Source: Acidobacteriota bacterium (GTDB lineage: Bacteria > Acidobacteriota > Vicinamibacteria > Vicinamibacterales > JAKQTR01). Taken from it: a DNA stretch of 64,000 nt. The notes below the pieces were generated by a model. It was not told the origin of the DNA and did not search any database. It was given only the letters and a program-made list of their open reading frames with translations. Position 1 is the stretch's first letter. Each line of letters opens with the position of its first letter. Below are positions 1 to 64,000 of this stretch, one piece after another. A program made the translations under genes and the position numbers. The stretch is taken from NCBI GenBank assembly GCA_026393755.1, contig JAPKZO010000021.1:1-64000 (forward strand), in the 5' to 3' direction.

Positions 1-183
1 ATACGCACAATATAGGGCTACCAACCCGATCTGTCAAGCCATATTTAGTGACTACATTATGCGCCCACAAAACCTACGGAAAGATACAGGTTTCGGCCAG
101 AAAGTATGCAATCAGTTACTGTCGACAGCGCGGAACTTCAGACTAACGGACCAACCCGCGAAGCGGCCATCGACAAGTCAGAT
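1..183. other. Window edge, no gene seen
   Basis: This is the stretch downstream of the histidine kinase stop. It is more AT-rich than the rest of the window. I see no convincing reading frame, RNA gene or terminator hairpin in it. Confidence 0.5.
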
Positions 184-2577
184 CTATCCGGCGTCCAGCG
201 CTTCCCTGACCTTGGCAGCCAAACTGTCGATACCGAACGGTTTCTGGATGAAATGCAGGCCTTCATCCAGCACGCCATGCTGGGCGATGACATCGGTGGT
301 GTAACCCGACATGAACAGGCACTTAACCAGAGGAAGAACCGACAGCAGGCTCGTGGCCAGCGCCCGGCCGTCCATCTCTGGCATCACGACATCGGTCATC
401 AACAGATGAATCTTGCCGGCGTGCTCCCTGGCCAGACGGAGGGCTTCCCCCGGCCCGCTGGCCGCCAACACGGTGTACCCCCGCTCTTCAAGCATCCTTC
501 GGGTCAGGGTCAGGAAGGACAGCTCGTCCTCCACGAGCAGGATCGTCTCGTCGCCGCGCAGCATCGTTGTTGCCGCGCCTTCGGGCCGCGCCTTCTCATC
601 TTCTCCCACATGGCGGGGCAGGTAGACCGTGAAGGTCGTTCCCAGATTCAACTCGCTGTTGACGTCAATGTAACCCGAGTTCTGCTTGACGATGCCGTAG
701 ACCGTCGCCAATCCCAGACCGGTGCCTTTGCCCATCACTTTGGTCGTGAAGAACGGCTCGAAGACGTGGGCCACCGTTTCGGGAGTCATGCCCGAGCCAT
801 CGTCGCCGACCGCGAGCCGCACATACTCCCCTGGCACGCAGCCCGTGTGCGAGGCGCAGTAGCCTTCGTCGAGCGTGCTGTTGCCCGTTTCGAGAGTCAT
901 CTTGCCGACGCCCGAGATGGCGTCTCGGGCGTTGACGCACAGGTTGGCCAGGATCTGATCGATCTGCGACGGGTCCACCTTGACGAGCCACAGGTCCTCA
1001 CCCGGCTGCCACTTGAGGTCGATGTTCTCTCCGATGAGCCGCTGCAGCATCCTGAGCATGCCCGCCACCGTGTCGTTCAGGTGCAGGACTTTGGGTGCGA
1101 CGGCCTGTTTGCGGGCAAAGGCGAGCAGTTGGCGAGTCAGGTCGGCAGAGCGCATCGTCGCGTTGCGGATTTCCTCGAGGTCGACATGGAGCGACAAGGC
1201 CGGATCCACCTGCTCGAGCGCCAACTCGGTATGTCCCAGGATCACGCCCAGCATGTTGTTGAAGTCGTGCGCCACGCCGCCCGCCAGGCGGCCGATCGAT
1301 TCCATCTTCTGGGCCTGCTGGAGCTGGGTCTGGAGTGTCGCCTGTTCCTCCTCGGCCCGCCTGGGTGCGGTGATGTCGCGCATGATGGTAGAAATGAACT
1401 TCGGTTCTCCAGTCGAGTTCCTGTGAAGCACCAGCACCTGGGAAACAGGTATTTCACTTCCATTCCGATGCAGCAACACGTTCTCGTTCCGCCATGTTCC
1501 GCCCCTGAAGATGGCAGGGATACCCTCTTCTTCAATCAGTTTCGCGGCCCAAGCCGGATGCATGTCCCCGATCTTCATATGAGAGAGGTCCGCATCGTCG
1601 GGCAACCCCACCATGTGCTTCGCGGCCCGGTTGTGATACTGGAGGTTCCCCTGCACGTCGGCGACTCCGATGAAATCCGGGGATTCCTCGATGATGGCCA
1701 GCAGCCGCGCCTTCTCCTCCTCGCGCGACGTGCGCTCGGTGATGTCTGCCAGTGCCCCGATCACGTAGTCGGCCTTCCCCGTACTGTCGCGCCTGATGTA
1801 GGCGTGGTCATAGGTGTTGGCCCAGGTTCCATCGATGCGACGAAAACGGTATTCGCACTTCCAGACGTCGGCCGGCCCGTTCACGGCGGCGTCGAAACTG
1901 GAGAGCGTCCGATCGCGATCATCTGGATGAACGTGATCGATCCACCACAGCCACGGATCCTCATTCTCGGAAGGTCTGCCGAAGGCCTCCACATACGACG
2001 TGTTGAAGCGAGCGGTGCCGTCCCGGAAATTGATGTCCCACATCCCGTCGTTCGTGGCATTGACCGCCAGACGGTACTGTTCATCGCTTTCCCGTTGCGC
2101 CTGCTCCGCCCGCTTGCGCTCGGTGATGTCCCTGACGACATGCACCACTCCGATGTACCGGCGATGAGCGTCAAGTCTCGGTATGGCTCGAACTTCCAGA
2201 TACCGGTTCAGATGGGGTTCAAACACTTCAGAGACTATCTCTTCCAGTGTTTCGGCACACCGGCAACTCGGACACCCGGCGGGCGGCTTCTCTGTACCGT
2301 GATAACACGCGAAGCACTTCGAGTCTGTGAGCCTGCCCGATAGTGGCAGACTCAGCATTCGACGCGCACTCCTGTTGGCATGGATGATGTTGAACTGACC
2401 ATCATGAACGGTCACCATGTCCGTCAGATTGTCGAAGAGGCCTTCCCATTCGGCACTGGGAGGCAGGCGGGCGTCGTCTCCACCGTCCCGTTTATTGGCG
2501 TCGGGCGCCGCCAGCCCGCGATCGAGCGAACCGTCGGCGTCGTCAGGTCGGCGATCGTCGGTGCTCATTGCGTCCAC
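184..2577 (-). CDS. PAS-domain hybrid sensor histidine kinase/response regulator
   Basis: This is a 797-residue cytosolic hybrid kinase with no visible membrane segment. The order is a first PAS domain (about 45-155), a second PAS (about 165-285), a third PAS (about 290-410), HisKA with the phospho-acceptor motif GGVAHDFNNMLG, HATPase with DGSGM and GTGLGLATVYGIV, and a C-terminal receiver ending in the MTDVVMPEMDG phosphorylation site. The first PAS carries a Cys-rich stretch (CFACYHGTEKPPAGCPSC) that could bind a metal or sense redox state; that role is inference. Each PAS ends in the usual VxRDITER-type connector. The frame starts at 2577, and an in-frame ATG three codons later (2568) is equally plausible. 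The output would pass from His to the attached receiver; no cognate effector is visible beside it. A PAS/helix-turn-helix gene lies upstream on the same strand. Confidence 0.93.
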   Translation of the reverse strand: MDAMSTDDRRPDDADGSLDRGLAAPDANKRDGGDDARLPPSAEWEGLFDNLTDMVTVHDGQFNIIHANRSARRMLSLPLSGRLTDSKCFACYHGTEKPPAGCPSCRCAETLEEIVSEVFEPHLNRYLEVRAIPRLDAHRRYIGVVHVVRDITERKRAEQAQRESDEQYRLAVNATNDGMWDINFRDGTARFNTSYVEAFGRPSENEDPWLWWIDHVHPDDRDRTLSSFDAAVNGPADVWKCEYRFRRIDGTWANTYDHAYIRRDSTGKADYVIGALADITERTSREEEKARLLAIIEESPDFIGVADVQGNLQYHNRAAKHMVGLPDDADLSHMKIGDMHPAWAAKLIEEEGIPAIFRGGTWRNENVLLHRNGSEIPVSQVLVLHRNSTGEPKFISTIMRDITAPRRAEEEQATLQTQLQQAQKMESIGRLAGGVAHDFNNMLGVILGHTELALEQVDPALSLHVDLEEIRNATMRSADLTRQLLAFARKQAVAPKVLHLNDTVAGMLRMLQRLIGENIDLKWQPGEDLWLVKVDPSQIDQILANLCVNARDAISGVGKMTLETGNSTLDEGYCASHTGCVPGEYVRLAVGDDGSGMTPETVAHVFEPFFTTKVMGKGTGLGLATVYGIVKQNSGYIDVNSELNLGTTFTVYLPRHVGEDEKARPEGAATTMLRGDETILLVEDELSFLTLTRRMLEERGYTVLAASGPGEALRLAREHAGKIHLLMTDVVMPEMDGRALATSLLSVLPLVKCLFMSGYTTDVIAQHGVLDEGLHFIQKPFGIDSLAAKVREALDAG

Positions 2578-2884
2578 CCTTCTTGCCCGCCGTCAGTTGC
2601 TGGAGTGACGGCGATCACCAACCCATTGCCTGGAACCCGGGAACCGTCGCGCACCGGTCTTAACCTTCGGCGCGAGATTTCATGCGTTCGGGATCATGGG
2701 TTCGAAACTGGTGACGTCAACCCGGCTCCATCTGCAACCGCTCGATCGACCACCTTGCGTGGCGACACCAGACGAGGTCGGCCCGCACACGTGGAGGGGG
2801 ACTCTGCAGGGAACAGGCAGAGTATCCCACCGGCCGCCGTGCTTCGCAAGGCCGAAGGAGAGCTCCCGAACCCGGAACCGCCAA
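2578..2884. other. Intergenic region upstream of the hybrid kinase
   Basis: About 307 bases lie between the kinase start and the stop of the upstream helix-turn-helix/PAS gene on the same strand. Open frames here do not look protein-like and I see no clear promoter hexamers. It presumably holds the kinase leader. Confidence 0.4.
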
Positions 2885-3409
2885 CTACGGATCCACCGGA
2901 GTAATGAGGGCGAGGACGTAGTGTGCCCCATCGGCGACGACTGGCAGGCGGGTAATGAGGGTTGCGACCTCGGTACCAGTCTTGTGTCGCATCGCCACCC
3001 GGTCGGCGTGACGGGCGACCGTTGGCGGGGTCGAGAACTGATGGTCGGGGTCCGCCGTGAAATTCGACGCCCTGACGCCGACCATTTCTCTCAGCGCGTA
3101 CCCCGATAGTTCTACCAGAGCGCGATTGGCAGAGACGGTGACGCCGTCCTTGATGAGGCAGGCGGCTGTTGGCGTCGCGGTCATGATGTTCCACAACGCC
3201 GCGATCGCCGGGGGCAACGTGTCGTCCGACACGCCCAGGCTCTTGCAGTACCGATGCGCCTCCGCCTTGGAGATGAGCAGCCGCGACCCGAACCGGTTCT
3301 TCCGGCCGATGCGAATCGCCTTAATCTGACCCGCGGCAATCTCGTCGCGAATGAACTTCGCCGAACAACCCACGCGTTTGGCCAGCTCAGCGGTCGTAAC
3401 TATTGGCAC
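2885..3409 (-). CDS. Helix-turn-helix plus PAS domain protein
   Basis: The product is about 174 residues. The N-terminus (VTTAELAKRVGCSAKFIRDE, then IGRKNRFGSRLLISKAEA) reads as an excisionase/MerR-like helix-turn-helix of the HTH_17 kind, which binds DNA. The C-terminal two thirds (from IAALWNIMTATPTAACLIKDG to the end) reads as a PAS domain, including the ANRALVELSGY segment. There is no kinase, so it looks like a one-component sensor-regulator; the ligand is unknown. I chose the GTG at 3409 because it sits directly before the HTH and has a GAGAG sequence upstream. The frame stays open further (ATG at 3511, and up to 3865), but the longer forms would run into the leader and then the body of the divergent gene at 3584. 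It lies just upstream of the hybrid kinase. Confidence 0.7.
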   Translation of the reverse strand: MPIVTTAELAKRVGCSAKFIRDEIAAGQIKAIRIGRKNRFGSRLLISKAEAHRYCKSLGVSDDTLPPAIAALWNIMTATPTAACLIKDGVTVSANRALVELSGYALREMVGVRASNFTADPDHQFSTPPTVARHADRVAMRHKTGTEVATLITRLPVVADGAHYVLALITPVDP

Positions 3410-3583
3410 GCTTGACACTCTCGCATCGAGGCGCGCGCCCGTCAAGCCCGTCTGTCGCCTGTCTGTCGCCTTGTGCGACACACTGAGCGCACCGAGCGCA
3501 CCTGCCATCATTACCCCATTGTCCGCCCCGCGCACGCATGCGACCGTGTTCCGATATTTCCTGAGATCCATTGAGGAAGAACA

Positions 3584-3790
3584 GTGCCCGATACGCGGCT
3601 CTCTCCAGAGGACATCAAGTGGTTGAGGGGGCTCGTCCCGATTTGCGCGTCGTGTAAGAAGATCCGCGACCAGAACGGTGACTGGAAGGACACCGGCACC
3701 CATATCACGGCCGACACCGGCGGGGCATTTTCTCAAGGCCTCTGCCCGGAATGTCTGAAGACGCTGTATCCGGAGTTCGCAAACGACTGA
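3584..3790 (+). CDS. Small Cys-rich PAS-associated domain protein
   Basis: This 68-residue protein has a GTG start with GAGGA at 3573-3577 upstream. Its core LVPICASCKKIRDQNGDW followed by GLCPECLKTLYPEF matches the Cys-X2-Cys ... Cys-X2-Cys segment that is normally found as the C-terminal tail of PAS-containing response regulators and diguanylate cyclases. Here it is a complete stand-alone gene. The four cysteines suggest a zinc or iron site; that is inference. It is transcribed away from the HTH/PAS gene, which suggests that the two share a control region and perhaps a signalling function. Confidence 0.75.
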   Translation: MPDTRLSPEDIKWLRGLVPICASCKKIRDQNGDWKDTGTHITADTGGAFSQGLCPECLKTLYPEFAND

Positions 3791-3905
3791 GCACGCGCGG
3801 GGGCTCAGCGCGTCGTCGAAGATGAGCACCGCACGACGCACGCGCAAGCCGAGGCGGGGCTGCACCTGCGGGCGCAGACCGGTGCGGCATCCGCCCGTTT
3901 AGAGC

Positions 3906-4490
3906 TTATTCGTCGCTCTGTTTGTCCCCCGATTCGTCGGCCAGCTTGACGTCCTCGGGCAGGCTCGTGGCGAAATCATCGAACGGATCAGATGCCGCGG
4001 CGTCCACCGCCGCGTCGTCCACGTCGAACACGCGGTTCCCGCCGCGCACTTTGATCGGCCCCTTTGGCGCGTTCTCCGGCCGCCCCTTTGATTGCGACGT
4101 TCTCTTGCCTTTTGGTGGTGCGGGAGGACCAAAATTGCGCTCTCGCCGGGGCGCGCCGTCGCTGCCGCCAAACGCGGGCGGCCCACCCGGTCGCGGGCTG
4201 AAGCCAGACGACGAACCCATCGGGGGACGCGGTCCCCGCTCTTCTCTGGGTCGGGCTTCGCTCACCGACAAGGTCCGCCCCATGAACGGCTGGCCGTTCA
4301 GCTGGCGAATGACCTCGGTGGCCGCGGCCAGATCCGCGTAGTCCACGAACGCGAATCCGCGAGGGCGGCCTGTTTCGCGATCCATCGGGAGAACGACGGA
4401 CAGCGGTGGCGCGACGCTGGTGACATGGGCCCGAACATCGGCCTCTGTCGCGCTGTAAGGGAGATTTCCAAGAAACAACCGGACTGACAC
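3906..4490 (-). CDS. RRM-domain RNA-binding protein
   Basis: The product is 194 residues. Residues 1-80 form one RNA recognition motif with RNP2 (LFLGNLPYS) and RNP1 (RGFAFVDY), as in the small bacterial and cyanobacterial Rbp proteins. Bacterial RRM proteins bind single-stranded RNA, often in cold adaptation. The remainder is a low-complexity Gly/Pro/Arg-rich stretch with a basic patch (PPKGKRTSQSKGRP) and an acidic tail (DDFATSLPEDVKLADESGD). That tail is unusually long for the family and could tune RNA binding. The gene is divergent from the PPIase lipoprotein gene across about 235 bases. Confidence 0.9.
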   Translation of the reverse strand: MSVRLFLGNLPYSATEADVRAHVTSVAPPLSVVLPMDRETGRPRGFAFVDYADLAAATEVIRQLNGQPFMGRTLSVSEARPREERGPRPPMGSSSGFSPRPGGPPAFGGSDGAPRRERNFGPPAPPKGKRTSQSKGRPENAPKGPIKVRGGNRVFDVDDAAVDAAASDPFDDFATSLPEDVKLADESGDKQSDE

Positions 4491-4725
4491 GCTGTTATTT
4501 CACCTCGTGTTGACGCGGCGATATGCCGCTGGTTGGCGCGATATGTGACTGCTCTGGCGGATCGAAAAGATGGGACGTCAAGGCTTTGGTGCGTGTACCG
4601 GCTTTGACTGTAGCAAACCTCCCGCCTTCGACGCAACAGCGAAACACCAGCCCCATCTCCGCGCCTTGCGTATCGGCAGACGGTCTGGTACCGTGGGATC
4701 CGTTTTTGTCTTTCAGGGAGTTACC

Positions 4726-5772
4726 GTGAAGAGAAGCCTGGTCGTCCTCGCCGTTCTTGCTCTGTCTGCCACCGCCGCCTGCGGAAAGAAGGAGGCGGCC
4801 AAGCCGGCAGCCGCTCCCGCCGCCACGCCAGCCGCCGCGACCGCGCCCGCCGCTGTACCAGCGGGCGCCCCCAAGCCGGTTCCCGCTCAATTGCCAGACG
4901 TGCTCGCCAGGGTCAACGGCGAGAATGTCACACGAACAGAGCTGGAAATGGCCGTGCGGACGCTCGAACAGCGGGCCCAGAGCGCCGTGCCGCCCGAACA
5001 GCGGGACGCCGTGTACCGCCAGGTACTCGATCGCATCATCGGGTTCCACCTGCTCGCCCAGGAGGCCCATGCGCGGAAACTGGTGGCCGCGCCGTGGGAA
5101 TTGGACAAGCAGTTGGGGGATCTCAAGAAGCAGTTTCCCAACGAAGCCGCGTTCAACCAGATGCTCCAGTCTCGAGGCGTGACCGCCGAGCAGTTGCGCA
5201 AGGAGACGGAGGACACGCTGGTCGTGAATCAGATGCTGCAAAAAGAGATCGAGCCGCAGGTCAAGGTGCAGGACGGCGATCTCAAGACGTTCTACGATCA
5301 GAACAAGCCCCGCTTCCACGAGCCGGAGTCGGTGCACGCCAGCCATATCCTGATCCGCGCCGAAGAACAGGCCGACGGCGCCACCAAGGCCCGGGCCAAG
5401 GCGCAGGCGGCCGATCTTCTGTCGCAGATCAAGAAGGGCGCCAAACTTGCCGATCTTGCCAAGAAGTTCTCCCAGGATCCCGGCTCCGCGCAGAACGGCG
5501 GCGATCTCGGCTTCTTCGCCCGCGGCCAGATGGTCGCCCCGTTCGATCAGGCGGTCTTCGCCCTGAAGCCGGGCCAGATGAGCGGCGTGGTCGAGACCCC
5601 GTTCGGCTATCACATCATTCAGTCGCACGAGACCAAACCCGCGCGCGACGTCGGGTTCGACGAAGTGAAGGAACAGATTCGCGAGTACCTCGCCACTCAG
5701 CAGCGGGAACAGAAGAGCCAGGTGTTCGTGGATCAGCTGAAGGCCAAGGGCAAGATTACTGTGCTGATCTAG
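4726..5772 (+). CDS. Periplasmic peptidyl-prolyl isomerase lipoprotein (SurA/PrsA type)
   Basis: The product is 348 residues, starting at GTG 4726 with the Shine-Dalgarno sequence AGGGAG at 4715-4720. The N-terminus KRSLVVLAVLALSATAAC is a lipoprotein signal with the acylated Cys followed by a Lys/Ala/Pro-rich linker. A SurA-like N-terminal chaperone region follows (VNGENVTRTELEMAVRTLE), then a parvulin rotamase domain (VHASHILIRAEEQ ... GGDLGFFARGQMVAPF ... FGYHIIQ). Proteins of this type catalyse cis-trans prolyl isomerisation and help fold outer-membrane proteins, which fits a genome with large TonB receptors. The frame is open upstream to 4570, but that part is not protein-like. Confidence 0.92.
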   Translation: MKRSLVVLAVLALSATAACGKKEAAKPAAAPAATPAAATAPAAVPAGAPKPVPAQLPDVLARVNGENVTRTELEMAVRTLEQRAQSAVPPEQRDAVYRQVLDRIIGFHLLAQEAHARKLVAAPWELDKQLGDLKKQFPNEAAFNQMLQSRGVTAEQLRKETEDTLVVNQMLQKEIEPQVKVQDGDLKTFYDQNKPRFHEPESVHASHILIRAEEQADGATKARAKAQAADLLSQIKKGAKLADLAKKFSQDPGSAQNGGDLGFFARGQMVAPFDQAVFALKPGQMSGVVETPFGYHIIQSHETKPARDVGFDEVKEQIREYLATQQREQKSQVFVDQLKAKGKITVLI

Positions 5773-5847
5773 AATCGAAATTTGCTATTCTGTAAGTGAC
5801 AACGTCGTGTCGTGCCCATCGTGGCACTGATCTGGAGGAAACCGGTT

Positions 5848-6099
5848 ATGTCGATGTTCATCAATGAAGCCGATTGCATCAGTTGCGGCGCCTGCGAGCC
5901 CGAGTGTCCGAATGAGGCAATCACCCAGGCGGAATCTGTGTACGTTATCGCCGTCGACAAGTGCACCGAGTGCGTGGGCGCCCACGAGACCGCCAAGTGC
6001 GTCGAAGTCTGCCCGGTGGACGGCTGCGTCGTCACGGACCCCAACCACGTTGAGTCGCGTGGCGACCTCGAAGCGAAGTACGCCCGGCTCCACGGCTAG
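5848..6099 (+). CDS. 2[4Fe-4S] ferredoxin (YfhL-like)
   Basis: This 83-residue cytosolic electron carrier starts at ATG 5848 with GGAGG at 5834-5838. The first cluster motif is CISCGACEPECP (Cys-X2-Cys-X2-Cys-X3-Cys-Pro). The second is CTECVGAHETAKCVEVCP, where the insertion between the second and third cysteines is typical of YfhL/Alvin-type ferredoxins. It follows the PPIase gene by 75 bases, and a strong GC hairpin lies just after it. The redox partner is not visible in the neighbourhood. Confidence 0.93.
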   Translation: MSMFINEADCISCGACEPECPNEAITQAESVYVIAVDKCTECVGAHETAKCVEVCPVDGCVVTDPNHVESRGDLEAKYARLHG

Positions 6100-6133
6100 G
6101 CGTTCGTCGCAGTCCGCACCGCTGGATGGTGAC

Positions 6134-6155
6134 CGGGGGACCCGCGGGTCCCCCG
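6134..6155 (+). terminator. GC-rich hairpin after the ferredoxin gene
   Basis: A 10-bp perfect stem is formed by CGGGGGACCC (6134-6143) and GGGTCCCCCG (6146-6155) with only two unpaired bases. It starts 35 bases after the ferredoxin stop. There is no T-run, so if it is a terminator it is not a textbook intrinsic one. Confidence 0.45.
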
Positions 6156-6173
6156 TCCTGTGTACGCCGACAG

Positions 6174-6191
6174 ATCGCTCCCGGAGTGATT
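6174..6191. repeat. Copy of the AATCACTCC palindromic element (degenerate left arm)
   Basis: The sequence ATCGCTCC-C-GGAGTGATT matches the dispersed palindrome described at 26819, 41793 and 44753. One base of the left arm differs (G for A, leaving a G-T pair), and the right side continues as TATC like the other copies. It sits 42 bases upstream of the DUF3108 gene start. Confidence 0.75.
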
Positions 6192-6232
6192 ATCGCGGGG
6201 AGCGGCTGGTTGTGTATGATCGGGTGACACCC

Positions 6233-7123
6233 ATGGCCCACATCCACATTTCACGTCGCCTCGCGGCCTTCATCATTCTGTGCGTGGTTGCACTCGCCAG
6301 CCTCAGCGCAGCCGCTCCGGACGTCACGCAGACCAAACCAGGCACCCGGGTCGGCGCGAGGCCCCAGGGAACACAATCCCCCAGGCGCCAGCCGGCAAAG
6401 ACCACGGCCGTCCCGGTCCGGGCGCCGAAGATCGAGCGGCCCGTGCCATTCGCCGCGGGAGAGACGCTGTCGTACGACATCTCGTGGTCGATGGGCTATC
6501 TCACCGCCGGCACCGCGACACTGCGGGTGATCGACAAGCATCCTTCCTACGGATCGCTGGCGTACTACATCGTCGGTGAGGGCAGTCCGACGCCGATGCT
6601 GGCGAAGTTGTACGCCCTGTACTACAAGGCCGATTCGCTGCTCGACGCCTACACCCTCACGTCCCAGCGCGGTTCCGTCTACAGCAACGAGAACGGCAGA
6701 ACGCGGATGAAGTCGCTGCGATTCAACCCCGACGGCAGGACGGCACTCTTCGAGATGCAGACCTCCACCAACATGAAGAAGGACATCGCGGTGCCCGCGC
6801 AGTCGCAGGATGCGCTGTCTGCCCTCTTCGCGTTGCGCGCGATGCCGCTTGCGCCGGGAACGACCATCAAGATGCCGGTCTGCATCAGCGACGTCGTCTA
6901 CTACATGTCCGCGACGGTTGGCGCCAGAGAGAGCGTGAAGACGGGCCTCGGCACGCAGTCCGCGCTGAGGATCACGCCGATGGTGACTGATGCCGCGGGC
7001 AAGTCGGTCAGCCGCCCGCTGTCGCTCTGGCTCTCCGACGACGCGAAAAAGGTACCGCTCCGGTTGCAGGCGGATCTGGCTGTTGGCAGCTTCAACCTGG
7101 TCCTGAGAGAAGCGAAGTTCTAG
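6233..7123 (+). CDS. DUF3108 domain-containing exported protein
   Basis: The product is 296 residues. I chose ATG 6233 because it begins a clear signal sequence (HISRRLAAFIILCVVALASLSAAA); the upstream open frame lies inside the ferredoxin gene. After a basic, Pro-rich linker comes a DUF3108-type beta-rich domain (FAAGETLSYDISWSMGYLTAG ... ending LAVGSFNLVLREAKF). Proteins of this family are periplasmic or outer-membrane associated and of unknown function. The 3' end overlaps the converging GT2 gene by 32 bases. A copy of the palindromic repeat lies in the leader. Confidence 0.85.
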   Translation: MAHIHISRRLAAFIILCVVALASLSAAAPDVTQTKPGTRVGARPQGTQSPRRQPAKTTAVPVRAPKIERPVPFAAGETLSYDISWSMGYLTAGTATLRVIDKHPSYGSLAYYIVGEGSPTPMLAKLYALYYKADSLLDAYTLTSQRGSVYSNENGRTRMKSLRFNPDGRTALFEMQTSTNMKKDIAVPAQSQDALSALFALRAMPLAPGTTIKMPVCISDVVYYMSATVGARESVKTGLGTQSALRITPMVTDAAGKSVSRPLSLWLSDDAKKVPLRLQADLAVGSFNLVLREAKF

Positions 7124-8135
7124 CACTCCACGGCCAGCGTCCGCCGGTTGCCAGATTCACGACAGCTCCGGACCCCCAGCACAGGTGGATCGTCGCGAAC
7201 GCCGCCATCAGAGACGGCAGCAGTCTCCACTTCCCCGCTTTCCTGGCCGCATCGGCGCCCGCCAGCGCGAGCACAGCCACGTAGATCGCCAGCAGGCCCG
7301 CCAGACCCATGCGTGCGACCTGCGACACGGCGGCCAGCAGGCTGAGCCCAATCAATGCGGCGACAAAAGCGGCGGGCACGGCCTGCCGCCATCTGAGCGA
7401 TGCGGGATGCTGCCTCAACATCGCCACTTTCCACCAGCCATACCGGAAGTACTGCCGCGCCAGCGCGCCGAACGTGGCCCGTGCAAAGTACCTGGATCGG
7501 ATGGCTGGGTCGAGGATGACGCGACGGCCGCTCGCGCGGACACGATAGTTGAATTCGTAGTCTTCGTTGGTCAGAAGATCTTCGTTGAGGCCGCCAAGCT
7601 CCGTCCACAGCGTCTTCCGGTAGCAGCCGAACGGCACCGTGTCGACCTCCTGCCGCGCCGTCGTCGCATGCGCAATCCGGTACGCGGCATCCCCTGCCCC
7701 GGCCGGATGCGAACCCGCGCGCGCGATCGCCTCGGCAACCAGTGTGTCCGCTCCAGGCGCCACCTGCCATACGCCGCCGACCACGCCGGCTTCGACCCGC
7801 TCCTCGAGGGCCGAAACGGCCAGAGCGATGTACTTGGGATCAGGAATGCAGTGGCCGTCGAGCCTGACGATCACATCTCCGGTGGCTCGACCGACACCCG
7901 CATTGACCGCAGCCGGAATCGACGCCTTCACCACCGGCACGACACGCAGCGTGAGATCCGGATGATCGCGACAGTACGCGGCCACCACGTCCGCCGTCCC
8001 ATCCGAAGAACTGTCGACGATGAGAATTTCACTCGCGCCGTACGTCTGCTGCCGGATCGCGTCGAGCAGACTCGTGATGTGCGTCGCCTCGTTCCGGCTC
8101 GGCACCACGACCGAGACGCGACTGGCGTTTGTCAT
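7092..8135 (-). CDS. Glycosyltransferase family 2 with C-terminal membrane segments
   Basis: The product is 347 residues. The N-terminal GT-A fold starts VSVVVPSRNEATHITSLLDA and carries the IVDSSSDGT nucleotide-binding segment and a VRLDGHCIPD motif in the DxD position. Two or three hydrophobic segments follow at the C-terminus (FVAALIGLSLLAAVSQVA, LLAIYVAVLALAGADA), so catalysis is probably on the inner face of the membrane. The start at 8135 overlaps the upstream flippase stop as ATGA (8132-8135), so the two genes are translationally coupled. Together they suggest assembly and translocation of a glycolipid; the acceptor is unknown. Confidence 0.88.
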   Translation of the reverse strand: MTNASRVSVVVPSRNEATHITSLLDAIRQQTYGASEILIVDSSSDGTADVVAAYCRDHPDLTLRVVPVVKASIPAAVNAGVGRATGDVIVRLDGHCIPDPKYIALAVSALEERVEAGVVGGVWQVAPGADTLVAEAIARAGSHPAGAGDAAYRIAHATTARQEVDTVPFGCYRKTLWTELGGLNEDLLTNEDYEFNYRVRASGRRVILDPAIRSRYFARATFGALARQYFRYGWWKVAMLRQHPASLRWRQAVPAAFVAALIGLSLLAAVSQVARMGLAGLLAIYVAVLALAGADAARKAGKWRLLPSLMAAFATIHLCWGSGAVVNLATGGRWPWSARTSLLSGPG

Positions 8136-9124
8136 CGCCGCTTGCCTCGAATCATCGCCAGCACGTCGGGACCGATCGTCGCGTCGCGCGCGATTCTGGC
8201 CAGCAGCCACGCGCCGAGGAGGAGTTTCGGGCCGTAGGCGATCACATACAGCACCATCGAATAGGCCGCCGCCGTCGTGCGGTCCACGGAATAGAGGCCG
8301 AGCGCGAGCACGGTCAGGTACTGAAACACGCCGAGGTTGCCCGGCGTCGAGACCGGCGCGCTGCCCACCTGCAGCACCAGCAGCACCAGCAGCGCGGCCA
8401 CGGGAGGAATGGCCAGGTGGAACGCTCTGAACAGCAGGTAGTTGGTGAACGCGGAGAGCACCAGTATTACCACCGAGAGGACGAGCGCCGGGCCCAGCGT
8501 TCGGACATCACGCAACCGCACCACTTCCCCGACTGCCGCCACGCCACGGCGCGCAAACCGCGCCACGCCCTGGTGCGTGAGGGTTTCCACTTTCGCCCGG
8601 AGGAATGCCGACACGCGCGCACCCGCCAGCAGCGCCGCCACGCCGAGACCAGCGGCGATCATGCCCGCGATGGTGATGATGCGGATGGAGCCTGCAAGCC
8701 AGGGAGGGAGCGTGATCTGCAACGCGAGCCATGCGGCGGCAAGCGCGACGACGCCCGTGTCCATCAGGCGCTCGGCCACGACGGTCACGAAGGTGTGTTC
8801 GAGCGTCTGGCCCCGTGTCTTGTAGACCAGGAGCACCCGCACGAGTTCGCCGACGCGGATGGGCAGCGCGATGTTGACCGCCTGCCCGACAACCTGCGCC
8901 CGGAAGAGCACACCCAGACGCGGGGCCCCGCCGCTCTGCCGCCCGAACAGCACTTGCCAGCGCACGGTCACCAGCGCCAGCGACAGGCCGATCGAGGCGA
9001 GTGCGGCGGTCGTCCACCATGGTTCGGCCTGCCGGATCGACGCGACGAGCGCCGCGGGCGATTCGCCCCTGAACGCCAGCCACAGCGTGACCAGCCCGAT
9101 GATCGATCCGACAACAACGCGCAT
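8132..9124 (-). CDS. Flippase-like integral membrane protein (lysylphosphatidylglycerol synthase TM family)
   Basis: The product is 330 residues with about eight hydrophobic helices and no soluble catalytic domain. The N-terminus (GSIIGLVTLWLAFRG), the QVLFGRQSGGAPRLGVLFRA region and the LPIRVGELVRVLLVYK motif are typical of the UPF0104/MprF-N membrane family. In MprF this domain flips amino-acylated lipids; the solo members are of unknown substrate and often sit beside glycosyltransferases, as here. It precedes and overlaps the GT2 gene. It is divergent from the radical SAM gene across 197 bases. Confidence 0.88.
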   Translation of the reverse strand: MRVVVGSIIGLVTLWLAFRGESPAALVASIRQAEPWWTTAALASIGLSLALVTVRWQVLFGRQSGGAPRLGVLFRAQVVGQAVNIALPIRVGELVRVLLVYKTRGQTLEHTFVTVVAERLMDTGVVALAAAWLALQITLPPWLAGSIRIITIAGMIAAGLGVAALLAGARVSAFLRAKVETLTHQGVARFARRGVAAVGEVVRLRDVRTLGPALVLSVVILVLSAFTNYLLFRAFHLAIPPVAALLVLLVLQVGSAPVSTPGNLGVFQYLTVLALGLYSVDRTTAAAYSMVLYVIAYGPKLLLGAWLLARIARDATIGPDVLAMIRGKRR

Positions 9125-9321
9125 CGGTGGAAGTCTAACCTACGCCGGGCGAATGCAACCAACAGAACAGCAGGGACTTGTGTCCACCGAAGCGCTGCGC
9201 GAACGCGGGACCTCCGGCCTTGAGTGCTCGGCCCCCTCTTCGGCAGCGCGTCTCATCGGGCGTGATGGAGCCCTTTCGGCCTTCAGCGGACTCGACAAGG
9301 CGTGATATCCTGTTCGAATCG

Positions 9322-10920
9322 ATGCACAGTCTACTCATCTCGCCGCGGTTCCCGCCTACCTTCTGGTCGTACGAAGCGATTCTCAAGCTGGTCGGCAAGA
9401 AGGCGTTGATGCCTCCGCTTGGTTTGATTACGGTCGCGGCACTGCTGCCCGGCGACTGGGAATGCCGCGTCGTAGACTGCAACGTCCGTCCCGTCACCGA
9501 CGCGGAGTGGGCCTGGGCCGACATCGTGCTGCTGTCGGGCATGATCGTCCAGAAGCCGCACATGCTCGAACTGGTCGGCGAGGCGAAACGCCGCCATAAG
9601 CCGGTCGTGGTCGGCGGGCCGTATGCGACCGCGCTCCCGGACGAATTGCGCAAGGCCGGGGCCGACTTCCTCGTGCTCGACGAGGCCGAGTTGACGCTGC
9701 AGCCGTTTCTTGAAGCCCTGGCGCGGGGCGCCACAGGCGGCACCTTCACCGCAAACGGCGCGAAGCCTGACGTCACCACCACGCCGGCTCCCCGCTTCGA
9801 GCTGCTGGAACTGGCCGCCTACGACTCGATGTCCATCCAGTTCTCCCGAGGATGTCCCTTCCTGTGCGAGTTCTGCGACATCATTGTCTTGTACGGCCGG
9901 CGCCCGCGGACCAAGAAGCCCGCCCAAATGCTTGCAGAGATGGATCTGCTGTACCAAATCGGCTGGCGAGGCACGATCTTCATCGTGGACGACAACTTCG
10001 TCGGCAACCGCCAGGCGGCCAAGGAGATGCTGCGCGAATTGGTGAACTGGCAGAGCGCGCACGGCTTCCCGTTCCGTCTCGACACGGAGGCGTCAATCGA
10101 TCTCGCCCAGGACGCGGAGCTGCTCGATCTCATGGTGGCGAGCGGCTTCGGGTCGGTCTTCGTCGGCATCGAGACGCCGGACGCCGAGAGCCTGCAACGC
10201 ACGCTCAAGCATCAGAATCTCCGCCAGCCGCTCGATGAGGCGGTCGAAGCCATCACCGGATCCGGCATCCGCGTGATGGCCGGGTTCATCATCGGATTCG
10301 ACGGCGAGGCGACGGGCGCCGGAGCACGCATCGAGGAGTTCGCGGAACGCAACTCGATTCCGACGGCATTCGTCTCCATGCTGCAGGCGCTGCCCGGAAC
10401 GGCCCTGTGGGATCGACTGAGTCGCGAGGGCCGACTTCGTGCGACCACGACGGCCTCCGGCAACCAGACGTTTCTGACCAACTTCGCGCCGACGCGGCCG
10501 ATCTCGCAGGTCGCCCGGGAGTTCGTGGAGGCGTTTGAGAGGCTCTACGAACCGCGGGCGTACCTCGATCGCACGTGGCGGTACTTCCTCGCCCTGGGCG
10601 CGAAGCGGCGCGTGGCGCCGCCTGTTCGAACCGCCGCGACGCCGTTCCGGGATGTGCTGCGGTCGGCGCCAGCCCTCATCCGCATTTTCTGGCGCCAGGG
10701 TCTCGCCCGCAACACGCGCTGGAGGTTCTGGCATCACCTGGTGAGCATTGCCCGTCACAATTCGGGTGCGCTGAGCGACTACGTCACGACGTGCGCACTG
10801 AGCGAGCACTTCCTCGTATTCAGGCAACTGGTACGTCGCGATCTCGACGCGCAGTTGATGAAGATGTGCGCGTCAGAGGTGTCGCCAGCCCCTTCATCGC
10901 AGGTCGTCGTCGCTCCCTGA
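9322..10920 (+). CDS. B12-binding domain radical SAM protein, HpnP-like group
   Basis: The product is 532 residues starting at ATG 9322 (HSLLISPRFPPTFWSYE). The N-terminal third is a cobalamin-binding fold (LMPPLGLITVAALLPGDWE ... VVGGPYATALPDEL). A radical SAM domain with the [4Fe-4S] motif CPFLCEFC follows, then a C-terminal DUF4070-type region. This architecture is that of class B radical SAM methylases and the hopanoid C-2 methylase HpnP group. No squalene-hopene or other hopanoid genes are in the window, so the substrate cannot be assigned. A lipid substrate is plausible given the divergent flippase/GT2 pair. Confidence 0.88.
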   Translation: MHSLLISPRFPPTFWSYEAILKLVGKKALMPPLGLITVAALLPGDWECRVVDCNVRPVTDAEWAWADIVLLSGMIVQKPHMLELVGEAKRRHKPVVVGGPYATALPDELRKAGADFLVLDEAELTLQPFLEALARGATGGTFTANGAKPDVTTTPAPRFELLELAAYDSMSIQFSRGCPFLCEFCDIIVLYGRRPRTKKPAQMLAEMDLLYQIGWRGTIFIVDDNFVGNRQAAKEMLRELVNWQSAHGFPFRLDTEASIDLAQDAELLDLMVASGFGSVFVGIETPDAESLQRTLKHQNLRQPLDEAVEAITGSGIRVMAGFIIGFDGEATGAGARIEEFAERNSIPTAFVSMLQALPGTALWDRLSREGRLRATTTASGNQTFLTNFAPTRPISQVAREFVEAFERLYEPRAYLDRTWRYFLALGAKRRVAPPVRTAATPFRDVLRSAPALIRIFWRQGLARNTRWRFWHHLVSIARHNSGALSDYVTTCALSEHFLVFRQLVRRDLDAQLMKMCASEVSPAPSSQVVVAP

Positions 10921-11031
10921 CGTCACCCGCGGAAGGACGGCGCGATCTGCCGTGGGCAGGCCCCGGTCGAGTACTTCCTCAGGCCCTTACTCGGAAAGAG
11001 GCGCGGCATCCTGCCGGCCGTACAGAGGAAA

Positions 11032-11076
11032 GGCGGTAGGACCTGCCAGGCGATTTCCTGTTGGTCACCTACCGCC
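11032..11076 (-). terminator. Probable terminator after tRNA-Pro
   Basis: On the minus strand a 9-bp stem GGCGGTAGG/CCTACCGCC closes a 27-base loop and is followed by TTTCC. It begins 9 bases after the tRNA-Pro CCA end, so it most likely ends the merR-tRNA transcript. Confidence 0.55.
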
Positions 11077-11085
11077 TCAAGAAAC

Positions 11086-11162
11086 TGGTCGGGATGACTG
11101 GATTCGAACCAGCGACCCTCTGAACCCCATTCAGATGCGCTACCAGGCTGCGCTACATCCCG
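11086..11162 (-). tRNA. tRNA-Pro(GGG)
   Basis: This 77-nt gene encodes its CCA end. The acceptor stem CGGGATG pairs with CATCCCG. The D-arm TAGCGCAGCCTGGTAGCGCA, the anticodon stem TCTGA/TCAGA with loop ATGGGGT (anticodon GGG), and the T-arm with GGTTCGAATCC are all present. It lies 23 bases after the merR stop on the same strand. Confidence 0.96.
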
Positions 11163-11185
11163 ACGTCAACCGTTCTCAATACGCG

Positions 11186-11803
11186 TCACGCCTTTCGGCG
11201 GGCCGCTTTGCCCTTTTCTCCTTCGATCGCGACCGGCGTCTTCACGGCCGACGCATTCCCGGCCGGCGACGTCCAGGCCGGCGTCTTCGCTGCCGGCGCG
11301 CTCCCGGTCCGAACCGTCTCAGCAGGCGCCTTCCGGCCACTCGCGACTTCAGCGTCGATCCCGAGCAGCGTCGGCTGTCCAGCGCCTGTCGCTTTCCGCG
11401 GCTTCACCGCATGAACCAGCTGACCGCCCAGCATCTCCAGCAACGAGCGCAACTCGCCTTTGATCCCATCCAGCCTTCGCCTGGCGTCAGCCACCAGAAT
11501 CACCGGCTTCTGATCATCGGTCGTCACGGCGTCGCCGTCAAGTCTGCGCCGGGCGCCCGCCAGGGTCAGCCCTTCCCCATACACGAGCTGCTTGATCCGG
11601 AGCACGCGCTCGACGTCGTCCCGCCGGTAGACGCGCGGCGTGCCCGGAGATCGCGCAAAGCCCAGCGTCGGAAATTCCGACTCCCACGACCTCAGCACAT
11701 ACGGCTGCACGCTCGCGATCTCGCACACGTCGGCTGCCTTGAACAGCTCCCGATCCGGAATCTCGGCGATCGTCTCAGCCACGGTCCCCACTGACGGTTT
11801 CAA
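11186..11803 (-). CDS. MerR-family transcriptional regulator
   Basis: The frame is up to 205 residues. The winged helix-turn-helix near the N-terminus (LFKAADVCEIASVQPYVLRSWE ... RVYRRDDVERVLRIKQLVYG) is typical of MerR family DNA-binding domains. The second half (about 90-205) is a short helical region followed by a low-complexity Ala/Lys/Pro/Val-rich tail ending in GEKGKAARRKA. There is no recognisable ligand-binding domain and no cysteine pattern for metals. The frame's first codon is TTG at 11803, but a TATACT box at 11816-11811 would put transcription start there, so GTG 11791 or 11782 is the likelier start. tRNA-Pro follows on the same strand. Confidence 0.85.
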   Translation of the reverse strand: MKPSVGTVAETIAEIPDRELFKAADVCEIASVQPYVLRSWESEFPTLGFARSPGTPRVYRRDDVERVLRIKQLVYGEGLTLAGARRRLDGDAVTTDDQKPVILVADARRRLDGIKGELRSLLEMLGGQLVHAVKPRKATGAGQPTLLGIDAEVASGRKAPAETVRTGSAPAAKTPAWTSPAGNASAVKTPVAIEGEKGKAARRKA

Positions 11804-11810
11804 TGAAAAA

Positions 11811-11816
11811 AGTATA
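11811..11816 (-). promoter_or_regulatory. -10 box upstream of merR
   Basis: TATACT on the minus strand is followed by a T-run. No good -35 hexamer is seen at 16-18 bases. It bears on the choice of start codon for the MerR gene. Confidence 0.4.
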
Positions 11817-11887
11817 CCACGCCGGTTGCGACGCCACCCGCCCTGGCGCGCGGCCCGTCCTGCACCCCTGAGTCGCCGCCAGCCCCC

Positions 11888-13294
11888 TCAGCGCTTCCGC
11901 GACCGCGCCCTCACCTGAATCCGGACCGTCGTGCCCACGTACCCGAACGCCTCGCGCAGCTTGTTCACCAGAAACCGCTCATACGAGAAGTGAAACGTTG
12001 TCGCAATGTTGGTGAAGAACACAAACGTCGGCGGCGCGATGCCTACCTGTGTCGCGTAGAGGATCCGCACGGCGCGACGCCCCTTGACCACCGGAGGATT
12101 GGCGGCGGAAATCATTTCGACAAACCGGTTCAACTCGCCGGTCGGCACGCGCTTGCGCCGCGCTTCGGCCACCCGGTCGATGGTTTCGAGCAACTTGGGA
12201 AGGCGCTCGCCGGTGACGGCCGAAATGTGCAACAACGGCGCGTACTCAAGGAACTTCAGCTTCCGCTTGAGTTCGTCGTCGAACACCGCGCCCGCATCGG
12301 GCCCCTTGTCCTTCATCAAATCCCACTTGTTGACCGCGACGATCAACCCGCGTCCCGCCTTGTCCGCCTCGCCCGCAATCGTGCCGTCCTGATCGGTGGG
12401 CCCTTCGACCGCATCGAGCAGGAGCACGACGACGTCGGCGCTCACAATGGCGCGTCGCGACTGCAGCACGCTCACAGCCTCGACCGCGCCGGCCCCCGCG
12501 ACCTTGCCTGAACGTCTGATTCCGGCGGTATCAACAATTCGGAACCGCCGCTGTCTCCAGCTCAGCACGACGTCCACGGCGTCACGCGTGGTCCCTGCCA
12601 TTTCACTGACGAGCATGCGCTCCTCGCGCAGCAACCGGTTGACCAACGACGACTTGCCGACGTTCGGCCGGCCGACAATCGCGATGGCTGTTTCAATCTG
12701 TTCGTCGGCGAGGTCCCGCTCCACGTCCATATCCGATGCCTTGGCCTCCCCTGCGGCCGGCGCGGGATGTCGGGGCGTTTCTCCGCCAGGGTGACACGCG
12801 TGCGCGACAATCTGATCGAGCAGATCGCCAATGCCGTGGCCGTGCTCGGCCGAAATTTCGACAACGGGCTCGAACCCGAGCGCGTAGAACTCCAGACCGC
12901 CAGCCTTCGCCCTGTTGACGTCGCACTTGTTCAGCACGAGAACGACCGGCTTCCCGGACGATCTGAGCGCCGCGGCGATCTCCTCGTCCGCCAGCATCTT
13001 GCCGTCGGTCGCATCCACGACGAACAGCACGAGATCGGCTCCCGCAATCGCCCGGTGACCGCCAGGCGCAACCAGTGCCCGGAGCGGGTCGGCGCTGGCG
13101 CCGAACAACCCGCCAGTGTCGCAGAGTTGGAAGGTCGCGCCCTGCCACGAGACAGGCATCGCGATGACGTCCCGGGTCGTGCCGGCAATCGGCGCGACGA
13201 TGGCGCGCCGGCGACCCGCCAAGCGGTTGAACAGAGTCGACTTCCCGACGTTCGGGCGACCCACCAGGACGACGGACGGGAGCGGCCGTGGCAC
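11888..13294 (-). CDS. der: Ribosome-associated GTPase Der (EngA)
   Basis: The product is about 468 residues with two tandem GTPase domains and a C-terminal KH-like domain, needed for 50S ribosomal subunit assembly. The first G domain has GRPNVGKST, DTGGLF and NKCD; the second has GRPNVGKSS, DTAGI and NKWD. The C-terminal region ends AFGYVGTTVRIQVRARSRKR. I chose the GTG at 13294, which has AAAGGA upstream and puts VVLVGRPNVGKS at the usual distance from the start. An ATG at 13330 gives 480 residues without a visible ribosome-binding site. Confidence 0.95.
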   Translation of the reverse strand: MPRPLPSVVLVGRPNVGKSTLFNRLAGRRRAIVAPIAGTTRDVIAMPVSWQGATFQLCDTGGLFGASADPLRALVAPGGHRAIAGADLVLFVVDATDGKMLADEEIAAALRSSGKPVVLVLNKCDVNRAKAGGLEFYALGFEPVVEISAEHGHGIGDLLDQIVAHACHPGGETPRHPAPAAGEAKASDMDVERDLADEQIETAIAIVGRPNVGKSSLVNRLLREERMLVSEMAGTTRDAVDVVLSWRQRRFRIVDTAGIRRSGKVAGAGAVEAVSVLQSRRAIVSADVVVLLLDAVEGPTDQDGTIAGEADKAGRGLIVAVNKWDLMKDKGPDAGAVFDDELKRKLKFLEYAPLLHISAVTGERLPKLLETIDRVAEARRKRVPTGELNRFVEMISAANPPVVKGRRAVRILYATQVGIAPPTFVFFTNIATTFHFSYERFLVNKLREAFGYVGTTVRIQVRARSRKR

Positions 13295-13400
13295 GTGCTG
13301 TGTAATCCTTTCGCGAGGCAGGCCGATCATAGCGCGAAAGCGTCACCGGCCGAATCAATTCAAAGCCAAACCAGGCCGAGTGCCAGGCCGAACCAATTCC

Positions 13401-13429
13401 TTGACAGGCTAAGTCTATGTTTCTATGAT
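13401..13429 (+). promoter_or_regulatory. Sigma70-type promoter of the HU/IHF gene
   Basis: TTGACA (13401-13406), a 17-base spacer and TATGAT (13424-13429) form a near-consensus housekeeping promoter. It lies 35 bases before the start of the nucleoid protein gene. It is among the best promoter matches in the window, fitting strong expression. Confidence 0.8.
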
Positions 13430-13464
13430 AGTTAGCAATTGTTCAGAGAGGGAGCGCAGTCGGC

Positions 13465-13734
13465 ATGATTAAGGTGGACATCGTCGACGAGGTCGCTCGC
13501 GCGGCAAACATCACCAAGGTCAAGGCCGAAATGGCCGTTGACGCGGTGTTTGACACGATGCGGATCTCGATGCAGCGAGGCGAGCGGATAGAGCTTCGCG
13601 GGTTCGGTGTCTTCCAGGTTAAGCCCCGCAAGCGCGGTATCGGCCGTAACCCACGGACCGGTAAGGAAGTGCGGATTCCTCCGGGCCGCACGATCCGATT
13701 CAAACCCGGGAAAGAGCTTCAGGCGCTCGGCTAG
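13465..13734 (+). CDS. HU/IHF family nucleoid protein
   Basis: This 89-residue protein is the usual length for HU or IHF. The helical half (KVDIVDEVARAANITKVKAE) is followed by the beta-arm region, with ELRGFGVFQVKPRKRGIGRN, PRTGKEVRIPPGRTIRF and the KPGKELQ end. The IHF-like loop (RNPRTGKEVRIPPG) carries the minor-groove intercalating Pro. It binds and bends DNA as a dimer. AGAGGGAG lies upstream of the start. I cannot tell HU from IHF by sequence alone. Confidence 0.95.
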   Translation: MIKVDIVDEVARAANITKVKAEMAVDAVFDTMRISMQRGERIELRGFGVFQVKPRKRGIGRNPRTGKEVRIPPGRTIRFKPGKELQALG

Positions 13735-13767
13735 CCGGGGCCTGGCTTCCAGACCCTCGAGCCATTC

Positions 13768-14673
13768 GTGTCCGATTTGCAGCCCAGACCCGATCGCAAG
13801 TGGTTGAACGCGTTGCTGCTGGCAGCCACGCTCGGGACCACCACGCTCGCCGGTGCGTGCCACTGGCTCTCGTTTGAAGCGGATTTTCAGGCGAGTGCCT
13901 CCCCATTGACGGTTGGGGCCGTCGCGAATGGCCTGTGGTACTCGCTGACGATCCTCGCGATTCTCGGCGCGCACGAACTGGGGCACTACCTGGCCTGTCG
14001 CTACTACGGCATCAGCGCGTCGCTCCCCTATTTCCTGCCCATTCCATTTCCGCTGACCGGGACCGCCGGCGCCTTCATTCGGATTCGTGAGCCCATCACC
14101 ACGAAGCGGGCGCTCTTTGACATCGGGATTGCCGGTCCCCTGGCCGGGTTTGTCGTCGCCGTCCCGGCCCTCGTCATTGGCATGATGCTGTCCCGTGTGG
14201 TGGCGCTGCCGTCGGATTTTGTGGGGATGTCGCTCGGAGAACCGCTCCTGTTCAAGGCGGTAAGCTGGCTGGTCTGGGGCACGCCTCCGGAAACGATGTC
14301 GATCAACATGCACCCGATGGCCTTCGCGGCGTGGTTCGGCCTGCTGGCGACGGCGCTCAACCTGATTCCGATTGGTCAGTTCGATGGCGGACACATCGCG
14401 TACGCGGTGCTCGGACGGCATGCGCACAAGGTCACGATCGCGGCAGTGCTGTTCGCGATCGGCCTGAGTCTCTACTCGGCGTCGTGGGTCGTGTGGACGT
14501 TACTGGCGATCGGACTGCTGTTCGCGTTTGGCTGGCGCCATCCGTCGGTGTGGGACGAAACCGAACCGCTCGATTCCTCGAGGCGGTGGCTCGCGCTCCT
14601 GGCGCTGGTCATCCTCGTGCTCTGCTTCACCCCGGCTCCCATCGAGCCGCTCGATCTGATTCAACCAAAGTAG
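13768..14673 (+). CDS. Site-2 protease family (M50) membrane metalloprotease
   Basis: The product is 301 residues starting at GTG 13768. The zinc motif HELGHYL is in a transmembrane helix, and the third ligand motif is IGQFDGGHIAYAVLG (N/DPxDGG type). Hydrophobic segments are spread over the whole protein (SLTILAILGAHELGHY, FDIGIAGPLAGFVVAVPALV, WTLLAIGLLFAFGW, LALLALVILVLCF). There is no PDZ or CBS domain, so it belongs to the short EGY1-like group. Members cut membrane-spanning substrates; the target is unknown. It follows the HU gene by 33 bases. Its 3' end nearly touches that of priA. Confidence 0.9.
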   Translation: MSDLQPRPDRKWLNALLLAATLGTTTLAGACHWLSFEADFQASASPLTVGAVANGLWYSLTILAILGAHELGHYLACRYYGISASLPYFLPIPFPLTGTAGAFIRIREPITTKRALFDIGIAGPLAGFVVAVPALVIGMMLSRVVALPSDFVGMSLGEPLLFKAVSWLVWGTPPETMSINMHPMAFAAWFGLLATALNLIPIGQFDGGHIAYAVLGRHAHKVTIAAVLFAIGLSLYSASWVVWTLLAIGLLFAFGWRHPSVWDETEPLDSSRRWLALLALVILVLCFTPAPIEPLDLIQPK

Positions 14674-14680
14674 GGGGGAG

Positions 14681-17197
14681 TCAGAGCACGCTCAGCGGGT
14701 CGACGTCGACCGTGGTCTTGCGCCGAAGATCGGGGCGCGCATCGAGCGCCCGCTGCACGGCCTCACGCATCGCCCGGCGCGCGGCCGGTGCGCCCTTGAC
14801 GAAGAACTGCGCCCGATGCTCTCCCTTGAGCCGCGCCAGCGGCGCGGGGGCCGGCCCCAGCACGGTAAACGCCGAACCCGGCGCCGAGGCGGCACCGACG
14901 CGCGCCACCAGATCGGCGGCATCGGCGCTGGCTTTCGCATACGACGGCCCGCGCACCACCGCGTTGATCAGCGCGACCACCGGCGGATACCGCATCGCCC
15001 GGCGAAATTGCAGCTCGTCCTTGAAGAACGCGCCAAAATCCTGCCGGCACGCATGACGGATGCTGTAATGGTCCGGGTAGATCGTCTGAATGATCGCATC
15101 GCCCGAGATTTCGCCCCGCCCGGCGCGACCTACGACCTGTGTCAACAACTGAAACGTCCGTTCCGAGGCGCGAAAGTCCGCCAGGCCGAGGCCGACGTCG
15201 GCCGAGATCACGCCCACCAGTGTCACGCGCGGGAAGTCGTGCCCCTTCGCGATCATCTGCGTGCCGACCAGTACGTCGATCTGCCCCCTGCCGAACCGAT
15301 CGAGCAGGTCCGGAATCGCCCCGCGATGCCTGACGCTGTCGCGGTCGAGTCGCGCCACGCGTGCTTCGGGAAACGCCGCGCGCACATCCGCCTCGACCCG
15401 TTCGGTGCCGAACCCAAGCTGCTCGAGAAACGGGCCACCGCACGCCGGGCAGATCCGAGGCACCCGCGTTGAATAGTTGCAGTAGTGGCACGCCGCACCG
15501 CTCCGGCCGTGCACCACGAGCGAGACGCTGCAGTTGGGGCACTCCACCGTCCCGCCGCATTGCCGGCAGAACACGGACGTGGAATAACCCCTCCGATTCA
15601 GCAGCAGCAGCACCTGTTCCTTGCGGCTCAGCCTGCCGGCGATCGCTTCACTGAGCGCGCGGCTCAGAATGACGCCGGGGCCCACCTCGGCGAACTCGTC
15701 ACGCATGTTGATGGTGCGTACGGCAGCCAACGGCCGGTTCAGGACGCGTCGTTCGAGCGGAATCAGTTCGTACCGGCCACGCGACGCGTGCTGAAACGAC
15801 TCCATCGACGGCGTCGCCGACCCCAGCACCACCAGAGCGCCTTCCTGTTGACCGCGGACGATGGCCAGATCACGACCGTTGTATCGCGGCGAGTCCTGCT
15901 GCTTGTAAGAGCCGTCGTGCTCTTCGTCGACGACGATCAATCCGACTGACGACAACGGGGCGAAGATGGCCGAGCGCGTGCCGACGACCACGTCGATCTC
16001 GTTGCGGCGAATACGCTGCCATTGGTCGTGGCGTTCACCATCCGACAGCCCGCTGTGCTGGATCGCCACGCGGTCACCGAACCGCCGCCGGAACGCCAGA
16101 GCGGTGGCCGGCGTCAGCGCAATTTCCGGTACCAGTACGAGCGTCCGTCGCCCGGCGCGCAGCACGTGCTCCGCCAGGCGCAGGTAGAGTTCTGTCTTGC
16201 CGCTGCCGGTGACACCGTGTACGAGCGCGACCCGGAAGGCCGGCGGTGCACACAGGGCGGTCAGTCGCTCGAGCGCCGACTCCTGTTCAGTCGTCAGTTG
16301 GCGATCTGGCGCCTCGGCCGCCGCCAGTCCGTCGCCACGTCCCCATGGCCCTTCAAACGGATCGCGATCGAGGGGCACGCGGTGAATCGTGACAAGTCCT
16401 CTGGCTGCCAGGCGCCTCAGGCCGTCCGACGCCAGATGTCGATCGGCCAGCGCCGAGGTCGGCAACCCGTCCGGCGCCGACGCCAGCGCGCGCAGCGCTT
16501 CCTGCTGCCTGGGACCGAGGCCGGCGACCGGCGCCCCCGCCAACAGGCCGCGCGCGATTTCGAGCCCCTGGACCGTCGCGCGCACCACGCGGGTCGTCTT
16601 GTAGGCCTGCCGCTCCCCTTCCAGCACCTGGGCCGCCGAGATGAGACCCGCATGCTCGAGCGACCGGACCAGCGCGTTCATCGGCACCCGCGCATGGCCG
16701 CCGAGATCCTTTGCGAGGCGGCTGCGAAGCGACGACACTGGAAGCCCTCGTCCTCCAACCAGCAGGCGAAGCGCGGCATGCTGCAGCGCGGACGCTCCAC
16801 TGCCATCCGTCTCGTCGAGGCGCCGAAGGCCCGCGTCGGTCAGCGTCACGATTCGGCGGCTTTCCACCCACGCCATCGGAGGAACGGCCGCCGCGATGGC
16901 CTCGCCAGGTCCGCACGCGTAGTACTCCGACACCCACAAGGCCAGTCGGACGACCGACCCCGGCAGAAACGCGTCCTCATCCAGCACGTCGATGATGTCG
17001 CGAACTGCTCCGCTCCGCCCGCGCTCGTCGCCGTCGTCCGCCGACTCGACCGAGACCACACATCCAGTGATCGTCCTGGTGCCCAACGGCGCCAGGACGC
17101 GGCTGCCGATGGCGGGCGCATCCAGTTCTGGAGGAACGCGGTACGTGAGGAGGCCGACTGCAGGAACCGGAACCGCCACCGAGGCAAGACGCAGCAT
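14681..17197 (-). CDS. priA: Primosomal protein N' (PriA helicase)
   Basis: The product is 838 residues and restarts stalled replication forks as a 3'-5' DNA helicase. It has an N-terminal 3'-end binding domain (VPAVGLLTYRVPPEL), Walker A GVTGSGKTELY, DEEH Walker B, and an eight-Cys zinc module (CRQCGGTVECPNC, CHYC, CPACGG). The helicase C-terminal motifs ILVGTQMIAKGHDFP and GRAGRG are also present. Length and domain order are normal. It is the last gene of the minus-strand run that includes coaBC and the uracil-DNA glycosylase, six bases after the latter. Confidence 0.96.
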   Translation of the reverse strand: MLRLASVAVPVPAVGLLTYRVPPELDAPAIGSRVLAPLGTRTITGCVVSVESADDGDERGRSGAVRDIIDVLDEDAFLPGSVVRLALWVSEYYACGPGEAIAAAVPPMAWVESRRIVTLTDAGLRRLDETDGSGASALQHAALRLLVGGRGLPVSSLRSRLAKDLGGHARVPMNALVRSLEHAGLISAAQVLEGERQAYKTTRVVRATVQGLEIARGLLAGAPVAGLGPRQQEALRALASAPDGLPTSALADRHLASDGLRRLAARGLVTIHRVPLDRDPFEGPWGRGDGLAAAEAPDRQLTTEQESALERLTALCAPPAFRVALVHGVTGSGKTELYLRLAEHVLRAGRRTLVLVPEIALTPATALAFRRRFGDRVAIQHSGLSDGERHDQWQRIRRNEIDVVVGTRSAIFAPLSSVGLIVVDEEHDGSYKQQDSPRYNGRDLAIVRGQQEGALVVLGSATPSMESFQHASRGRYELIPLERRVLNRPLAAVRTINMRDEFAEVGPGVILSRALSEAIAGRLSRKEQVLLLLNRRGYSTSVFCRQCGGTVECPNCSVSLVVHGRSGAACHYCNYSTRVPRICPACGGPFLEQLGFGTERVEADVRAAFPEARVARLDRDSVRHRGAIPDLLDRFGRGQIDVLVGTQMIAKGHDFPRVTLVGVISADVGLGLADFRASERTFQLLTQVVGRAGRGEISGDAIIQTIYPDHYSIRHACRQDFGAFFKDELQFRRAMRYPPVVALINAVVRGPSYAKASADAADLVARVGAASAPGSAFTVLGPAPAPLARLKGEHRAQFFVKGAPAARRAMREAVQRALDARPDLRRKTTVDVDPLSVL

Positions 17198-17203
17198 CGG
17201 CGG

Positions 17204-17965
17204 CTACGCCTGCGTCCCGGTGGTGTCGCCGCGCAGCAACGCGCGCACCTTCTTCATGTCATCCCACACGTCGCGCTTCCTGTCCGGGCTGCGAAGCAGG
17301 TACGCGGGGTGAAACGTGGCGATCAGCGCCGCGTCGCCGTACTTGTAGAAGCGGCCGCGCAGTTTCGAGATCGGCTCGGCCGTTCGCAAAAGCGTGCGGG
17401 CGGCAAATGTACCGAGCGCGACAATGACCTTCGGCTTGATGATCTGCACCTGCCGAAAGAGGAACGGCTCGCAGGTGTCGACCTCATCGGGTTCCGGATT
17501 TCTGTTCTCCGGCGGGCGGCACTTGATCACGTTCGCGATGTACACCTGATCTCGCGTCAACTCGATGGCCTCAATAATCTTCGTGAGCAACTGTCCTGCC
17601 CTGCCTACGAACGGAATGCCCTGCAGATCTTCGTCGTGCCCCGGAGCCTCGCCGACAAACATCAAGTCCGCGTTCGGATTCCCGACGCCAAACACCACCT
17701 GCGAACGTCCAAGCCGGTGCAGTTTGCATCGGGTGCAATCGCCGATGTCGGCACGGAGCATCTCGAGCGTTTCCACGCTCTCGCCTCCCGTCCCGCCCGA
17801 TTCTCCCAATCCGCCGTCGCCTGGCTCCGGCTCCCCGCTGCGTGGCACGGCGGAAAGCCCCGCGCGACGACGCCAGGCGGGGTCGCGAGACGCCCCCGCC
17901 ACTCCCAGTTCTCCGAAGAACTTCAGATGCTCGCTAAGCTGGGCCCTGTCATCGGTCTCGCTCAT
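17204..17965 (-). CDS. Uracil-DNA glycosylase, family 4 ([4Fe-4S] type)
   Basis: The product is 253 residues from ATG 17965; the open frame continues upstream only as the shadow of coaBC. It removes uracil from DNA. The family 4 signatures are the Cys pair CTRCKL, motif A GEAPGHDED, the FVGRAGQLL segment, the second Cys pair around KCRPPENRNPEPDEVDTCEP, and motif HPAYLLRSP. An N-terminal extension of about 75 residues, rich in Gly/Ser/Glu, precedes the catalytic domain and is probably disordered. It lies between coaBC and priA. Confidence 0.94.
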   Translation of the reverse strand: MSETDDRAQLSEHLKFFGELGVAGASRDPAWRRRAGLSAVPRSGEPEPGDGGLGESGGTGGESVETLEMLRADIGDCTRCKLHRLGRSQVVFGVGNPNADLMFVGEAPGHDEDLQGIPFVGRAGQLLTKIIEAIELTRDQVYIANVIKCRPPENRNPEPDEVDTCEPFLFRQVQIIKPKVIVALGTFAARTLLRTAEPISKLRGRFYKYGDAALIATFHPAYLLRSPDRKRDVWDDMKKVRALLRGDTTGTQA

Positions 17966-18000
17966 ATCTGATCGACGTCCATTCCGTTCAAGGCCTGCGG

Positions 18001-19212
18001 TTACGCCACGCCGGGATTCCCGAGCCGGCTTTCGATCCGATCGAGAATCAGCCCGGCAATAGAGACCTTCGACTGGATGGGCAGCGGCTCGTTCGAATCC
18101 GGTCCAATCAAGGTGACAATGTTGGTGTCGGATTCGAATCCGGCTCCTTCCTGCAGGACGTCGTTGGCCACGATCAGATCGGCACCTTTTGCGGCGCGCT
18201 TGCGTTCGGCCCGTTCCACCGTGTCCCGGGTCTCGGCGGCGAACCCCACGATCACGGGCCGTTGGCCGCCGTGCGCCTTTCGCCACCGACCGATCTCGGC
18301 GAGGATGTCCGGCGTCCGCGTCAGCCTGACAGTGAGCGACTCGCTGGTCTTGGCGATTTTGTGGGCCTCCTGGTGTGCGGGCCGATAGTCGGCGACTGCC
18401 GCCGCCATCACGACCACATCGGCCTCCGGCAGGCGCGCCATCACGGCGTCCCGCATCTCGTCCGCGCTGCGCACGCGGACCAGCTCCGAGACATCCGGGG
18501 GTGGCACCACTGTCGGACCCGCCACCAGGGTGACGTCGGCGCCGCGCCGCGCGGCCTCGGCAGCGATGGCAAATCCCATCTTTCCGCTCGATCGATTGCC
18601 GAGGAACCTTACCGGGTCCAGATCCTCGAACGTCGGCCCTGCCGTCACGAGGATCCTGCGCCCGTCGAGCGTGCGACGCGGTTCCAGGATCCGCATCGCG
18701 GCCTCGACGATGGTCGCCGGTTCGGCGAGACGGCCTTTGCCGGTCCAGCCACACGCCAGGTACCCGGAATCGGGCTGGAGGACATGCACGCCGCGTTCGG
18801 CCAGCATCTTCAGGTTGGCCGAGGTCGCCGGATGTTCGAGCATGTGGGTGTTCATCGACGGCGCGACCAGCACCGGCGCGCGCGTCGCGAGATACAGCGT
18901 CGAGAGAAAATCGTCCGCGATGCCCGCGGCGAACTTGCCCAGAATGTTGGCAGTGGCCGGTGCGACGAGGAGCAGATCGATGGACGAGGCGAGCGCGATG
19001 TGCTCGATGTCCGCGTTGGCGCCCTTCTCCCATTGGGTCGTCACGACGCGCCGTTTCGTGATCGCCTCGAAGGTCACCGGGCCGACAAACCGCCGCGCGT
19101 TCCTCGTCATGATCGCCACGACGTCGTGGCCGCGCTTCTGGAGGCCCCTCGCCACGTCGATGGCTTTGTACGCCCCGATGCCGCCTGTCACGCCGAGTGC
19201 TATCAGAGCCAT
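18001..19212 (-). CDS. coaBC: Bifunctional phosphopantothenoylcysteine decarboxylase/phosphopantothenate-cysteine ligase
   Basis: The product is 403 residues from ATG 19212 (ALIALGVTGGIGAYKAID). It makes 4'-phosphopantetheine for coenzyme A. The CoaC half is a flavoprotein (TGGIGAYKA, the SMNTHM motif, and the active-site lid containing GYLACG). The CoaB half begins around RRILVTAGPTFEDLDPVRFL and binds CTP, with KMGFAIA and FAAETRD. It follows gmk after 48 bases that hold a 20-bp perfect palindrome. The rpoZ gene often found between these two is absent. Confidence 0.95.
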   Translation of the reverse strand: MALIALGVTGGIGAYKAIDVARGLQKRGHDVVAIMTRNARRFVGPVTFEAITKRRVVTTQWEKGANADIEHIALASSIDLLLVAPATANILGKFAAGIADDFLSTLYLATRAPVLVAPSMNTHMLEHPATSANLKMLAERGVHVLQPDSGYLACGWTGKGRLAEPATIVEAAMRILEPRRTLDGRRILVTAGPTFEDLDPVRFLGNRSSGKMGFAIAAEAARRGADVTLVAGPTVVPPPDVSELVRVRSADEMRDAVMARLPEADVVVMAAAVADYRPAHQEAHKIAKTSESLTVRLTRTPDILAEIGRWRKAHGGQRPVIVGFAAETRDTVERAERKRAAKGADLIVANDVLQEGAGFESDTNIVTLIGPDSNEPLPIQSKVSIAGLILDRIESRLGNPGVA

Positions 19213-19232
19213 GAGGCACTCCATCCCCACAC

Positions 19233-19252
19233 GGGCACGGCATGCCGTGCCC
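19233..19252. repeat. 20-bp perfect palindrome between gmk and coaBC
   Basis: GGGCACGGCATGCCGTGCCC is fully self-complementary with no loop. It fills most of the 48 bases between the two genes, followed on the plus strand by CTACG. It could be a dispersed repeat element or an RNA hairpin separating the two cistrons. No second copy is in the window. Confidence 0.6.
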
Positions 19253-19260
19253 CTACGAGT

Positions 19261-19911
19261 TCATTCTTCCTTCTTCGGTCCCGGCACACTGAATGTCGCC
19301 GCAATGCGTTCGGCCATCGGCGTCGCGGCCGCCAGCCTCAGGCGCGCGGCCGTGACGATGGCGCGAAGCTCCTCGACGGCCTCGCCGACCTCGTCATTGA
19401 CGACCACAAAGTCGTACTCGCGGAACGCTCTGATTTCTTCCCGGGCCACGTCGAGGCGGCGCTGAATCTGGGCCTCGCTGTCGGTGCACCGGCCCCGCAG
19501 CCGCGATTCGAGCACCTCGAGCGACGGAGGCATGACGAACACCGTCACGGCAGGAACACCCCGGCGGCGAATCTTGCGGGCGCCCTGCACGTCAATCACC
19601 AGAATCAGATCGTCCCCCTGCGACTGGATGCGCTCGGTGTCGACTTGAGAGGTGCCGTACAGATCGCCATAAATCTCGGCCCATTCGAGGAATTGATCGC
19701 CCGCGATCATCGCTTCGAAGCGTTGTCGGGACACGAAGTGATAGTCCACGCCATCGGTCTCGCCCACCCGCGCCCGGCGGCTGGTGTAGGAACGCGATTC
19801 GTGAAGACGCGGCATCGACCCGACCAGCGTTTCCACGATGGTCGTCTTCCCGGTGCCGGACGGCGCCGACACGACAAACAGCTGCCCTCGACCTGCCGGA
19901 CTACTCAACAT
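19261..19911 (-). CDS. gmk: Guanylate kinase
   Basis: The product is 216 residues from ATG 19911 and phosphorylates GMP to GDP. It has P-loop SAPSGTGKTT, the GMP-binding stretch SYTSRRARVGETDGVDYHFV and the EWAEIYGDLYGTS segment. The start overlaps the yicC stop by 11 bases, which is the common yicC-gmk arrangement. The C-terminal 20 residues extend slightly beyond the E. coli enzyme. Confidence 0.95.
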   Translation of the reverse strand: MLSSPAGRGQLFVVSAPSGTGKTTIVETLVGSMPRLHESRSYTSRRARVGETDGVDYHFVSRQRFEAMIAGDQFLEWAEIYGDLYGTSQVDTERIQSQGDDLILVIDVQGARKIRRRGVPAVTVFVMPPSLEVLESRLRGRCTDSEAQIQRRLDVAREEIRAFREYDFVVVNDEVGEAVEELRAIVTAARLRLAAATPMAERIAATFSVPGPKKEE

Positions 19912-20794
19912 TCTGCACCTGTTCCCGCATCTTCTCGAGTTCCGCCTTGATCGCGATAATCCGCTCCGAAATCCCTTCCCCATCGGCTTTCGAACCGGTC
20001 GTATTGACTTCGCGATTCATCTCCTGCAACAGGAAGTCCAGCTTGCGGCCGCACGGCTCCGGACCATCCGAAAGCGAGGTCCACTGCGTCACGTGCGCGC
20101 GGAAACGCACCAACTCCTCGCTGATGTCGGAGCGCGAGACGAAGCGCACGATCTCCTGAGCGATGGCGCCACGGTCGACCGCGAGTTCCGCCGTCAATTC
20201 GGCGATCCGCGCACCCAGCCGGTCGCTCAAGGTGTGCTCTCCGGCCTGCGCCAGCTCTGCCACGCGTTGCATCTGGGCCGCAACCGACGTTCTGCGCGCG
20301 TCCAGGTCCTGTTGGAGCAGCGCCCCTTCGCGACTGCGCATCACGTCCAGTTCCTGCAGCGCCTGCTCGACCGCGCCGAGGATGCCGGCCTCGATCGCGG
20401 CCGCTGCAGCGGCGTCCAGTTCTGCCGCCTGTTCGCGAACCGTCAACGCCTGGGGAAATCGCATGATGTCGCCGGGCTGCAGCGCCCCTTCGATCAGTCC
20501 GACGGCCCTGGCTCGCGTCATTGCCGCCGCCAGCGCGATTGCGAACGCCTCGTTCAGCTCGATCTCGAGCTTCGGCGGCTGTCTGAGCTGGATCGAGATC
20601 GCGACTTCGACGCGCCCCCGTGCCACGCGCTGCTGGACCACGCCACGAATCCTGGATTCGATCGCACTCAAGGACTGAGGCAGCCGCAGCTGCACATCCA
20701 GGTACCGGTGATTCACGCTCCGCACGGTCACGCCGATGCTCGCGCCCGGTTCCTCTCGTGTGACGCTCGCGAAGCCGGTCATGCTCTTCATCAT
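19901..20794 (-). CDS. yicC: YicC/YloC family endoribonuclease
   Basis: The product is 297 residues of usual family length, with N-terminal MKSMTGFASVTREE and SVNHRYLDVQLRLP and the C-terminal core KLDFLLQEMNREVNTTGSKA. YicC proteins are RNases involved in RNA turnover. Two start codons lie next to each other (20794 and 20791). The first forms an ATGA overlap with the msbA-like gene upstream, so the genes are translationally coupled. Confidence 0.94.
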   Translation of the reverse strand: MMKSMTGFASVTREEPGASIGVTVRSVNHRYLDVQLRLPQSLSAIESRIRGVVQQRVARGRVEVAISIQLRQPPKLEIELNEAFAIALAAAMTRARAVGLIEGALQPGDIMRFPQALTVREQAAELDAAAAAAIEAGILGAVEQALQELDVMRSREGALLQQDLDARRTSVAAQMQRVAELAQAGEHTLSDRLGARIAELTAELAVDRGAIAQEIVRFVSRSDISEELVRFRAHVTQWTSLSDGPEPCGRKLDFLLQEMNREVNTTGSKADGEGISERIIAIKAELEKMREQVQNVE

Positions 20795-22560
20795 CGTTCC
20801 GATTCTCCACGTTCCCGCGGACCGTTCTTCCGGCGCGAGCCGCCAAACTGCGATTCGTACAATCCAGCGTACACCCCATCGGGCTGCGCCATCAGATCGT
20901 CGTGCCGGCCGACCTCCACGACCCGACCGCGCTCGAGGACCACAATCAGGTCGGCCCGTTGCACCGTCGACAGCCGATGCGCGATGACAAACGACGTCCG
21001 GTTGCGCATCAGGTTGACCAGCGCATCCTGCACGAGTGCCTCGGATTCGGAATCGAGCGACGAGGTGGCCTCGTCCAGAATCAGGATCGGCGAGTTCTTC
21101 AGGATCGCCCTCGCAATCGCCAGCCGCTGCCGCTGGCCGCCCGACAGTCGCTGGCCGCGTTCGCCGATCCTGGTCTGGTATCCCGCGGGCATCGCCGAGA
21201 TGAATTCATGGGCGTGCGCCGCGCGGGCGGCGGCCTCGATTTCGTCCGGACGCGCCCCGGGCCGGCCGTAGGCGACGTTGTTGGCGACCGTATCGTCGAA
21301 GAGCACCGTCTCCTGCGTCACCATGCCAATCTGCTCCCGCAAGGAAGCCAGGCCAATCCTCCGAATGTCCACCTCGTCAATCAGGATCGCGCCATCCGAT
21401 GGATCGTAGAATCGGGGCAGCAGGTTGACCAGGCTGGTCTTGCCGGCACCGCTCCGGCCAACCACCGCCACGGTCTGACCCACACGCACGGTGAACGAGA
21501 CGCCTCCGAGCGCTGTCCGGCCCCGCCCGTCCTCATACTCGAACGTCACGTCGCGAAACTCGATTCCGTGGCCGATGGGCGCGACCGGCGGCGCACCCGG
21601 TTCATCGGGCACCTCGGTATGCGTATCCATCAACTCGAAGATCCGCTGGGATGCGGCGATCGCCTGCTGCACGTTGGCGTTGACGCGACTCAGCTTCTTG
21701 AGGGGGCCGTACATCGCCAGCAACGCCACGACACACGTAAAGAACTGGCCCTCCGTCATCCGATGGGCCGCGATTTCCCTGGCGCCGTACCACAGCGCCG
21801 CCGCCATCGCCACGCCGCCAAGCAGCTCCATGACAGGAGGCATCATCGACATCGCGGCGGTCACACTCATGTTCGCCCGGTACAGCGCCCGCGTGGCCAT
21901 GCCGAACCGGGATCCCTCGCGGTCCTCGGCGCCGAACGCCTTGACGATCCGCAGCCCGGTGAACGCCTCGGTCGCCACGTGTGTCATCGACTCCAGATGT
22001 TCCTGGCTGCGCCTCGTCGTCTTGCGCAGCGCCTGGCCCAGCCGGACAAGGGGATACACGACCAGTGGCGCGCCCGTCAGGCACACCAGCGTCAGGCCGA
22101 CGTCGTTGTAGAACAGCACGCCCGCAAACCCGATCACGGCAAGCGACTCCCGCAGCAGGTCGGCCATCGTCTCCGACACGACCTGCTGAACCTGGCCGAC
22201 GTCGTTGGTCAGCCGCGACAGAAGCTGACCGGTGCTCCGCGACTTGAAGAAGGCGGTCGACTGTCCGAGGGTGTGCCGAAACAGGCCATCGCGGATGTCG
22301 CGAACCACGTGTTGCCCGACATCGGCCATCAAGTAGGCGGAGAAGTACGAGCCGAGGCCCTTCAAGAAGTAGGAAAGCAGAATCGACCAGGCCACCGTGC
22401 TGACGGCTTCCTGACGAATCAGGACCTTGTCGACGATCGGTTTGATGAGGATGATCAGCCAGGTTGACGCGCCGCCATAAAGGAGCATCGCGAGCACGGC
22501 CACGGCGAACCGGCCCCGATACGGGCGTCCATACCTGAGCAGTCGCAGCAGCGAGTTCAC
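20791..22560 (-). CDS. Lipid A/lipid exporter ABC transporter (MsbA-like)
   Basis: The product is 589 residues, a half-transporter with six predicted transmembrane helices in the first 300 residues and a nucleotide-binding domain. Walker A is GRSGAGKTSL, signature LSGGQRQRLAIARA, Walker B ILILDEATSSLD and the H-loop IAHRLSTV. Length and architecture match MsbA, the lipid A-core flippase. Placement next to galE, ugd and the polysaccharide cluster supports export of an envelope glycolipid. The exact substrate is inference. Confidence 0.9.
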   Translation of the reverse strand: MNSLLRLLRYGRPYRGRFAVAVLAMLLYGGASTWLIILIKPIVDKVLIRQEAVSTVAWSILLSYFLKGLGSYFSAYLMADVGQHVVRDIRDGLFRHTLGQSTAFFKSRSTGQLLSRLTNDVGQVQQVVSETMADLLRESLAVIGFAGVLFYNDVGLTLVCLTGAPLVVYPLVRLGQALRKTTRRSQEHLESMTHVATEAFTGLRIVKAFGAEDREGSRFGMATRALYRANMSVTAAMSMMPPVMELLGGVAMAAALWYGAREIAAHRMTEGQFFTCVVALLAMYGPLKKLSRVNANVQQAIAASQRIFELMDTHTEVPDEPGAPPVAPIGHGIEFRDVTFEYEDGRGRTALGGVSFTVRVGQTVAVVGRSGAGKTSLVNLLPRFYDPSDGAILIDEVDIRRIGLASLREQIGMVTQETVLFDDTVANNVAYGRPGARPDEIEAAARAAHAHEFISAMPAGYQTRIGERGQRLSGGQRQRLAIARAILKNSPILILDEATSSLDSESEALVQDALVNLMRNRTSFVIAHRLSTVQRADLIVVLERGRVVEVGRHDDLMAQPDGVYAGLYESQFGGSRRKNGPRERGESER

Positions 22561-22627
22561 TGGCGGGACCGGTGGCGCTGGCGGCCCGGAAGCCGCGGAA
22601 CGCTTCTGATTCCGGGATCCTCCGGCA

Positions 22628-23659
22628 TCAGCGCACCGCCTCCTCCTGATACCCGTGCGGATGAGTCAGTCGCCACGCCCAGGCGCTCTCCACGATCGCG
22701 TCGAGCCCGACGAAGGCCGGCCGCCACCCCAACTCCGTTCGAATGCGATCGCTGGAGGCGAACAACACAGCCGGATCGCCCGGGCGTCGAGCCGCACGCT
22801 CGGCGGGCACCGGCCTGCCACTCGCCCGCTCGACGGAGCTGATCACATCCTGCACCGAGAACGGCGTGCCGATGCCCAGGTTGTAGATCCGGGTGCCGCC
22901 GTTGTGCTCGAGATGCTCCAGCGCCAGCAGATGCGCACGCGAGAGATCACACACGTGAACGTAGTCCCTGAGACACGTCCCGTCGGGCGTCTGGTAGTCA
23001 GCGCCGAATACCTGAAGCGCCGATCCTCCCAACGCGGCCTCCACGGCCCGGGGAATCAGGTGTGTCTCGGGCTGGTGGTCCTCTCCCAGGTCGCCCTCCG
23101 GATCGGCGCCCGCCGCGTTGAAGTACCGCAGCGAGACGCTCCGAATGCCGTAGGCGCGCTCGAAGTGAACCAGCGCCCGCTCCACCGCGAGCTTGGTCTC
23201 GCCGTACGCGTTGATGGGGTGCGTCGGGTGGTTCTCGGTGATCGGCGTTTCGATCGGATCTCCAAAGACCGCTGCGGTCGACGAAAACACCAGTCGCGTG
23301 ACCGATTCCTCGACCATCGCCTCGAGCAACGCCAGCGCCCCGCCCACATTATTCAGGTAATAGCTGATCGGGTTTCGAACCGATTCGCCGACCAGAGACG
23401 ACGCCGCAAAATGCATCACCGCCGACACGCCGTACTGCCGAATCGTCTCGCGCACGCGAGGCACGTCGTGGACGTCGGCGACGACCATGTCGCCCCACCG
23501 GACGGCCGCGCGATGCCCGGTCGACAGATTGTCGATGACGACGACCCGCCGGCCGGCGGCGGCGAGCGCCTTGGCGGCGTGGCTGCCGATGTAGCCAGCT
23601 CCGCCGGTGACAAGAACGGCTCCGGTCTTAGCGGCCGATGCTGAAGTACTGGAAGCCAT
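22628..23659 (-). CDS. galE: UDP-glucose 4-epimerase
   Basis: The product is 343 residues, a short-chain dehydrogenase-type epimerase that interconverts UDP-glucose and UDP-galactose. It has the NAD motif GGAGYIGSH, the catalytic FSSTAAVFGDP and YGETK (Tyr-X3-Lys), and RYFNAAGADPEGDLGEDH. The start overlaps the ugd stop by 32 bases on the same strand, so the two are probably one operon. It supplies galactosyl donors for the polysaccharide cluster at 25109-32987. Confidence 0.95.
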   Translation of the reverse strand: MASSTSASAAKTGAVLVTGGAGYIGSHAAKALAAAGRRVVVIDNLSTGHRAAVRWGDMVVADVHDVPRVRETIRQYGVSAVMHFAASSLVGESVRNPISYYLNNVGGALALLEAMVEESVTRLVFSSTAAVFGDPIETPITENHPTHPINAYGETKLAVERALVHFERAYGIRSVSLRYFNAAGADPEGDLGEDHQPETHLIPRAVEAALGGSALQVFGADYQTPDGTCLRDYVHVCDLSRAHLLALEHLEHNGGTRIYNLGIGTPFSVQDVISSVERASGRPVPAERAARRPGDPAVLFASSDRIRTELGWRPAFVGLDAIVESAWAWRLTHPHGYQEEAVR

Positions 23660-24923
23660 GTGTCCGCATCACCTCGCGCGCATAAATGTTGCGGCCATCG
23701 AAGATGATCGGCGTCTTCATCGCCTTGCGCATCTTCCCGAAGTCCGGTTCACGGAACTCGTTCCATTCGGTCACCAGCGCGAGGGCGTCAGCGGCCTCCA
23801 GCGCCTTGTAACTGGTCGGCGCCAGAACGATCCTGGCGCCGAACAACTGTTTCGCCACCGGCATCGCTTCGGGGTCGAACGCCTGGACCCTGGCGCCAGC
23901 CGCCAGCAACCGCTCGATCAGGACGACCGCCGGAGCCTCGCGCATGTCGTCGGTGCGGGGCTTGAACGACAACCCCCAGACGGCAATCGTCCTGCCCTTC
24001 AGCGACCCGAAATGCCTTTCCATTTTGGAGGCCAGTACTGACTTCTGCGAGTGATTGACCTCATCGACGGCCTTCACAATGCGGAAGTCGTACCCCTTGT
24101 CGGCCGTAAACTTGATGATGGCTTTGACGTCCTTTGGAAAACAGCTGCCGCCGTACCCCGTGCCTGGAAACAGGAACGACGGGCCAATCCGGCGGTCGGA
24201 CCCGACCGCGCGCCTGACCTGGTCAACGTCTGCGCCAAACAACTCGCAGATATTCGCGATCTCGTTCATGAACGAGACCTTCGTCGCCAGCAGCGCATTT
24301 GCGGCGTACTTGCAGAGTTCCGCGCTCGCGCAATCCATCACCAGGATGGGCGCGCCGGTCCGTGTAAACGGGCTGTACAGGTTCCGCATCAACTCGGCGG
24401 CCTTCTCATCCTCGGCGCCGACGACGACGCGATCGGGCTTCAAGAAATCGTCAACCGCCGCGCCCTGTTTGAGGAACTCGGGGTTGCTGACCACGCTGAA
24501 CGGATAGGTGGTCTCGCGCCGGACGATCTCCCGCACGCGGCTCGCCGTACCGACCGGAACCGTGCTCTTGTCGACGATCACCTTGTAGCCGTTCATGGCC
24601 TTGGCGATGTCGCGGGCGACTCCGAGCACGTGCTGCAGATCGGCCGAACCGTCTTCACCCTGCGGCGTACCGACGGCGATAAAGATGACCGACGCCGCGC
24701 GCACCGCTCTGGGCAACTGGGTCGTAAACGTCAGCCGCTTGTCGGCCACGTTTCGCTTGACGACTTCCTCGAGCCCAGGTTCGAAGATCGGCATCTTCCC
24801 CTTCCGAAGCAGCCGGATCTTCGCCTCGTCTTTGTCCACGCACACGACGTCATTCCCGGTTTCCGCAAAACACGCCCCGGCAACCAGTCCAACGTAGCCC
24901 GTACCGATGACCGCTAGCTTCAT
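23628..24923 (-). CDS. ugd: UDP-glucose 6-dehydrogenase
   Basis: The product is 431 residues from ATG 24923 (KLAVIGTGYVGLVAGACFAE). It oxidises UDP-glucose to UDP-glucuronate with two NAD+. The catalytic Cys is in GTGYGGSCFPKD, and the substrate-binding region ends with GRNIYAREVM. UDP-glucuronate is the substrate of the decarboxylase at 32040, linking both ends of the cluster. A good promoter lies about 60 bases upstream. Confidence 0.95.
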   Translation of the reverse strand: MKLAVIGTGYVGLVAGACFAETGNDVVCVDKDEAKIRLLRKGKMPIFEPGLEEVVKRNVADKRLTFTTQLPRAVRAASVIFIAVGTPQGEDGSADLQHVLGVARDIAKAMNGYKVIVDKSTVPVGTASRVREIVRRETTYPFSVVSNPEFLKQGAAVDDFLKPDRVVVGAEDEKAAELMRNLYSPFTRTGAPILVMDCASAELCKYAANALLATKVSFMNEIANICELFGADVDQVRRAVGSDRRIGPSFLFPGTGYGGSCFPKDVKAIIKFTADKGYDFRIVKAVDEVNHSQKSVLASKMERHFGSLKGRTIAVWGLSFKPRTDDMREAPAVVLIERLLAAGARVQAFDPEAMPVAKQLFGARIVLAPTSYKALEAADALALVTEWNEFREPDFGKMRKAMKTPIIFDGRNIYAREVMRTHGFQYFSIGR

Positions 24924-24984
24924 GCGTACGTCCTTGACCGCCGGCGCCGGAATGATGGGGCTGCCGGAATGAATGAAACGTCTG

Positions 24985-25013
24985 AAAGTACTATAGGCCC
25001 TCCAAGCTGTCAA
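24985..25013 (-). promoter_or_regulatory. Sigma70-type promoter of ugd-galE
   Basis: Reading the minus strand, TTGACA (25013-25008) is followed after 17 bases by TACTTT (24990-24985). It lies in the 185-base divergent region between ugd and the first glycosyltransferase. Confidence 0.55.
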
Positions 25014-25108
25014 GGCATTGTAAATCAATAGGTTGCAGCCGATTTACTCGCCAGCCGGCGCGGACATCTCCGTGTCGGGCGACAATCGGGATACCATACA
25101 CAACGGCA

Positions 25109-26278
25109 ATGTTGCGGCTCTTTCTTGACTACCGACCGGCGTTGACGGCACCCACCGGGGTCGGCGCGTGGATCCACGAGCTGATCCGGGCGCTCCTCGC
25201 GCTCAAAGCGGCCGGAGAGCCGGTTGCCAAAGGCCTCGAAATCACTGTCTTTTCGAGTTCGCTGCGCGATCGGCTGGCCGGATCGGCCATCGGGGAACTG
25301 GCGGGCGTAAGGCCGGTTGATTGGCGCCTGCCCGTCCGCGCGCTCAACCTGGCGTGGTATCGGCTGGGCTGGCCGCCAGTGGAATCGCTGGCGAAGGGCC
25401 CCTTTGACGTCGTTCATTCGTCCACGCCGGTGCTGCTGCCCTCACGGTCGGGTCTCCGGGTATCGACCATCCACGATCTTGATTTCCTTCATCAACCCGG
25501 CCGCACCTGGGGCGAAATGCGGCGGGATTTTCCGCGGCTGGCTGGCGATCACTCCCGCAGAGCCGATCTGGTTGTGACCGTCTCAAACCACACCGCCCGC
25601 GGCATCAGTCGAGAACTCGGTGTGTCCGACGGCAATATCGCTATCTGCAGGCACGGTGTCCCCTACTGGGTCACGTCTCTGGCCACCCCGCCGGAGCCGC
25701 GATCCGGGGGCTACATCCTCTTTGTCGGCACGCTCGAACCGAGAAAGAACGTGGGCGGCCTGCTCGACGCCTACCAACGGCTGCTGTCGCGCTGGCCGGA
25801 CGCTCCTCGGCTGGTCCTGGCCGGACGCGAAACGCCCGCGGCCCGGGCGTGGATCGAACGCGCCACGGGGCCTGTCTTCAAAGGGAAGGTCGACGTACGC
25901 GGGTACATCGCTGACCGCGACCGCGTCTCCACGTACCTTGGGGCTGCCGTCCTCGTGTTGCCGTCGTTTGACGAAGGATTCGGCCTGCCGGCCCTCGAGG
26001 CGATGGCCCTTGGCATCCCGGTGATCGCATCCAATCGCGGGGCGCTCCCGGAAGTGGTCGGTGACGCCGGCCTCCTGACTGAGCCAGAGGATGCCGATGG
26101 CATCGCTGAGGCGCTTCGTCGCCTCCTCACCGAGCCCGGACTCCACCGTGCCTGTCGAGAAGCGGGTCTGATGAGGGCGCGCACATTCAGCTGGAGCGAC
26201 TCGGCGAGGGCACTCCTGCAGCACTATCTGACGGCCCTGGCTCGGCAACCGCGGACCGAAGGTCAGGGGGCCCGGTGA
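25109..26278 (+). CDS. Glycosyltransferase family 4
   Basis: The product is 389 residues with a GT-B fold. The N-terminal acceptor domain starts LRLFLDYRPALTAPTGVGAW. The C-terminal donor domain has LFVGTLEPRKNVGGLLDAY and the EX7E-type motif DEGFGLPALEAMALG, which contacts the nucleotide-sugar. It is a retaining transferase of unknown sugar specificity. It is the first gene of the plus-strand cluster, and its stop overlaps the next start as TGATG. Confidence 0.9.
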   Translation: MLRLFLDYRPALTAPTGVGAWIHELIRALLALKAAGEPVAKGLEITVFSSSLRDRLAGSAIGELAGVRPVDWRLPVRALNLAWYRLGWPPVESLAKGPFDVVHSSTPVLLPSRSGLRVSTIHDLDFLHQPGRTWGEMRRDFPRLAGDHSRRADLVVTVSNHTARGISRELGVSDGNIAICRHGVPYWVTSLATPPEPRSGGYILFVGTLEPRKNVGGLLDAYQRLLSRWPDAPRLVLAGRETPAARAWIERATGPVFKGKVDVRGYIADRDRVSTYLGAAVLVLPSFDEGFGLPALEAMALGIPVIASNRGALPEVVGDAGLLTEPEDADGIAEALRRLLTEPGLHRACREAGLMRARTFSWSDSARALLQHYLTALARQPRTEGQGAR

Positions 26279-27501
26279 TGCGGATTGGGATCGACAGCCG
26301 CGAGTTGCTGGGACGGCCGACCGGCGTTGGCCGGTACCTCCTGCACCTGCTTGCCGAATGGGCCGCGCTCGCCCGCGATGGCGGGTTTCCCCACCAGATT
26401 GTGCTGTACGCGCCGGCGGAGTGCCCGCCAGACGCCGCGGCCGCAATCGCTCCTCTGGCACCGGAGTGCCGGATTGTCCGCGGTTCGGCTGGCACGTGGT
26501 GGGAACAGGTCCAGCTCCCTCCGCCTGCGGCACGGGACCGCCTCGACGTCTTGTTTGCGCCGGCGTACACGGCGCCGCTCAGGATGGCATGCCCGGTCGT
26601 TCAGACCATCCACGACCTGTCATTTCTCGCGCACCCGGAGTGGTTTTCGCGCCGCGAACGGTTGCGGCGATCCTGGGTCACACGCGCCTCAGCCCGGCGC
26701 GCACGAACCGTGCTGACGGTGTCGCGCTTCTCCGCGAGCGAGATCCGCGACCGTCTGGGGATTCCTGACGACCGGATTCGCGTCATCCCTCACGGTCTCA
26801 CGACTCCCGGCGGGGGAATAATCACTCCCGGAGTGATTAGCTCGGCCGTAATCACTCCGGGAGTAATTAGCCGGGGGGGAATCACTCCGGGAGTAATTAG
26901 TCCGGGAGTAATCACTCCGGGAGTGATTGTTCCATCCGGCTGGCCGACATTCGGCGAACGCCCGCCGGTCGTTCTGTACGTGGGGTCGATATTCAATCGA
27001 CGTCACGTGCCCGATCTGATCACCGCCTTTGCGGCAGTCGCCGCGACTGTCCCGGGTGCGCGCCTCGAAATCGTCGGCGAGAACCGCACGTATCCGCCTC
27101 AAGATCTCGCTGGCCTTTGCCGGACGCTGGGCATCGCGGATCGCGTCAACATCCGGGCGTACGTCGGAGACGCCGAACTGGCGGGATTGTACCGTTCGGC
27201 CCGCGTGTTTGCGTTTCTCTCGGAATACGAAGGGTTCGGGCTGACGCCGCTCGAAGCGCTCAGCTGCGGGATCCCCGTTGTCGTGCTCGACACCCCCGCG
27301 GCGCGGGAGACGTGCGGGCCCGCCGCCTCCTACGTCGGCGCCGGTGATACGCGAGCGGTGACGGCACAGTTGAGGACACTTCTGACTGACGCCTACGCTC
27401 ACCAGGAGGCACTTCGGCCGGCGGCCGGCGTGCTGAGCCGGTACAGCTGGCCCGATGCCGCTCGCAAGACGCTCGAAGCGCTCGAAGGAGCCGCGCGCTG
27501 A
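26278..27501 (+). CDS. Glycosyltransferase family 4 with an in-frame palindrome-derived repeat insert
   Basis: The product is 407 residues with a GT-B fold. The N-terminal domain starts RIGIDSRELLGRPTGVGRYL and runs to RIRVIPHGL. The C-terminal domain resumes at PPVVLYVGSIFNRRHVPDLI and has EYEGFGLTPLEALSCG. Between the two domains, at the linker, lies an insert of about 40 residues made of repeated ITPGVI units. It is encoded by five copies of the dispersed palindrome at 26819-26929. All spacings are multiples of three and the frame is intact, so the gene is probably functional. The start is ATG 26278 (TGATG overlap); a GTG one codon earlier is possible. Confidence 0.9.
   Translation: MRIGIDSRELLGRPTGVGRYLLHLLAEWAALARDGGFPHQIVLYAPAECPPDAAAAIAPLAPECRIVRGSAGTWWEQVQLPPPAARDRLDVLFAPAYTAPLRMACPVVQTIHDLSFLAHPEWFSRRERLRRSWVTRASARRARTVLTVSRFSASEIRDRLGIPDDRIRVIPHGLTTPGGGIITPGVISSAVITPGVISRGGITPGVISPGVITPGVIVPSGWPTFGERPPVVLYVGSIFNRRHVPDLITAFAAVAATVPGARLEIVGENRTYPPQDLAGLCRTLGIADRVNIRAYVGDAELAGLYRSARVFAFLSEYEGFGLTPLEALSCGIPVVVLDTPAARETCGPAASYVGAGDTRAVTAQLRTLLTDAYAHQEALRPAAGVLSRYSWPDAARKTLEALEGAAR
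26819..26929. repeat. Array of five palindromic elements inside the glycosyltransferase gene
   Basis: Copies are centred at about 26829, 26859, 26889, 26904 and 26919. The first is a perfect 21-bp palindrome (arms TAATCACTCC and GGAGTGATTA around a central C). Copies two and three have a GGAGTAATT right arm, copy four is degenerate (ATTAGTCC) and copy five is near perfect. Start-to-start spacing is 30 bases, with copy four at half spacing. In the gene's frame each unit reads ITPGVI, and because of the symmetry the opposite strand reads the same motif. Confidence 0.95.
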
Positions 27502-27506
27502 TCGCC

Positions 27507-28334
27507 ATGCCAGACCTCACGATCATCATCGTGTCGTTCAATACGCGGCCGGAGCTGGAAGACTGCCTCGCCTCGCTGGTCGAGCATCGGGCGAGGGTCG
27601 ACCACGAGATCGTCGTGGTTGACAACGCGTCAAGCGACGGCACCGCGGCGGCGCTACGCGCCCGCTGGCCCGCCGTCCGGCTGATTGAACCGGGTCGGAA
27701 CGTCGGCTTCGCGGCCGCCAACAACCTCGGGATCCGCGCCTCGGCCGGCGAGTTCGTGCTCTTGCTCAACAGCGACACCGTCGTGCGCGCTGGCGCGATT
27801 GACACGCTGGTCGATCAGATGCGCCGCTCGCCAGAGGTGGCCGCGGCCGGGCCGCGGATCGTGGATGCCGGCGGCAAGGCCGAACTCTCGTTTGGCCGCC
27901 AGATTGCGCCGCTGACCGAGGCGCGCCAGAAACTGCTGACGCGGCTGCACGAGGGGGGCATCAGGTGGGCGAATCGCCGCGTTGAGCGGTTGACGCGATC
28001 GCGGCGGTTTCCCGATTGGGTGAGCGGCGCCTGTCTCCTGGTGCGCCGATGCGACGCCATTGCGGCAGGCCTGCTGGACGAGCGCTACTTTCTCTACGCC
28101 GAGGACGTCGATTTGTGCGCCGCCTTGCGCGCGCTCGGCAAACGGATTCTGTTCGTCCCCGAAGCGGAGATCGTTCATCTCCGGGGCCGGGCGCGGGCCT
28201 CGAGACCGGTCGCGTCAGAGCAGGCGTATCGCAACGCGCATCTGGCGTTCTACGCGAAGCACCATCCGCGGTGGTTTCCGTGGCTCGCCCTCTACCTGCG
28301 CATCCGCGGCAAACTTCCCCGTGAAGGGGCATGA
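27507..28334 (+). CDS. Glycosyltransferase family 2 (rhamnosyltransferase-like)
   Basis: The product is 275 residues with a GT-A fold. It starts LTIIIVSFNTRPELEDCLAS, with VVDNASSDGT, the LLLNSDTVVR motif (DxD position) and DWVSGACLLVRR, a pattern common in WbbL-like rhamnosyltransferases. The sugar donor is not provable. It follows the repeat-bearing GT4 gene by five bases and is part of the same operon. Confidence 0.9.
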   Translation: MPDLTIIIVSFNTRPELEDCLASLVEHRARVDHEIVVVDNASSDGTAAALRARWPAVRLIEPGRNVGFAAANNLGIRASAGEFVLLLNSDTVVRAGAIDTLVDQMRRSPEVAAAGPRIVDAGGKAELSFGRQIAPLTEARQKLLTRLHEGGIRWANRRVERLTRSRRFPDWVSGACLLVRRCDAIAAGLLDERYFLYAEDVDLCAALRALGKRILFVPEAEIVHLRGRARASRPVASEQAYRNAHLAFYAKHHPRWFPWLALYLRIRGKLPREGA

Positions 28335-28368
28335 TGGTATCGTGACAGACGGGATTGAGGCCTGACAC

Positions 28369-29478
28369 GTGCGCATCGCCATAGACGCCCGGAAGTTGCA
28401 CGACTTCGGGATTGGCACCTACATTCGCAATCTGCTGAAGCACCTCGCGTCGTCTGACCACGACTCCGAGTACGTCATCGTGTGCCGTCCGGCAGACGCG
28501 GAGTACATCAGGCAGATGGCGCCGAACTTTGCGGCCGTCGCGGAGAAGGCCAAGCCGTATTCCATCCGGGAGCAGATCGCCCTGCCGCTGCGGCTCGTGT
28601 CGGCGCGCGTCGATTTGTTCCACGCCCCTCACTACGTGCTGCCTCCGCTGGTGCCGTGCCGGTCGATTGTGACGATCCACGACTGTATCCACCTGATGTT
28701 CCCGCAGTACTTGCCCAATCGACTGGCGTACTTCTACGCGCGAGCCAGTCTCGCGGCGGCGGCGACGCGGGCTGCACGGATCCTGACGGTCTCCGAGACC
28801 TCGAAGTCGGACATCCTCCGGTATTGCAACGTTCCCGCCGACCGCATCATCGTCATTCCCAACGCGATCGATGATCGGCTCGCGACGCCGCCCCTGGAGG
28901 AGGACATCCAGCGGGTCCGTGAGCGGTATCAACTGGACGGCCCCTTCGCGCTCTACGTGGGCAACATCAAGCCCCACAAGAACCTCGAACGGCTGATCGA
29001 GGCGTTTCACCTGGTGCGCCGCGAGGGATTCGAGGGATTGAAGCTGCTCATCATCGGGAATCAGATCTCCAGGTTCCCCGGCCTCCGTCGCGCGGTCGAC
29101 CGGTACAAGCTCCACAAGCACGTCCGCTTTCTGGGGTTCGTCGGTGACGACACCCTGGCGGCGTTGTACAGGCTGGCGACCGTGTTCGTGTTTCCGTCGT
29201 TATATGAGGGCTTCGGGTTGCCTCCTCTGGAGGCGATGGCGAGTGGCACGCCCGTGGTCACCTCGAACGTATCCTCGCTGCCAGAGGTGGTTGGCGATGC
29301 CGCGATCCTGGTCGATCCGTACAGCGCGAAGGCGATTGCCGACGGTATCCAGCGCGTCCTCGTCGATCCAGAGTTGAGAGCGACACTCAGCCGGCGTGGG
29401 CTCGAGCGGGCCCGGACGTTCTCGTGGGAGGCGTCGGTCCGGCGTACGCTGGACGTCTACAGGGATGTGGCCGGATGA
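28369..29478 (+). CDS. Glycosyltransferase family 4
   Basis: The product is 369 residues from GTG 28369 with a GT-B fold. The N-terminal domain begins [20 protein letters not shown]. The donor domain has [18 protein letters not shown] and [15 protein letters not shown] (EX7E). It resembles mannosyltransferases of the WbdA/WcaI-like group, but the donor is inference. It lies 34 bases after the GT2 gene. Confidence 0.9.
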
Positions 29479-29491
29479 GCCCGGAACGGTC

Positions 29492-30592
29492 ATGAGGATC
29501 GCACTCGTTCACGACTGGCTCACCGGCATGCGCGGCGGCGAGAAGGTACTCGAGGTGCTCTGTGACGTGTACCCTGCCGCCGACGTCTTCACGCTGCTGC
29601 ACGTGCCGGGCTCGGTATCCCCGCGCATCGAACGCCATCGCATCCGGACCTCGCTGGTGCAGCGCGTGCCCGGCGCGAAGCGCATCTATCGGCAGCTGCT
29701 TCCGCTGTTTCCCTTCGCCATCGAACAGTTCTCGTTCGACCGGTACGACCTGATCGTCAGCATCAGTCATTGCGCGGCAAAATCGATTCTGCCCGGAATC
29801 AGGGCACGCCATCTCTGCTATTGCCTGACTCCCATGCGGTACGCGTGGGACCAGTTCGGGGCGTATTTCGGCCCGGATCGCGTCGGCCGGCTCGGGTCTG
29901 GCGTGCTCAGGCCGGTGATGGCCCGGCTCGCCAGGTGGGATGCGGCCACGGCGAACCGCGCTCATCAGATCGTCGCCATTTCGCGATATGTCGCTGATCG
30001 GGTGCGTGGATACTATAATCGACAGGCTTCGGTCGTGTATCCGCCCGTCGACACGGAATATTTTCGCCCCGACGGGAGCGCACCGGGAAACTCGGCGCTG
30101 GTGGTCTCGGCCCTGGTGCCGTACAAGCGAGTTGATCTGGCGATTGCCGCGTGCGCGCACGCCGGGATTCCTCTTCGCATTGTGGGAACAGGCCCGGAAC
30201 TCGATCGTCTGCGAAGGATGGCTGGACCGACCGTGTCGTTTCCTGGATGGCTGAGTGACGGCCAGATCCGCGACGAGTACCTCCGAGCGGGCGTGGTGCT
30301 GTTGCCGGGCATCGAAGACTTCGGCATCGTGCCGCTCGAAGCGCAGGCGTGCGGCAGGCCGGTGGTCGCGCTCAATCGGGGCGGAGCGACCGAAACGGTC
30401 GTCGACGGCGTCACTGGCACGCTGGTGGGCGAGAGCGGCGCCGAGGCGTTCGGCCATGCGATCGGGAGGACGATTGACGCCCGGCTGGACGCCGGGGCGA
30501 TTCGCCTCCATGCCGAGCGGTTCGGCCGCGCGCGCTTCGAAGTCGAGATGCGCGCGGCGGTAGACAGGGTCCTGACATCGTCTTTATGGTGA
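29492..30592 (+). CDS. Glycosyltransferase family 4
   Basis: The product is 366 residues from ATG 29492 (RIALVHDWLTGMRGGEKVLE), a typical start for this GT4 subgroup. Other marks are CYCLTPMRYAWDQF, VVSALVPYKRVDLAIAA and GIEDFGIVPLEAQACGRP in the donor site. Its last seven bases overlap the start of the polyprenyl-phosphate sugar transferase, so the two are coupled. Confidence 0.9.
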   Translation: MRIALVHDWLTGMRGGEKVLEVLCDVYPAADVFTLLHVPGSVSPRIERHRIRTSLVQRVPGAKRIYRQLLPLFPFAIEQFSFDRYDLIVSISHCAAKSILPGIRARHLCYCLTPMRYAWDQFGAYFGPDRVGRLGSGVLRPVMARLARWDAATANRAHQIVAISRYVADRVRGYYNRQASVVYPPVDTEYFRPDGSAPGNSALVVSALVPYKRVDLAIAACAHAGIPLRIVGTGPELDRLRRMAGPTVSFPGWLSDGQIRDEYLRAGVVLLPGIEDFGIVPLEAQACGRPVVALNRGGATETVVDGVTGTLVGESGAEAFGHAIGRTIDARLDAGAIRLHAERFGRARFEVEMRAAVDRVLTSSLW

Positions 30593-32034
30593 AGAGATAC
30601 AAGCGAACCCTCGCCGCCTTCTACGTCGTCACCGACGCGATGCTGGGCGTCGCGGCGTTTATCGGAGCCTACCTGGTTCGGTTCGACAGCCAGCTGTTTC
30701 AGGTCACCAAGGGCTATCCTCCCTTCTGGCAGTACGCCGCCGTTCTGCCGTTTGTGGGCCTGCTGGTTCCCGTCGCGTTCTACTTTCAGGGCCTCTACAG
30801 CATCCGCCGCAACCGTTCGCGGGTGGACGATTTTTTTGCGGTCTTCATCGGCACGATCGTGGCGGTCGTGCTCGGCGTGCTCACCACGCTGTATGTCGGC
30901 GCGTACTACACGCCGGTCGAGTTGAAGGAACGCGGCGCACTCGAGGTATCCCAGCTGGTCTGGGGTCTGTTCCTGCTCTTCAACATCACGCTCACGTTCG
31001 CCTCGCGCGAGGTGGTCAGGCGGACGCTCGAGCGTCGCTGGCGCGTGGGCATCGGTCTCAAGCGGATCCTGATCGTGGGGGCGGGCGCGCTCGGCAAACT
31101 GGTGGCCGACAAGATCATCCAGCACCACGAACTTGGATATCAGATCGTGGGGTTTCTCGACAACAGGGCGGAGCGCGATCACCTGGGTTACCGCGGTCTG
31201 CCGCTGCTCGGCACGATCGCCGAGGCGTCGGATATCTGCGCCAGGGAACGTGTCGATCACATCTACGTCGCACTCCCGCTGGAGGAGCATCGACTGATGA
31301 TGCAGGTCATCGAAGCGGCCGCCAAGGATCTAATCGATGTCAAGATCGTGCCCGACCTGCTGCAGTTCATCGCCCTCCGGGCGCGGATCGAAGATCTCGA
31401 CGGCGTGCCCATCATCAACCTCAACGAGGTTCCCCTGCAGGGGCTGAACGCCCTGGTGAAGCGTGCGGTCGATCTGATCGTGGCCCTGATCTCGCTGATC
31501 GTCCTGGCGATACCGCTGGCCATCGTGATGGCGATCGTCCGGCTCACCTCGCCCGGTCCCGTGCTGTACCGCCAGGAGCGGATGAGCCTCGACGGATCGT
31601 CATTCGCGGTGTACAAGTTCCGCTCGATGTACCGTGGAGCCGAGGAGGACACCGGGCCTGTCTGGGCTCGCGACGAGGACCCCCGCTGCACGCCCGTCGG
31701 ACGGATTCTCCGCCGCTTCGACATCGATGAGCTGCCTCAACTCTTCAACGTCCTGCGAGGCGAGATGTCGCTGGTCGGGCCGCGCCCGGAACGCCCCTAT
31801 TTCGTCGAACAGTTCAAGCACCGGTATCCGCAGTACATGCTGCGCCACAAGGTCAAGTCGGGCATCACCGGGTGGGCACAGGTCAACGGGTGGCGGGGCA
31901 ACACCTCGCTCGAGAAACGGATTGAATTCGATCTGTATTACATCGAGAACTGGTCGCTCAGTCTCGACGTGAAAATCCTGTGGCTCACCCTCGTCCGGGG
32001 GCTGGGGCTGTTTCACGGCACCACAGCCGAGTAG
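30586..32034 (+). CDS. Polyprenyl-phosphate sugar-1-phosphate transferase (WcaJ/WbaP type)
   Basis: The product is 482 residues and initiates polysaccharide synthesis by moving sugar-1-phosphate to undecaprenyl phosphate. Four hydrophobic helices lie in the first 130 residues, then a Rossmann-like CoA-binding domain ([18 protein letters not shown]). The C-terminal catalytic domain (bacterial sugar transferase) has [35 protein letters not shown] and [10 protein letters not shown]. Length and order match the WcaJ glucose-phosphotransferase group. It marks the cluster as lipid-linked exopolysaccharide or O-antigen synthesis. Confidence 0.93.
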
Positions 32035-32039
32035 GCACT

Positions 32040-32987
<948 letters not shown>

Positions 32988-33067
32988 CGGCCGGCGCTCG
33001 TCGAGAGGCGGTCACCGGAAGGGCTCGCTCAGCACGCGGTCCCGAGTGAATCACGCTGTTGCCGCAC

Positions 33068-33655
33068 CTATGAATCGAGCGACGGCGGCGGCGGCGGCTC
33101 GTTGAGCATCCGGCGCACGTGGACCACGTAGTGCGCCCCTGAGACCAGCGTCAACACCAGGCTCGCGTAGATCCCGATCTCCACCAGCACCGACGTCTGC
33201 TTGAGATAGTTGAACAGCATCACCACGATACTGGTGAAAATGTAGGTGGCCGTCGCGATCTTGCCGTACATGGACGGCTTGAACGTCCGGGGCCCGAGTG
33301 CCAGGCTGATGACCGCCACCGTGAACACAATGACCACATCGCGGCTGATTACAAGCACCGTCAGCCACAGCGGCAGCCGGTTGGTGAGGCCAATCCCGGG
33401 CAGGGACAGCACAATGAACGTCGTCAGAAGCAGAAGCTTGTCCGCCATCGGATCGAGCCACGCGCCGACGGCGGTCCGCTGGTTGGTCACCCGCGCGACA
33501 AGGCCATCGAGTGCATCGGTGATGCCGGCGACGACAAATACGGCCAGCGCCCAGCCCAGGTGGCCATACAGCGTGAGAAGGGCAAACGCGGGCACGAGCG
33601 CCAGCCTGAGCAGCGTCAACTGGTTGGCCAGGTTCAGGGGACCAAGCGATCTCAC
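33068..33655 (-). CDS. pgsA: CDP-alcohol phosphatidyltransferase, PgsA-like
   Basis: The product is 195 residues with about five transmembrane helices. It carries the full CDP-alcohol motif from DALDGLVARV to GAWLDPMADKLL (Asp-X2-Asp-Gly-X2-Ala-Arg-X8-Gly-X3-Asp-X3-Asp). The most likely reaction is CDP-diacylglycerol plus glycerol-3-phosphate to phosphatidylglycerol phosphate. The C-terminus extends past the usual end with a Pro-rich tail. It overlaps the TPR/SLH gene stop as ATGA (33652-33655). Confidence 0.88.
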   Translation of the reverse strand: MRSLGPLNLANQLTLLRLALVPAFALLTLYGHLGWALAVFVVAGITDALDGLVARVTNQRTAVGAWLDPMADKLLLLTTFIVLSLPGIGLTNRLPLWLTVLVISRDVVIVFTVAVISLALGPRTFKPSMYGKIATATYIFTSIVVMLFNYLKQTSVLVEIGIYASLVLTLVSGAHYVVHVRRMLNEPPPPPSLDS

Positions 33656-35025
33656 CGCGCGCCTCCCACCATGCCCGTCCTGGGTTTCTTCGCGAGACGC
33701 TCCAGACGATCGACCACCGCGATTGCCTCGGCGCCGCTCACGCCGCGCCAGGGCCTGAACATCCCGCCGTCCATCAGTTCCATGATGCCAGAAGATACGG
33801 CCACCGCCACATCAGAGTAGCTCAGGTGATCGACCGGAACATCGACGATGGCCGGCTGAACGAAAGGCTTGTTCCCTCCCGGTGCGATCATCGCCACCAC
33901 CCTGGCGACCACCTGGGCCAAGTCGGCGCGCCGCACCGCCGCCGAAGGCTGGAACGTGTGGTTGGCGTAGACCTCCATCAGGTTGGCCCGCGTCACCGCC
34001 ATGATCCACGTTGACGCCCAATGGCCGCCGACGTCGGTCGCCACGACGGTCGGACCGCGTCTGCCTGACGCCGCCAGCAGCTCCTGCAGGCGGAGGCCGA
34101 TGAGCGCCGCGAGGTGGCCGCGCGTGATCTGCGGCAGTTGCGCGATCGTCCGGTACTCGGCTGGGACGCGCGTGGTCGACGCCCGATCCCGAATTCGCTC
34201 GATCGTCCGCCGCGTCGCGTCGCTGCCGTCAATCGCCACGGCGCTCTGGTAGGCGTCAATCGCGCCTTCGAGATCGCCATGCTTCTCCAATGCGTCCCCA
34301 AGGGCCGTGAGAGCACCGGCGTCGGTCCCGTCGAGCGCCACCGATTTGCGGAGATGCGCAATTGCGTCTTCCAGCGCATTGAGTCTTGCTTCGACGCTGC
34401 CGAGATCCCGATAGAGTACGGCGCTCTCGGGCGACACCTGGACCGCGTCCACATAGGCCCGGCGGGCCTCTTCCAGCCGGCCGTCGTCGGCCGCCCGTCT
34501 GGCCGCAGCCACGCGTTGCTGGACTCTGGCGAACTTGATCACCTCGATCCGTCGCCCCACATCCGAGAGTTTGGGATCGATTGTCAGCGCCGATTCGAAG
34601 CTGGCCAGCGCGAGTTCGCGTTGCCCGCCGGCGAGGTAGGCCTCGGCCCGGCCGGCATACGCGGGCGCATAACCAGGGGCCACGCGGACGGCGTGGTCGA
34701 ACCACGCGATGGCGTCCTTGATTTTCTGCTGCGCCAGCAGCACGTATCCGAGTCCGACTTCCGCAGGCACGTAGCCGGGTGCGCCCCTGACCAGCGCGCT
34801 GTACTCATTGCTGGCGCCGGCGAGATCGCCGCTCTGGAGCAGCGTCCACGCAGACCGATGCTGGGCCGCCAGCCGCAGGTCTCCGTCCCTCTCTGGCGGC
34901 TGAGGGAAGACGTAATCTACGTACACTGGCGCTGACGGCGTCACCGGCGGCGTGATCGACGAGGCGCACGCGATTGAGGCGGCAACCCACACGAGGCTGA
35001 CCACGCCCAGCCATCGCGCGTTCAC
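33652..35025 (-). CDS. TPR-repeat lipoprotein with SLH-like C-terminus
   Basis: The product is 457 residues. The N-terminus NARWLGVVSLVWVAASIACA is a hydrophobic signal ending at a possible lipidated Cys20, although the lipobox is not ideal. Five to seven TPR units follow (about 50-270; for example AAQHRSAWTLLQSGDLAGAS and AEVGLGYVLLAQQKIKDAIA). The C-terminal 160 residues look like S-layer homology repeats (DVGGHWASTWIMAVTRANLM, FQPSAAVRRADLAQVVARVV). It would sit at the cell surface and bind secondary cell-wall or outer envelope polymers. It is overlapped by hflX upstream and pgsA downstream. Confidence 0.85.
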   Translation of the reverse strand: MNARWLGVVSLVWVAASIACASSITPPVTPSAPVYVDYVFPQPPERDGDLRLAAQHRSAWTLLQSGDLAGASNEYSALVRGAPGYVPAEVGLGYVLLAQQKIKDAIAWFDHAVRVAPGYAPAYAGRAEAYLAGGQRELALASFESALTIDPKLSDVGRRIEVIKFARVQQRVAAARRAADDGRLEEARRAYVDAVQVSPESAVLYRDLGSVEARLNALEDAIAHLRKSVALDGTDAGALTALGDALEKHGDLEGAIDAYQSAVAIDGSDATRRTIERIRDRASTTRVPAEYRTIAQLPQITRGHLAALIGLRLQELLAASGRRGPTVVATDVGGHWASTWIMAVTRANLMEVYANHTFQPSAAVRRADLAQVVARVVAMIAPGGNKPFVQPAIVDVPVDHLSYSDVAVAVSSGIMELMDGGMFRPWRGVSGAEAIAVVDRLERLAKKPRTGMVGGAR

Positions 35026-36326
35026 GCCGCGCCCTCGGTATCGGTTGAAATCTCGGTCACTGTGCTTGGCGGGAAGAGCGCGAGACCGCGTCGCGGCACG
35101 TCCGCATCGATGACGATCCGCACGCCGCGCGTCTCATGTCGAACCACGCGCGCGTGGCGATACAGCCATGCGACCCTTCGGCGTCCCGCCTCGCTTCGAG
35201 CGTCAAGGCTGACGCGAACACGACGCGTGTCGAGTTCCAGCATGGCCATCACCCGTTCGAGCAGCGCGTCACGTCCCTGTCCCATGCTGGCCGACATGAC
35301 CACCGGGCTATTTAACGCGGACGCGGCCCGTTCGATCTCGGGATCGGTCAGCAGGTCGGCCTTGTTCAGCACGTCCACACGGGGCAGACCAGCGGCGCCA
35401 ATCTCTTCGAGCACCGCCTCCACGGCGGCCATGCGTTCGCCGCACCCGGGCGCCGCCGCGTCGATGACGTGAATCAGGAGGTCGGCCTCGCGCGCCTCTT
35501 CGAGGCTGGCCCGGAAGGCCGCCACCAGCGTGTGTGGCAGCCGATCGATGAAGCCCACCGTGTCCGACACGAGCAACTCCCGGTTGTCGCCAAGCTTCAC
35601 CTGCCGCACGAGCGGATCGAGCGTGACGAACAGCGCGTCCGACGTCTCTGCCGCGCCTCCGGTCAGCAGATTGAACAGCGTGGTCTTGCCGGCGTTCGTG
35701 TAACCGACCAGCGCCACGATCGGGACGTCGGACTTGTGCCGCCGGTCGCGCAATCGCGCACGCCTCTGTCGAACACCTTCGATGCTGTCGGCGATCGCGG
35801 TAATTCGCTGTCGGATGCGCCGGCGGTCTGTTTCGAGCTTGGTCTCGCCAGGCCCCCTCGTGCCGATGCCGCCGCCGAGCCGTGACAGCTCGGTACCCGA
35901 TCCGACCAGCCGCGGCAGCAGGTACCGCAACTGCGCCAGTTCGACCTGCTGCTGGCCTTCGCGCGTCCTGGCGCGCAGCGCGAAGATGTCCAGAATCAGT
36001 TGCGTCCGATCGATCACGCGCCGGCCGATGGCTGACTCGATCTGCCGCAGTTGCGTGGGAGTCAGCTCGTTGTCAAACACCACGACCGAGACGTCCTGTT
36101 CGTCGCACGCAAGCGCCAGCATGTGGAGCTTGCCCTTGCCCACGAACGTCGACGCGTCTGGCCGCGACCGCTCCTGCAGCGAGCGCAGCACCACCAGTCC
36201 GCCGGCCGCGGTGACCAGCCCCGCCAGTTCGTCGAACGAACGTTCGTCGTCGATCCGCCGCTGGTTTCCGGCAACCAGTCCGACCAAAGCCGCTCTGTCG
36301 CGAACCCGCCGCGTGTCATGCTGCAT
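35022..36326 (-). CDS. hflX: GTPase HflX
   Basis: The product is 434 residues, a ribosome-associated GTPase that splits stalled 70S ribosomes. The HflX N-terminal domain has RQIESAIGRRVIDRTQLIL and the LGGGIGTRGPGETKLE linker. The G domain has GYTNAGKTTL, DTVGFIDRLPHTLV and NKADLL. The C-terminal subdomain ends at about residue 430. The stop overlaps the TPR/SLH gene start as ATGA. tsaC ends nine bases upstream. Confidence 0.95.
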   Translation of the reverse strand: MQHDTRRVRDRAALVGLVAGNQRRIDDERSFDELAGLVTAAGGLVVLRSLQERSRPDASTFVGKGKLHMLALACDEQDVSVVVFDNELTPTQLRQIESAIGRRVIDRTQLILDIFALRARTREGQQQVELAQLRYLLPRLVGSGTELSRLGGGIGTRGPGETKLETDRRRIRQRITAIADSIEGVRQRRARLRDRRHKSDVPIVALVGYTNAGKTTLFNLLTGGAAETSDALFVTLDPLVRQVKLGDNRELLVSDTVGFIDRLPHTLVAAFRASLEEAREADLLIHVIDAAAPGCGERMAAVEAVLEEIGAAGLPRVDVLNKADLLTDPEIERAASALNSPVVMSASMGQGRDALLERVMAMLELDTRRVRVSLDARSEAGRRRVAWLYRHARVVRHETRGVRIVIDADVPRRGLALFPPSTVTEISTDTEGAA

Positions 36327-36335
36327 GATGTCAGG

Positions 36336-36965
36336 CTACTCGAGGCATTCTAGCACCTGCTTCCAGGGAGTCGCGCCCGGACGCACCAGACGCGGCGCAC
36401 CGCCGGTCACGTCGACAATAGTCGATACCTGCCCGCCCGGTGTCCTGCCTCCGTCAAGCAGCATCGCGAGGGAAGCTGCCAGTGACCTTGCGATGTCATC
36501 GGCGTCGACGGGCGGCGCCGCACCCGAAGGATTAGCGCTTGTGGACGTGAGGGGATGCCCGAAGGCGGCACAAAGCGATCGCGCGGCGATGTGACCGGGA
36601 ACTCGCACGGCGACGGTCCCGAGACCGCCGAGGATCGCGGTCGAGAGGTCCTGCCATGCGGGAACCACAAGCGTGAGAGGACCGGGCCAGAACCGCGCGG
36701 CCAGATCGCGAGCGAGTGACGGAAGTCCACCGGTCACGGCGACCAGTTGATCGAGGCTTCCGGCGATCAGCGGAATCGGCACGGTGACGGGCCGGCCCTT
36801 CGCGCGAAACAAGGCGTCAACGGCGTCGTCATTGCGAGGATCGACGGCGAGGCCGTAGAACGTCTCGGTCGGATATCCGATCATGCCGCCCGCGCGTAAC
36901 ACAGCCACCGCGCGCGCAAGCACCTCTGCGTCGGGACCCGCCTCGCCAATCTTCACGCGCTCCAT
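36336..36965 (-). CDS. tsaC: L-threonylcarbamoyladenylate synthase (TsaC/Sua5/YrdC)
   Basis: The product is 209 residues and makes threonylcarbamoyl-AMP from Thr, bicarbonate and ATP for the t6A modification of ANN-decoding tRNAs. YrdC motifs are GGMIGYPTETFYGLAVDPRN, KGRPVTVPIPLIAGS, FWPGPLTLVV and RVPGHIAARSL, followed by TSANPSGA. It is the short TsaC-type form without the Sua5 C-terminal domain. It is 15 bases after the MFS gene and nine before hflX. Confidence 0.95.
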   Translation of the reverse strand: MERVKIGEAGPDAEVLARAVAVLRAGGMIGYPTETFYGLAVDPRNDDAVDALFRAKGRPVTVPIPLIAGSLDQLVAVTGGLPSLARDLAARFWPGPLTLVVPAWQDLSTAILGGLGTVAVRVPGHIAARSLCAAFGHPLTSTSANPSGAAPPVDADDIARSLAASLAMLLDGGRTPGGQVSTIVDVTGGAPRLVRPGATPWKQVLECLE

Positions 36966-36980
36966 CAGATATTCGACTCC

Positions 36981-38249
36981 TTAGAGGTCCCGCGTCTCCA
37001 TGGGCGCATCCACGGAGCCGCACTGGTCACGTGAGCGTTCGACCGGCATCTTCCACGCCACCATCGCGGCAAGCGCGACCAGCATCGCGAGGTCCAGCAC
37101 AAACACGGTCAGCAGTGTACCGCGGCTCAACAACCCGCAGACCGCCGGGCTGATGGCCAGTCCCGCCAGCGCGCTGCCGGTCAGCAGACCGAACCCGGTT
37201 CCGTGGGCGCCTTCGGGCACCTGCCGGCCTGCCACGGTGTAGGCCGTCGTCATGCCGACGCCAATGCCCGCGCCAAACAGCACCAGCGCGAGGGCAAGCC
37301 CGAGCGTCCCGCCAAGCAACAGGAATACTCCCAGCGCCAGTCCCGCCAGCAAGAGCGACACCGCGATGACGCCGCGTGAGGACCATCGCCTCAGCATGGC
37401 CGAGCAGGCTTGATTGCCCGCGGCCGCGCCAATCGCCGCTGCCGAAAACAGGATGCCCGACACCAGCGCCACTGACCCTGCCTGGAAGCCCAGGCGTTCA
37501 ACGTACAGCGGAAGGATCGGACCGAAACTGCGGTCGACGAACGTGATCCCGAAAATCGCCGTCATCATCAGCAGAAAGCCCGGCTTGCCGAGAATGGTCC
37601 GAGCGATCGCGTTGCCGCCATCGGTCTGCTCCGCCGCGGCTGGATGGCGCGGGGGATCGTCGTACAACAGCAGCACCAGCACGAAGGCGATCGCGTAGAA
37701 ACCGGCCGTCACGAAGAAGGCGTGACGGATTCCGACCATTCCTGCCAGCACGCCGCCGATGACCGGACCGAGGGCCGGGCCCAGGCGCTGCGAGGTTTGG
37801 ACCAGGCCAATCGCGCTCGCCATGCGCTCGCGTGGCGCCGACTCCGCGGCCATCGCAAGCGTCAGGCCTCCGTAGCCGGCGAACAGTCCCTGTAGCGCGC
37901 GCAGCGCAAAGATATGCCAGGGACGCTGGGCAAACGCCGTGGCCGCCATGATGACGATGAAGCTGACGAGCGATCGCTCGACCATCAGCTTTCGGCCGAA
38001 GCGATCGGCGACGCGGCCCCACCACGGCGAGAGAACGGCCGTCACGGCAGGCGTGACCCCAAGACTCAGGCCGGCCCACATCGCGATCTCGGCCTCGTCG
38101 CGCGCGCCGAGTTGATGAATGTAGAGCGGGAGCAGGGGCATCACGAGGGTAAAGCCCGTGAAGCCCATGAAGCTGGCGGCGGTGACCGCCAGCTGGTTTC
38201 GACGCCACGACACCGGAGCCGCGGCGTCAGGCCCCGTGTGCACCGCCAT
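36981..38249 (-). CDS. MFS transporter
   Basis: The product is 422 residues with about twelve transmembrane helices. The loop 2-3 motif WGRVADRFGRKLMVERSLV is the classical MFS signature. The second half begins near PGFLLMMTAIFGITFVDRSF. It resembles MdtG/drug-efflux type MFS proteins, but no substrate can be named. Its start overlaps the acyl-CoA dehydrogenase stop by 23 bases, with no clear ribosome-binding site, so translation is probably coupled. Confidence 0.9.
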   Translation of the reverse strand: MAVHTGPDAAAPVSWRRNQLAVTAASFMGFTGFTLVMPLLPLYIHQLGARDEAEIAMWAGLSLGVTPAVTAVLSPWWGRVADRFGRKLMVERSLVSFIVIMAATAFAQRPWHIFALRALQGLFAGYGGLTLAMAAESAPRERMASAIGLVQTSQRLGPALGPVIGGVLAGMVGIRHAFFVTAGFYAIAFVLVLLLYDDPPRHPAAAEQTDGGNAIARTILGKPGFLLMMTAIFGITFVDRSFGPILPLYVERLGFQAGSVALVSGILFSAAAIGAAAGNQACSAMLRRWSSRGVIAVSLLLAGLALGVFLLLGGTLGLALALVLFGAGIGVGMTTAYTVAGRQVPEGAHGTGFGLLTGSALAGLAISPAVCGLLSRGTLLTVFVLDLAMLVALAAMVAWKMPVERSRDQCGSVDAPMETRDL

Positions 38250-39438
38250 AGGGAGGCAGTTCGCAGCGTGTTGGCCGATCGCTCCGATACCCGAGCACGT
38301 AATCGGCCTGCATCACCTGGTGAATCTCGCGCGTGCCTTCGTAGATCACCGCGCCCTTGCAGTTGCGATAGAAGCGGCCCACCGGGTAGTCGTCAGAGTA
38401 CCCGTTCGCCCCGTGAATCTGCACCGCGTTGCCCGCCGCGCGTTCCGAACCGACGGTGGAGAACCACTTTGCCAGACCGGTCTCCTTCGTGTTCCGCTGC
38501 CCCTGGTTCTTGAGCCACCCCGCCCGGAGCCACAGCAACCGGGACGCCTGATAGTCGGATTCCATCAGCGCAATCATCTGCTTGACGAGCTGATGCTGGC
38601 CGATCTCGGTCCCGAACGCCTTTCGCTCCTTCGCATACTTGATGCTCGCATCGCGACAGGCGCGAATCAGGCCCGTCGCACCGGCGGCCACGGTGAAGCG
38701 GCCCTGATCGAGCGCGAACATCGCAATCTTGAACCCCTCGCCGGGCCGTCCCAGCAGGTTCGCCTCGGGCACCTCCACTTCATCCATCTTGAAGTGGCCC
38801 GTATTGCCGGCCAGGATGCCCCACTTCTCCTTGATCGTCCCGCTCGAGAAGCCCTTGAAGCCGCGCTCGACGATGAAGGCGGAAATCCCGGAAGTGTCGC
38901 GCGCCTTCTTCTTCTCGAGGTCGCTCCACGCAAATACGAGGAAGTTGTCGGCCACATCCGCCAGCGAGATCCACATCTTCTCGCCCGTCAGGAAATACCG
39001 GTCGCCCTTCTTGATGGCCACGGTCTGAATGCCGCGCACGTCACTTCCGGCCGCCGGCTCAGTCAGCGCGTAGGTGGCAATCTTCTTGCCCTGCGCCTGT
39101 GGCACCAGGTACCGCTGCTTCTGGTCCTCGTTGCCCCACGTGAGCAGACTGAGGCAGTTCAGTCCCGCGTGCACCGACATGATCACGCGCAGCGACGTGT
39201 CGACGTACTCGAGTTCCTCGCTGGCGATGCCCAGACTGATGTAGTCCATGCCCGCGCCGCCGTATTCGGCGGGCACCGAGATGCCCAGCAGCCCGAGGGC
39301 GGCCATCTGGGGAAACACGTTCGGATCGAAACGGTGTTCCCGGTCCAGATCCTTGATCCGCGGCGCGACTTCACGACCGGCCCATTCCCGGACGGACTGC
39401 TCGACGAGGCGATGTTCATCGGTAAGAAGAAAGTCCAT
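38227..39438 (-). CDS. Acyl-CoA dehydrogenase
   Basis: The product is 403 residues, an FAD enzyme making trans-2-enoyl-CoA from acyl-CoA. The three-domain layout is intact: N-terminal helices (LTDEHRLVEQSVREWAGRE), beta domain (TYALTEPAAGSDVRGIQTVA, then KMWISLADVADNFLVFAW) and C-terminal helices (GRFTVAAGATGLIRACRDAS, IHGANGYSDDYPVGRFYRN). The catalytic Glu is probably in VIYEGTREIHQVMQADYVLG. It is the first gene of a minus-strand run down to pgsA. The chain-length preference cannot be read from sequence. Confidence 0.93.
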   Translation of the reverse strand: MDFLLTDEHRLVEQSVREWAGREVAPRIKDLDREHRFDPNVFPQMAALGLLGISVPAEYGGAGMDYISLGIASEELEYVDTSLRVIMSVHAGLNCLSLLTWGNEDQKQRYLVPQAQGKKIATYALTEPAAGSDVRGIQTVAIKKGDRYFLTGEKMWISLADVADNFLVFAWSDLEKKKARDTSGISAFIVERGFKGFSSGTIKEKWGILAGNTGHFKMDEVEVPEANLLGRPGEGFKIAMFALDQGRFTVAAGATGLIRACRDASIKYAKERKAFGTEIGQHQLVKQMIALMESDYQASRLLWLRAGWLKNQGQRNTKETGLAKWFSTVGSERAAGNAVQIHGANGYSDDYPVGRFYRNCKGAVIYEGTREIHQVMQADYVLGYRSDRPTRCELPPYGGAHGA

Positions 39439-39538
39439 AAGGCTGTCAGACTAACACACCCTCCGCGGCCTGACCACTGCGGCCTCCTGGCCGTAATCAT
39501 TAGCGGGCGTCCCGGCCGGATGGTATCGTTGAACTATC

Positions 39539-40720
39539 GTGCGCATCTATCTGGATCACAACGCCACGACCCCGGTTGATGCCGAGGTCGTTGATGCGAT
39601 GTCGGTGGCTCTGCGAGACCACTTCGGCAATCCGTCAAGCATCCACGCATTCGGCCAGCAGGCGAAGACGGCGCTCGACGAGGCTCGCGATCGCGTGGCG
39701 GCGCTCGTCGGGGCGTCCCCCTCGGACATCGTCTTCACCGGCGGCGGGACGGAGGGCGATAATCTCGCACTGCGCGGGCTGTCTGGCGTGCCGGCCCTGG
39801 CGTCCAGGCGGCACATCGTCATCAGCGCGATTGAACACGAAGCCGTTCGGAACACCGCCCACGCGATGGCCAAGCTCGGTTGGCGGGTTGCCGAGGTTCC
39901 CGTTGGCCGGCTCGGTGTCGTCGAACCCGACGACCTGCGGCGCGCCATCCAGCCGGATACGGCCATCGTCGCGGTGATGCACGCCAACAACGAAATCGGC
40001 ACGATTCAGCCCGTCGCGGCGCTCGCGCGGATTGCCCATGACGCCGGCGCGCTCTTCCATGCCGATGCCGTCCAGTCGGCTGGCAGGATTCCCGTCGATG
40101 TCGTGGCGCTCGGCGTGGACATGCTGGCCATTTCGGCACACAAGTTCGGCGGTCCCAAAGGCGTGGGCGCCATGTGGCTTCGGCGCGGACTCGGCCTGAC
40201 CTCGATTCTGACCGGGGGGCGGCAGGAACGAGGACGCCGTGCAGGCACCGAGAACGTTCCTGGGCTGGTCGGCCTCGGTGTGGCAGCCCGATCGGCGAGT
40301 CGGGATCTGGTCTCCGCCAACGGCCGCATCGCGGCGATGCGAGACCGTCTCGAGAGCGGCATCCTCGAAGGGATTCCTGGCGCAACCGTCAACGGTGATC
40401 GCGAACGGCGTCTGCCCAATACCACCAACATCAGCTTTGACGCCGTCGAAGGCGAGTCGCTGGTGATCGCGCTCGACCTCGAGGGCATCGCCGTGTCCAC
40501 CGGATCGGCGTGCTCGTCCGGCACGCTCGAACCTTCTCACGTGCTGCGCGCTCTTGGCCTGCCGGCTTCGCGGGTTCAGAGCGCCATTCGATTCAGCCTC
40601 GGCCGATCGACCACCGAGGACGAGATCGAACGGACGCTCGATATCCTGCCTCGCGTCGTCGCCCGGATCCGGGGACGCGGCGGGCAGCGATTGCGTCCGC
40701 GAGACGACGGGCGAATGTGA
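39539..40720 (+). CDS. Cysteine desulfurase (NifS/IscS family)
   Basis: The product is 393 residues from GTG 39539 ([20 protein letters not shown]). It is a PLP enzyme releasing sulfur from cysteine. It has [24 protein letters not shown], the PLP-Lys in [24 protein letters not shown] and the sulfur-carrying Cys in [17 protein letters not shown] (class I short loop). The gene ends right at mnmA, so its main job is likely sulfur supply for tRNA 2-thiolation. Confidence 0.95.
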
Positions 40721-40728
40721 GCGGGCAG

Positions 40729-41796
40729 ATGCGAGTTGTGGTGGCGATGTCGGGCGGCGTGGATTCTTCGGTGGCGGCTGCCCTGCTGGTCGACGCGGGC
40801 CACGACGTGGTCGGCGTGTCGATGCAACTCTACGATCAGGAGCAGGGCGACGCCCGGTTTGGCACCTGCTGCACGATTGACGACCTTCACGACGCGCGCC
40901 GCGTGGCAGCCGTCCTCGGCATCCCTCACTACATCCTCAATCTCGAACGCGAGTTCGATGATGTGGTGATCGGGGATTTTGTCCGCGAATACGCTGCCGG
41001 CCGCACGCCGATTCCGTGTGCCCATTGCAACAACGAGTTGAAGTTCACCGCCCTGGTCGAAAAGGCGTCCGGATTTGGCGCCGAGATGGTCGCCACCGGA
41101 CACTACGCGCGCGTCACCACCACAGAGGGCGGCCTGTGCCACTTGTGGCGCGGTCTCGACGACACCAAGGACCAGGCGTACTTCCTGTTCGGCCTCACCC
41201 AGGCGCAGTTGCGAAGCGCCCTGTTTCCCGTCGGCGAGATGCGCAAGATCGATGTGCGGGCGGTCGCGAGAATGCGGGGCCTTCCGGTCTCCGACAAGCC
41301 CGATAGCCAGGAGATCTGTTTTGTGCCCGACGATAACTACGCGGCGGTCGTCGAGCGGCGGCTTCACGGCGACCTCTCTGGTGCCATCGTCGATCTGGCC
41401 GGGGCGGTTGTCGGCCGACACGAGGGTGTGCATCGGTTCACGGTCGGGCAGCGGAAGGGGCTGGGCGTGGCCTTGGGCGAACCGGCTTATGTCGTGAGGC
41501 TTGACGCCGGGCGAAAGCTGGTCGTCGTCGGACCCCGGTCCGCGCTCGAGCGCGACTTGCTCACCGCGTCGCGCGTCAACTGGATTGCCGGCGAAACGCC
41601 GCGCGGTTCCATTCGCGTGACCGCGCAGATCCGTCACCGTCACGCACCCGCCGAGGCCACCATCACGCCAATCGGCAACGACCGGGTCAACGTGACATTC
41701 GACAGTGCGCAGTCCGCCATTACGCCTGGCCAAGCGGTCGTCTTCTTCGATCGGGACGAAGTGCTCGGGGGCGGCTGGATCGACTCCGGCGGCTAA
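40729..41796 (+). CDS. mnmA: tRNA-specific 2-thiouridylase MnmA
   Basis: The product is 355 residues and makes the 2-thiouridine at U34 of Glu, Gln and Lys tRNAs. It has the PP-loop [10 protein letters not shown], the catalytic Cys in [27 protein letters not shown] and DSQEICFV (second catalytic Cys). I chose ATG 40729; a GTG at 40717 overlapping the desulfurase stop (GTGA) is an equal alternative. Its stop codon TAA (41794-41796) lies inside a copy of the dispersed palindrome. tRNA-Lys(TTT) and tRNA-Glu(TTC) in this window are its expected substrates. Confidence 0.95.
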
Positions 41797-41815
41797 TCAC
41801 TCCCGGAGTGATTAG
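41793..41815. repeat. Palindromic element overlapping the mnmA stop codon
   Basis: This is a 23-bp perfect palindrome with arms CTAATCACTCC and GGAGTGATTAG around a central C at 41804. The TAA in the left arm is the mnmA stop codon. It is a copy of the element found at 6174, 26819, 41833 and 44753. Confidence 0.95.
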
Positions 41816-41832
41816 TTGTCGCGCTTCCGACC

Positions 41833-41853
41833 TAGTCAATCCGGGAGTGATTA
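41833..41853. repeat. Palindromic element overlapping the trxB stop codon
   Basis: The left arm TAGTCAATCC is degenerate and the right arm GGAGTGATTA is exact, around a central G at 41843. On the minus strand the right arm supplies TAA, the trxB stop codon (41851-41853). It is 40 bases from the mnmA copy, start to start. Confidence 0.9.
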
Positions 41854-42780
41854 TCCCTGGCTCTCGAGGAAGCGTTCGGCGTCGATGGCCGCCATACAGC
41901 CTGAACCGGCGGCGGTGACGGCCTGACGGTACTTGTGGTCCTGGACGTCGCCGCACGCGAACACGCCAGGCACGCTGGTCCTCGTGCCGTCGCGCGTGAT
42001 GATGTAACCGTTCTCGTCCAACTCGATGGCGCCTGAAAACAGCGACGTGTTGGGCGTGTGGCCGATGGCCACAAACACGCCGTCGAGGGGAATCTCGCGA
42101 ACCGCGCCCGTTCCGACGTCGCGCAGCACGATGCCCGTGACCTCTCCCTTGGCGGTGTCCTTGATGTCCTCCACCACCGAGTCCCATGCGAATTCGATCT
42201 TGGGATTCGCCTGGGCCTTGTCCTGCATGACCTTCGTCGCCCGCAGGCTGTGGCGCCGGTGCACGAGCGTGACTTTCGACGCGAACTTCGTCAGGAAGAT
42301 CGCCTCTTCAAGGGCCGTGTCTCCCCCGCCCACGACCGCGATGGGCCTGCCGCGATAAAAGAAGCCGTCGCAGGTCGCGCATGTCGAGACACCGTGGCCC
42401 ATCAGCGCCCGCTCGGCAGGCAGCCCCAGGAGTTTGGCCGAGGCGCCCGTGGCGATGATGATCGCGTTGGCCCTGTGCACGACCCCGTCGGCTGTGACGG
42501 CGAATGGCCGCGTCGACACGTCCACCGCCGTGACGTCGCTCTGGACGACGTCGGCGCCAAATCGCTCGGCCTGGGCCCTCATCTCCGCCATCAGGGCCGG
42601 CCCCATGATGCCGTTGCGGAATCCCGGGAAGTTCTCCACTTCCGTGGTCGTCATCAACTGGCCGCCCGCGAGCAGTCCTTCGATGATCAGGGGCTTCAGG
42701 TTGGCACGCGCGGTGTACACACCAGCCGTCAGACCCGCCGGTCCCGAACCAATGATGATGACGTCTCGAGTCATGTCCAT
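41851..42780 (-). CDS. trxB: Thioredoxin reductase
   Basis: The product is 309 residues, an FAD/NADPH enzyme that reduces thioredoxin. It has [16 protein letters not shown], the redox motif [11 protein letters not shown], the NADPH motif [12 protein letters not shown] and the C-terminal VFACGDVQD region. Length is normal. It lies four bases after trxA, so the two form one operon with glgA upstream. Its stop codon comes from a palindromic element. Confidence 0.95.
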
Positions 42781-42784
42781 CGTC

Positions 42785-43120
42785 CTACCCCGCGATGTGC
42801 GGCGTGATCATCTTCTTGAGCTCGTCCTTGGGCACCAGGCCGATCGATTGATCGACCGCCTGACCGCCCTTGAAGAGCACGAGCATCGGAATCGACCGCA
42901 CGCCGAACCGGCTCGGGATCATGGGGTTCTCGTCGACGTTCATCTTGCCCACGATGAGCTTGCCGTCGAACTCTGCAGCCAGTGCGTCCACGCTTGGCCC
43001 GAGCCGAAGGCACGGCTGGCACCACTCCGCCCAGAAATCAACCAATACCGGCACCGTCGCCGTCTTGATGATTGCATCGAACGTGTCGTCGGTAATCGTC
43101 TGCACCTTGTCTGACGCCAT
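42785..43120 (-). CDS. trxA: Thioredoxin with a WCQPC active site
   Basis: The product is 111 residues from ATG 43120 with GTGAGG upstream. It has the thioredoxin fold order: [14 protein letters not shown], then [20 protein letters not shown] with the cis-Pro, then [14 protein letters not shown]. The redox motif Cys34-Gln-Pro-Cys37 replaces the standard Cys-Gly-Pro-Cys, and the residue after the cis-Pro is Met rather than Thr. Changes at these positions usually shift redox potential or partner choice. It is followed after four bases by trxB. Confidence 0.92.
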
Positions 43121-43128
43121 TGCTCGCC

Positions 43129-43257
43129 TCACTGTCTGTCTTTGTTGTAATCGGACCCGAGCGCCTGCTCGTCCAGAACCGGTTTCAAGACCCGTTCAGG
43201 TGGCACGATAACGCCGTCCCCCACGCAGGTCTTGAATCCGTCTCTATAATGATTCAC
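43129..43257 (-). CDS. Possible 42-residue protein between glgA and trxA
   Basis: The frame starts with GTG 43257 overlapping the glgA stop (GTGA, 43254-43257) and ends eight bases before the trxA start. The peptide starts NHYRDGFKTCVGDGVIVPPE and is neither strongly hydrophobic nor low-complexity. The tight coupling on both sides is the main evidence. I recognise no family. Confidence 0.4.
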   Translation of the reverse strand: MNHYRDGFKTCVGDGVIVPPERVLKPVLDEQALGSDYNKDRQ

Positions 43258-44720
43258 TTTCCCGGCGTTGGTTTCAATCCTGCCCGCTGGTAGATCTTGA
43301 CATATTCCCGGGCCGACCTGTCCCAGGAATGATCCTCCTTCATGCCCGCCACCTGGATCTTCCGCCACACATCCCGGTGCCCGAAGGCGTCAACCGCCGC
43401 TTCCAGGGCGGCCAGCATCGCGTGGGGCGAGTACTCCTTAAACTTGAACCCGGTCCCCTTGCCTGTCGCGGCATCCGCCTGTTGAACCGTGTCGTCGAGC
43501 CCGCCGGTCGCCCGCACGACAGGCACGGTCCCGTAGCGAAGGCTGTACATCTGGTTGAGTCCGCAGGGTTCGAATCGCGACGGCATCAGGAAGATGTCGG
43601 CACCGCCCTCGATCAGGTGTGCCATCTCCTCGCTGAAGCCCACCGTCACCGACACCCGATCCGGATGCTGCGCCTGGAGCTTTCTCCACATCTGTTCGTA
43701 GTGCGGCAGCCCCGTCCCGAGGATGACGAACGTCGCGTCCAGATGCATCAGGTCCGAAACCGCCGCCTCGATGAGGTCGAGGCCCTTCTGGTCAACCATC
43801 CTCGACACCATGCCGACCACCGGGCGCGCGGGTTGGTCGGCGCCCTTGATTCCGCACCGCTCGAGCAGGACCTGTTTTACCGCGGCTTTTCCGGAAGGGT
43901 CTCTTGCCGTGTAGGAGGCGGGGAGCCAGGGATCGGAGGCCGGATTCCAGGCAGCCGTGTCGATCCCGTTGGGGATCCCTACCAGCACACCGCTCCGTTG
44001 CTGAAGCACACCCTCAAATCCGCACCCGTACTCAGCGGTCTGGATCTCTTGGGCATACCGCCCGCTGACGGTCGTCACGACGTCCGAGAAGTTGATGCCC
44101 GACTTCAGGAAGCTGACCTGTCTCCAGAACTCGAGTCCGTCGCCTGTAAACGATTCCCATCCGAGATCGAGAGCCGGCAGCGACTGGGCGGCAAACAGTC
44201 CTTGATATGCCAGATTGTGGATGGTGAAGACTGTCGCGACGCCCGCGAGGGTCGGATTGTTCTGGTATCGGTACTTCAGGTACGCCGGCACGAGACCCGT
44301 CTGCCAATCATGGGCGTGCACGACGGAGGGGCGCCAGCCCAGCCGAGCGGCTGTCTCGAGCCCCGCTCTGGATAGCACGGCGAACCGGCGGTCGTTGTCA
44401 GGATAGTCGCCGGCGGCATCCCCGTAAATGCCCTCCCGGTCGAACAATGCCGGGCAATCCACCAGCCACACCCGCACTCCATCTTCGTGTGTGCGTTGCA
44501 CTACTCGCACGTCTGGCGCGCCCGGCCAGGATCCGGCATCGAAGCTGACGACCTGGTCCCCGCCGTCGACGCGACGATAGCGTGGCGTGACCACCGTAAC
44601 GGCACAGCCCAGCCGGGCCAATGCCGCCGGTAACGCGCCCCCGACGTCGCCGAGACCGCCGGTCTTTGCGTACGGCAGGGCCTCCGACACCACCATCAGC
44701 ACGGCTGGCAGCGCCTTCAT
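43254..44720 (-). CDS. glgA: Glycogen synthase (ADP-glucose type, GT5)
   Basis: The product is 488 residues and extends alpha-1,4-glucan from ADP-glucose. It has the N-terminal SEALPYAKTGGLGDVGGAL motif (Lys-X-Gly-Gly), HAHDWQTGLVPAYL and MVSRMVDQKGLDLIEAA. The C-terminal region has LMPSRFEPCGLNQMYSLRYG and the VRATGGLDDTV loop. The start is ATG 44720, with a GTG directly upstream as an alternative. No other glg genes are in the window. It heads the operon leading to trxA and trxB. Confidence 0.94.
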   Translation of the reverse strand: MKALPAVLMVVSEALPYAKTGGLGDVGGALPAALARLGCAVTVVTPRYRRVDGGDQVVSFDAGSWPGAPDVRVVQRTHEDGVRVWLVDCPALFDREGIYGDAAGDYPDNDRRFAVLSRAGLETAARLGWRPSVVHAHDWQTGLVPAYLKYRYQNNPTLAGVATVFTIHNLAYQGLFAAQSLPALDLGWESFTGDGLEFWRQVSFLKSGINFSDVVTTVSGRYAQEIQTAEYGCGFEGVLQQRSGVLVGIPNGIDTAAWNPASDPWLPASYTARDPSGKAAVKQVLLERCGIKGADQPARPVVGMVSRMVDQKGLDLIEAAVSDLMHLDATFVILGTGLPHYEQMWRKLQAQHPDRVSVTVGFSEEMAHLIEGGADIFLMPSRFEPCGLNQMYSLRYGTVPVVRATGGLDDTVQQADAATGKGTGFKFKEYSPHAMLAALEAAVDAFGHRDVWRKIQVAGMKEDHSWDRSAREYVKIYQRAGLKPTPGK

Positions 44721-44752
44721 CACGGCAGCAGTCTACCATTCTGCCGTGGGCA

Positions 44753-44777
44753 GATAATCACTCCGGGAGTGATTATC
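44753..44777. repeat. Palindromic element upstream of glgA and the sulfatase-like gene
   Basis: This is the longest perfect copy, 25 bp: arms GATAATCACTCC and GGAGTGATTATC around a central G at 44765. It lies 33 bases upstream of the glgA start and 91 upstream of the sulfatase-like gene, so it could affect either leader. Confidence 0.95.
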
Positions 44778-44867
44778 CCCAGCCCTGCGTGTTGACGAAG
44801 CGCTCAGGATGCGGGAGCATGAGAGACAGGTTCTCCGTCCCACGCCCAAAGGCAGGCTGCACTTTCC

Positions 44868-47339
44868 ATGGCCAAGCTCCCGAAGTCCAAACCACGGCCG
44901 CCGCTTCCGCCATCGCCCCCAACGCCCGCGCCGCCTCCGTCCCCCGCGCCGCCTCCGTCCCCCGCGACTGGTCGCGCCGGCAGGCGGCGCTTGCTTCGTT
45001 GGGCGGCGCTGGCGTTGTTGCTGGTTGCCTCGGCTGGCGCGGCCGCATGGTGGGGCCTCGCGCGGCGTCCGCCGAAGAGCGCGACTGGTATCGATCTGGG
45101 CAGCCTCGCGGCCGGCGTGTCCAGACAGGGCCTCAACCTCTTGATTGTGACGCTGGACACGACGCGGGCGGACCGGATCGGCGCGTATGGCGCTCTCGAC
45201 GTCGAAACGCCAGCCGTCGACGCGCTCGCGCGGGAGGGTGTGCAGTTCGATCAGGCCGTCTCAGTGGCCCCGCTCACGCTCCCGGTCCATTCGAGCATCT
45301 TCACCGGAAAGTTCCCCCCCGAACACGGTGTCCGCGACAACGGCGGCTTCTTCCTGGATGCCAAGCAGACGACACTCGCCGAGGTGTTGAAGGCACGCGG
45401 ATATCGCACGGGCGGCTTTATCGCGGCATACGTGCTCGACTCGAAATGGGGCATCAGCCAGGGATTCGATACCTACTTCGATGATTTCGATCTCAGCGAT
45501 TCCAAGGGTCTGTCGCTCGGCTCGATACAGCGGCCTGGCAACGAGGTTGTGGACAAGGCGCTGCCGTGGATTCAGCAGGCCAAGGACGTCCCGTTCTTCG
45601 CCTGGATCCACCTCTACGATGCCCACTCACCATACCGACCGCCGGAGCCCTTCGCGACGAAATACAAGGCGCATCCCTACAATGGCGAAGTGGCGTTCGC
45701 CGACAGCCAGTTGGGTCGCGTCATCGCGCAGCTCAAGGCGCTTGGCCTTTACGAACGCACCGTGATCGTCGTCATGGGAGACCATGGCGAGAGCCTCGGA
45801 GACCACGGCGAAGCCTCTCACGGCTTTTTCATCTACAACAGCGTGACTCATGTCCCGTTCGTGATTCGCGCGCCCTTCAGCCTGACCCGAAGCCGCCATG
45901 TCGCCGACCCGGTGCGCTCGGTGGACGTGATGCCGACGGTGCTGGACCTGCTCGGGGTGCCTTCGCCAGCGGGCATCTCCGGGGCGAGCCTCGTGCCGCT
46001 CATGACGGGTTCGGTGCTCGAACTGGGCCTCGACGCCTATTCGGAGTCCTTGTACCCGTTGCACCATTACGGTTGGAGTGACCTTCGCGCGCTTCGCGCC
46101 GGGCGTTACAAGGTCATCGACGCGCCGCGGCCGGAACTGTACGACGTAGACCAGGATCCGGGAGAAGCGACAAATCTGTACCAACAGCGGCGGTCGCTGG
46201 GCGACGGGATGATCGCCCAACTGCGGGCGATGGAGAATCGCTTCCAGAAGACCGAGGCAGCGATGCCAGCCGAAGACGTGGACCCCGAGGCCAGGGCGCG
46301 GCTGGCGGCACTCGGTTACGTGGGCTCCTTTGTCGCGAATGCCTCGGATCCGCGGACGGGGCGCGCCGATCCGAAAGACAAGATCGGGCTCTTCAACAAG
46401 CTCGGCGAGGTGACGGCGCTGACCAAGGAGCGTGAGGCGGTCGAAAGCGAGCCGTTCGATCAGATCGTCGGGCTCCTCAACGACGTGCTTCGCGAAGACC
46501 CGCAGGTCATCGACGCGTGGTTCATGATGGGGTCGGTCCACCTGCGGCACGCCAAGCCCGAGCTGGCGGTGAAGTACTTCACGCACACCCTCAGCTTGAA
46601 GCCCGACTACGACCTCGCCGTGATCAACCTCGCCCAGGCGTATCGGCAGCTGGGCGACGATGACGCCGCACTGGCGGGCTTTGAGCGGTACCTCCAACTC
46701 GATCCCACCGACGCGTTCGTGCGGTACCAGATTGGCGAGATCTGGCTGGATCGCGGGGACGTCGCCAAAGCGGAGCAACTGTTCCTGAAGGCGCTCGAGC
46801 TCGGACCACACGTCGCGGCGGCGAAGAATGCGCTCGGCGTCATCGCGTTAGGCCGGGGCGATGTCGACGGCGCCGAGCGGCTGATACAGGCGGCGATCGC
46901 CATCAAGCCGAAGGTGAGGCTGGCGCACTACAACCTTGCACTGATTGCCGAGAAGCGCGGCGACCTTCCCGGGGCCGAGCGGGAATATGTCGAGGAACTG
47001 AAACAGCACCCCGAAAGCTACAAGGCCGCGTTCAACCTGTCGCGGCTCTACGAACAGGTGGGCGATCGGGAAGGCCAGATTGAGGCCCTCAAGGCGTCGA
47101 TCAAGAGCAATCCGCGTTTCCCCGAAGGCCACTTCTTTTTGGCGAAAGCGTACCTGGACGGAGGCACCAACGTCGCCGAGGCCGCTCAGTTGGCGAGGAA
47201 GGGCCTCGAGTTGGGTCCCAAGTCGGAGCATGCGGCACTGGGCCACTACGTGTTGGCGGACATCTACAACCGGCAGGGCCGCGGTCGCGAGGCTGCTCAG
47301 GAAGCCGCCCTCGGGCGGGCGCTCGAGGCACGTAAATAG
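44868..47339 (+). CDS. Membrane-anchored sulfatase-like (alkaline phosphatase superfamily) protein with TPR repeats
   Basis: The product is 823 residues. A cytosolic Pro-rich leader (to about residue 40) is followed by one transmembrane helix (about 42-62) and an extracytoplasmic catalytic domain to about 520. Metal ligands are visible in LLIVTLDTTRADRIG and VVMGDHGESLGDHGE. The nucleophile region reads APLTLPVHSSIFTGKFPPEH, so the usual Cys/Ser of formylglycine sulfatases is absent and Thr137 is the candidate nucleophile, as in phosphoethanolamine transferases. About seven TPR units fill 530-810. The substrate is unknown. Family members are common in Acidobacteria and Planctomycetes. Confidence 0.88.
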   Translation: MAKLPKSKPRPPLPPSPPTPAPPPSPAPPPSPATGRAGRRRLLRWAALALLLVASAGAAAWWGLARRPPKSATGIDLGSLAAGVSRQGLNLLIVTLDTTRADRIGAYGALDVETPAVDALAREGVQFDQAVSVAPLTLPVHSSIFTGKFPPEHGVRDNGGFFLDAKQTTLAEVLKARGYRTGGFIAAYVLDSKWGISQGFDTYFDDFDLSDSKGLSLGSIQRPGNEVVDKALPWIQQAKDVPFFAWIHLYDAHSPYRPPEPFATKYKAHPYNGEVAFADSQLGRVIAQLKALGLYERTVIVVMGDHGESLGDHGEASHGFFIYNSVTHVPFVIRAPFSLTRSRHVADPVRSVDVMPTVLDLLGVPSPAGISGASLVPLMTGSVLELGLDAYSESLYPLHHYGWSDLRALRAGRYKVIDAPRPELYDVDQDPGEATNLYQQRRSLGDGMIAQLRAMENRFQKTEAAMPAEDVDPEARARLAALGYVGSFVANASDPRTGRADPKDKIGLFNKLGEVTALTKEREAVESEPFDQIVGLLNDVLREDPQVIDAWFMMGSVHLRHAKPELAVKYFTHTLSLKPDYDLAVINLAQAYRQLGDDDAALAGFERYLQLDPTDAFVRYQIGEIWLDRGDVAKAEQLFLKALELGPHVAAAKNALGVIALGRGDVDGAERLIQAAIAIKPKVRLAHYNLALIAEKRGDLPGAEREYVEELKQHPESYKAAFNLSRLYEQVGDREGQIEALKASIKSNPRFPEGHFFLAKAYLDGGTNVAEAAQLARKGLELGPKSEHAALGHYVLADIYNRQGRGREAAQEAALGRALEARK
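44928..44963 (+). repeat. 18-bp tandem duplication in the Pro-rich leader
   Basis: Two exact head-to-tail copies of an 18-bp unit starting GCGCCGCCTCCGTCC (44928-44945 and 44946-44963) encode APPPSP twice in the N-terminus of the sulfatase-like protein. Confidence 0.85.
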
Positions 47340-47340
47340 G

Positions 47341-47379
47341 CGAAGGGCCGGGGGAGCGCGTGGCTCGCCCGGCCCTTCG
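47341..47379. terminator. Bidirectional terminator hairpin
   Basis: A 12-bp perfect stem, CGAAGGGCCGGG (47341-47352) and CCCGGCCCTTCG (47368-47379), encloses an inner GAGC/GCTC stem. It lies between the converging sulfatase-like and TonB-receptor genes and probably terminates both. Confidence 0.8.
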
Positions 47380-47404
47380 TGTCAAGAAACAGCGCCGTCG
47401 GTCG

Positions 47405-50122
47405 CTAGAATGACCAGCGGCCTCCGATCGTCGCCTGGCGCGCACCCTGCACGCCACTCGGCGAGCCGTAGAGCACTAGGGCGCTGCTCGGATAGCGGGT
47501 TATCCGGCTGGTGATGGTCGCGGTGTTGAACAGGTTCGTCACATCCGCGTAGACACCGAACCGGTGTCCCGATACCTGGAACACCTTTTCCGCTCGTAGA
47601 TCGAAGTTCTTATAGAAGTCGTTGTACTTCGACCCTCGCGGTTCGAGGTAGATCTGCCGCCTCCCCGATCCTGGAATATTGAGCGCACCGGTGCTCAATT
47701 GCTCGTAGGCCGCGTACGGCCGTCCGCTCATGCCGGTGAAGGATCCGCTCAACATGACCTCGACCTTTGGAACCTGGTACGTGAGGTAGATCTTGATCTC
47801 ATGCCGGCGTGAGTTCGTCAACTCGCCGATGTTATTGATGATCGCGGTGTTCGGAGATGCCCAGGTGTTTCCACCAAGCCAGTTGCCGAAACCGCTGTTG
47901 TCGACGTTGCCTTCCGCCTTCGAGAGCACGTAAGACGCCTGGAAGGCCCAGCGATTCTTGAGCGATCGGCTCAACATCAGCATCAGGGCCTTGTAGTCGC
48001 GTTGTGGGTCCGCCGTCGCGATGACGCTCCCGTCCGTCGACTTGTACTGATAACCGGCGATGTTGCGAATATAGAAATTCTCGCCCGTCGTGTTCCGGTT
48101 ATTCCAGTAGTACGCCGTGTACGGCTGATGGGTCAGCCCGTTCGTGCGTTGAATCGGGCTCCAGAGCGCTCCATTGATCACATTGTTGATGAAATTCCCC
48201 GTCGTACGCCAGATGCCGGTCGCCACCAGCCGCACATTCCCAAAGAACTGCTGCTCCAATGCCGCGCTCAATTCGTCGGTCTTCGGGTGTTTGATGTCCT
48301 TGCTGATCCCGTAGACCAGGGCCGGCGTGAGAACCACCGGCGTCCCCAGCGATCCGTTCGGGAAGACCTCGGTCGAGGTGTAGTCCTGGATTCCGGGGGT
48401 CGCCGAGGTATAGAACCCCGTCGCCGTGCCCTCGTAGTAACGACCCCAGAAACCCCTGAGGACCGTCGTTCCCTTTCCAGTAAGGTCCACGGCGGCGCCC
48501 AGACGCGGACCCCAGGAATCCTTGGGCGTATAGACGTTCGCCTTCAGCACAGGGCTGTAGCCTCGGATGTGGTCCATCCGAAGACCCAGGTTCAGCGTCA
48601 GTCTGCCGACGCTCCACTGATCCTGCGCGTAGGCCGAGGTTCGCCGGTTGTCGCCCTGGACGTCGTATCCATAGGTATACCGATACCGGCTGCCGTAATA
48701 ATCGAGAACGTAGAACCCCGCCGGTCCGTAGGGCTGGTACTGACTCCGCACGTGGCTCCGTTCGATCTCGGCGCCGAACTTGAACGAGTGAGAGCCGTAC
48801 GCCTGAGCGTACTTACTGAGGGAGACAATGACCTGGTTCCGGCTTCGGTCGGCGTAGTACTGTCCGCCACCGCCGCCGCTGTAAGTGTTCGTCTCATAGT
48901 CGACGACCGGCGGCGCCGGATCGACCGGGTCGAGGTAGTAATACCCCGTGTACCCGGTAAGCTTGGCTTCGAAGAGCGTGTTCGAGCCGAACACCTTGCG
49001 GTACTGTGCGTTCCACACCCATTCAGGCGCATCTTCGGTCACCGTCGCGCTGTCGATCGCCTGAGAACCTGGCCAGAACCCGACTCGCCCCGTGACGTTG
49101 TACTGGTCGTACTGGACCCCCAGGATGACCGTGTCTGACGGGCTCGGCTGGAATGTCAGCTTGAGGTTGAGCCTGGGGCTGACGTCCGTCGCGGTCTTCA
49201 GTGGTCCGCTCGGATCGGTGTTGGCGGAGTACCGCTGGACGCTCCCGAAGAAGAACGCCTTGTTCTTCATGATTGGGCCGCCGAGCTGGACGCTGTAGTC
49301 CACCAGTTTCCTCGTGATGTCCGAGGAACCGAGGCCGGGATTCAGATCCAGGACGGCTTTGGTGATGTTCTTGCCGGCGAGCGACGCCTTGGTGTACCGC
49401 ATCGTGAACAGGCCGGAGTACACGTTGCCTCCGGACTTGGTCACGGTATTGACCACCGCGCCCGTGAAGCCGCCATACTCCGCCGCGGCGCCCAGCCCGC
49501 CGATCTGGATCTCGTCAATCAGGTTTTGATTGAAGAACGTCCAGGCCGACCCGCCTTCGGGGTCGCGCGTGTCGACGCCGTCGAGCAACAGTGCGTTGCC
49601 GTAGCTCCCCTGTCCGCCGTACGCCGAACTGCTGTTGATGCCAGGCGCATAGTTCAAGAGACCCGTCGAGGTCGATGAATAAATCGGCATCGCCGTCAGC
49701 AGTTCGTTGCTGAGATTGGTGTCGGTGGACGAGCTCTTCACGTCCACGGTCACCGCGTTGGCCGTGACCTCGACCGATTCGGTCACGCCGCCCACTTTCA
49801 GGCTGAAATCCATCGCCACGGTCTTGCCCATGCCAACAGCGACGCCATCGCGCTGCTGCGTGAGAAAGCCGGACAGTTCAACCTTGAGCGCATAGGTCGT
49901 GGGCGCCAAGCCGACGAACCGGAACTCTCCCTGTGCGTCGGTCACGGTTGTCTTGGTTCCCATCGGCCCGATCAACACTACCGACACGCCGGGGAGCACG
50001 CCGCCCTGCTGGTCGACGACCTTCCCCTCGACCGTGCCGACCTGCGTCTGAGCCTGCGCGAGCCCCGCCATCAGTCCGAAGACGACGAGGAAGACGGTGA
50101 GCGAATACGATGCGCGTCTCAT
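47405..50122 (-). CDS. TonB-dependent receptor with carboxypeptidase-regulatory domain (Oar-like)
   Basis: The product is 905 residues from ATG 50122. It has a signal peptide (RRASYSLTVFLVVFGLMAGL, cut near AQA) and an N-terminal Ig-like carboxypeptidase-regulatory domain (VGTVEGKVVDQQGGVLPGVS). A plug domain follows (ESVEVTANAVTVDVKSSSTD, then DGVDTRDPEGG), then a long beta-barrel ending in TIGGRWSF with the C-terminal Phe of outer-membrane proteins. There is no clear TonB box. It would import a large ligand, possibly glycan or peptide; this is inference. A small secreted protein gene precedes it by 13 bases. Confidence 0.93.
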   Translation of the reverse strand: MRRASYSLTVFLVVFGLMAGLAQAQTQVGTVEGKVVDQQGGVLPGVSVVLIGPMGTKTTVTDAQGEFRFVGLAPTTYALKVELSGFLTQQRDGVAVGMGKTVAMDFSLKVGGVTESVEVTANAVTVDVKSSSTDTNLSNELLTAMPIYSSTSTGLLNYAPGINSSSAYGGQGSYGNALLLDGVDTRDPEGGSAWTFFNQNLIDEIQIGGLGAAAEYGGFTGAVVNTVTKSGGNVYSGLFTMRYTKASLAGKNITKAVLDLNPGLGSSDITRKLVDYSVQLGGPIMKNKAFFFGSVQRYSANTDPSGPLKTATDVSPRLNLKLTFQPSPSDTVILGVQYDQYNVTGRVGFWPGSQAIDSATVTEDAPEWVWNAQYRKVFGSNTLFEAKLTGYTGYYYLDPVDPAPPVVDYETNTYSGGGGGQYYADRSRNQVIVSLSKYAQAYGSHSFKFGAEIERSHVRSQYQPYGPAGFYVLDYYGSRYRYTYGYDVQGDNRRTSAYAQDQWSVGRLTLNLGLRMDHIRGYSPVLKANVYTPKDSWGPRLGAAVDLTGKGTTVLRGFWGRYYEGTATGFYTSATPGIQDYTSTEVFPNGSLGTPVVLTPALVYGISKDIKHPKTDELSAALEQQFFGNVRLVATGIWRTTGNFINNVINGALWSPIQRTNGLTHQPYTAYYWNNRNTTGENFYIRNIAGYQYKSTDGSVIATADPQRDYKALMLMLSRSLKNRWAFQASYVLSKAEGNVDNSGFGNWLGGNTWASPNTAIINNIGELTNSRRHEIKIYLTYQVPKVEVMLSGSFTGMSGRPYAAYEQLSTGALNIPGSGRRQIYLEPRGSKYNDFYKNFDLRAEKVFQVSGHRFGVYADVTNLFNTATITSRITRYPSSALVLYGSPSGVQGARQATIGGRWSF

Positions 50123-50135
50123 TATGGTCGTCCTC

Positions 50136-50477
50136 CTATTTCTTGCCGGCCGAATGGATTCGGTCGTGCTGCGTCGAGTACACCGCATAGCCGACCCCTG
50201 CCGCCAGGGTCAACAGCACCGCGATGCCGACCGGTTTCTTGAAGAACGAGGGCGAGCCCAGATCGGCCTTGCCGCTCTTTGCGCCTGGCGCCTGCGCCCG
50301 AGCCGGTGTCAGCGGCGTCGCCGCTGCGGCGTGCTCGACCATCGCCGCGAACGTCGGTCTTGCCGGAGCCGGTGCCGGTGGATCTCCCGCAAAACTGGGG
50401 AGAGGAGTCGCAGTCAGGATCAGCGCAACGATCAGCGAGCGGCTGACCCACTGCCAGAGTGGGACCTGAAGTTTCAC
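50136..50477 (-). CDS. Small exported protein with C-terminal membrane helix
   Basis: The product is 113 residues from GTG 50477, with a strong AAGGAGG at 50486-50492. It has a signal peptide (SRSLIVALILTATPLPSFAG), an Ala/Pro-rich middle and one C-terminal hydrophobic helix (VGIAVLLTLAAGVGYAVYS) before a short basic tail. No family is recognised. It is in tight operon spacing (13 bases) with the TonB receptor, so it may be an accessory or assembly factor. Confidence 0.7.
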   Translation of the reverse strand: MKLQVPLWQWVSRSLIVALILTATPLPSFAGDPPAPAPARPTFAAMVEHAAAATPLTPARAQAPGAKSGKADLGSPSFFKKPVGIAVLLTLAAGVGYAVYSTQHDRIHSAGKK

Positions 50478-50829
50478 GTGACTATCCTCCTTGAAGTCGA
50501 GGAGCCTCCCGCCGTACGGCGATGTCCGGGGGGGCGCATGAACGGGGAGAGTATACCCTACACCCGGGGCGATGTACCCCCTTTGCGTTCAACAAAAATT
50601 CGCCCCCCTCGCTGGCGAACGTCATCTGAGCCAGGCGGGGCAGCGCGACGGAACCTGATATTGGCGTTCGGGTTGACGGCGACGCCTCGATGCGCCAGCA
50701 TGACACCGGGTTCCATGGACACACAACGCGCCACGGGACCGACCGGAGCACCGACGTGCCCTGGGTAGGTCGAGGTCGGTCCATGCAGCGGGACCCAGCG
50801 CCAGCATGGTGGCAGAATGCGGGAGACCG
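50478..50829. other. Divergent intergenic region between the receptor operon and fdhE
   Basis: About 352 bases without a protein-like frame. Reading the minus strand, a TATACT box at 50555-50550 lies about 70 bases upstream of the small exported protein start and is the likely promoter of that operon. The half next to fdhE shows no clear promoter. A G-run at 50528-50534 could affect secondary structure. Confidence 0.45.
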
Positions 50830-51714
50830 ATGATGGAACCGCCAGTTAGACAGCGACTGGAACGCCCTGACACGCCGGAAGTCGCCGCACTCAGGCGGCT
50901 CAAGGCGGCCCAGCCTCAGCTGGCCAGTGCGGTCGACATGCAGATTGAGCTGGTCGCGCTCTACCGCCGGGCCCAGATTCGGGTGACCACGCGGGTCTTC
51001 GACCTCGATGCCGAGGCGCTCGCCCGCACGCTCGCGGCCGGCATTCCCATCGTGCGGTTCAGTGACGTGCCGTTCGATTGGCCCGAACTGCGCGGTCTGG
51101 TGCGGCAGATGTCAGACCTGTTGAGACGATTCGATCTGATTGAACCGTCCGAACACGACGCCTTGCAGGCGCGCGTGCGAGCTGGGCACCCGACTCCTGA
51201 CGAAGTGGCGGACTGGTACAACCTCAGGGCTACCCAGGGGAATGTCGACAGCGACAACTCAGGCGCAAGCAGCACACAGGCCCAGGTGTTGTCGCTCGCA
51301 AGCCGGCCGTTTCTGGGCCGCGCCGTGGAGATGATCCAGCGGCGCGTCGACTTGTCGGCGTGGGCGCGCGCCTACTGCCCGTTCTGCGGCGGCGATCCTG
51401 AGCTTGGCGTGATCGGCGCCGCCGACCAGCGTCGCCTCGTCTGCGGGCGCTGCGCCGGGCAGTGGCCGTTTGAAGACGGCGTGTGTCCATACTGCGACAG
51501 CCGTGATCGGGGACGAATCACGTCGTTCGAATTCGCCTGCTGGCCCGACGCGGCCCGCGACGGCGTCTACCGTCTGACCGGCTGCGACGTGTGCCACCGC
51601 TACCTGAAATCGTACGTCCCGCGCGCCTCGTCACGGCCCGTCATGCTGGATGTCGACACCATTGGCTCGCTGCTGCTGGACGCAGCGGCGGCGCAACGGG
51701 GATATATCAGTTAG
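50830..51714 (+). CDS. Formate dehydrogenase accessory protein FdhE homologue
   Basis: The product is 294 residues. FdhE is a rubredoxin-like iron protein needed for maturation of respiratory formate dehydrogenase. The Cys motifs are all present: CPFCGG, CGRCAGQWPF, CPYCDS and CDVCHRYLKSY. The N-terminal half is helical and divergent. No formate dehydrogenase gene is in the window. Two adjacent ATG codons (50830, 50833) serve as start. Its TAG stop overlaps the TAA stop of the converging carboxypeptidase gene (TTAG, 51711-51714). Confidence 0.88.
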   Translation: MMEPPVRQRLERPDTPEVAALRRLKAAQPQLASAVDMQIELVALYRRAQIRVTTRVFDLDAEALARTLAAGIPIVRFSDVPFDWPELRGLVRQMSDLLRRFDLIEPSEHDALQARVRAGHPTPDEVADWYNLRATQGNVDSDNSGASSTQAQVLSLASRPFLGRAVEMIQRRVDLSAWARAYCPFCGGDPELGVIGAADQRRLVCGRCAGQWPFEDGVCPYCDSRDRGRITSFEFACWPDAARDGVYRLTGCDVCHRYLKSYVPRASSRPVMLDVDTIGSLLLDAAAAQRGYIS

Positions 51715-52760
51715 TGAATTTCTGCGCCGGGGCCGCGGGGTGGCCCGGGATGCCCGCCAAGCAGCGACTGCGCCTTGCTGGTCACCCAGCTGAGCAGGTT
51801 CTTCGTCTCCGAGAACCTCCCCGCATTCGATCGGGCGCCCAGCACAACCACCGCGACGGTCTGGTCGAGGTCGGGTAGCCGCAACAGCGTCACGAGACAG
51901 TAGCCGGCCTGTGATATGAAGCCCGTCTTGCCTCCGCGTACATCCACATTTGCGGTTCTCAACAGCTGGTTCGTGCTGTGAATGGTGACGGCTCTCCGGC
52001 TCGTCCTGAACGAGTACGCTTCGGTCCGCATGATGGTCGAAATCAGGGCGTCGTCGGCCGCGTACGCAATCAGCCTCGCCATGTCGTATGCGGACGAGAC
52101 GTTCTGGGCAAGCAGACCGGACGGGTCCGCGTAGCTGGTGCTGGTCAGCCCGAGTTCGGCCGCCTTCTGATTCATCCGAACCACGAATCCGGCGGCGCCG
52201 TACGGCGACACGCGCGCAATCGCCCTGGCCGCGGCATTGTCGGATGAGATCAACATCAGATGGAGGAGATTGTCGAGCGAGACCTGCTCCAGCGCCCGCA
52301 AGTGCGTCACCGACGCACCCCGGATATCGGCGGCGGTAATGATCACCTGTGTGGCCAGATTGGGCGCTTCATCCAGAAAACAGAGCGCCGTCATTACCTT
52401 GGTGATGCTCGCGATCGACCGCTGGTCAAACGCCTTTTCTTCCCACAGCACCTTGTTGGTCGCGGGGTTATAGATGATCGCGGCCTCGGCACGCACATCC
52501 GGAACGACGTCACCCTGAGCGTCGATCTTCACCCTGGGCTGGGCCGGCTGCGCCTCGCGGGCTCGCGCGGCGGCTTCGGCCTGTGCCAGCCTGGCCTTCC
52601 TCGCCCGTGACGCTGCAGCAGAGTACTTCGTCGACGTCTGCCGTTTCGCGGTGCTCTGGCCCCGCCCGCTCGCCTCCGCCAGGTCGACCGCCGCGACCGC
52701 CACCAGGCACACCAGTCCAGCCGTGACGATGCGCCTCAACTGCCGCTTTGGATGGACCAT
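51711..52760 (-). CDS. D-alanyl-D-alanine carboxypeptidase (peptidase S11)
   Basis: The product is 349 residues from ATG 52760. The N-terminal signal (RRIVTAGLVCLVAVAAVDLA) is followed by an Ala/Arg/Lys/Gln-rich linker of about 50 residues. The S11 active site is complete: SIASITKVMT (Ser-X2-Lys), SSDN (Ser-X-Asn) and GGKTGFI (Lys-Thr-Gly). It trims the terminal D-Ala of peptidoglycan stem peptides in the periplasm. The usual C-terminal amphipathic anchor of DacA is not seen. Confidence 0.93.
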   Translation of the reverse strand: MVHPKRQLRRIVTAGLVCLVAVAAVDLAEASGRGQSTAKRQTSTKYSAAASRARKARLAQAEAAARAREAQPAQPRVKIDAQGDVVPDVRAEAAIIYNPATNKVLWEEKAFDQRSIASITKVMTALCFLDEAPNLATQVIITAADIRGASVTHLRALEQVSLDNLLHLMLISSDNAAARAIARVSPYGAAGFVVRMNQKAAELGLTSTSYADPSGLLAQNVSSAYDMARLIAYAADDALISTIMRTEAYSFRTSRRAVTIHSTNQLLRTANVDVRGGKTGFISQAGYCLVTLLRLPDLDQTVAVVVLGARSNAGRFSETKNLLSWVTSKAQSLLGGHPGPPRGPGAEIH

Positions 52761-52892
52761 GGATTCAGATCTCAGGTTTCGAACAGACTTAAATGCGGAT
52801 TCTAGCAAATCGACGCGCCGACATATACGAAAAACTGTAGGCCCGTCGAAAATGTCCACATCCTCCTCTCTGAGCCCGCCGTGAAACGGCCC

Positions 52893-53195
52893 TCAGTCAT
52901 CGTCGTGCGGATCCGGCCCAATCGACTCCGGAAGGCGGAATGGGTCGTCCTTCCGGATGGCCTCACCGTGTTCAACCACGCGGTTCCACGTCTCGACGTT
53001 GAAGCCGACAACCGCTTCGTAGCCCGCAACAAGGGTCGGAACCTCGGCTCGACCGGTCAGGGTCAACATGAGCCGCAGCGCTTCTGGATCATCCGTGATG
53101 TCGTACTCGACGTAGACAGGAGCGCAGCGATCGAGAAACTCCTTGGCGTCGCGGCAGTGCGGACAGTCGCGCATCGTGAACAACTTGTTCTTCAT
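52893..53195 (-). CDS. Glutaredoxin-like protein
   Basis: The product is 100 residues with a thioredoxin fold. The N-terminus NKLFTMRDCPHCRDAKEFLD carries a Cys-Pro-His-Cys motif, and the cis-Pro is in EVPTLVAGYEAVVGF. The spacing matches glutaredoxins and NrdH-like proteins. The C-terminus ends in an acidic PDPHDDD tail. It could be a thiol-disulfide reductant or serve a reductase not in the window. Confidence 0.85.
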   Translation of the reverse strand: MKNKLFTMRDCPHCRDAKEFLDRCAPVYVEYDITDDPEALRLMLTLTGRAEVPTLVAGYEAVVGFNVETWNRVVEHGEAIRKDDPFRLPESIGPDPHDDD

Positions 53196-53510
53196 CGGCG
53201 TCCACCCATATACGGCTTATCGGCTCCACACGCCCCCAACTGGAATCGATCGCTCAAAATTATTACATCGGCGACCCGTCATTCGGGTCAGTATTCCTTG
53301 CCGACAGATCCAAAATGCAGAATTGTCACTCCAATCATTCAGATATATTCCGGAACCGGCGACCGCACGCGTCGATCAATCGATTCCGCATAGGCTCAAG
53401 ATCCTCAAAAGAAGACCGATAATCCGGACAGATCATCGGGTGAGCATGCAAGTGCGCCGTGCATTCTGGCCGGCACGTCATTTGCATTGGTGCCCGGTAA
53501 GGAGAGTGTC
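53196..53510. other. Divergent intergenic region
   Basis: About 315 bases with lower GC between the glutaredoxin-like gene (minus) and a small plus-strand gene. It holds a short hairpin, GACCC/GGGTC, around 53272-53289. I see no clear promoter or protein-like frame. Confidence 0.4.
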
Positions 53511-53726
53511 ATGAGCCTTGTTCGGCTCCTCGGATTCGCGACGTTGCCGTGCGGTTGCGTGGTCGGCCGGTATCGTGAACTGGCGACCAACCGCGAAGTC
53601 GCCTATGTAGAGGAGAAGGGACAGTCCTGCGACGCGCACGGGCACCGCCGGAATCACACGATTCAGGCCGGCCGGGCGACCGTGGCGGTGTTCCCTCAGC
53701 AGATGGCGGCCGCGAAAGCGTCCTGA
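53511..53726 (+). CDS. Small conserved-looking hypothetical protein
   Basis: The product is 71 residues from ATG 53511 with AAGGAGA upstream. It reads SLVRLLGFATLPCGCVVGRY, then an acidic stretch with EKGQSCDAHGHRRNHT. The CGC and CDAHGHRRNH patterns could bind a metal. I do not recognise the family. Confidence 0.5.
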   Translation: MSLVRLLGFATLPCGCVVGRYRELATNREVAYVEEKGQSCDAHGHRRNHTIQAGRATVAVFPQQMAAAKAS

Positions 53727-53901
53727 TCACCCAGTCTTCCCTACCACCCAGGCCTGTGCTCTCGCGCGGGCCCGGCGGGCGTTCGTCTTTCCCATCCAGC
53801 CGCCACGGTCATCACCCACCTGCCACATTCTGTCAACCGATGTCAGTCTGTTGTCGGTTTGTGTCACTCCGGCTGCCGCGGCGCCGTTGAGCCCCAAAGA
53901 C

Positions 53902-53935
53902 AAACGGGGGACGGCGCAAGTGCCATCCCCCGTTT
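53902..53935 (-). terminator. Intrinsic terminator of the second TonB receptor
   Basis: A 10-bp perfect stem, AAACGGGGGA (53902-53911) and TCCCCCGTTT (53926-53935), with an inner GGC/GCC. On the minus strand it is followed by a T-rich tail. It lies 30 bases after the receptor stop. Confidence 0.8.
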
Positions 53936-53965
53936 CCGAGAACGAGCTGAGGTCGAGAAATCCGG

Positions 53966-56900
53966 TTAGAACCGGATTCTGACGCCGGCCTGAAGCTGCC
54001 ACCGCGAGCGAAGGTTATCGAAAATGTACCTCTGCGTGGTCGGCGACAACATATATCCGATGTCGTACCCGATCAACGGGTTCGTTGCCGTGATGGTGGT
54101 GGTTGTGGACGGCAGCCCGGTACTCGGGTTGGTCGCCAGCTTCGTGAGCGACGTGTTCTGCCCGTACCCCACGTACCTGACGATCCCGTTCTTCGTGTTG
54201 ATGAGGTTCAGCACATTGAGCACGTCCAGCGTGAGCTCCGCCCTCACCTTCTTGAATGGCGGCAACTGCAGATTGAGCCGAGCGTCCAGCGTGTCGATCC
54301 AGGGTCCGCGGCAGGCGTTGCGCGGCATGATCTGGCCCAGGTAGCCGCTCAAGCAGGAATCCGCATTGATCCAGTCAAGAAAGTTCTGGTAGGTCCCGCC
54401 CGTGAAGGTCATCTCGGTGGCCGACTTCGGGAAGTACGCCAGGTCGTTGCTGTAGGTATCACCATTGATGTCGCCATAGACCGTCAACGCGTACGGCCGG
54501 CCGCTCTGGCCCGAGTAGAACATCGAGACAGTCGCCTTGGATTCCTTCCAGACCCGCACCTCGTACGCCATGGTGAGACTGATCCGGTGGCCTGGATCGA
54601 AGTTGGAAATCGCCAGCGGAACGTCGTTGGGCGAACCCGTGGTGTAGACGTTGCCCCAGTTGGAGATGGCCTGGTCGGAGGTGCCATCCATGATCGACTT
54701 GGCCACGCCATACGAGTAGGAACCCGCCATGAAGAACCCCTTGCTGACGGGCTTGCGCACCTCGAAGCTGACGTTCCAGGTATAGCCCTTGTTGGTGTTC
54801 TGGAGCAGCGGCGCGTTGCTCAACGTCGTGACAACCGGGCTCATGAAGGGCCGGCCCATGAACGAGTTCGCGGCTGGATTGACCGCGAGATTCAGGTTCT
54901 CGTACTTGATGTCCCTGAGCGTCTTGGACCACAGAAATTCTGCGGTGCCCACAAAGCCGAACGGGAGCTTCCGGTCCCATGCCAGGTTGCCGCGAAGAAT
55001 CGACGGGAACTTGAAGTTCGGATCGATCAGGTCGATCTCGTTGGTGTACGAGCCGGCCGTCGCGCCGGTAACCGTCGTCGGTTGGCCCACCGGGTTGGCG
55101 ACGAATGGGATCTTGTTGTTGCTGTTGCTGCTCGCGCCGATCCGGGCAAAGTCGACGCCGGTGCTGCCGTACTGGTTCGAAATCCACACGTAGGCCGGCC
55201 GGCCGGTGAACATCCCGATCCCGCCGCGAATCTGTTCGTCGCCGTTGGCTCTCGTATTCCAGTTGAAGCCGACGCGCGGCGACCACTGCACGTCGTTGGG
55301 CACGACGTCGGTCGCGTACCCGAACGCGGACACCGACACCGGATTGGCGGTCGGCGTCTTCGGGAAGCGCGGGGCATCCACCCTGGCGCCGAAGGTGAGA
55401 GTAAAGTTGTTGCGCACCCGCCACTGGTCACCAGCGTAAAGTCCCCACTGGTTGACGTTGAACTGCGCGGGCTGGTTCGGATCGGAGGTCAGCGAGAAGC
55501 TGCGGTCGTACGCCTGGGCGAGTCCGGCTTCGAAGTTCGCGAGACTCGTGAAACTGTACACCCCGACGTTGTCCCGGATGAACAGATTGCTCAGCTTCAG
55601 GAACTCGTTGTGCGACCCCACGGTCAGGGTGTGGCTGCCCTTGATCAGGGTGTAGGCCTCGTTGACCTCGATCATGTCCTGGTTGATCGCGTTGCGCGAC
55701 GAGTATCGCTCGGTCCCTGCGACAGCCGATCTGCCGGACGCCAGCGTGACTGTCACCATCGGGAACAACGGCTGACCGGTCAACGGGTTCTCGCGGTGAT
55801 CCCGCACGCGCGTGTAGGTGACGCGCAGTTCGTTGACGCCCTTGCCCCAGGTCGAGTTCAACTGTGCCACCGCCGAATTGGTGTTGCTGATGTAGCGATA
55901 GAAGTTGTCGGGGAAACGATAGGAGGATGTCGACGGATTGCCGGCGATGTCGTTGAGCGACAGGATCGTGTTGTTCCGAATCGTCAACCGGTCGTTCCTC
56001 GTCACATTGACGTCGACTCGGCCGAAGTACTTGTCGCTGTTGGTCGCCCGGGTGAACTCGCTCTTCGGGTCCGGCCCAGGCGTGTAGCCGTACAGATTCT
56101 TGAGGTCGCTGAGGAACTGGTCAACGAGCGCCTCGTTGCCGAAGTTCTGGCCCGAGCCCGAGACCGAATACCCGGTCGGACGGTACTTGCGGCCGAAATC
56201 GACCGTGCCGAAAAAGAACGCTTTGTTCGTGATGACCGGGCCGCCGAGGCTGGCGCCACCCTGCTTGTCACTGAACTTCGAGATGGCGGCCACGCTGGTG
56301 GGTGTCGCCAGATTGACGGCGTTCAACTTGCCCACCCATCTCTGGTCCCGGCCGTAGAAGAATCCCGACCCGTGGAACTGGTTGCTGCCGCTCTTGGTCA
56401 CCGCGTTGATGCCGCCGCCAGCGAATCCGCCCTGCCGCACGTCGTACGGCGAGACGACGAGCTGGAGCTCGGCGATGGCGTCAAGACTGACCGGCTGCGT
56501 CTCGGCCGTGCCGCCGGGCGCGCCCGCCGAACTGGCCAGGCCGAACAGGTCGTTGTTGGCCGCCCCATCGATCTGGAGGTTGTTGTAGCGGAAGCTCGTG
56601 CCGGCCACTGACACCGCCGACGCGCCGTCGCCGGCACCCGATCCCATCGAATTGAACATCGGGCGGGTGCGTGCGATGTCGGTCAGGCTGCGTGTGATGG
56701 TCGGCAGTGACTCGATCGACTGCTGATCGATGTTGGAAGCGGTGCCGGCCCTGGACGTATCAATCAACTGGGCCGACGCGACCACATTGACCGTCTCCTG
56801 CACGGACGCCAACGCCAGCGTAATCTCCACGCTGCGCGCTTCGCCCAGGGCGACGATGACATTGGTCACTTCGTGGTTCCTGAATCCGCTCATCGACGCG

Positions 56901-57157
56901 GTGATCTTGTAGGGGCCGCCGACGCGAACCTGGAGGATGGCAAACCGCCCGTCCGCCTGCGTCGTCGCTTCGTAGGTCGTTCCGGTCGGCACATGAACAG
57001 CCACCACGGACGCGCCCGGCAACACCGCCTTCTGCGCATCCATCACGATGCCGACCAGGTCGCCGGTCGTCACGTTCTGGGCAAACGCGGGCTGAGCGCT
57101 ACCACACAGCGCACACACCGCCACGATCGCCAGCAAGACCTTCGTCATTCGCTGCAT
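53966..57157 (-). CDS. TonB-dependent receptor with carboxypeptidase-regulatory domain (Oar-like, large)
   Basis: The product is 1063 residues from ATG 57157. It has a signal peptide (KVLLAIVAVCALCGSAQPA, AxA-type cut), a carboxypeptidase-regulatory Ig-like domain (GIVMDAQKAVLPGASVVAVH), a plug (VEITLALASVQETVNVVASA) and a very long beta-barrel ending WQLQAGVRIRF. The plug and barrel region is rich in Asn/Thr/Gly repeats, as in Oar of Myxococcus. It belongs to the same family as the 905-residue receptor but is not a close copy. Its ligand is unknown. Confidence 0.93.
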   Translation of the reverse strand: MQRMTKVLLAIVAVCALCGSAQPAFAQNVTTGDLVGIVMDAQKAVLPGASVVAVHVPTGTTYEATTQADGRFAILQVRVGGPYKITASMSGFRNHEVTNVIVALGEARSVEITLALASVQETVNVVASAQLIDTSRAGTASNIDQQSIESLPTITRSLTDIARTRPMFNSMGSGAGDGASAVSVAGTSFRYNNLQIDGAANNDLFGLASSAGAPGGTAETQPVSLDAIAELQLVVSPYDVRQGGFAGGGINAVTKSGSNQFHGSGFFYGRDQRWVGKLNAVNLATPTSVAAISKFSDKQGGASLGGPVITNKAFFFGTVDFGRKYRPTGYSVSGSGQNFGNEALVDQFLSDLKNLYGYTPGPDPKSEFTRATNSDKYFGRVDVNVTRNDRLTIRNNTILSLNDIAGNPSTSSYRFPDNFYRYISNTNSAVAQLNSTWGKGVNELRVTYTRVRDHRENPLTGQPLFPMVTVTLASGRSAVAGTERYSSRNAINQDMIEVNEAYTLIKGSHTLTVGSHNEFLKLSNLFIRDNVGVYSFTSLANFEAGLAQAYDRSFSLTSDPNQPAQFNVNQWGLYAGDQWRVRNNFTLTFGARVDAPRFPKTPTANPVSVSAFGYATDVVPNDVQWSPRVGFNWNTRANGDEQIRGGIGMFTGRPAYVWISNQYGSTGVDFARIGASSNSNNKIPFVANPVGQPTTVTGATAGSYTNEIDLIDPNFKFPSILRGNLAWDRKLPFGFVGTAEFLWSKTLRDIKYENLNLAVNPAANSFMGRPFMSPVVTTLSNAPLLQNTNKGYTWNVSFEVRKPVSKGFFMAGSYSYGVAKSIMDGTSDQAISNWGNVYTTGSPNDVPLAISNFDPGHRISLTMAYEVRVWKESKATVSMFYSGQSGRPYALTVYGDINGDTYSNDLAYFPKSATEMTFTGGTYQNFLDWINADSCLSGYLGQIMPRNACRGPWIDTLDARLNLQLPPFKKVRAELTLDVLNVLNLINTKNGIVRYVGYGQNTSLTKLATNPSTGLPSTTTTITATNPLIGYDIGYMLSPTTQRYIFDNLRSRWQLQAGVRIRF

Positions 57158-57271
57158 GAGTTCTTCTCCAGAAAGAGCGTACCTGGGATAGGGTGTTTCG
57201 CGTTGGGAAAAAGCCCCGGCAGCGGTACGAATACCCGACGGCGAGGAGGGGAAACCAACGCGCTAGGGAGC

Positions 57272-57298
57272 AGTATACACCGAAGGAGGACGTGTCAA
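57272..57298 (-). promoter_or_regulatory. Promoter of the 1063-residue TonB receptor
   Basis: Reading the minus strand, TTGACA (57298-57293) and TATACT (57277-57272) are separated by 15 bases. Both hexamers are near consensus but the spacer is short. It lies about 115 bases upstream of the receptor start. Confidence 0.5.
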
Positions 57299-57318
57299 CC
57301 CGTGCCGCGGACAAGACC

Positions 57319-58665
57319 CTATTTCGTGGTTTTCGGCGGCAGTTTCGGTGCTGGCAGCTTCTTGAGCGAATAGGTCTGTCGCGACCAGACGTCAAGGTCT
57401 TTCCGGGCGACCTTCACTTCGACGCGCCGCGTGCGCTTGAGCGGATCCGGGTTTGACGAGTAGTAACCCAGCATGTAGTAGTCGCTGGTCTCGGCGTCGA
57501 TGCGCTTGAGCGCCTTCTCGTAATCGTTCTGGTTGACGACCGCGATCCCGCCCGTCAGCTCGGCGAGTACCCGCAGGCTGTCGATCGACTTCTGGATGTA
57601 GTTCGCCCATTCGGTCGGGTCCACTTTTTCGTCGATATCGGGCATGCCGACCAGGCCGCGCGGGTCGAACGTGTAAATGGTGGCATTGGCGCGATTGGCC
57701 GAGCGCGTCAGTTCCGACAGTTCGCGCGCCAAGTCGGCGTCCGCAAAGCGATTCGCGGCAGTGGCCATCGGGTCCGTCGTGTCGTTCGCGTCCACACCAG
57801 CCGCCTGCGCCGCCTGCTGCCGCTGCTGCTTCTCATCCGCCTTCATCTGGTTGTTTTCGAACACCGAGTCGGCTTCGCCCGTCCGCGACTTCTCGAATGG
57901 ATTGAAGTCGTACCCGTTGCTCACGTAGATCAGGGCCTTGCGCCGGTTGTGGACTTGGTCGAGCTGCGCCATCAGGTCTTCGGCCGTCGAAAACGCCACG
58001 TGCGCCCGATAGCGAACCTCGCTCGGCCCTTCATTGCCTTCCGGCGCCTGGATAATGTCGGTCGGCTTCAGCGCTCCGCCCATCACCTTCCCAATCGCTT
58101 CGTCGATGCGCTTGGCATCGTAGGTAAGGTCGACGGCGATAGACGAGGTGCCGGTCGACACGATGCCGAACATGTCGCCTTCATGAATGAGCGTGTTCTT
58201 GATCTTCTTGAGCAGGTCGCGCACCCGATGCGTGTTCTTGAAGTCCAGGTGCAGGTCGTCGATAAACAGGATGAAGACACGGCCCGAGGCGTCGTTGGTC
58301 GGACGCGCCGGCGGGAGGATGATACCTTCGGGCGGCGCGGCCGGCGGCGGCAGCGCGAGGTTGGTGGCTCGCCCCCCGTGCACCAGGACCAGAGACGACA
58401 CGCTCTGCGGCACGCCGTCCTCGAACACCTCGAACTGCTCTTTGGACAAATCAGCGACAAACTGCCCCCGCCCGTCCCGGACGATGACGTCGGTGGTGAC
58501 CAGGTCCACCGACGTCCTGTAGACAGGCTTCTGCACGCTCTCGGCCGCCGGCTTGGCTGGCGGCTGGCTCTGCTGGCCCGACGCCGGCGGAGACTGCGCG
58601 AACAGGACGGCGCTCGCCAGGAGCAGGCCTGCGCCGGCCGCACAACGGAACCATACGGACTTCAT
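57319..58665 (-). CDS. VWFA-related domain secreted protein
   Basis: The product is 448 residues from ATG 58665 with a signal peptide (WFRCAAGAGLLLASAVLFAQ) and a Gln/Pro-rich linker. The domain begins VDLVTTDVIVRDGRGQFVAD and KEQFEVFEDGVPQ, the start of the Acidobacteria 'VWFA-related' family. A von Willebrand A-like fold follows, with FILFIDDLHLDF in the MIDAS position (Asp-Asp instead of Asp-X-Ser-X-Ser). The C-terminus is a YMLGYYSSNPDPLKRTRRVE region. Function is unknown. Confidence 0.88.
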   Translation of the reverse strand: MKSVWFRCAAGAGLLLASAVLFAQSPPASGQQSQPPAKPAAESVQKPVYRTSVDLVTTDVIVRDGRGQFVADLSKEQFEVFEDGVPQSVSSLVLVHGGRATNLALPPPAAPPEGIILPPARPTNDASGRVFILFIDDLHLDFKNTHRVRDLLKKIKNTLIHEGDMFGIVSTGTSSIAVDLTYDAKRIDEAIGKVMGGALKPTDIIQAPEGNEGPSEVRYRAHVAFSTAEDLMAQLDQVHNRRKALIYVSNGYDFNPFEKSRTGEADSVFENNQMKADEKQQRQQAAQAAGVDANDTTDPMATAANRFADADLARELSELTRSANRANATIYTFDPRGLVGMPDIDEKVDPTEWANYIQKSIDSLRVLAELTGGIAVVNQNDYEKALKRIDAETSDYYMLGYYSSNPDPLKRTRRVEVKVARKDLDVWSRQTYSLKKLPAPKLPPKTTK

Positions 58666-58791
58666 GGCCAATCCTTCAACAGTCGGGATATCTTCCGTCT
58701 CTATTCTACCGTAGACGCGCCCAGTCCCGGCAGGGTACATGCGCCCGGCGACGCGACAGACCTTCAGACGTCGGTCCCGCGGAAACGGCCG

Positions 58792-59433
58792 CTATCTGCC
58801 CTTCCGAGGGGACCTGCTGGCGGAACTGCTGTGGCGCGTGCCGGCGGATGAGGCGGGTTCCTTCGCCTTGGGCCGGACCCTCGGCGCGGCCGGCGGTCGG
58901 CGTATCGTCTTCGCCGGTCTACTCTTCGCCGGTTTCCGGCTCGCGCCATTCCTGCCGGGAGCCGCAGCCGCGGCAGCCGCCCTGGCGGCAGACAGTTTGG
59001 CTTCGATCGGCGACTTGAGCACCTGGGTAAATCGAGTCTGGTCCCCGATCATGTGGTAGGTCCAGATTTCGGTGACGCCGATGTTGTTGTCGAGGCACAG
59101 GCGCTTGGCGACCTCCACCGACCCGGCTGGCACGTAGAGCGCGAACTCCGCGGGCAACCGGCCGAAAATGGCCCATTGGGCCATCGCTTCGAGGGCGTTC
59201 ACCGACTCGCCCGTCTCGACCTCGACGACCCCGGCCAGTTTCTTGCTGCGGCCGGTGGGCATCAGCACGAGATCCGGGTATATGGCCTCTGGCCCGGCGC
59301 CCACTGGCGCGGCGGTCTCGTTGCCCGGGTTGATCCCCACGTTGAAACGACGCCGGTACCTGGGCTGGAGCAGCCTGATAATCCGGTCGTGTTCCAGTTG
59401 TTCTCGCACCGGACGAACAAGAATCGGGCTCAT
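58792..59433 (-). CDS. Conserved hypothetical protein with basic Ala/Lys/Arg tail
   Basis: The product is 213 residues from ATG 59433 (SPILVRPVREQLEHDRIIRL). The first 135 residues are globular, with YPDLVLMPTGRSKKLAGVVE, VETGESVNALEAMAQWAIFG and LYVPAGSVEVAKRLCLDNNI. The VVEVETGESVN stretch loosely resembles a restriction-like nuclease core, but this is speculation. The last 70 residues are rich in Ala, Lys, Arg and Pro, as in histone-like tails, and could bind nucleic acid. Confidence 0.65.
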   Translation of the reverse strand: MSPILVRPVREQLEHDRIIRLLQPRYRRRFNVGINPGNETAAPVGAGPEAIYPDLVLMPTGRSKKLAGVVEVETGESVNALEAMAQWAIFGRLPAEFALYVPAGSVEVAKRLCLDNNIGVTEIWTYHMIGDQTRFTQVLKSPIEAKLSAARAAAAAAAPGRNGASRKPAKSRPAKTIRRPPAAPRVRPKAKEPASSAGTRHSSSASRSPRKGR

Positions 59434-59666
59434 CAAGCCCTCCAGTTGGATCGAATCGCGGCCCCACCAGCGGAGCAATCGAGTTTAGCACGGAATCCGA
59501 GGCTCATCGCCGCGCTGCAGCCCGGTTCCCGGCAGGTGCGCCAGTTGGTCGCCGCAATCGCCGGCTGGCACGATGCGGATGCGGCGTGGCGCGACGTCGA
59601 GCCTGATAGAATGGTCGAGTCGACGCCCCACGTTCACGCGTCATCACTTCCAGAGAGCCGGTTCCG

Positions 59667-60305
59667 ATGGCTGTACGACGATCAACTGCCGGTGGTGTGT
59701 GTCTTCTTCTGTCGCTGTGTCTCGGCGCCGCCACGGTCTCCGCCGACCCTATCATCCCTGCCGCCGCCGGCGCGGTCTTGAAGCGGATCCGTTCGGTGGA
59801 CGCGAATCGCCTTGCCGTCTCCGAGGAGGACGGACGGATGCTGCGGTTGCTTGCCGCCTCGAACCACACGAAGCGCGCGCTCGAAATCGGATCGGCCCAG
59901 GGCTACTCGGCGATCTGGATCGGGCTCGGCCTGCGCGAATCGGGCGGCCGCCTCGTGACGATCGAATACGATCCGCAGCGCGCGAAGGAGGCAGAGGCGA
60001 ACGTCCGCGCGGCGGGTCTCGGGGACATCGTGCGGGTGGTGTCCGGAGACGGATTCAAGGTCATTCCCTCGCTCCCCGGCACGTTCGACTACGTGTTCCT
60101 TGACGCGTGGAAGCGCGACTACCAGCGCTTCTTCGACCTGGTGTTTCCCAGGCTCGACAAAGGCGGGTTGTTTCTCGGCCACAACGTGGTGAACAAGGCC
60201 GGCGAACTGGGCAACTTCCTCGCGACCCTTCGCACGCACCCCGGCATCCTCAGCACTATTGTGTCGCCGTCCGGCGAAGGCATCTCGGTCTCATGGAAGC
60301 GGTAG
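59667..60305 (+). CDS. Class I SAM-dependent O-methyltransferase with N-terminal signal-like sequence
   Basis: The product is 212 residues. The core matches caffeoyl-CoA O-methyltransferase-like enzymes: ALEIGSAQGYSAIWIG (SAM motif), VTIEYDPQRAKEAEANVRAA, DYVFLDAWKRDYQRFFD (metal/catalytic Asp) and FLGHNVVNKAGEL. Unusually, it starts with RRSTAGGVCLLLSLCLGAAT and VSADP, which reads as a cleavable signal peptide. SAM is not known in the periplasm, so either the start is wrong or the segment is a membrane anchor. The substrate is unknown. Confidence 0.8.
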   Translation: MAVRRSTAGGVCLLLSLCLGAATVSADPIIPAAAGAVLKRIRSVDANRLAVSEEDGRMLRLLAASNHTKRALEIGSAQGYSAIWIGLGLRESGGRLVTIEYDPQRAKEAEANVRAAGLGDIVRVVSGDGFKVIPSLPGTFDYVFLDAWKRDYQRFFDLVFPRLDKGGLFLGHNVVNKAGELGNFLATLRTHPGILSTIVSPSGEGISVSWKR

Positions 60306-60452
60306 CCGCATGAGGGGGATCGACGGTCTTCGACACCTTCCTCCCGGCCGCGGGCAGGAGGAGGTAGAATTATCGGGGACGTCTTCAACGCCAGCGTGCG
60401 CGACCTGTTCGCCGGTCGCCGGAACGGGTGATGAAGCCGGTTACACGCGGTC

Positions 60453-60527
60453 GGGCCGGTAGCTCAGTGGTAGAGCATCGCACTTTTAATGCGGTGGTCG
60501 TGGGTTCGATCCCCACCCGGCTCACCA
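60453..60527 (+). tRNA. tRNA-Lys(TTT)
   Basis: This 75-nt gene encodes its CCA end. The acceptor stem is GGGCCGG/CCGGCTC, the anticodon loop CTTTTAA (anticodon TTT) sits on a CGCA/TGCG stem, and the T-arm contains GGTTCGATCC. A conserved hairpin follows directly, beginning with the A of CCA. Its U34 is an expected MnmA target. Confidence 0.96.
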
Positions 60528-60576
60528 GCCTTCGCTCACCTCCGGTTCGTTTCACTGTCCTCGGTGAGCTTCGGCT
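60527..60576 (+). repeat. Conserved hairpin attached to the tRNA-Lys 3' end
   Basis: AGCC (60527-60530) and GGCT (60573-60576) form the outer stem, TTC/TTC (60531-60533, 60570-60572) an internal loop, and GCTCACC/GGTGAGC (60534-60540, 60563-60569) the inner stem. The tRNA-Glu copy at 62846 has the same plan with a changed base pair count in the inner stem. Confidence 0.75.
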
Positions 60577-60671
60577 GGCTTCGCGAATCGGAGCGGTGCG
60601 TTTCTGACGCGAGCTTCGGCTGGCTTCGCGAATCGGAGCGGTACGTCTCTGACGCGAGCTTCGGCTGGCGT
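60566..60671 (+). repeat. 45-bp tandem repeat downstream of tRNA-Lys
   Basis: The unit starts GAGCTTCGGCTGGCTTCGCG. Copies lie at 60566-60610, 60611-60655 and partially at 60656-60671, so about 2.3 units. The first two differ at two or three positions. The unit begins with the right side of the tRNA-attached hairpin. Confidence 0.85.
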
Positions 60672-60707
60672 ATCGACTAACGACTTTTCAACGAGAAGGA
60701 ATCAACC

Positions 60708-61436
60708 ATGAAGAAGATGATTCTGGCGGCGATCGTGCTCCTGATCGCGGCCCCGGCCGCGTTCGCCGATACCTATATCAAGGCCAAGACGCACACGGAT
60801 GGCATGGCCATGATGGGGCAGAACACACCCGCGCGCGATGATACGAACGAAACCTGGATTACCGCCGGGAAGTTCGCGACCGGCAACGCGGACGCATGGT
60901 TCGTGATCGACGTCAGCAAGAAGGTGGCGTACTTCATCGATCACCAGCGCAAGACCTACGTCGAGACTCCCCTGCCGCTGGACTTTGCCAAGCTGCTTCC
61001 GCCCGAGGCGGCCGGCATGGCCGACATGATGAAAGTGACGGCGACGGTCACACCGACCAGCGAGACCAAGAAGATCGGCTCCTGGGATTGCATCGGATAC
61101 GACACGACGATGAGCGTGATGGGGATGAAGATGAACGTCCGGGTGTGGGCGTCGACCGCCGTGCCGTTTGACGTTGCGGCCTTTAATGCGACGATCATGC
61201 CGGTGATCCTGCAGGGTCAGATGCGCGTCGCCGACGCCTCCCTGGCCGAGTTCGCCAAGATCAAGGGGTTCCAGATCGCCTCGGAACTGACGGCGGACAT
61301 GATGGGCGCCAAGATGCGCGTGACGCAGGAAGTGGTTGACATCGCCGAGCGTCCGGCGCCCGCAGGGATCTACGCTCCGCCGGATGGATACAAGAAGAAC
61401 GCCACGTTGAGCATGTCGGATCTGCAGAAGCGCTGA
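60708..61436 (+). CDS. DUF4412-like exported protein
   Basis: The product is 242 residues with a signal peptide (KKMILAAIVLLIAAPAAFAD). The mature part resembles DUF4412 proteins: VIDVSKKVAYFIDHQRKTYV, then GSWDCIGYDTTMSVMGMKMN and MRVTQEVVDIAERPAP near the end. It is rich in Met (MAMMGQN, MSVMGMKMN, MMGAKM). The function is unknown. A Met-rich exported protein could bind copper, but that is speculation. Confidence 0.75.
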   Translation: MKKMILAAIVLLIAAPAAFADTYIKAKTHTDGMAMMGQNTPARDDTNETWITAGKFATGNADAWFVIDVSKKVAYFIDHQRKTYVETPLPLDFAKLLPPEAAGMADMMKVTATVTPTSETKKIGSWDCIGYDTTMSVMGMKMNVRVWASTAVPFDVAAFNATIMPVILQGQMRVADASLAEFAKIKGFQIASELTADMMGAKMRVTQEVVDIAERPAPAGIYAPPDGYKKNATLSMSDLQKR

Positions 61437-61451
61437 CCGGGGACAGCGCGG

Positions 61452-62528
61452 TCAGATGGTCTTGGTCTGCCCGGGATGTTCCGGGCAGGCCGAGCACAGT
61501 CTGCCGATCGCGCGAAATCCCAGCACGTCGATATCCGGCGACAGAGAGCCCGCCTTGACGGGTTCGTTTCGCAGCAAGTCGGTGCTCAGGTACTTCTTGT
61601 TGCTGTCGGAGAATACCGTCGCCACCACCGCGCCCCGCCCCATCTCGTTCTGCACCTTCACCGCGCCGATGAAATTCGCCCCGGAAGAAATTCCAACCGC
61701 CAATCCGACGTGCGCAAGTTTCTGAGCGAGCAGGATGGCGTCGCCGTCGGACGATTCGACAATGGCATCCAGTTCGTTCAGCTTGACGATGGCCGGGATG
61801 AACTCATCCGAGATGCCCTGGATGCGATGATGGCCCACGCGGTGGCCCGTTGACATCGTTGGCGAGTCGGCCGGCTCCAGCGGGTGAATCCGTACGTCCG
61901 GTTTCTGTGATCGCAGAAATCGGCCGACGCCCATCACCGTGCCTCCTGTGCCGACGCCGGCCACGAACGCGTCGGGGGTGAGGCCTTCGAGCTGCATCTG
62001 TCCCCAGATCTCGGGCCCTGTTGTTAACGTGTGGGCCTCGACGTTGGCGTGGTTGGCGAACTGGCACGGCAGAAACACATGCGGCTCGCGGGCCGCGAGC
62101 TCCTCGGACATCCGGATGCTGCCGAGAAATCCCCCCTCGGTCCGGCTGACCAGGACGACTGAGGCGCCGAAACTCGAAATCAGCGAGATGCGTTCCGCGC
62201 TCATCCAGTCCGGCATGAAGATCGTCACCGGATGCCCGAGTGCCCGGCCGATCGCGGAGAACGAGATGCCCGTGTTCCCGCTGGTGGCCTCGGCGATCCG
62301 GTCGCCCGGCTGAATCGCGCCGGTCTCATAGGCGCGGCGGAGGACGTGCAGCGCCATTCGGTCCTTGATGCTGCCGGTGAGGTTCACCTGTTCGTATTTC
62401 GCGTACAGCACCCGCGGCTCACCGCGGTACGTGAAGTCGATGGCCAGCAGCGGCGTGTTGCCGATGATCCGTTCGAGTGCGTCGAACTTGCTGAGTATCG
62501 CGGGCGAGAGCGTCATAGTGGTTGGCAC
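61452..62528 (-). CDS. PLP-dependent cysteine synthase family protein
   Basis: The product is 358 residues of the beta family of PLP enzymes (CysK/CysM/CBS-like). It has the PLP-Lys in [18 protein letters not shown], phosphate-binding [15 protein letters not shown] and [15 protein letters not shown], and [15 protein letters not shown]. The motif before the Lys reads NLTGSIKDR where O-acetylserine sulfhydrylases have NPTGS or NPGGS. The C-terminus ends with CSACPEHPG, an extra Cys pair. It may use a different beta-leaving substrate or be regulated through the cysteines. Confidence 0.88.
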
Positions 62529-62771
62529 GAATGGGTCGGGAAGGAACCTGGGGGTCAGTGCTCTGTGTGCTGCATATATCTTGACGATGAGATCTTATAT
62601 CGAACCGGCCTTGAGGCGCATGCGCGAGTGGCTGAACGGGGGCGGCCCGCTCCCCTGTCACCGGCTCGGCGTGAGCAGGCGTGCGCGTTGCGAGTAGAGA
62701 GCCGTTCTGGTACTATTTGGTGTTCGCCGCTCGCGTGTGGTGCGCGCCATGGCGCACTCGCCTTTCAGATC

Positions 62772-62846
62772 GTCCCCATCGTCCAGGGGTTAGGACGTGG
62801 CCCTTTCAAGGCCAAAACCCGGGTTCGAATCCCGGTGGGGACGCCA
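62772..62846 (+). tRNA. tRNA-Glu(TTC)
   Basis: This 75-nt gene encodes its CCA end. The acceptor stem is GTCCCCA/TGGGGAC, the anticodon loop CTTTCAA (anticodon TTC) sits on a GGCC/GGCC stem, and the T-arm contains GGTTCGAATCC. Its U34 is an expected MnmA target. A conserved hairpin is joined to the 3' end. Confidence 0.96.
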
Positions 62847-62893
62847 GCCTTCGCTCAACCTCAGCTTGCCACTCCTTCGGTTGAGCTACGGCT
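62846..62893 (+). repeat. Conserved hairpin attached to the tRNA-Glu 3' end
   Basis: AGCC (62846-62849) and GGCT (62890-62893) form the outer stem, TTC/TAC an internal loop, and GCTCAACC/GGTTGAGC (62853-62860, 62879-62886) the inner stem. Compared with tRNA-Lys the inner stem has one extra A-T pair, inserted on both sides. AGCCTTCGC (62846-62854) can also pair perfectly with GCGAAGGCT at 62912-62920. Confidence 0.75.
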
Positions 62894-63111
62894 AGGCAAG
62901 CCAGTAGTCAGGCGAAGGCTGCCCCGCTGGAGCAAGTCGAGGAAAGCATCGGGGCGCAGACTTGCGAAAGCGGGCCTCTTCGTCCAGGCAAGCCAGTAGT
63001 CAGGCGAAGGCTGCCCCGCTGGAGCAAGTCGAGGAAAGCATCGGGTCGCAGACTTGCGAAAGCCGGCCTCTTCGTCCAGGCAAGCCAGTAGTCAGGCGAA
63101 GGCTGCCCCGC
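62894..63111 (+). repeat. 92-bp tandem repeat downstream of tRNA-Glu
   Basis: Units lie at 62894-62985, 62986-63077 and partially at 63078-63111, each beginning AGGCAAGCCAGTAGTCAGGC. The full units differ at only a few positions. Each carries GCGAAGGCT, the complement of the first bases of the tRNA-attached hairpin. I see no gene in the rest of this 451-base region up to 63297. Confidence 0.9.
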
Positions 63112-63297
63112 GGAAGCTGCGAAGCCGCGAAGGCGGACTTACCCACCGCCGAGACCACGGGCACATCCGGTTCCCACTCGGGTAGCCCCTACACAGACCT
63201 TCTGCCTCCTGCTTAGAGTATTTCGCAGCGTTCGACGGAAACCCGCGGGATTCTCTCGCCTCTCTCATTTGGTTCGGAGCTTGCAACCGGGCATCGC

Positions 63298-63549
63298 GTG
63301 CCCGAAAAGTCCTTCGTCTATGTCCTGCGCAGCACAGTTGATTCCGCTCGGCACTACGTCGGCGTCACCTCGGATGTCCCCACCCGGCTCGATACCCACA
63401 ACTCGGGCGGCTCGAGCCACACCGTTCGCAAGCGACCGTGGCAACTGGTGGTGTCAATCGAATTCTCGAACGCGGAGAGTGCCGCCGCATTTGAGAGGTA
63501 CTTGAAATCCGGGTCGGGCCGCGCCTTCGCCAAGCGTCACTTCAAATGA
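63298..63549 (+). CDS. GIY-YIG nuclease family protein
   Basis: The product is 83 residues from GTG 63298. The N-terminal strands read FVYVLRS ... HYVGVTSDVPTRLDTHNSGG, where YVL and YVG replace GIY and YIG, then SHTVRKRPWQLVVSIEFSN. The C-terminus is SGSGRAFAKRHFK. It matches the small YhbQ/UvrC-like endonuclease group. The gene directly abuts the converging recombinase remnant. Confidence 0.85.
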   Translation: MPEKSFVYVLRSTVDSARHYVGVTSDVPTRLDTHNSGGSSHTVRKRPWQLVVSIEFSNAESAAAFERYLKSGSGRAFAKRHFK

Positions 63550-63963
63550 TCAATTCCGCCGGCCGGCGCCAACCGGCGCGGTGACGATCCGCAACGCGGG
63601 CACGTCGCGCCGCATCCACTCGATTTCGAACCGCGCCTGGGGCGCCTTCTCTCCGTGCTGGTTGCGATTCTTCGTCTTGTTCCACGTCACCACGCCGCGA
63701 TGGAGCTCCCGATACAGAATCTCGTGAATCGAGGAACTGCTCCAGGCGTGCGGCCGAGCCTGCTGTGCGCGCGGACACGGCGCCCCTTCCTCGTTGAGCG
63801 TCTTGGCAATCCCCTTCTTCCCGTAGCCTGCCGCGGCAAGCTCGAAGATTCGACGGTTGACGGCGGCTTCGACGTCGTTGACGCGGCGCTCGACGTGCGA
63901 TCGCCGGCCGTCAGGCGCGTGGATCTCGACGTTGTCGTACCCGAAGACGCGCCCGCCGGGCAA
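63550..63963 (-). pseudogene. Serine recombinase remnant
   Basis: About 137 residues match the middle of large serine recombinases (GGRVFGYDNVEI ... EAAVNRRIFELAAAGYGKKG, IAKTLNEEGAPCPRAQQARP, REILYR-like EILYRELHRGVVTWNKTKNR). A stop codon lies in frame just upstream (two codons before the TTG at 63963), and the usual C-terminal continuation is replaced by TAPVGAGRRN. The catalytic N-terminal domain is not in this frame. It looks like a decayed fragment at the window edge; part may continue beyond 64000. Confidence 0.7.
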
Positions 63964-64000
63964 TCTTCAATCGTGTGTTTCATGATCTCCCTTTCCTTGG

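Follow-up and report, generated by a model that had tools for sequence, protein, structure and literature searches.

An array of short palindromes inside a glycosyltransferase gene of an Acidobacteriota bacterium is best explained as an intragenic cluster of an acidobacterial REP/REPIN-like palindrome family, seeded once at this site and subsequently expanded in place. We put the probability of this explanation as a whole at about 0.82. As part of it, the disordered linker of the GT4-family enzyme would have become longer by about 32 residues, an extension that the protein appears to tolerate and that is presumably neutral.

The array lies in a stretch of 64,000 nucleotides, henceforth referred to as the window. 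Its copies follow the consensus AATYACTCC(S)GGAGTRATT, i.e. AATCACTCC(C/G)GGAGT(G/A)ATT, at 30-nt steps. A preliminary description of this DNA had listed five copies, one of them at a 15-base spacing, and we recovered them as four exact units plus one copy with two mismatches; the symmetry of the palindrome, by which both strands read the same motif, was confirmed as well. With up to three mismatches allowed, the window contains nine matches against 0.01 expected from shuffles (a search with a first motif guess, ATTACACCTGGTGTAAT, gave no matches). The central bases of the four exact units read C G G G, and all steps between them measure 30 nt, so that the frame is kept. Two further sites in the window carry solo units of the same family. 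At the first of these, the TAA of the unit is the stop codon of the gene on its left, and the congener has no unit at the matching place.

Palindrome units and their host gene in the window (positions of the forward strand; a dot marks features given without a strand).
Feature	Position	Strand	Details
GT4-family glycosyltransferase ORF, array host	26275..27501	+	408 aa; ORF, Pfam, dN/dS
In-frame palindrome array, repeated ITPGVI segments	26819..26929	.	4 exact and 1 degenerate copies
Unit 1, AATCACTCCCGGAGTGATT	26820..26838	.	exact match, centre C
Unit 2, AATCACTCCGGGAGTAATT	26850..26868	.	exact match, centre G
Unit 3, AATCACTCCGGGAGTAATT	26880..26898	.	exact match, centre G
Degenerate unit	26895..26913	.	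2 mismatches, overlaps units 3 and 4, 15-base offset
Unit 4, AATCACTCCGGGAGTGATT	26910..26928	.	centre G; also aligns with the congener single unit AACCACTCCCGGAGTGATT
Solo unit of the same family	41795..41813	.	between convergent mnmA-like and trxB-like genes
Degenerate second unit	41834..41852	.	2 mismatches
Solo unit	44756..44774	.	between divergent genes, glgA-like on the left

The reading frame of the host gene is uninterrupted across the array and encodes ITPGVI again and again, as had been claimed. Pfam places the N-terminal domain (PF13439) at residues 16–175 and the C-terminal domain (PF00534 and PF13692) at residues of about 227–380. In an AlphaFold model, pLDDT falls below 50 at residues 174–227, between the last strand of the N-terminal domain (168–170) and the first strand of the C-terminal domain (232–236). 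The alignment behind the model consisted of the GT4 proteins encoded in the window itself; mean pLDDT is 65, and we have therefore taken from the model the overall layout alone. Domain bounds and predicted disorder thus agree with the proposal that the array sits at the linker between two intact glycosyltransferase domains, both of which are kept in the orthologue of a congener too. With the array left out, dN/dS for this orthologous pair is 0.17; judged by its sequence, the gene looks intact and under purifying selection and the enzyme still looks functional. An earlier assertion that two of the three frames of the palindrome are open holds for the 19-bp core and fails once the usual flanking T and A are included: one frame then contains TAA and TGA stops, TAA or TAG may close a second, and the ITPGVI frame is left as the sole safe one.

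The palindrome is dispersed over the whole genome. Counted over both strands, exact copies of AATNACTCCGGGAGTNATT number 91, whereas a backward control pattern has no match. Stretches around all 91 copies were fetched for locus statistics, with loci counted at up to four mismatches and genes predicted by a simple codon-usage gene caller. Among the resulting 54 loci, 21 lie between tandem, 20 between divergent and 11 between convergent genes, and two are inside a gene. As expected of REPs, the family is thus short, high-copy, dispersed and mostly extragenic (52 of the 54 loci lie between genes or at their ends). One of the two in-gene loci, L024:4700, is a four-mismatch match; the other is the glycosyltransferase array, the sole multi-unit array inside a gene in this sample. 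In about a dozen cases the stop codon of a gene falls inside the element, e.g. the TAA of TAATCACTCC. The neighbouring genes, which from their sequences we take to be dnaB, radA, purC, truA, dnaA, dnaX, mnmA and others, are unrelated housekeeping genes.

The orthologous glycosyltransferase of the congener is 79–82% identical to the one described here and lacks query residues 181–212. In its linker there is just one unit, AACCACTCCCGGAGTGATTG, with GTTCC as its right flank, as in the window. BLAST matches this unit to the first unit of the array and also to the last; the flanks on either side are collinear between the two species over kilobases. A homologue free of the ITPGVI block had been named as the sign of insertion, and apart from the congener none of the aligned glycosyltransferase homologues from the order carries the motif. 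Given one unit in the congener and none in these other homologues, the unit probably entered before the split from the congener and the array grew afterwards; judged from two genomes, growth here would be the likelier direction than loss of units in the congener.

We extended the cross-species comparison to 10 loci, the glycosyltransferase included, using both flanks and the fetched part of the congener (about 1.2 Mb of its 3.3 Mb was compared systematically). Besides the glycosyltransferase, the unit is also present in the congener at only one of these loci, next to a carboxylase gene (L038). Three sites are cleanly empty (L008, L020 and L029:5881) and five have diverged spacers without the unit. 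The family has therefore moved or grown since the two species separated. The suggestion that a mobile sequence adds peptide to the enzyme is supported by this dispersal and by the empty sites, with the correction that the recent event was probably expansion in place and not the original insertion.

The same comparison bears on the foremost alternative, namely that a chance palindromic codon run was duplicated locally by replication slippage with no mobility at all. The contrast of one unit in the congener with four here at the same place is what it predicts, as is the relatedness of the spacers to one another (GC.CGG...G). Yet it leaves unexplained why 91 copies of the same 19-mer are dispersed over unrelated intergenic sites, and the congener's only unit at this place is identical to a variant, AACCACTCCCGGAGTGATT, that is dispersed in that species (e.g. 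L168:3792 and L170:2606). We consider slippage improbable as the whole story, although it is likely as the mode of array growth after seeding.

The arrays of this family are built by a regular grammar. When no more than two mismatches per unit are allowed, 39 of 43 neighbouring pairs are spaced by 29 or 30 nt. Two kinds of spacer occur: one is a conserved CAGTTTTG/CAAAACTG-like step of 29 nt, and the other comprises GC-rich steps, for the most part 30 nt long, which are alike within one array. In 24 of 25 arrays the central bases run C..C and then G..G (permutation mean 14.4, maximum 23 in 20,000), and each array is therefore one large inverted repeat. Inverted orientation, regular spacing and hairpin doublets or clusters are the marks of REPINs and BIMEs, and the family shows them. 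Solo units make up 31 of 56 runs. In the 112 outer flanks of units, the sole conserved position is −1, a pyrimidine; units are not flanked by a GTAG or CGTC tag, which places the family outside the GTAG-REPs and CGTC-REPs. About half of the steps outside the glycosyltransferase gene are multiples of three, so the three 30-nt steps within it are no strong proof of frame selection, with which they are nonetheless consistent.

REPs are typically linked to RAYTs, the IS200-like REP-associated tyrosine transposases (TnpA-REP). Searches of the window's assembly with PF01797, with NF047646 and with the RAYT protein of the genome G004, described below, detected no Y1/RAYT gene; the gene may lie in an assembly gap. 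The congener has two RAYTs, neither with a palindrome unit within several kilobases. One association comes from a genome of the same family (G004), in which a Y1 protein (L183:952-1710, minus strand; PF01797, E 4e-11) has on either side AACCTCTCCGGGAGAGGTT palindromes that share the CTCC-S-GGAG core with the window family. Its best NCBIfam match is REP_Tyr_transpos, at 67.7 bits and below the curated cut-off of 80. The sister palindrome is present in 104 copies in that genome, with the C-then-G order of centres in 36 of 37 clusters. In another genome of the order (G034), which has palindrome matches at 4407 and 8480 of one contig, the C-terminal part of a homologue of the same RAYT (E 2.5e-11) begins at a contig end; the 3' end of this fragment is 35 nt from AATTACTCCCGGAGTGATT, an exact unit of the window's palindrome family. 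In view of these associations in relatives the window palindrome is probably a REP/REPIN-type family, one that lacks the GTAG and CGTC tags, and from them we infer that a RAYT moved the family in the window's genome as well. As a separate observation, the last residues of the transposase at L183:952-1710 are encoded by one of its own palindromes, ACCTCTCCCGGAGAGGT, at 975–991.

A near-perfect palindrome of 19–21 bp could also be the operator of a dimeric transcription factor, with the arrays as multi-site operators and the glycosyltransferase copy as an intragenic regulatory site. The frequent divergent-gene setting (20 of 54 loci) and the regular spacing of about 30 nt are in keeping with such a role. 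We disfavour it because the flanking genes are unrelated housekeeping genes without a common function; units are found in convergent intergenic regions and overlapping stop codons as well, the orthologous genes of the congener mostly lack sites, and the sister sequence flanks a transposase and is itself highly repeated. Gene content and orientation at the 54 loci led us to reject the operator hypothesis, which we regard as quite unlikely. A misassembly of dispersed repeats that inflated or invented the in-gene array is the least probable reading of all, the unit being repeated across a 42-contig draft assembly but the array being only about 110 nt long, a length that ordinary reads can span, with its frame intact through four units, its flanks collinear with the congener and a unit at the same site in that independent assembly.

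How the proposed REP/REPIN-like cluster arose may be pictured as follows. The family, a palindrome of 19–21 bp with the CTCC-S-GGAG core, would have spread between genes as solo units, inverted doublets and arrays of 29/30-nt steps, with an IS200-like RAYT, acting in trans on single-stranded hairpins, as its most likely mobiliser. Before the species and its congener diverged, a single unit would have landed in the GT4 linker in the stop-free ITPGVI frame. In the present species this unit would then have been copied in place, in frame-keeping steps of 30 nt, to give four and a half units, by slippage or by RAYT action.

REPs, BIMEs and REPINs are short, mostly extragenic palindromes that form regular clusters in inverted order and are linked to RAYTs (PMC2817692; PMC3116915; PMC8266576). 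REPs inside ORFs, clusters that encode 43–82 residues and REPs that supply stop codons have also been described (Di Nocera 2013, PMC3733652). The family reported here resembles the REP/BIME and RAYT systems in being a high-copy short palindrome that is mostly intergenic, near gene 3' ends, that supplies stop codons and that forms regular clusters, in one case inside an ORF (Nunvar 2010, PMC2817692; PMC3733652; PMC8266576), and in a genome of the same family an IS200-like transposase has the sister palindrome on its flanks. It differs in having no GTAG/CGTC tag, no RAYT found in its own assembly and a unit so nearly self-symmetric that orientation is visible in the central base only. With REPINs it shares inverted doublets that form one long hairpin, ordered tandem clusters and solo units, although the latter are common here and units are spaced by 29/30 nt, the spacing in P. 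fluorescens SBW25 being 71 or 110 bp (Bertels and Rainey 2011, PMC3116915).

The preliminary description had likened the array to Rickettsia palindromic elements, the classic case of in-frame insertion (PMC10969869), of which RPE-4 and RPE-6 are treated in PMC3733652. The likeness stands for the array itself, where palindromic DNA adds peptide in frame to an unrelated enzyme that stays intact and is retained. It does not extend to the family. Rickettsia elements are often found in genes (nearly half of them in R. conorii), reach about 150 bp and encode a conserved peptide (PMC10969869; PMC3733652), whereas here the unit is 19–21 bp long, one of 54 loci is truly intragenic, and neither homology to these elements nor a frequent intragenic location was seen in the window family. 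Being overwhelmingly intergenic, the family is closer to REP/REPIN. Since REPs in ORFs and in-frame Rickettsia elements were reported earlier, the present case is a well-resolved variant of the REP/REPIN kind, tagless and lineage-restricted, with one intragenic cluster; there are precedents for REP clusters that lie in frame within genes.

What the case adds is that intragenic REP clusters are known mostly from catalogues, and here the history can be read between two congeneric species, in a series that goes from none in distant homologues to one in the congener to four in the window, all in the sole safe frame. It also adds an acidobacterial order to the groups with RAYT-associated REP-type repeats and suggests that not all such systems have the GTAG/CGTC tag, and the ordered C-then-G grammar is a constraint that models of REP cluster growth must explain. 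More speculatively, a RAYT subgroup of this order might recognise the CTCC-S-GGAG palindrome alone, with arrays always growing outwards from the C|G switch point, so that the central base would record the direction of each copying event. We hold this tagless system to be a tentative proposal, rather less probable than not; if it were true, the glycosyltransferase array would show a transposase in the act of extending an enzyme linker by a tandem repeat.

The distribution of the palindrome is narrow. It was found in three of 162 genomes of the wider order, and among 84,980 species genomes one acidobacterium alone had several copies of the exact 19-mer pattern, which was present in no Rickettsia of that set. 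A search of viral contigs for the palindrome returned one stray match. No target-site duplications were seen by eye around the arrays.

Several minor observations were made along the way. At L027 (G000:C28:287000-306900, 3566-16450) there is a 13-kb island of toxin-antitoxin-like modules with a cassette-like look, which from their sequences we take to be Phd/RelE-, MntA/HepT- and PIN-type modules and DUF4143-like ATPases. The palindrome separates nearly every module (12 loci, 0.5–1.8 kb apart), and diverged 185-nt repeats lie at 5389, 8794 and 10382. Because of the cassette-like spacing an integron-like reading was considered; it was disfavoured, judging by the repeat itself, which is present at dozens of unrelated loci and carries no known attC features. 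Two loci without relation to each other (L020:2569-2626 and L035:2549-2606) share a AATTACTCCCGGAGTAATTGTTCCCGAACGTTCGGGAACAATCACTCCGGGAGTGATT-like composite of 58 bp, which is missing from the L020 site in the congener. In a folding computation, the RNA of the glycosyltransferase array (window 26800–26945) forms a single hairpin that is predicted to be very stable (−88 kcal/mol, z −8.25) and would lie midway along the coding part of the mRNA. Finally, two near-perfect tandem repeats lie near tRNA genes of the window, one at 62894–63111 (92-bp unit, 2.4 copies) and the other at 60566–60669 (45-bp unit, 2.3 copies).
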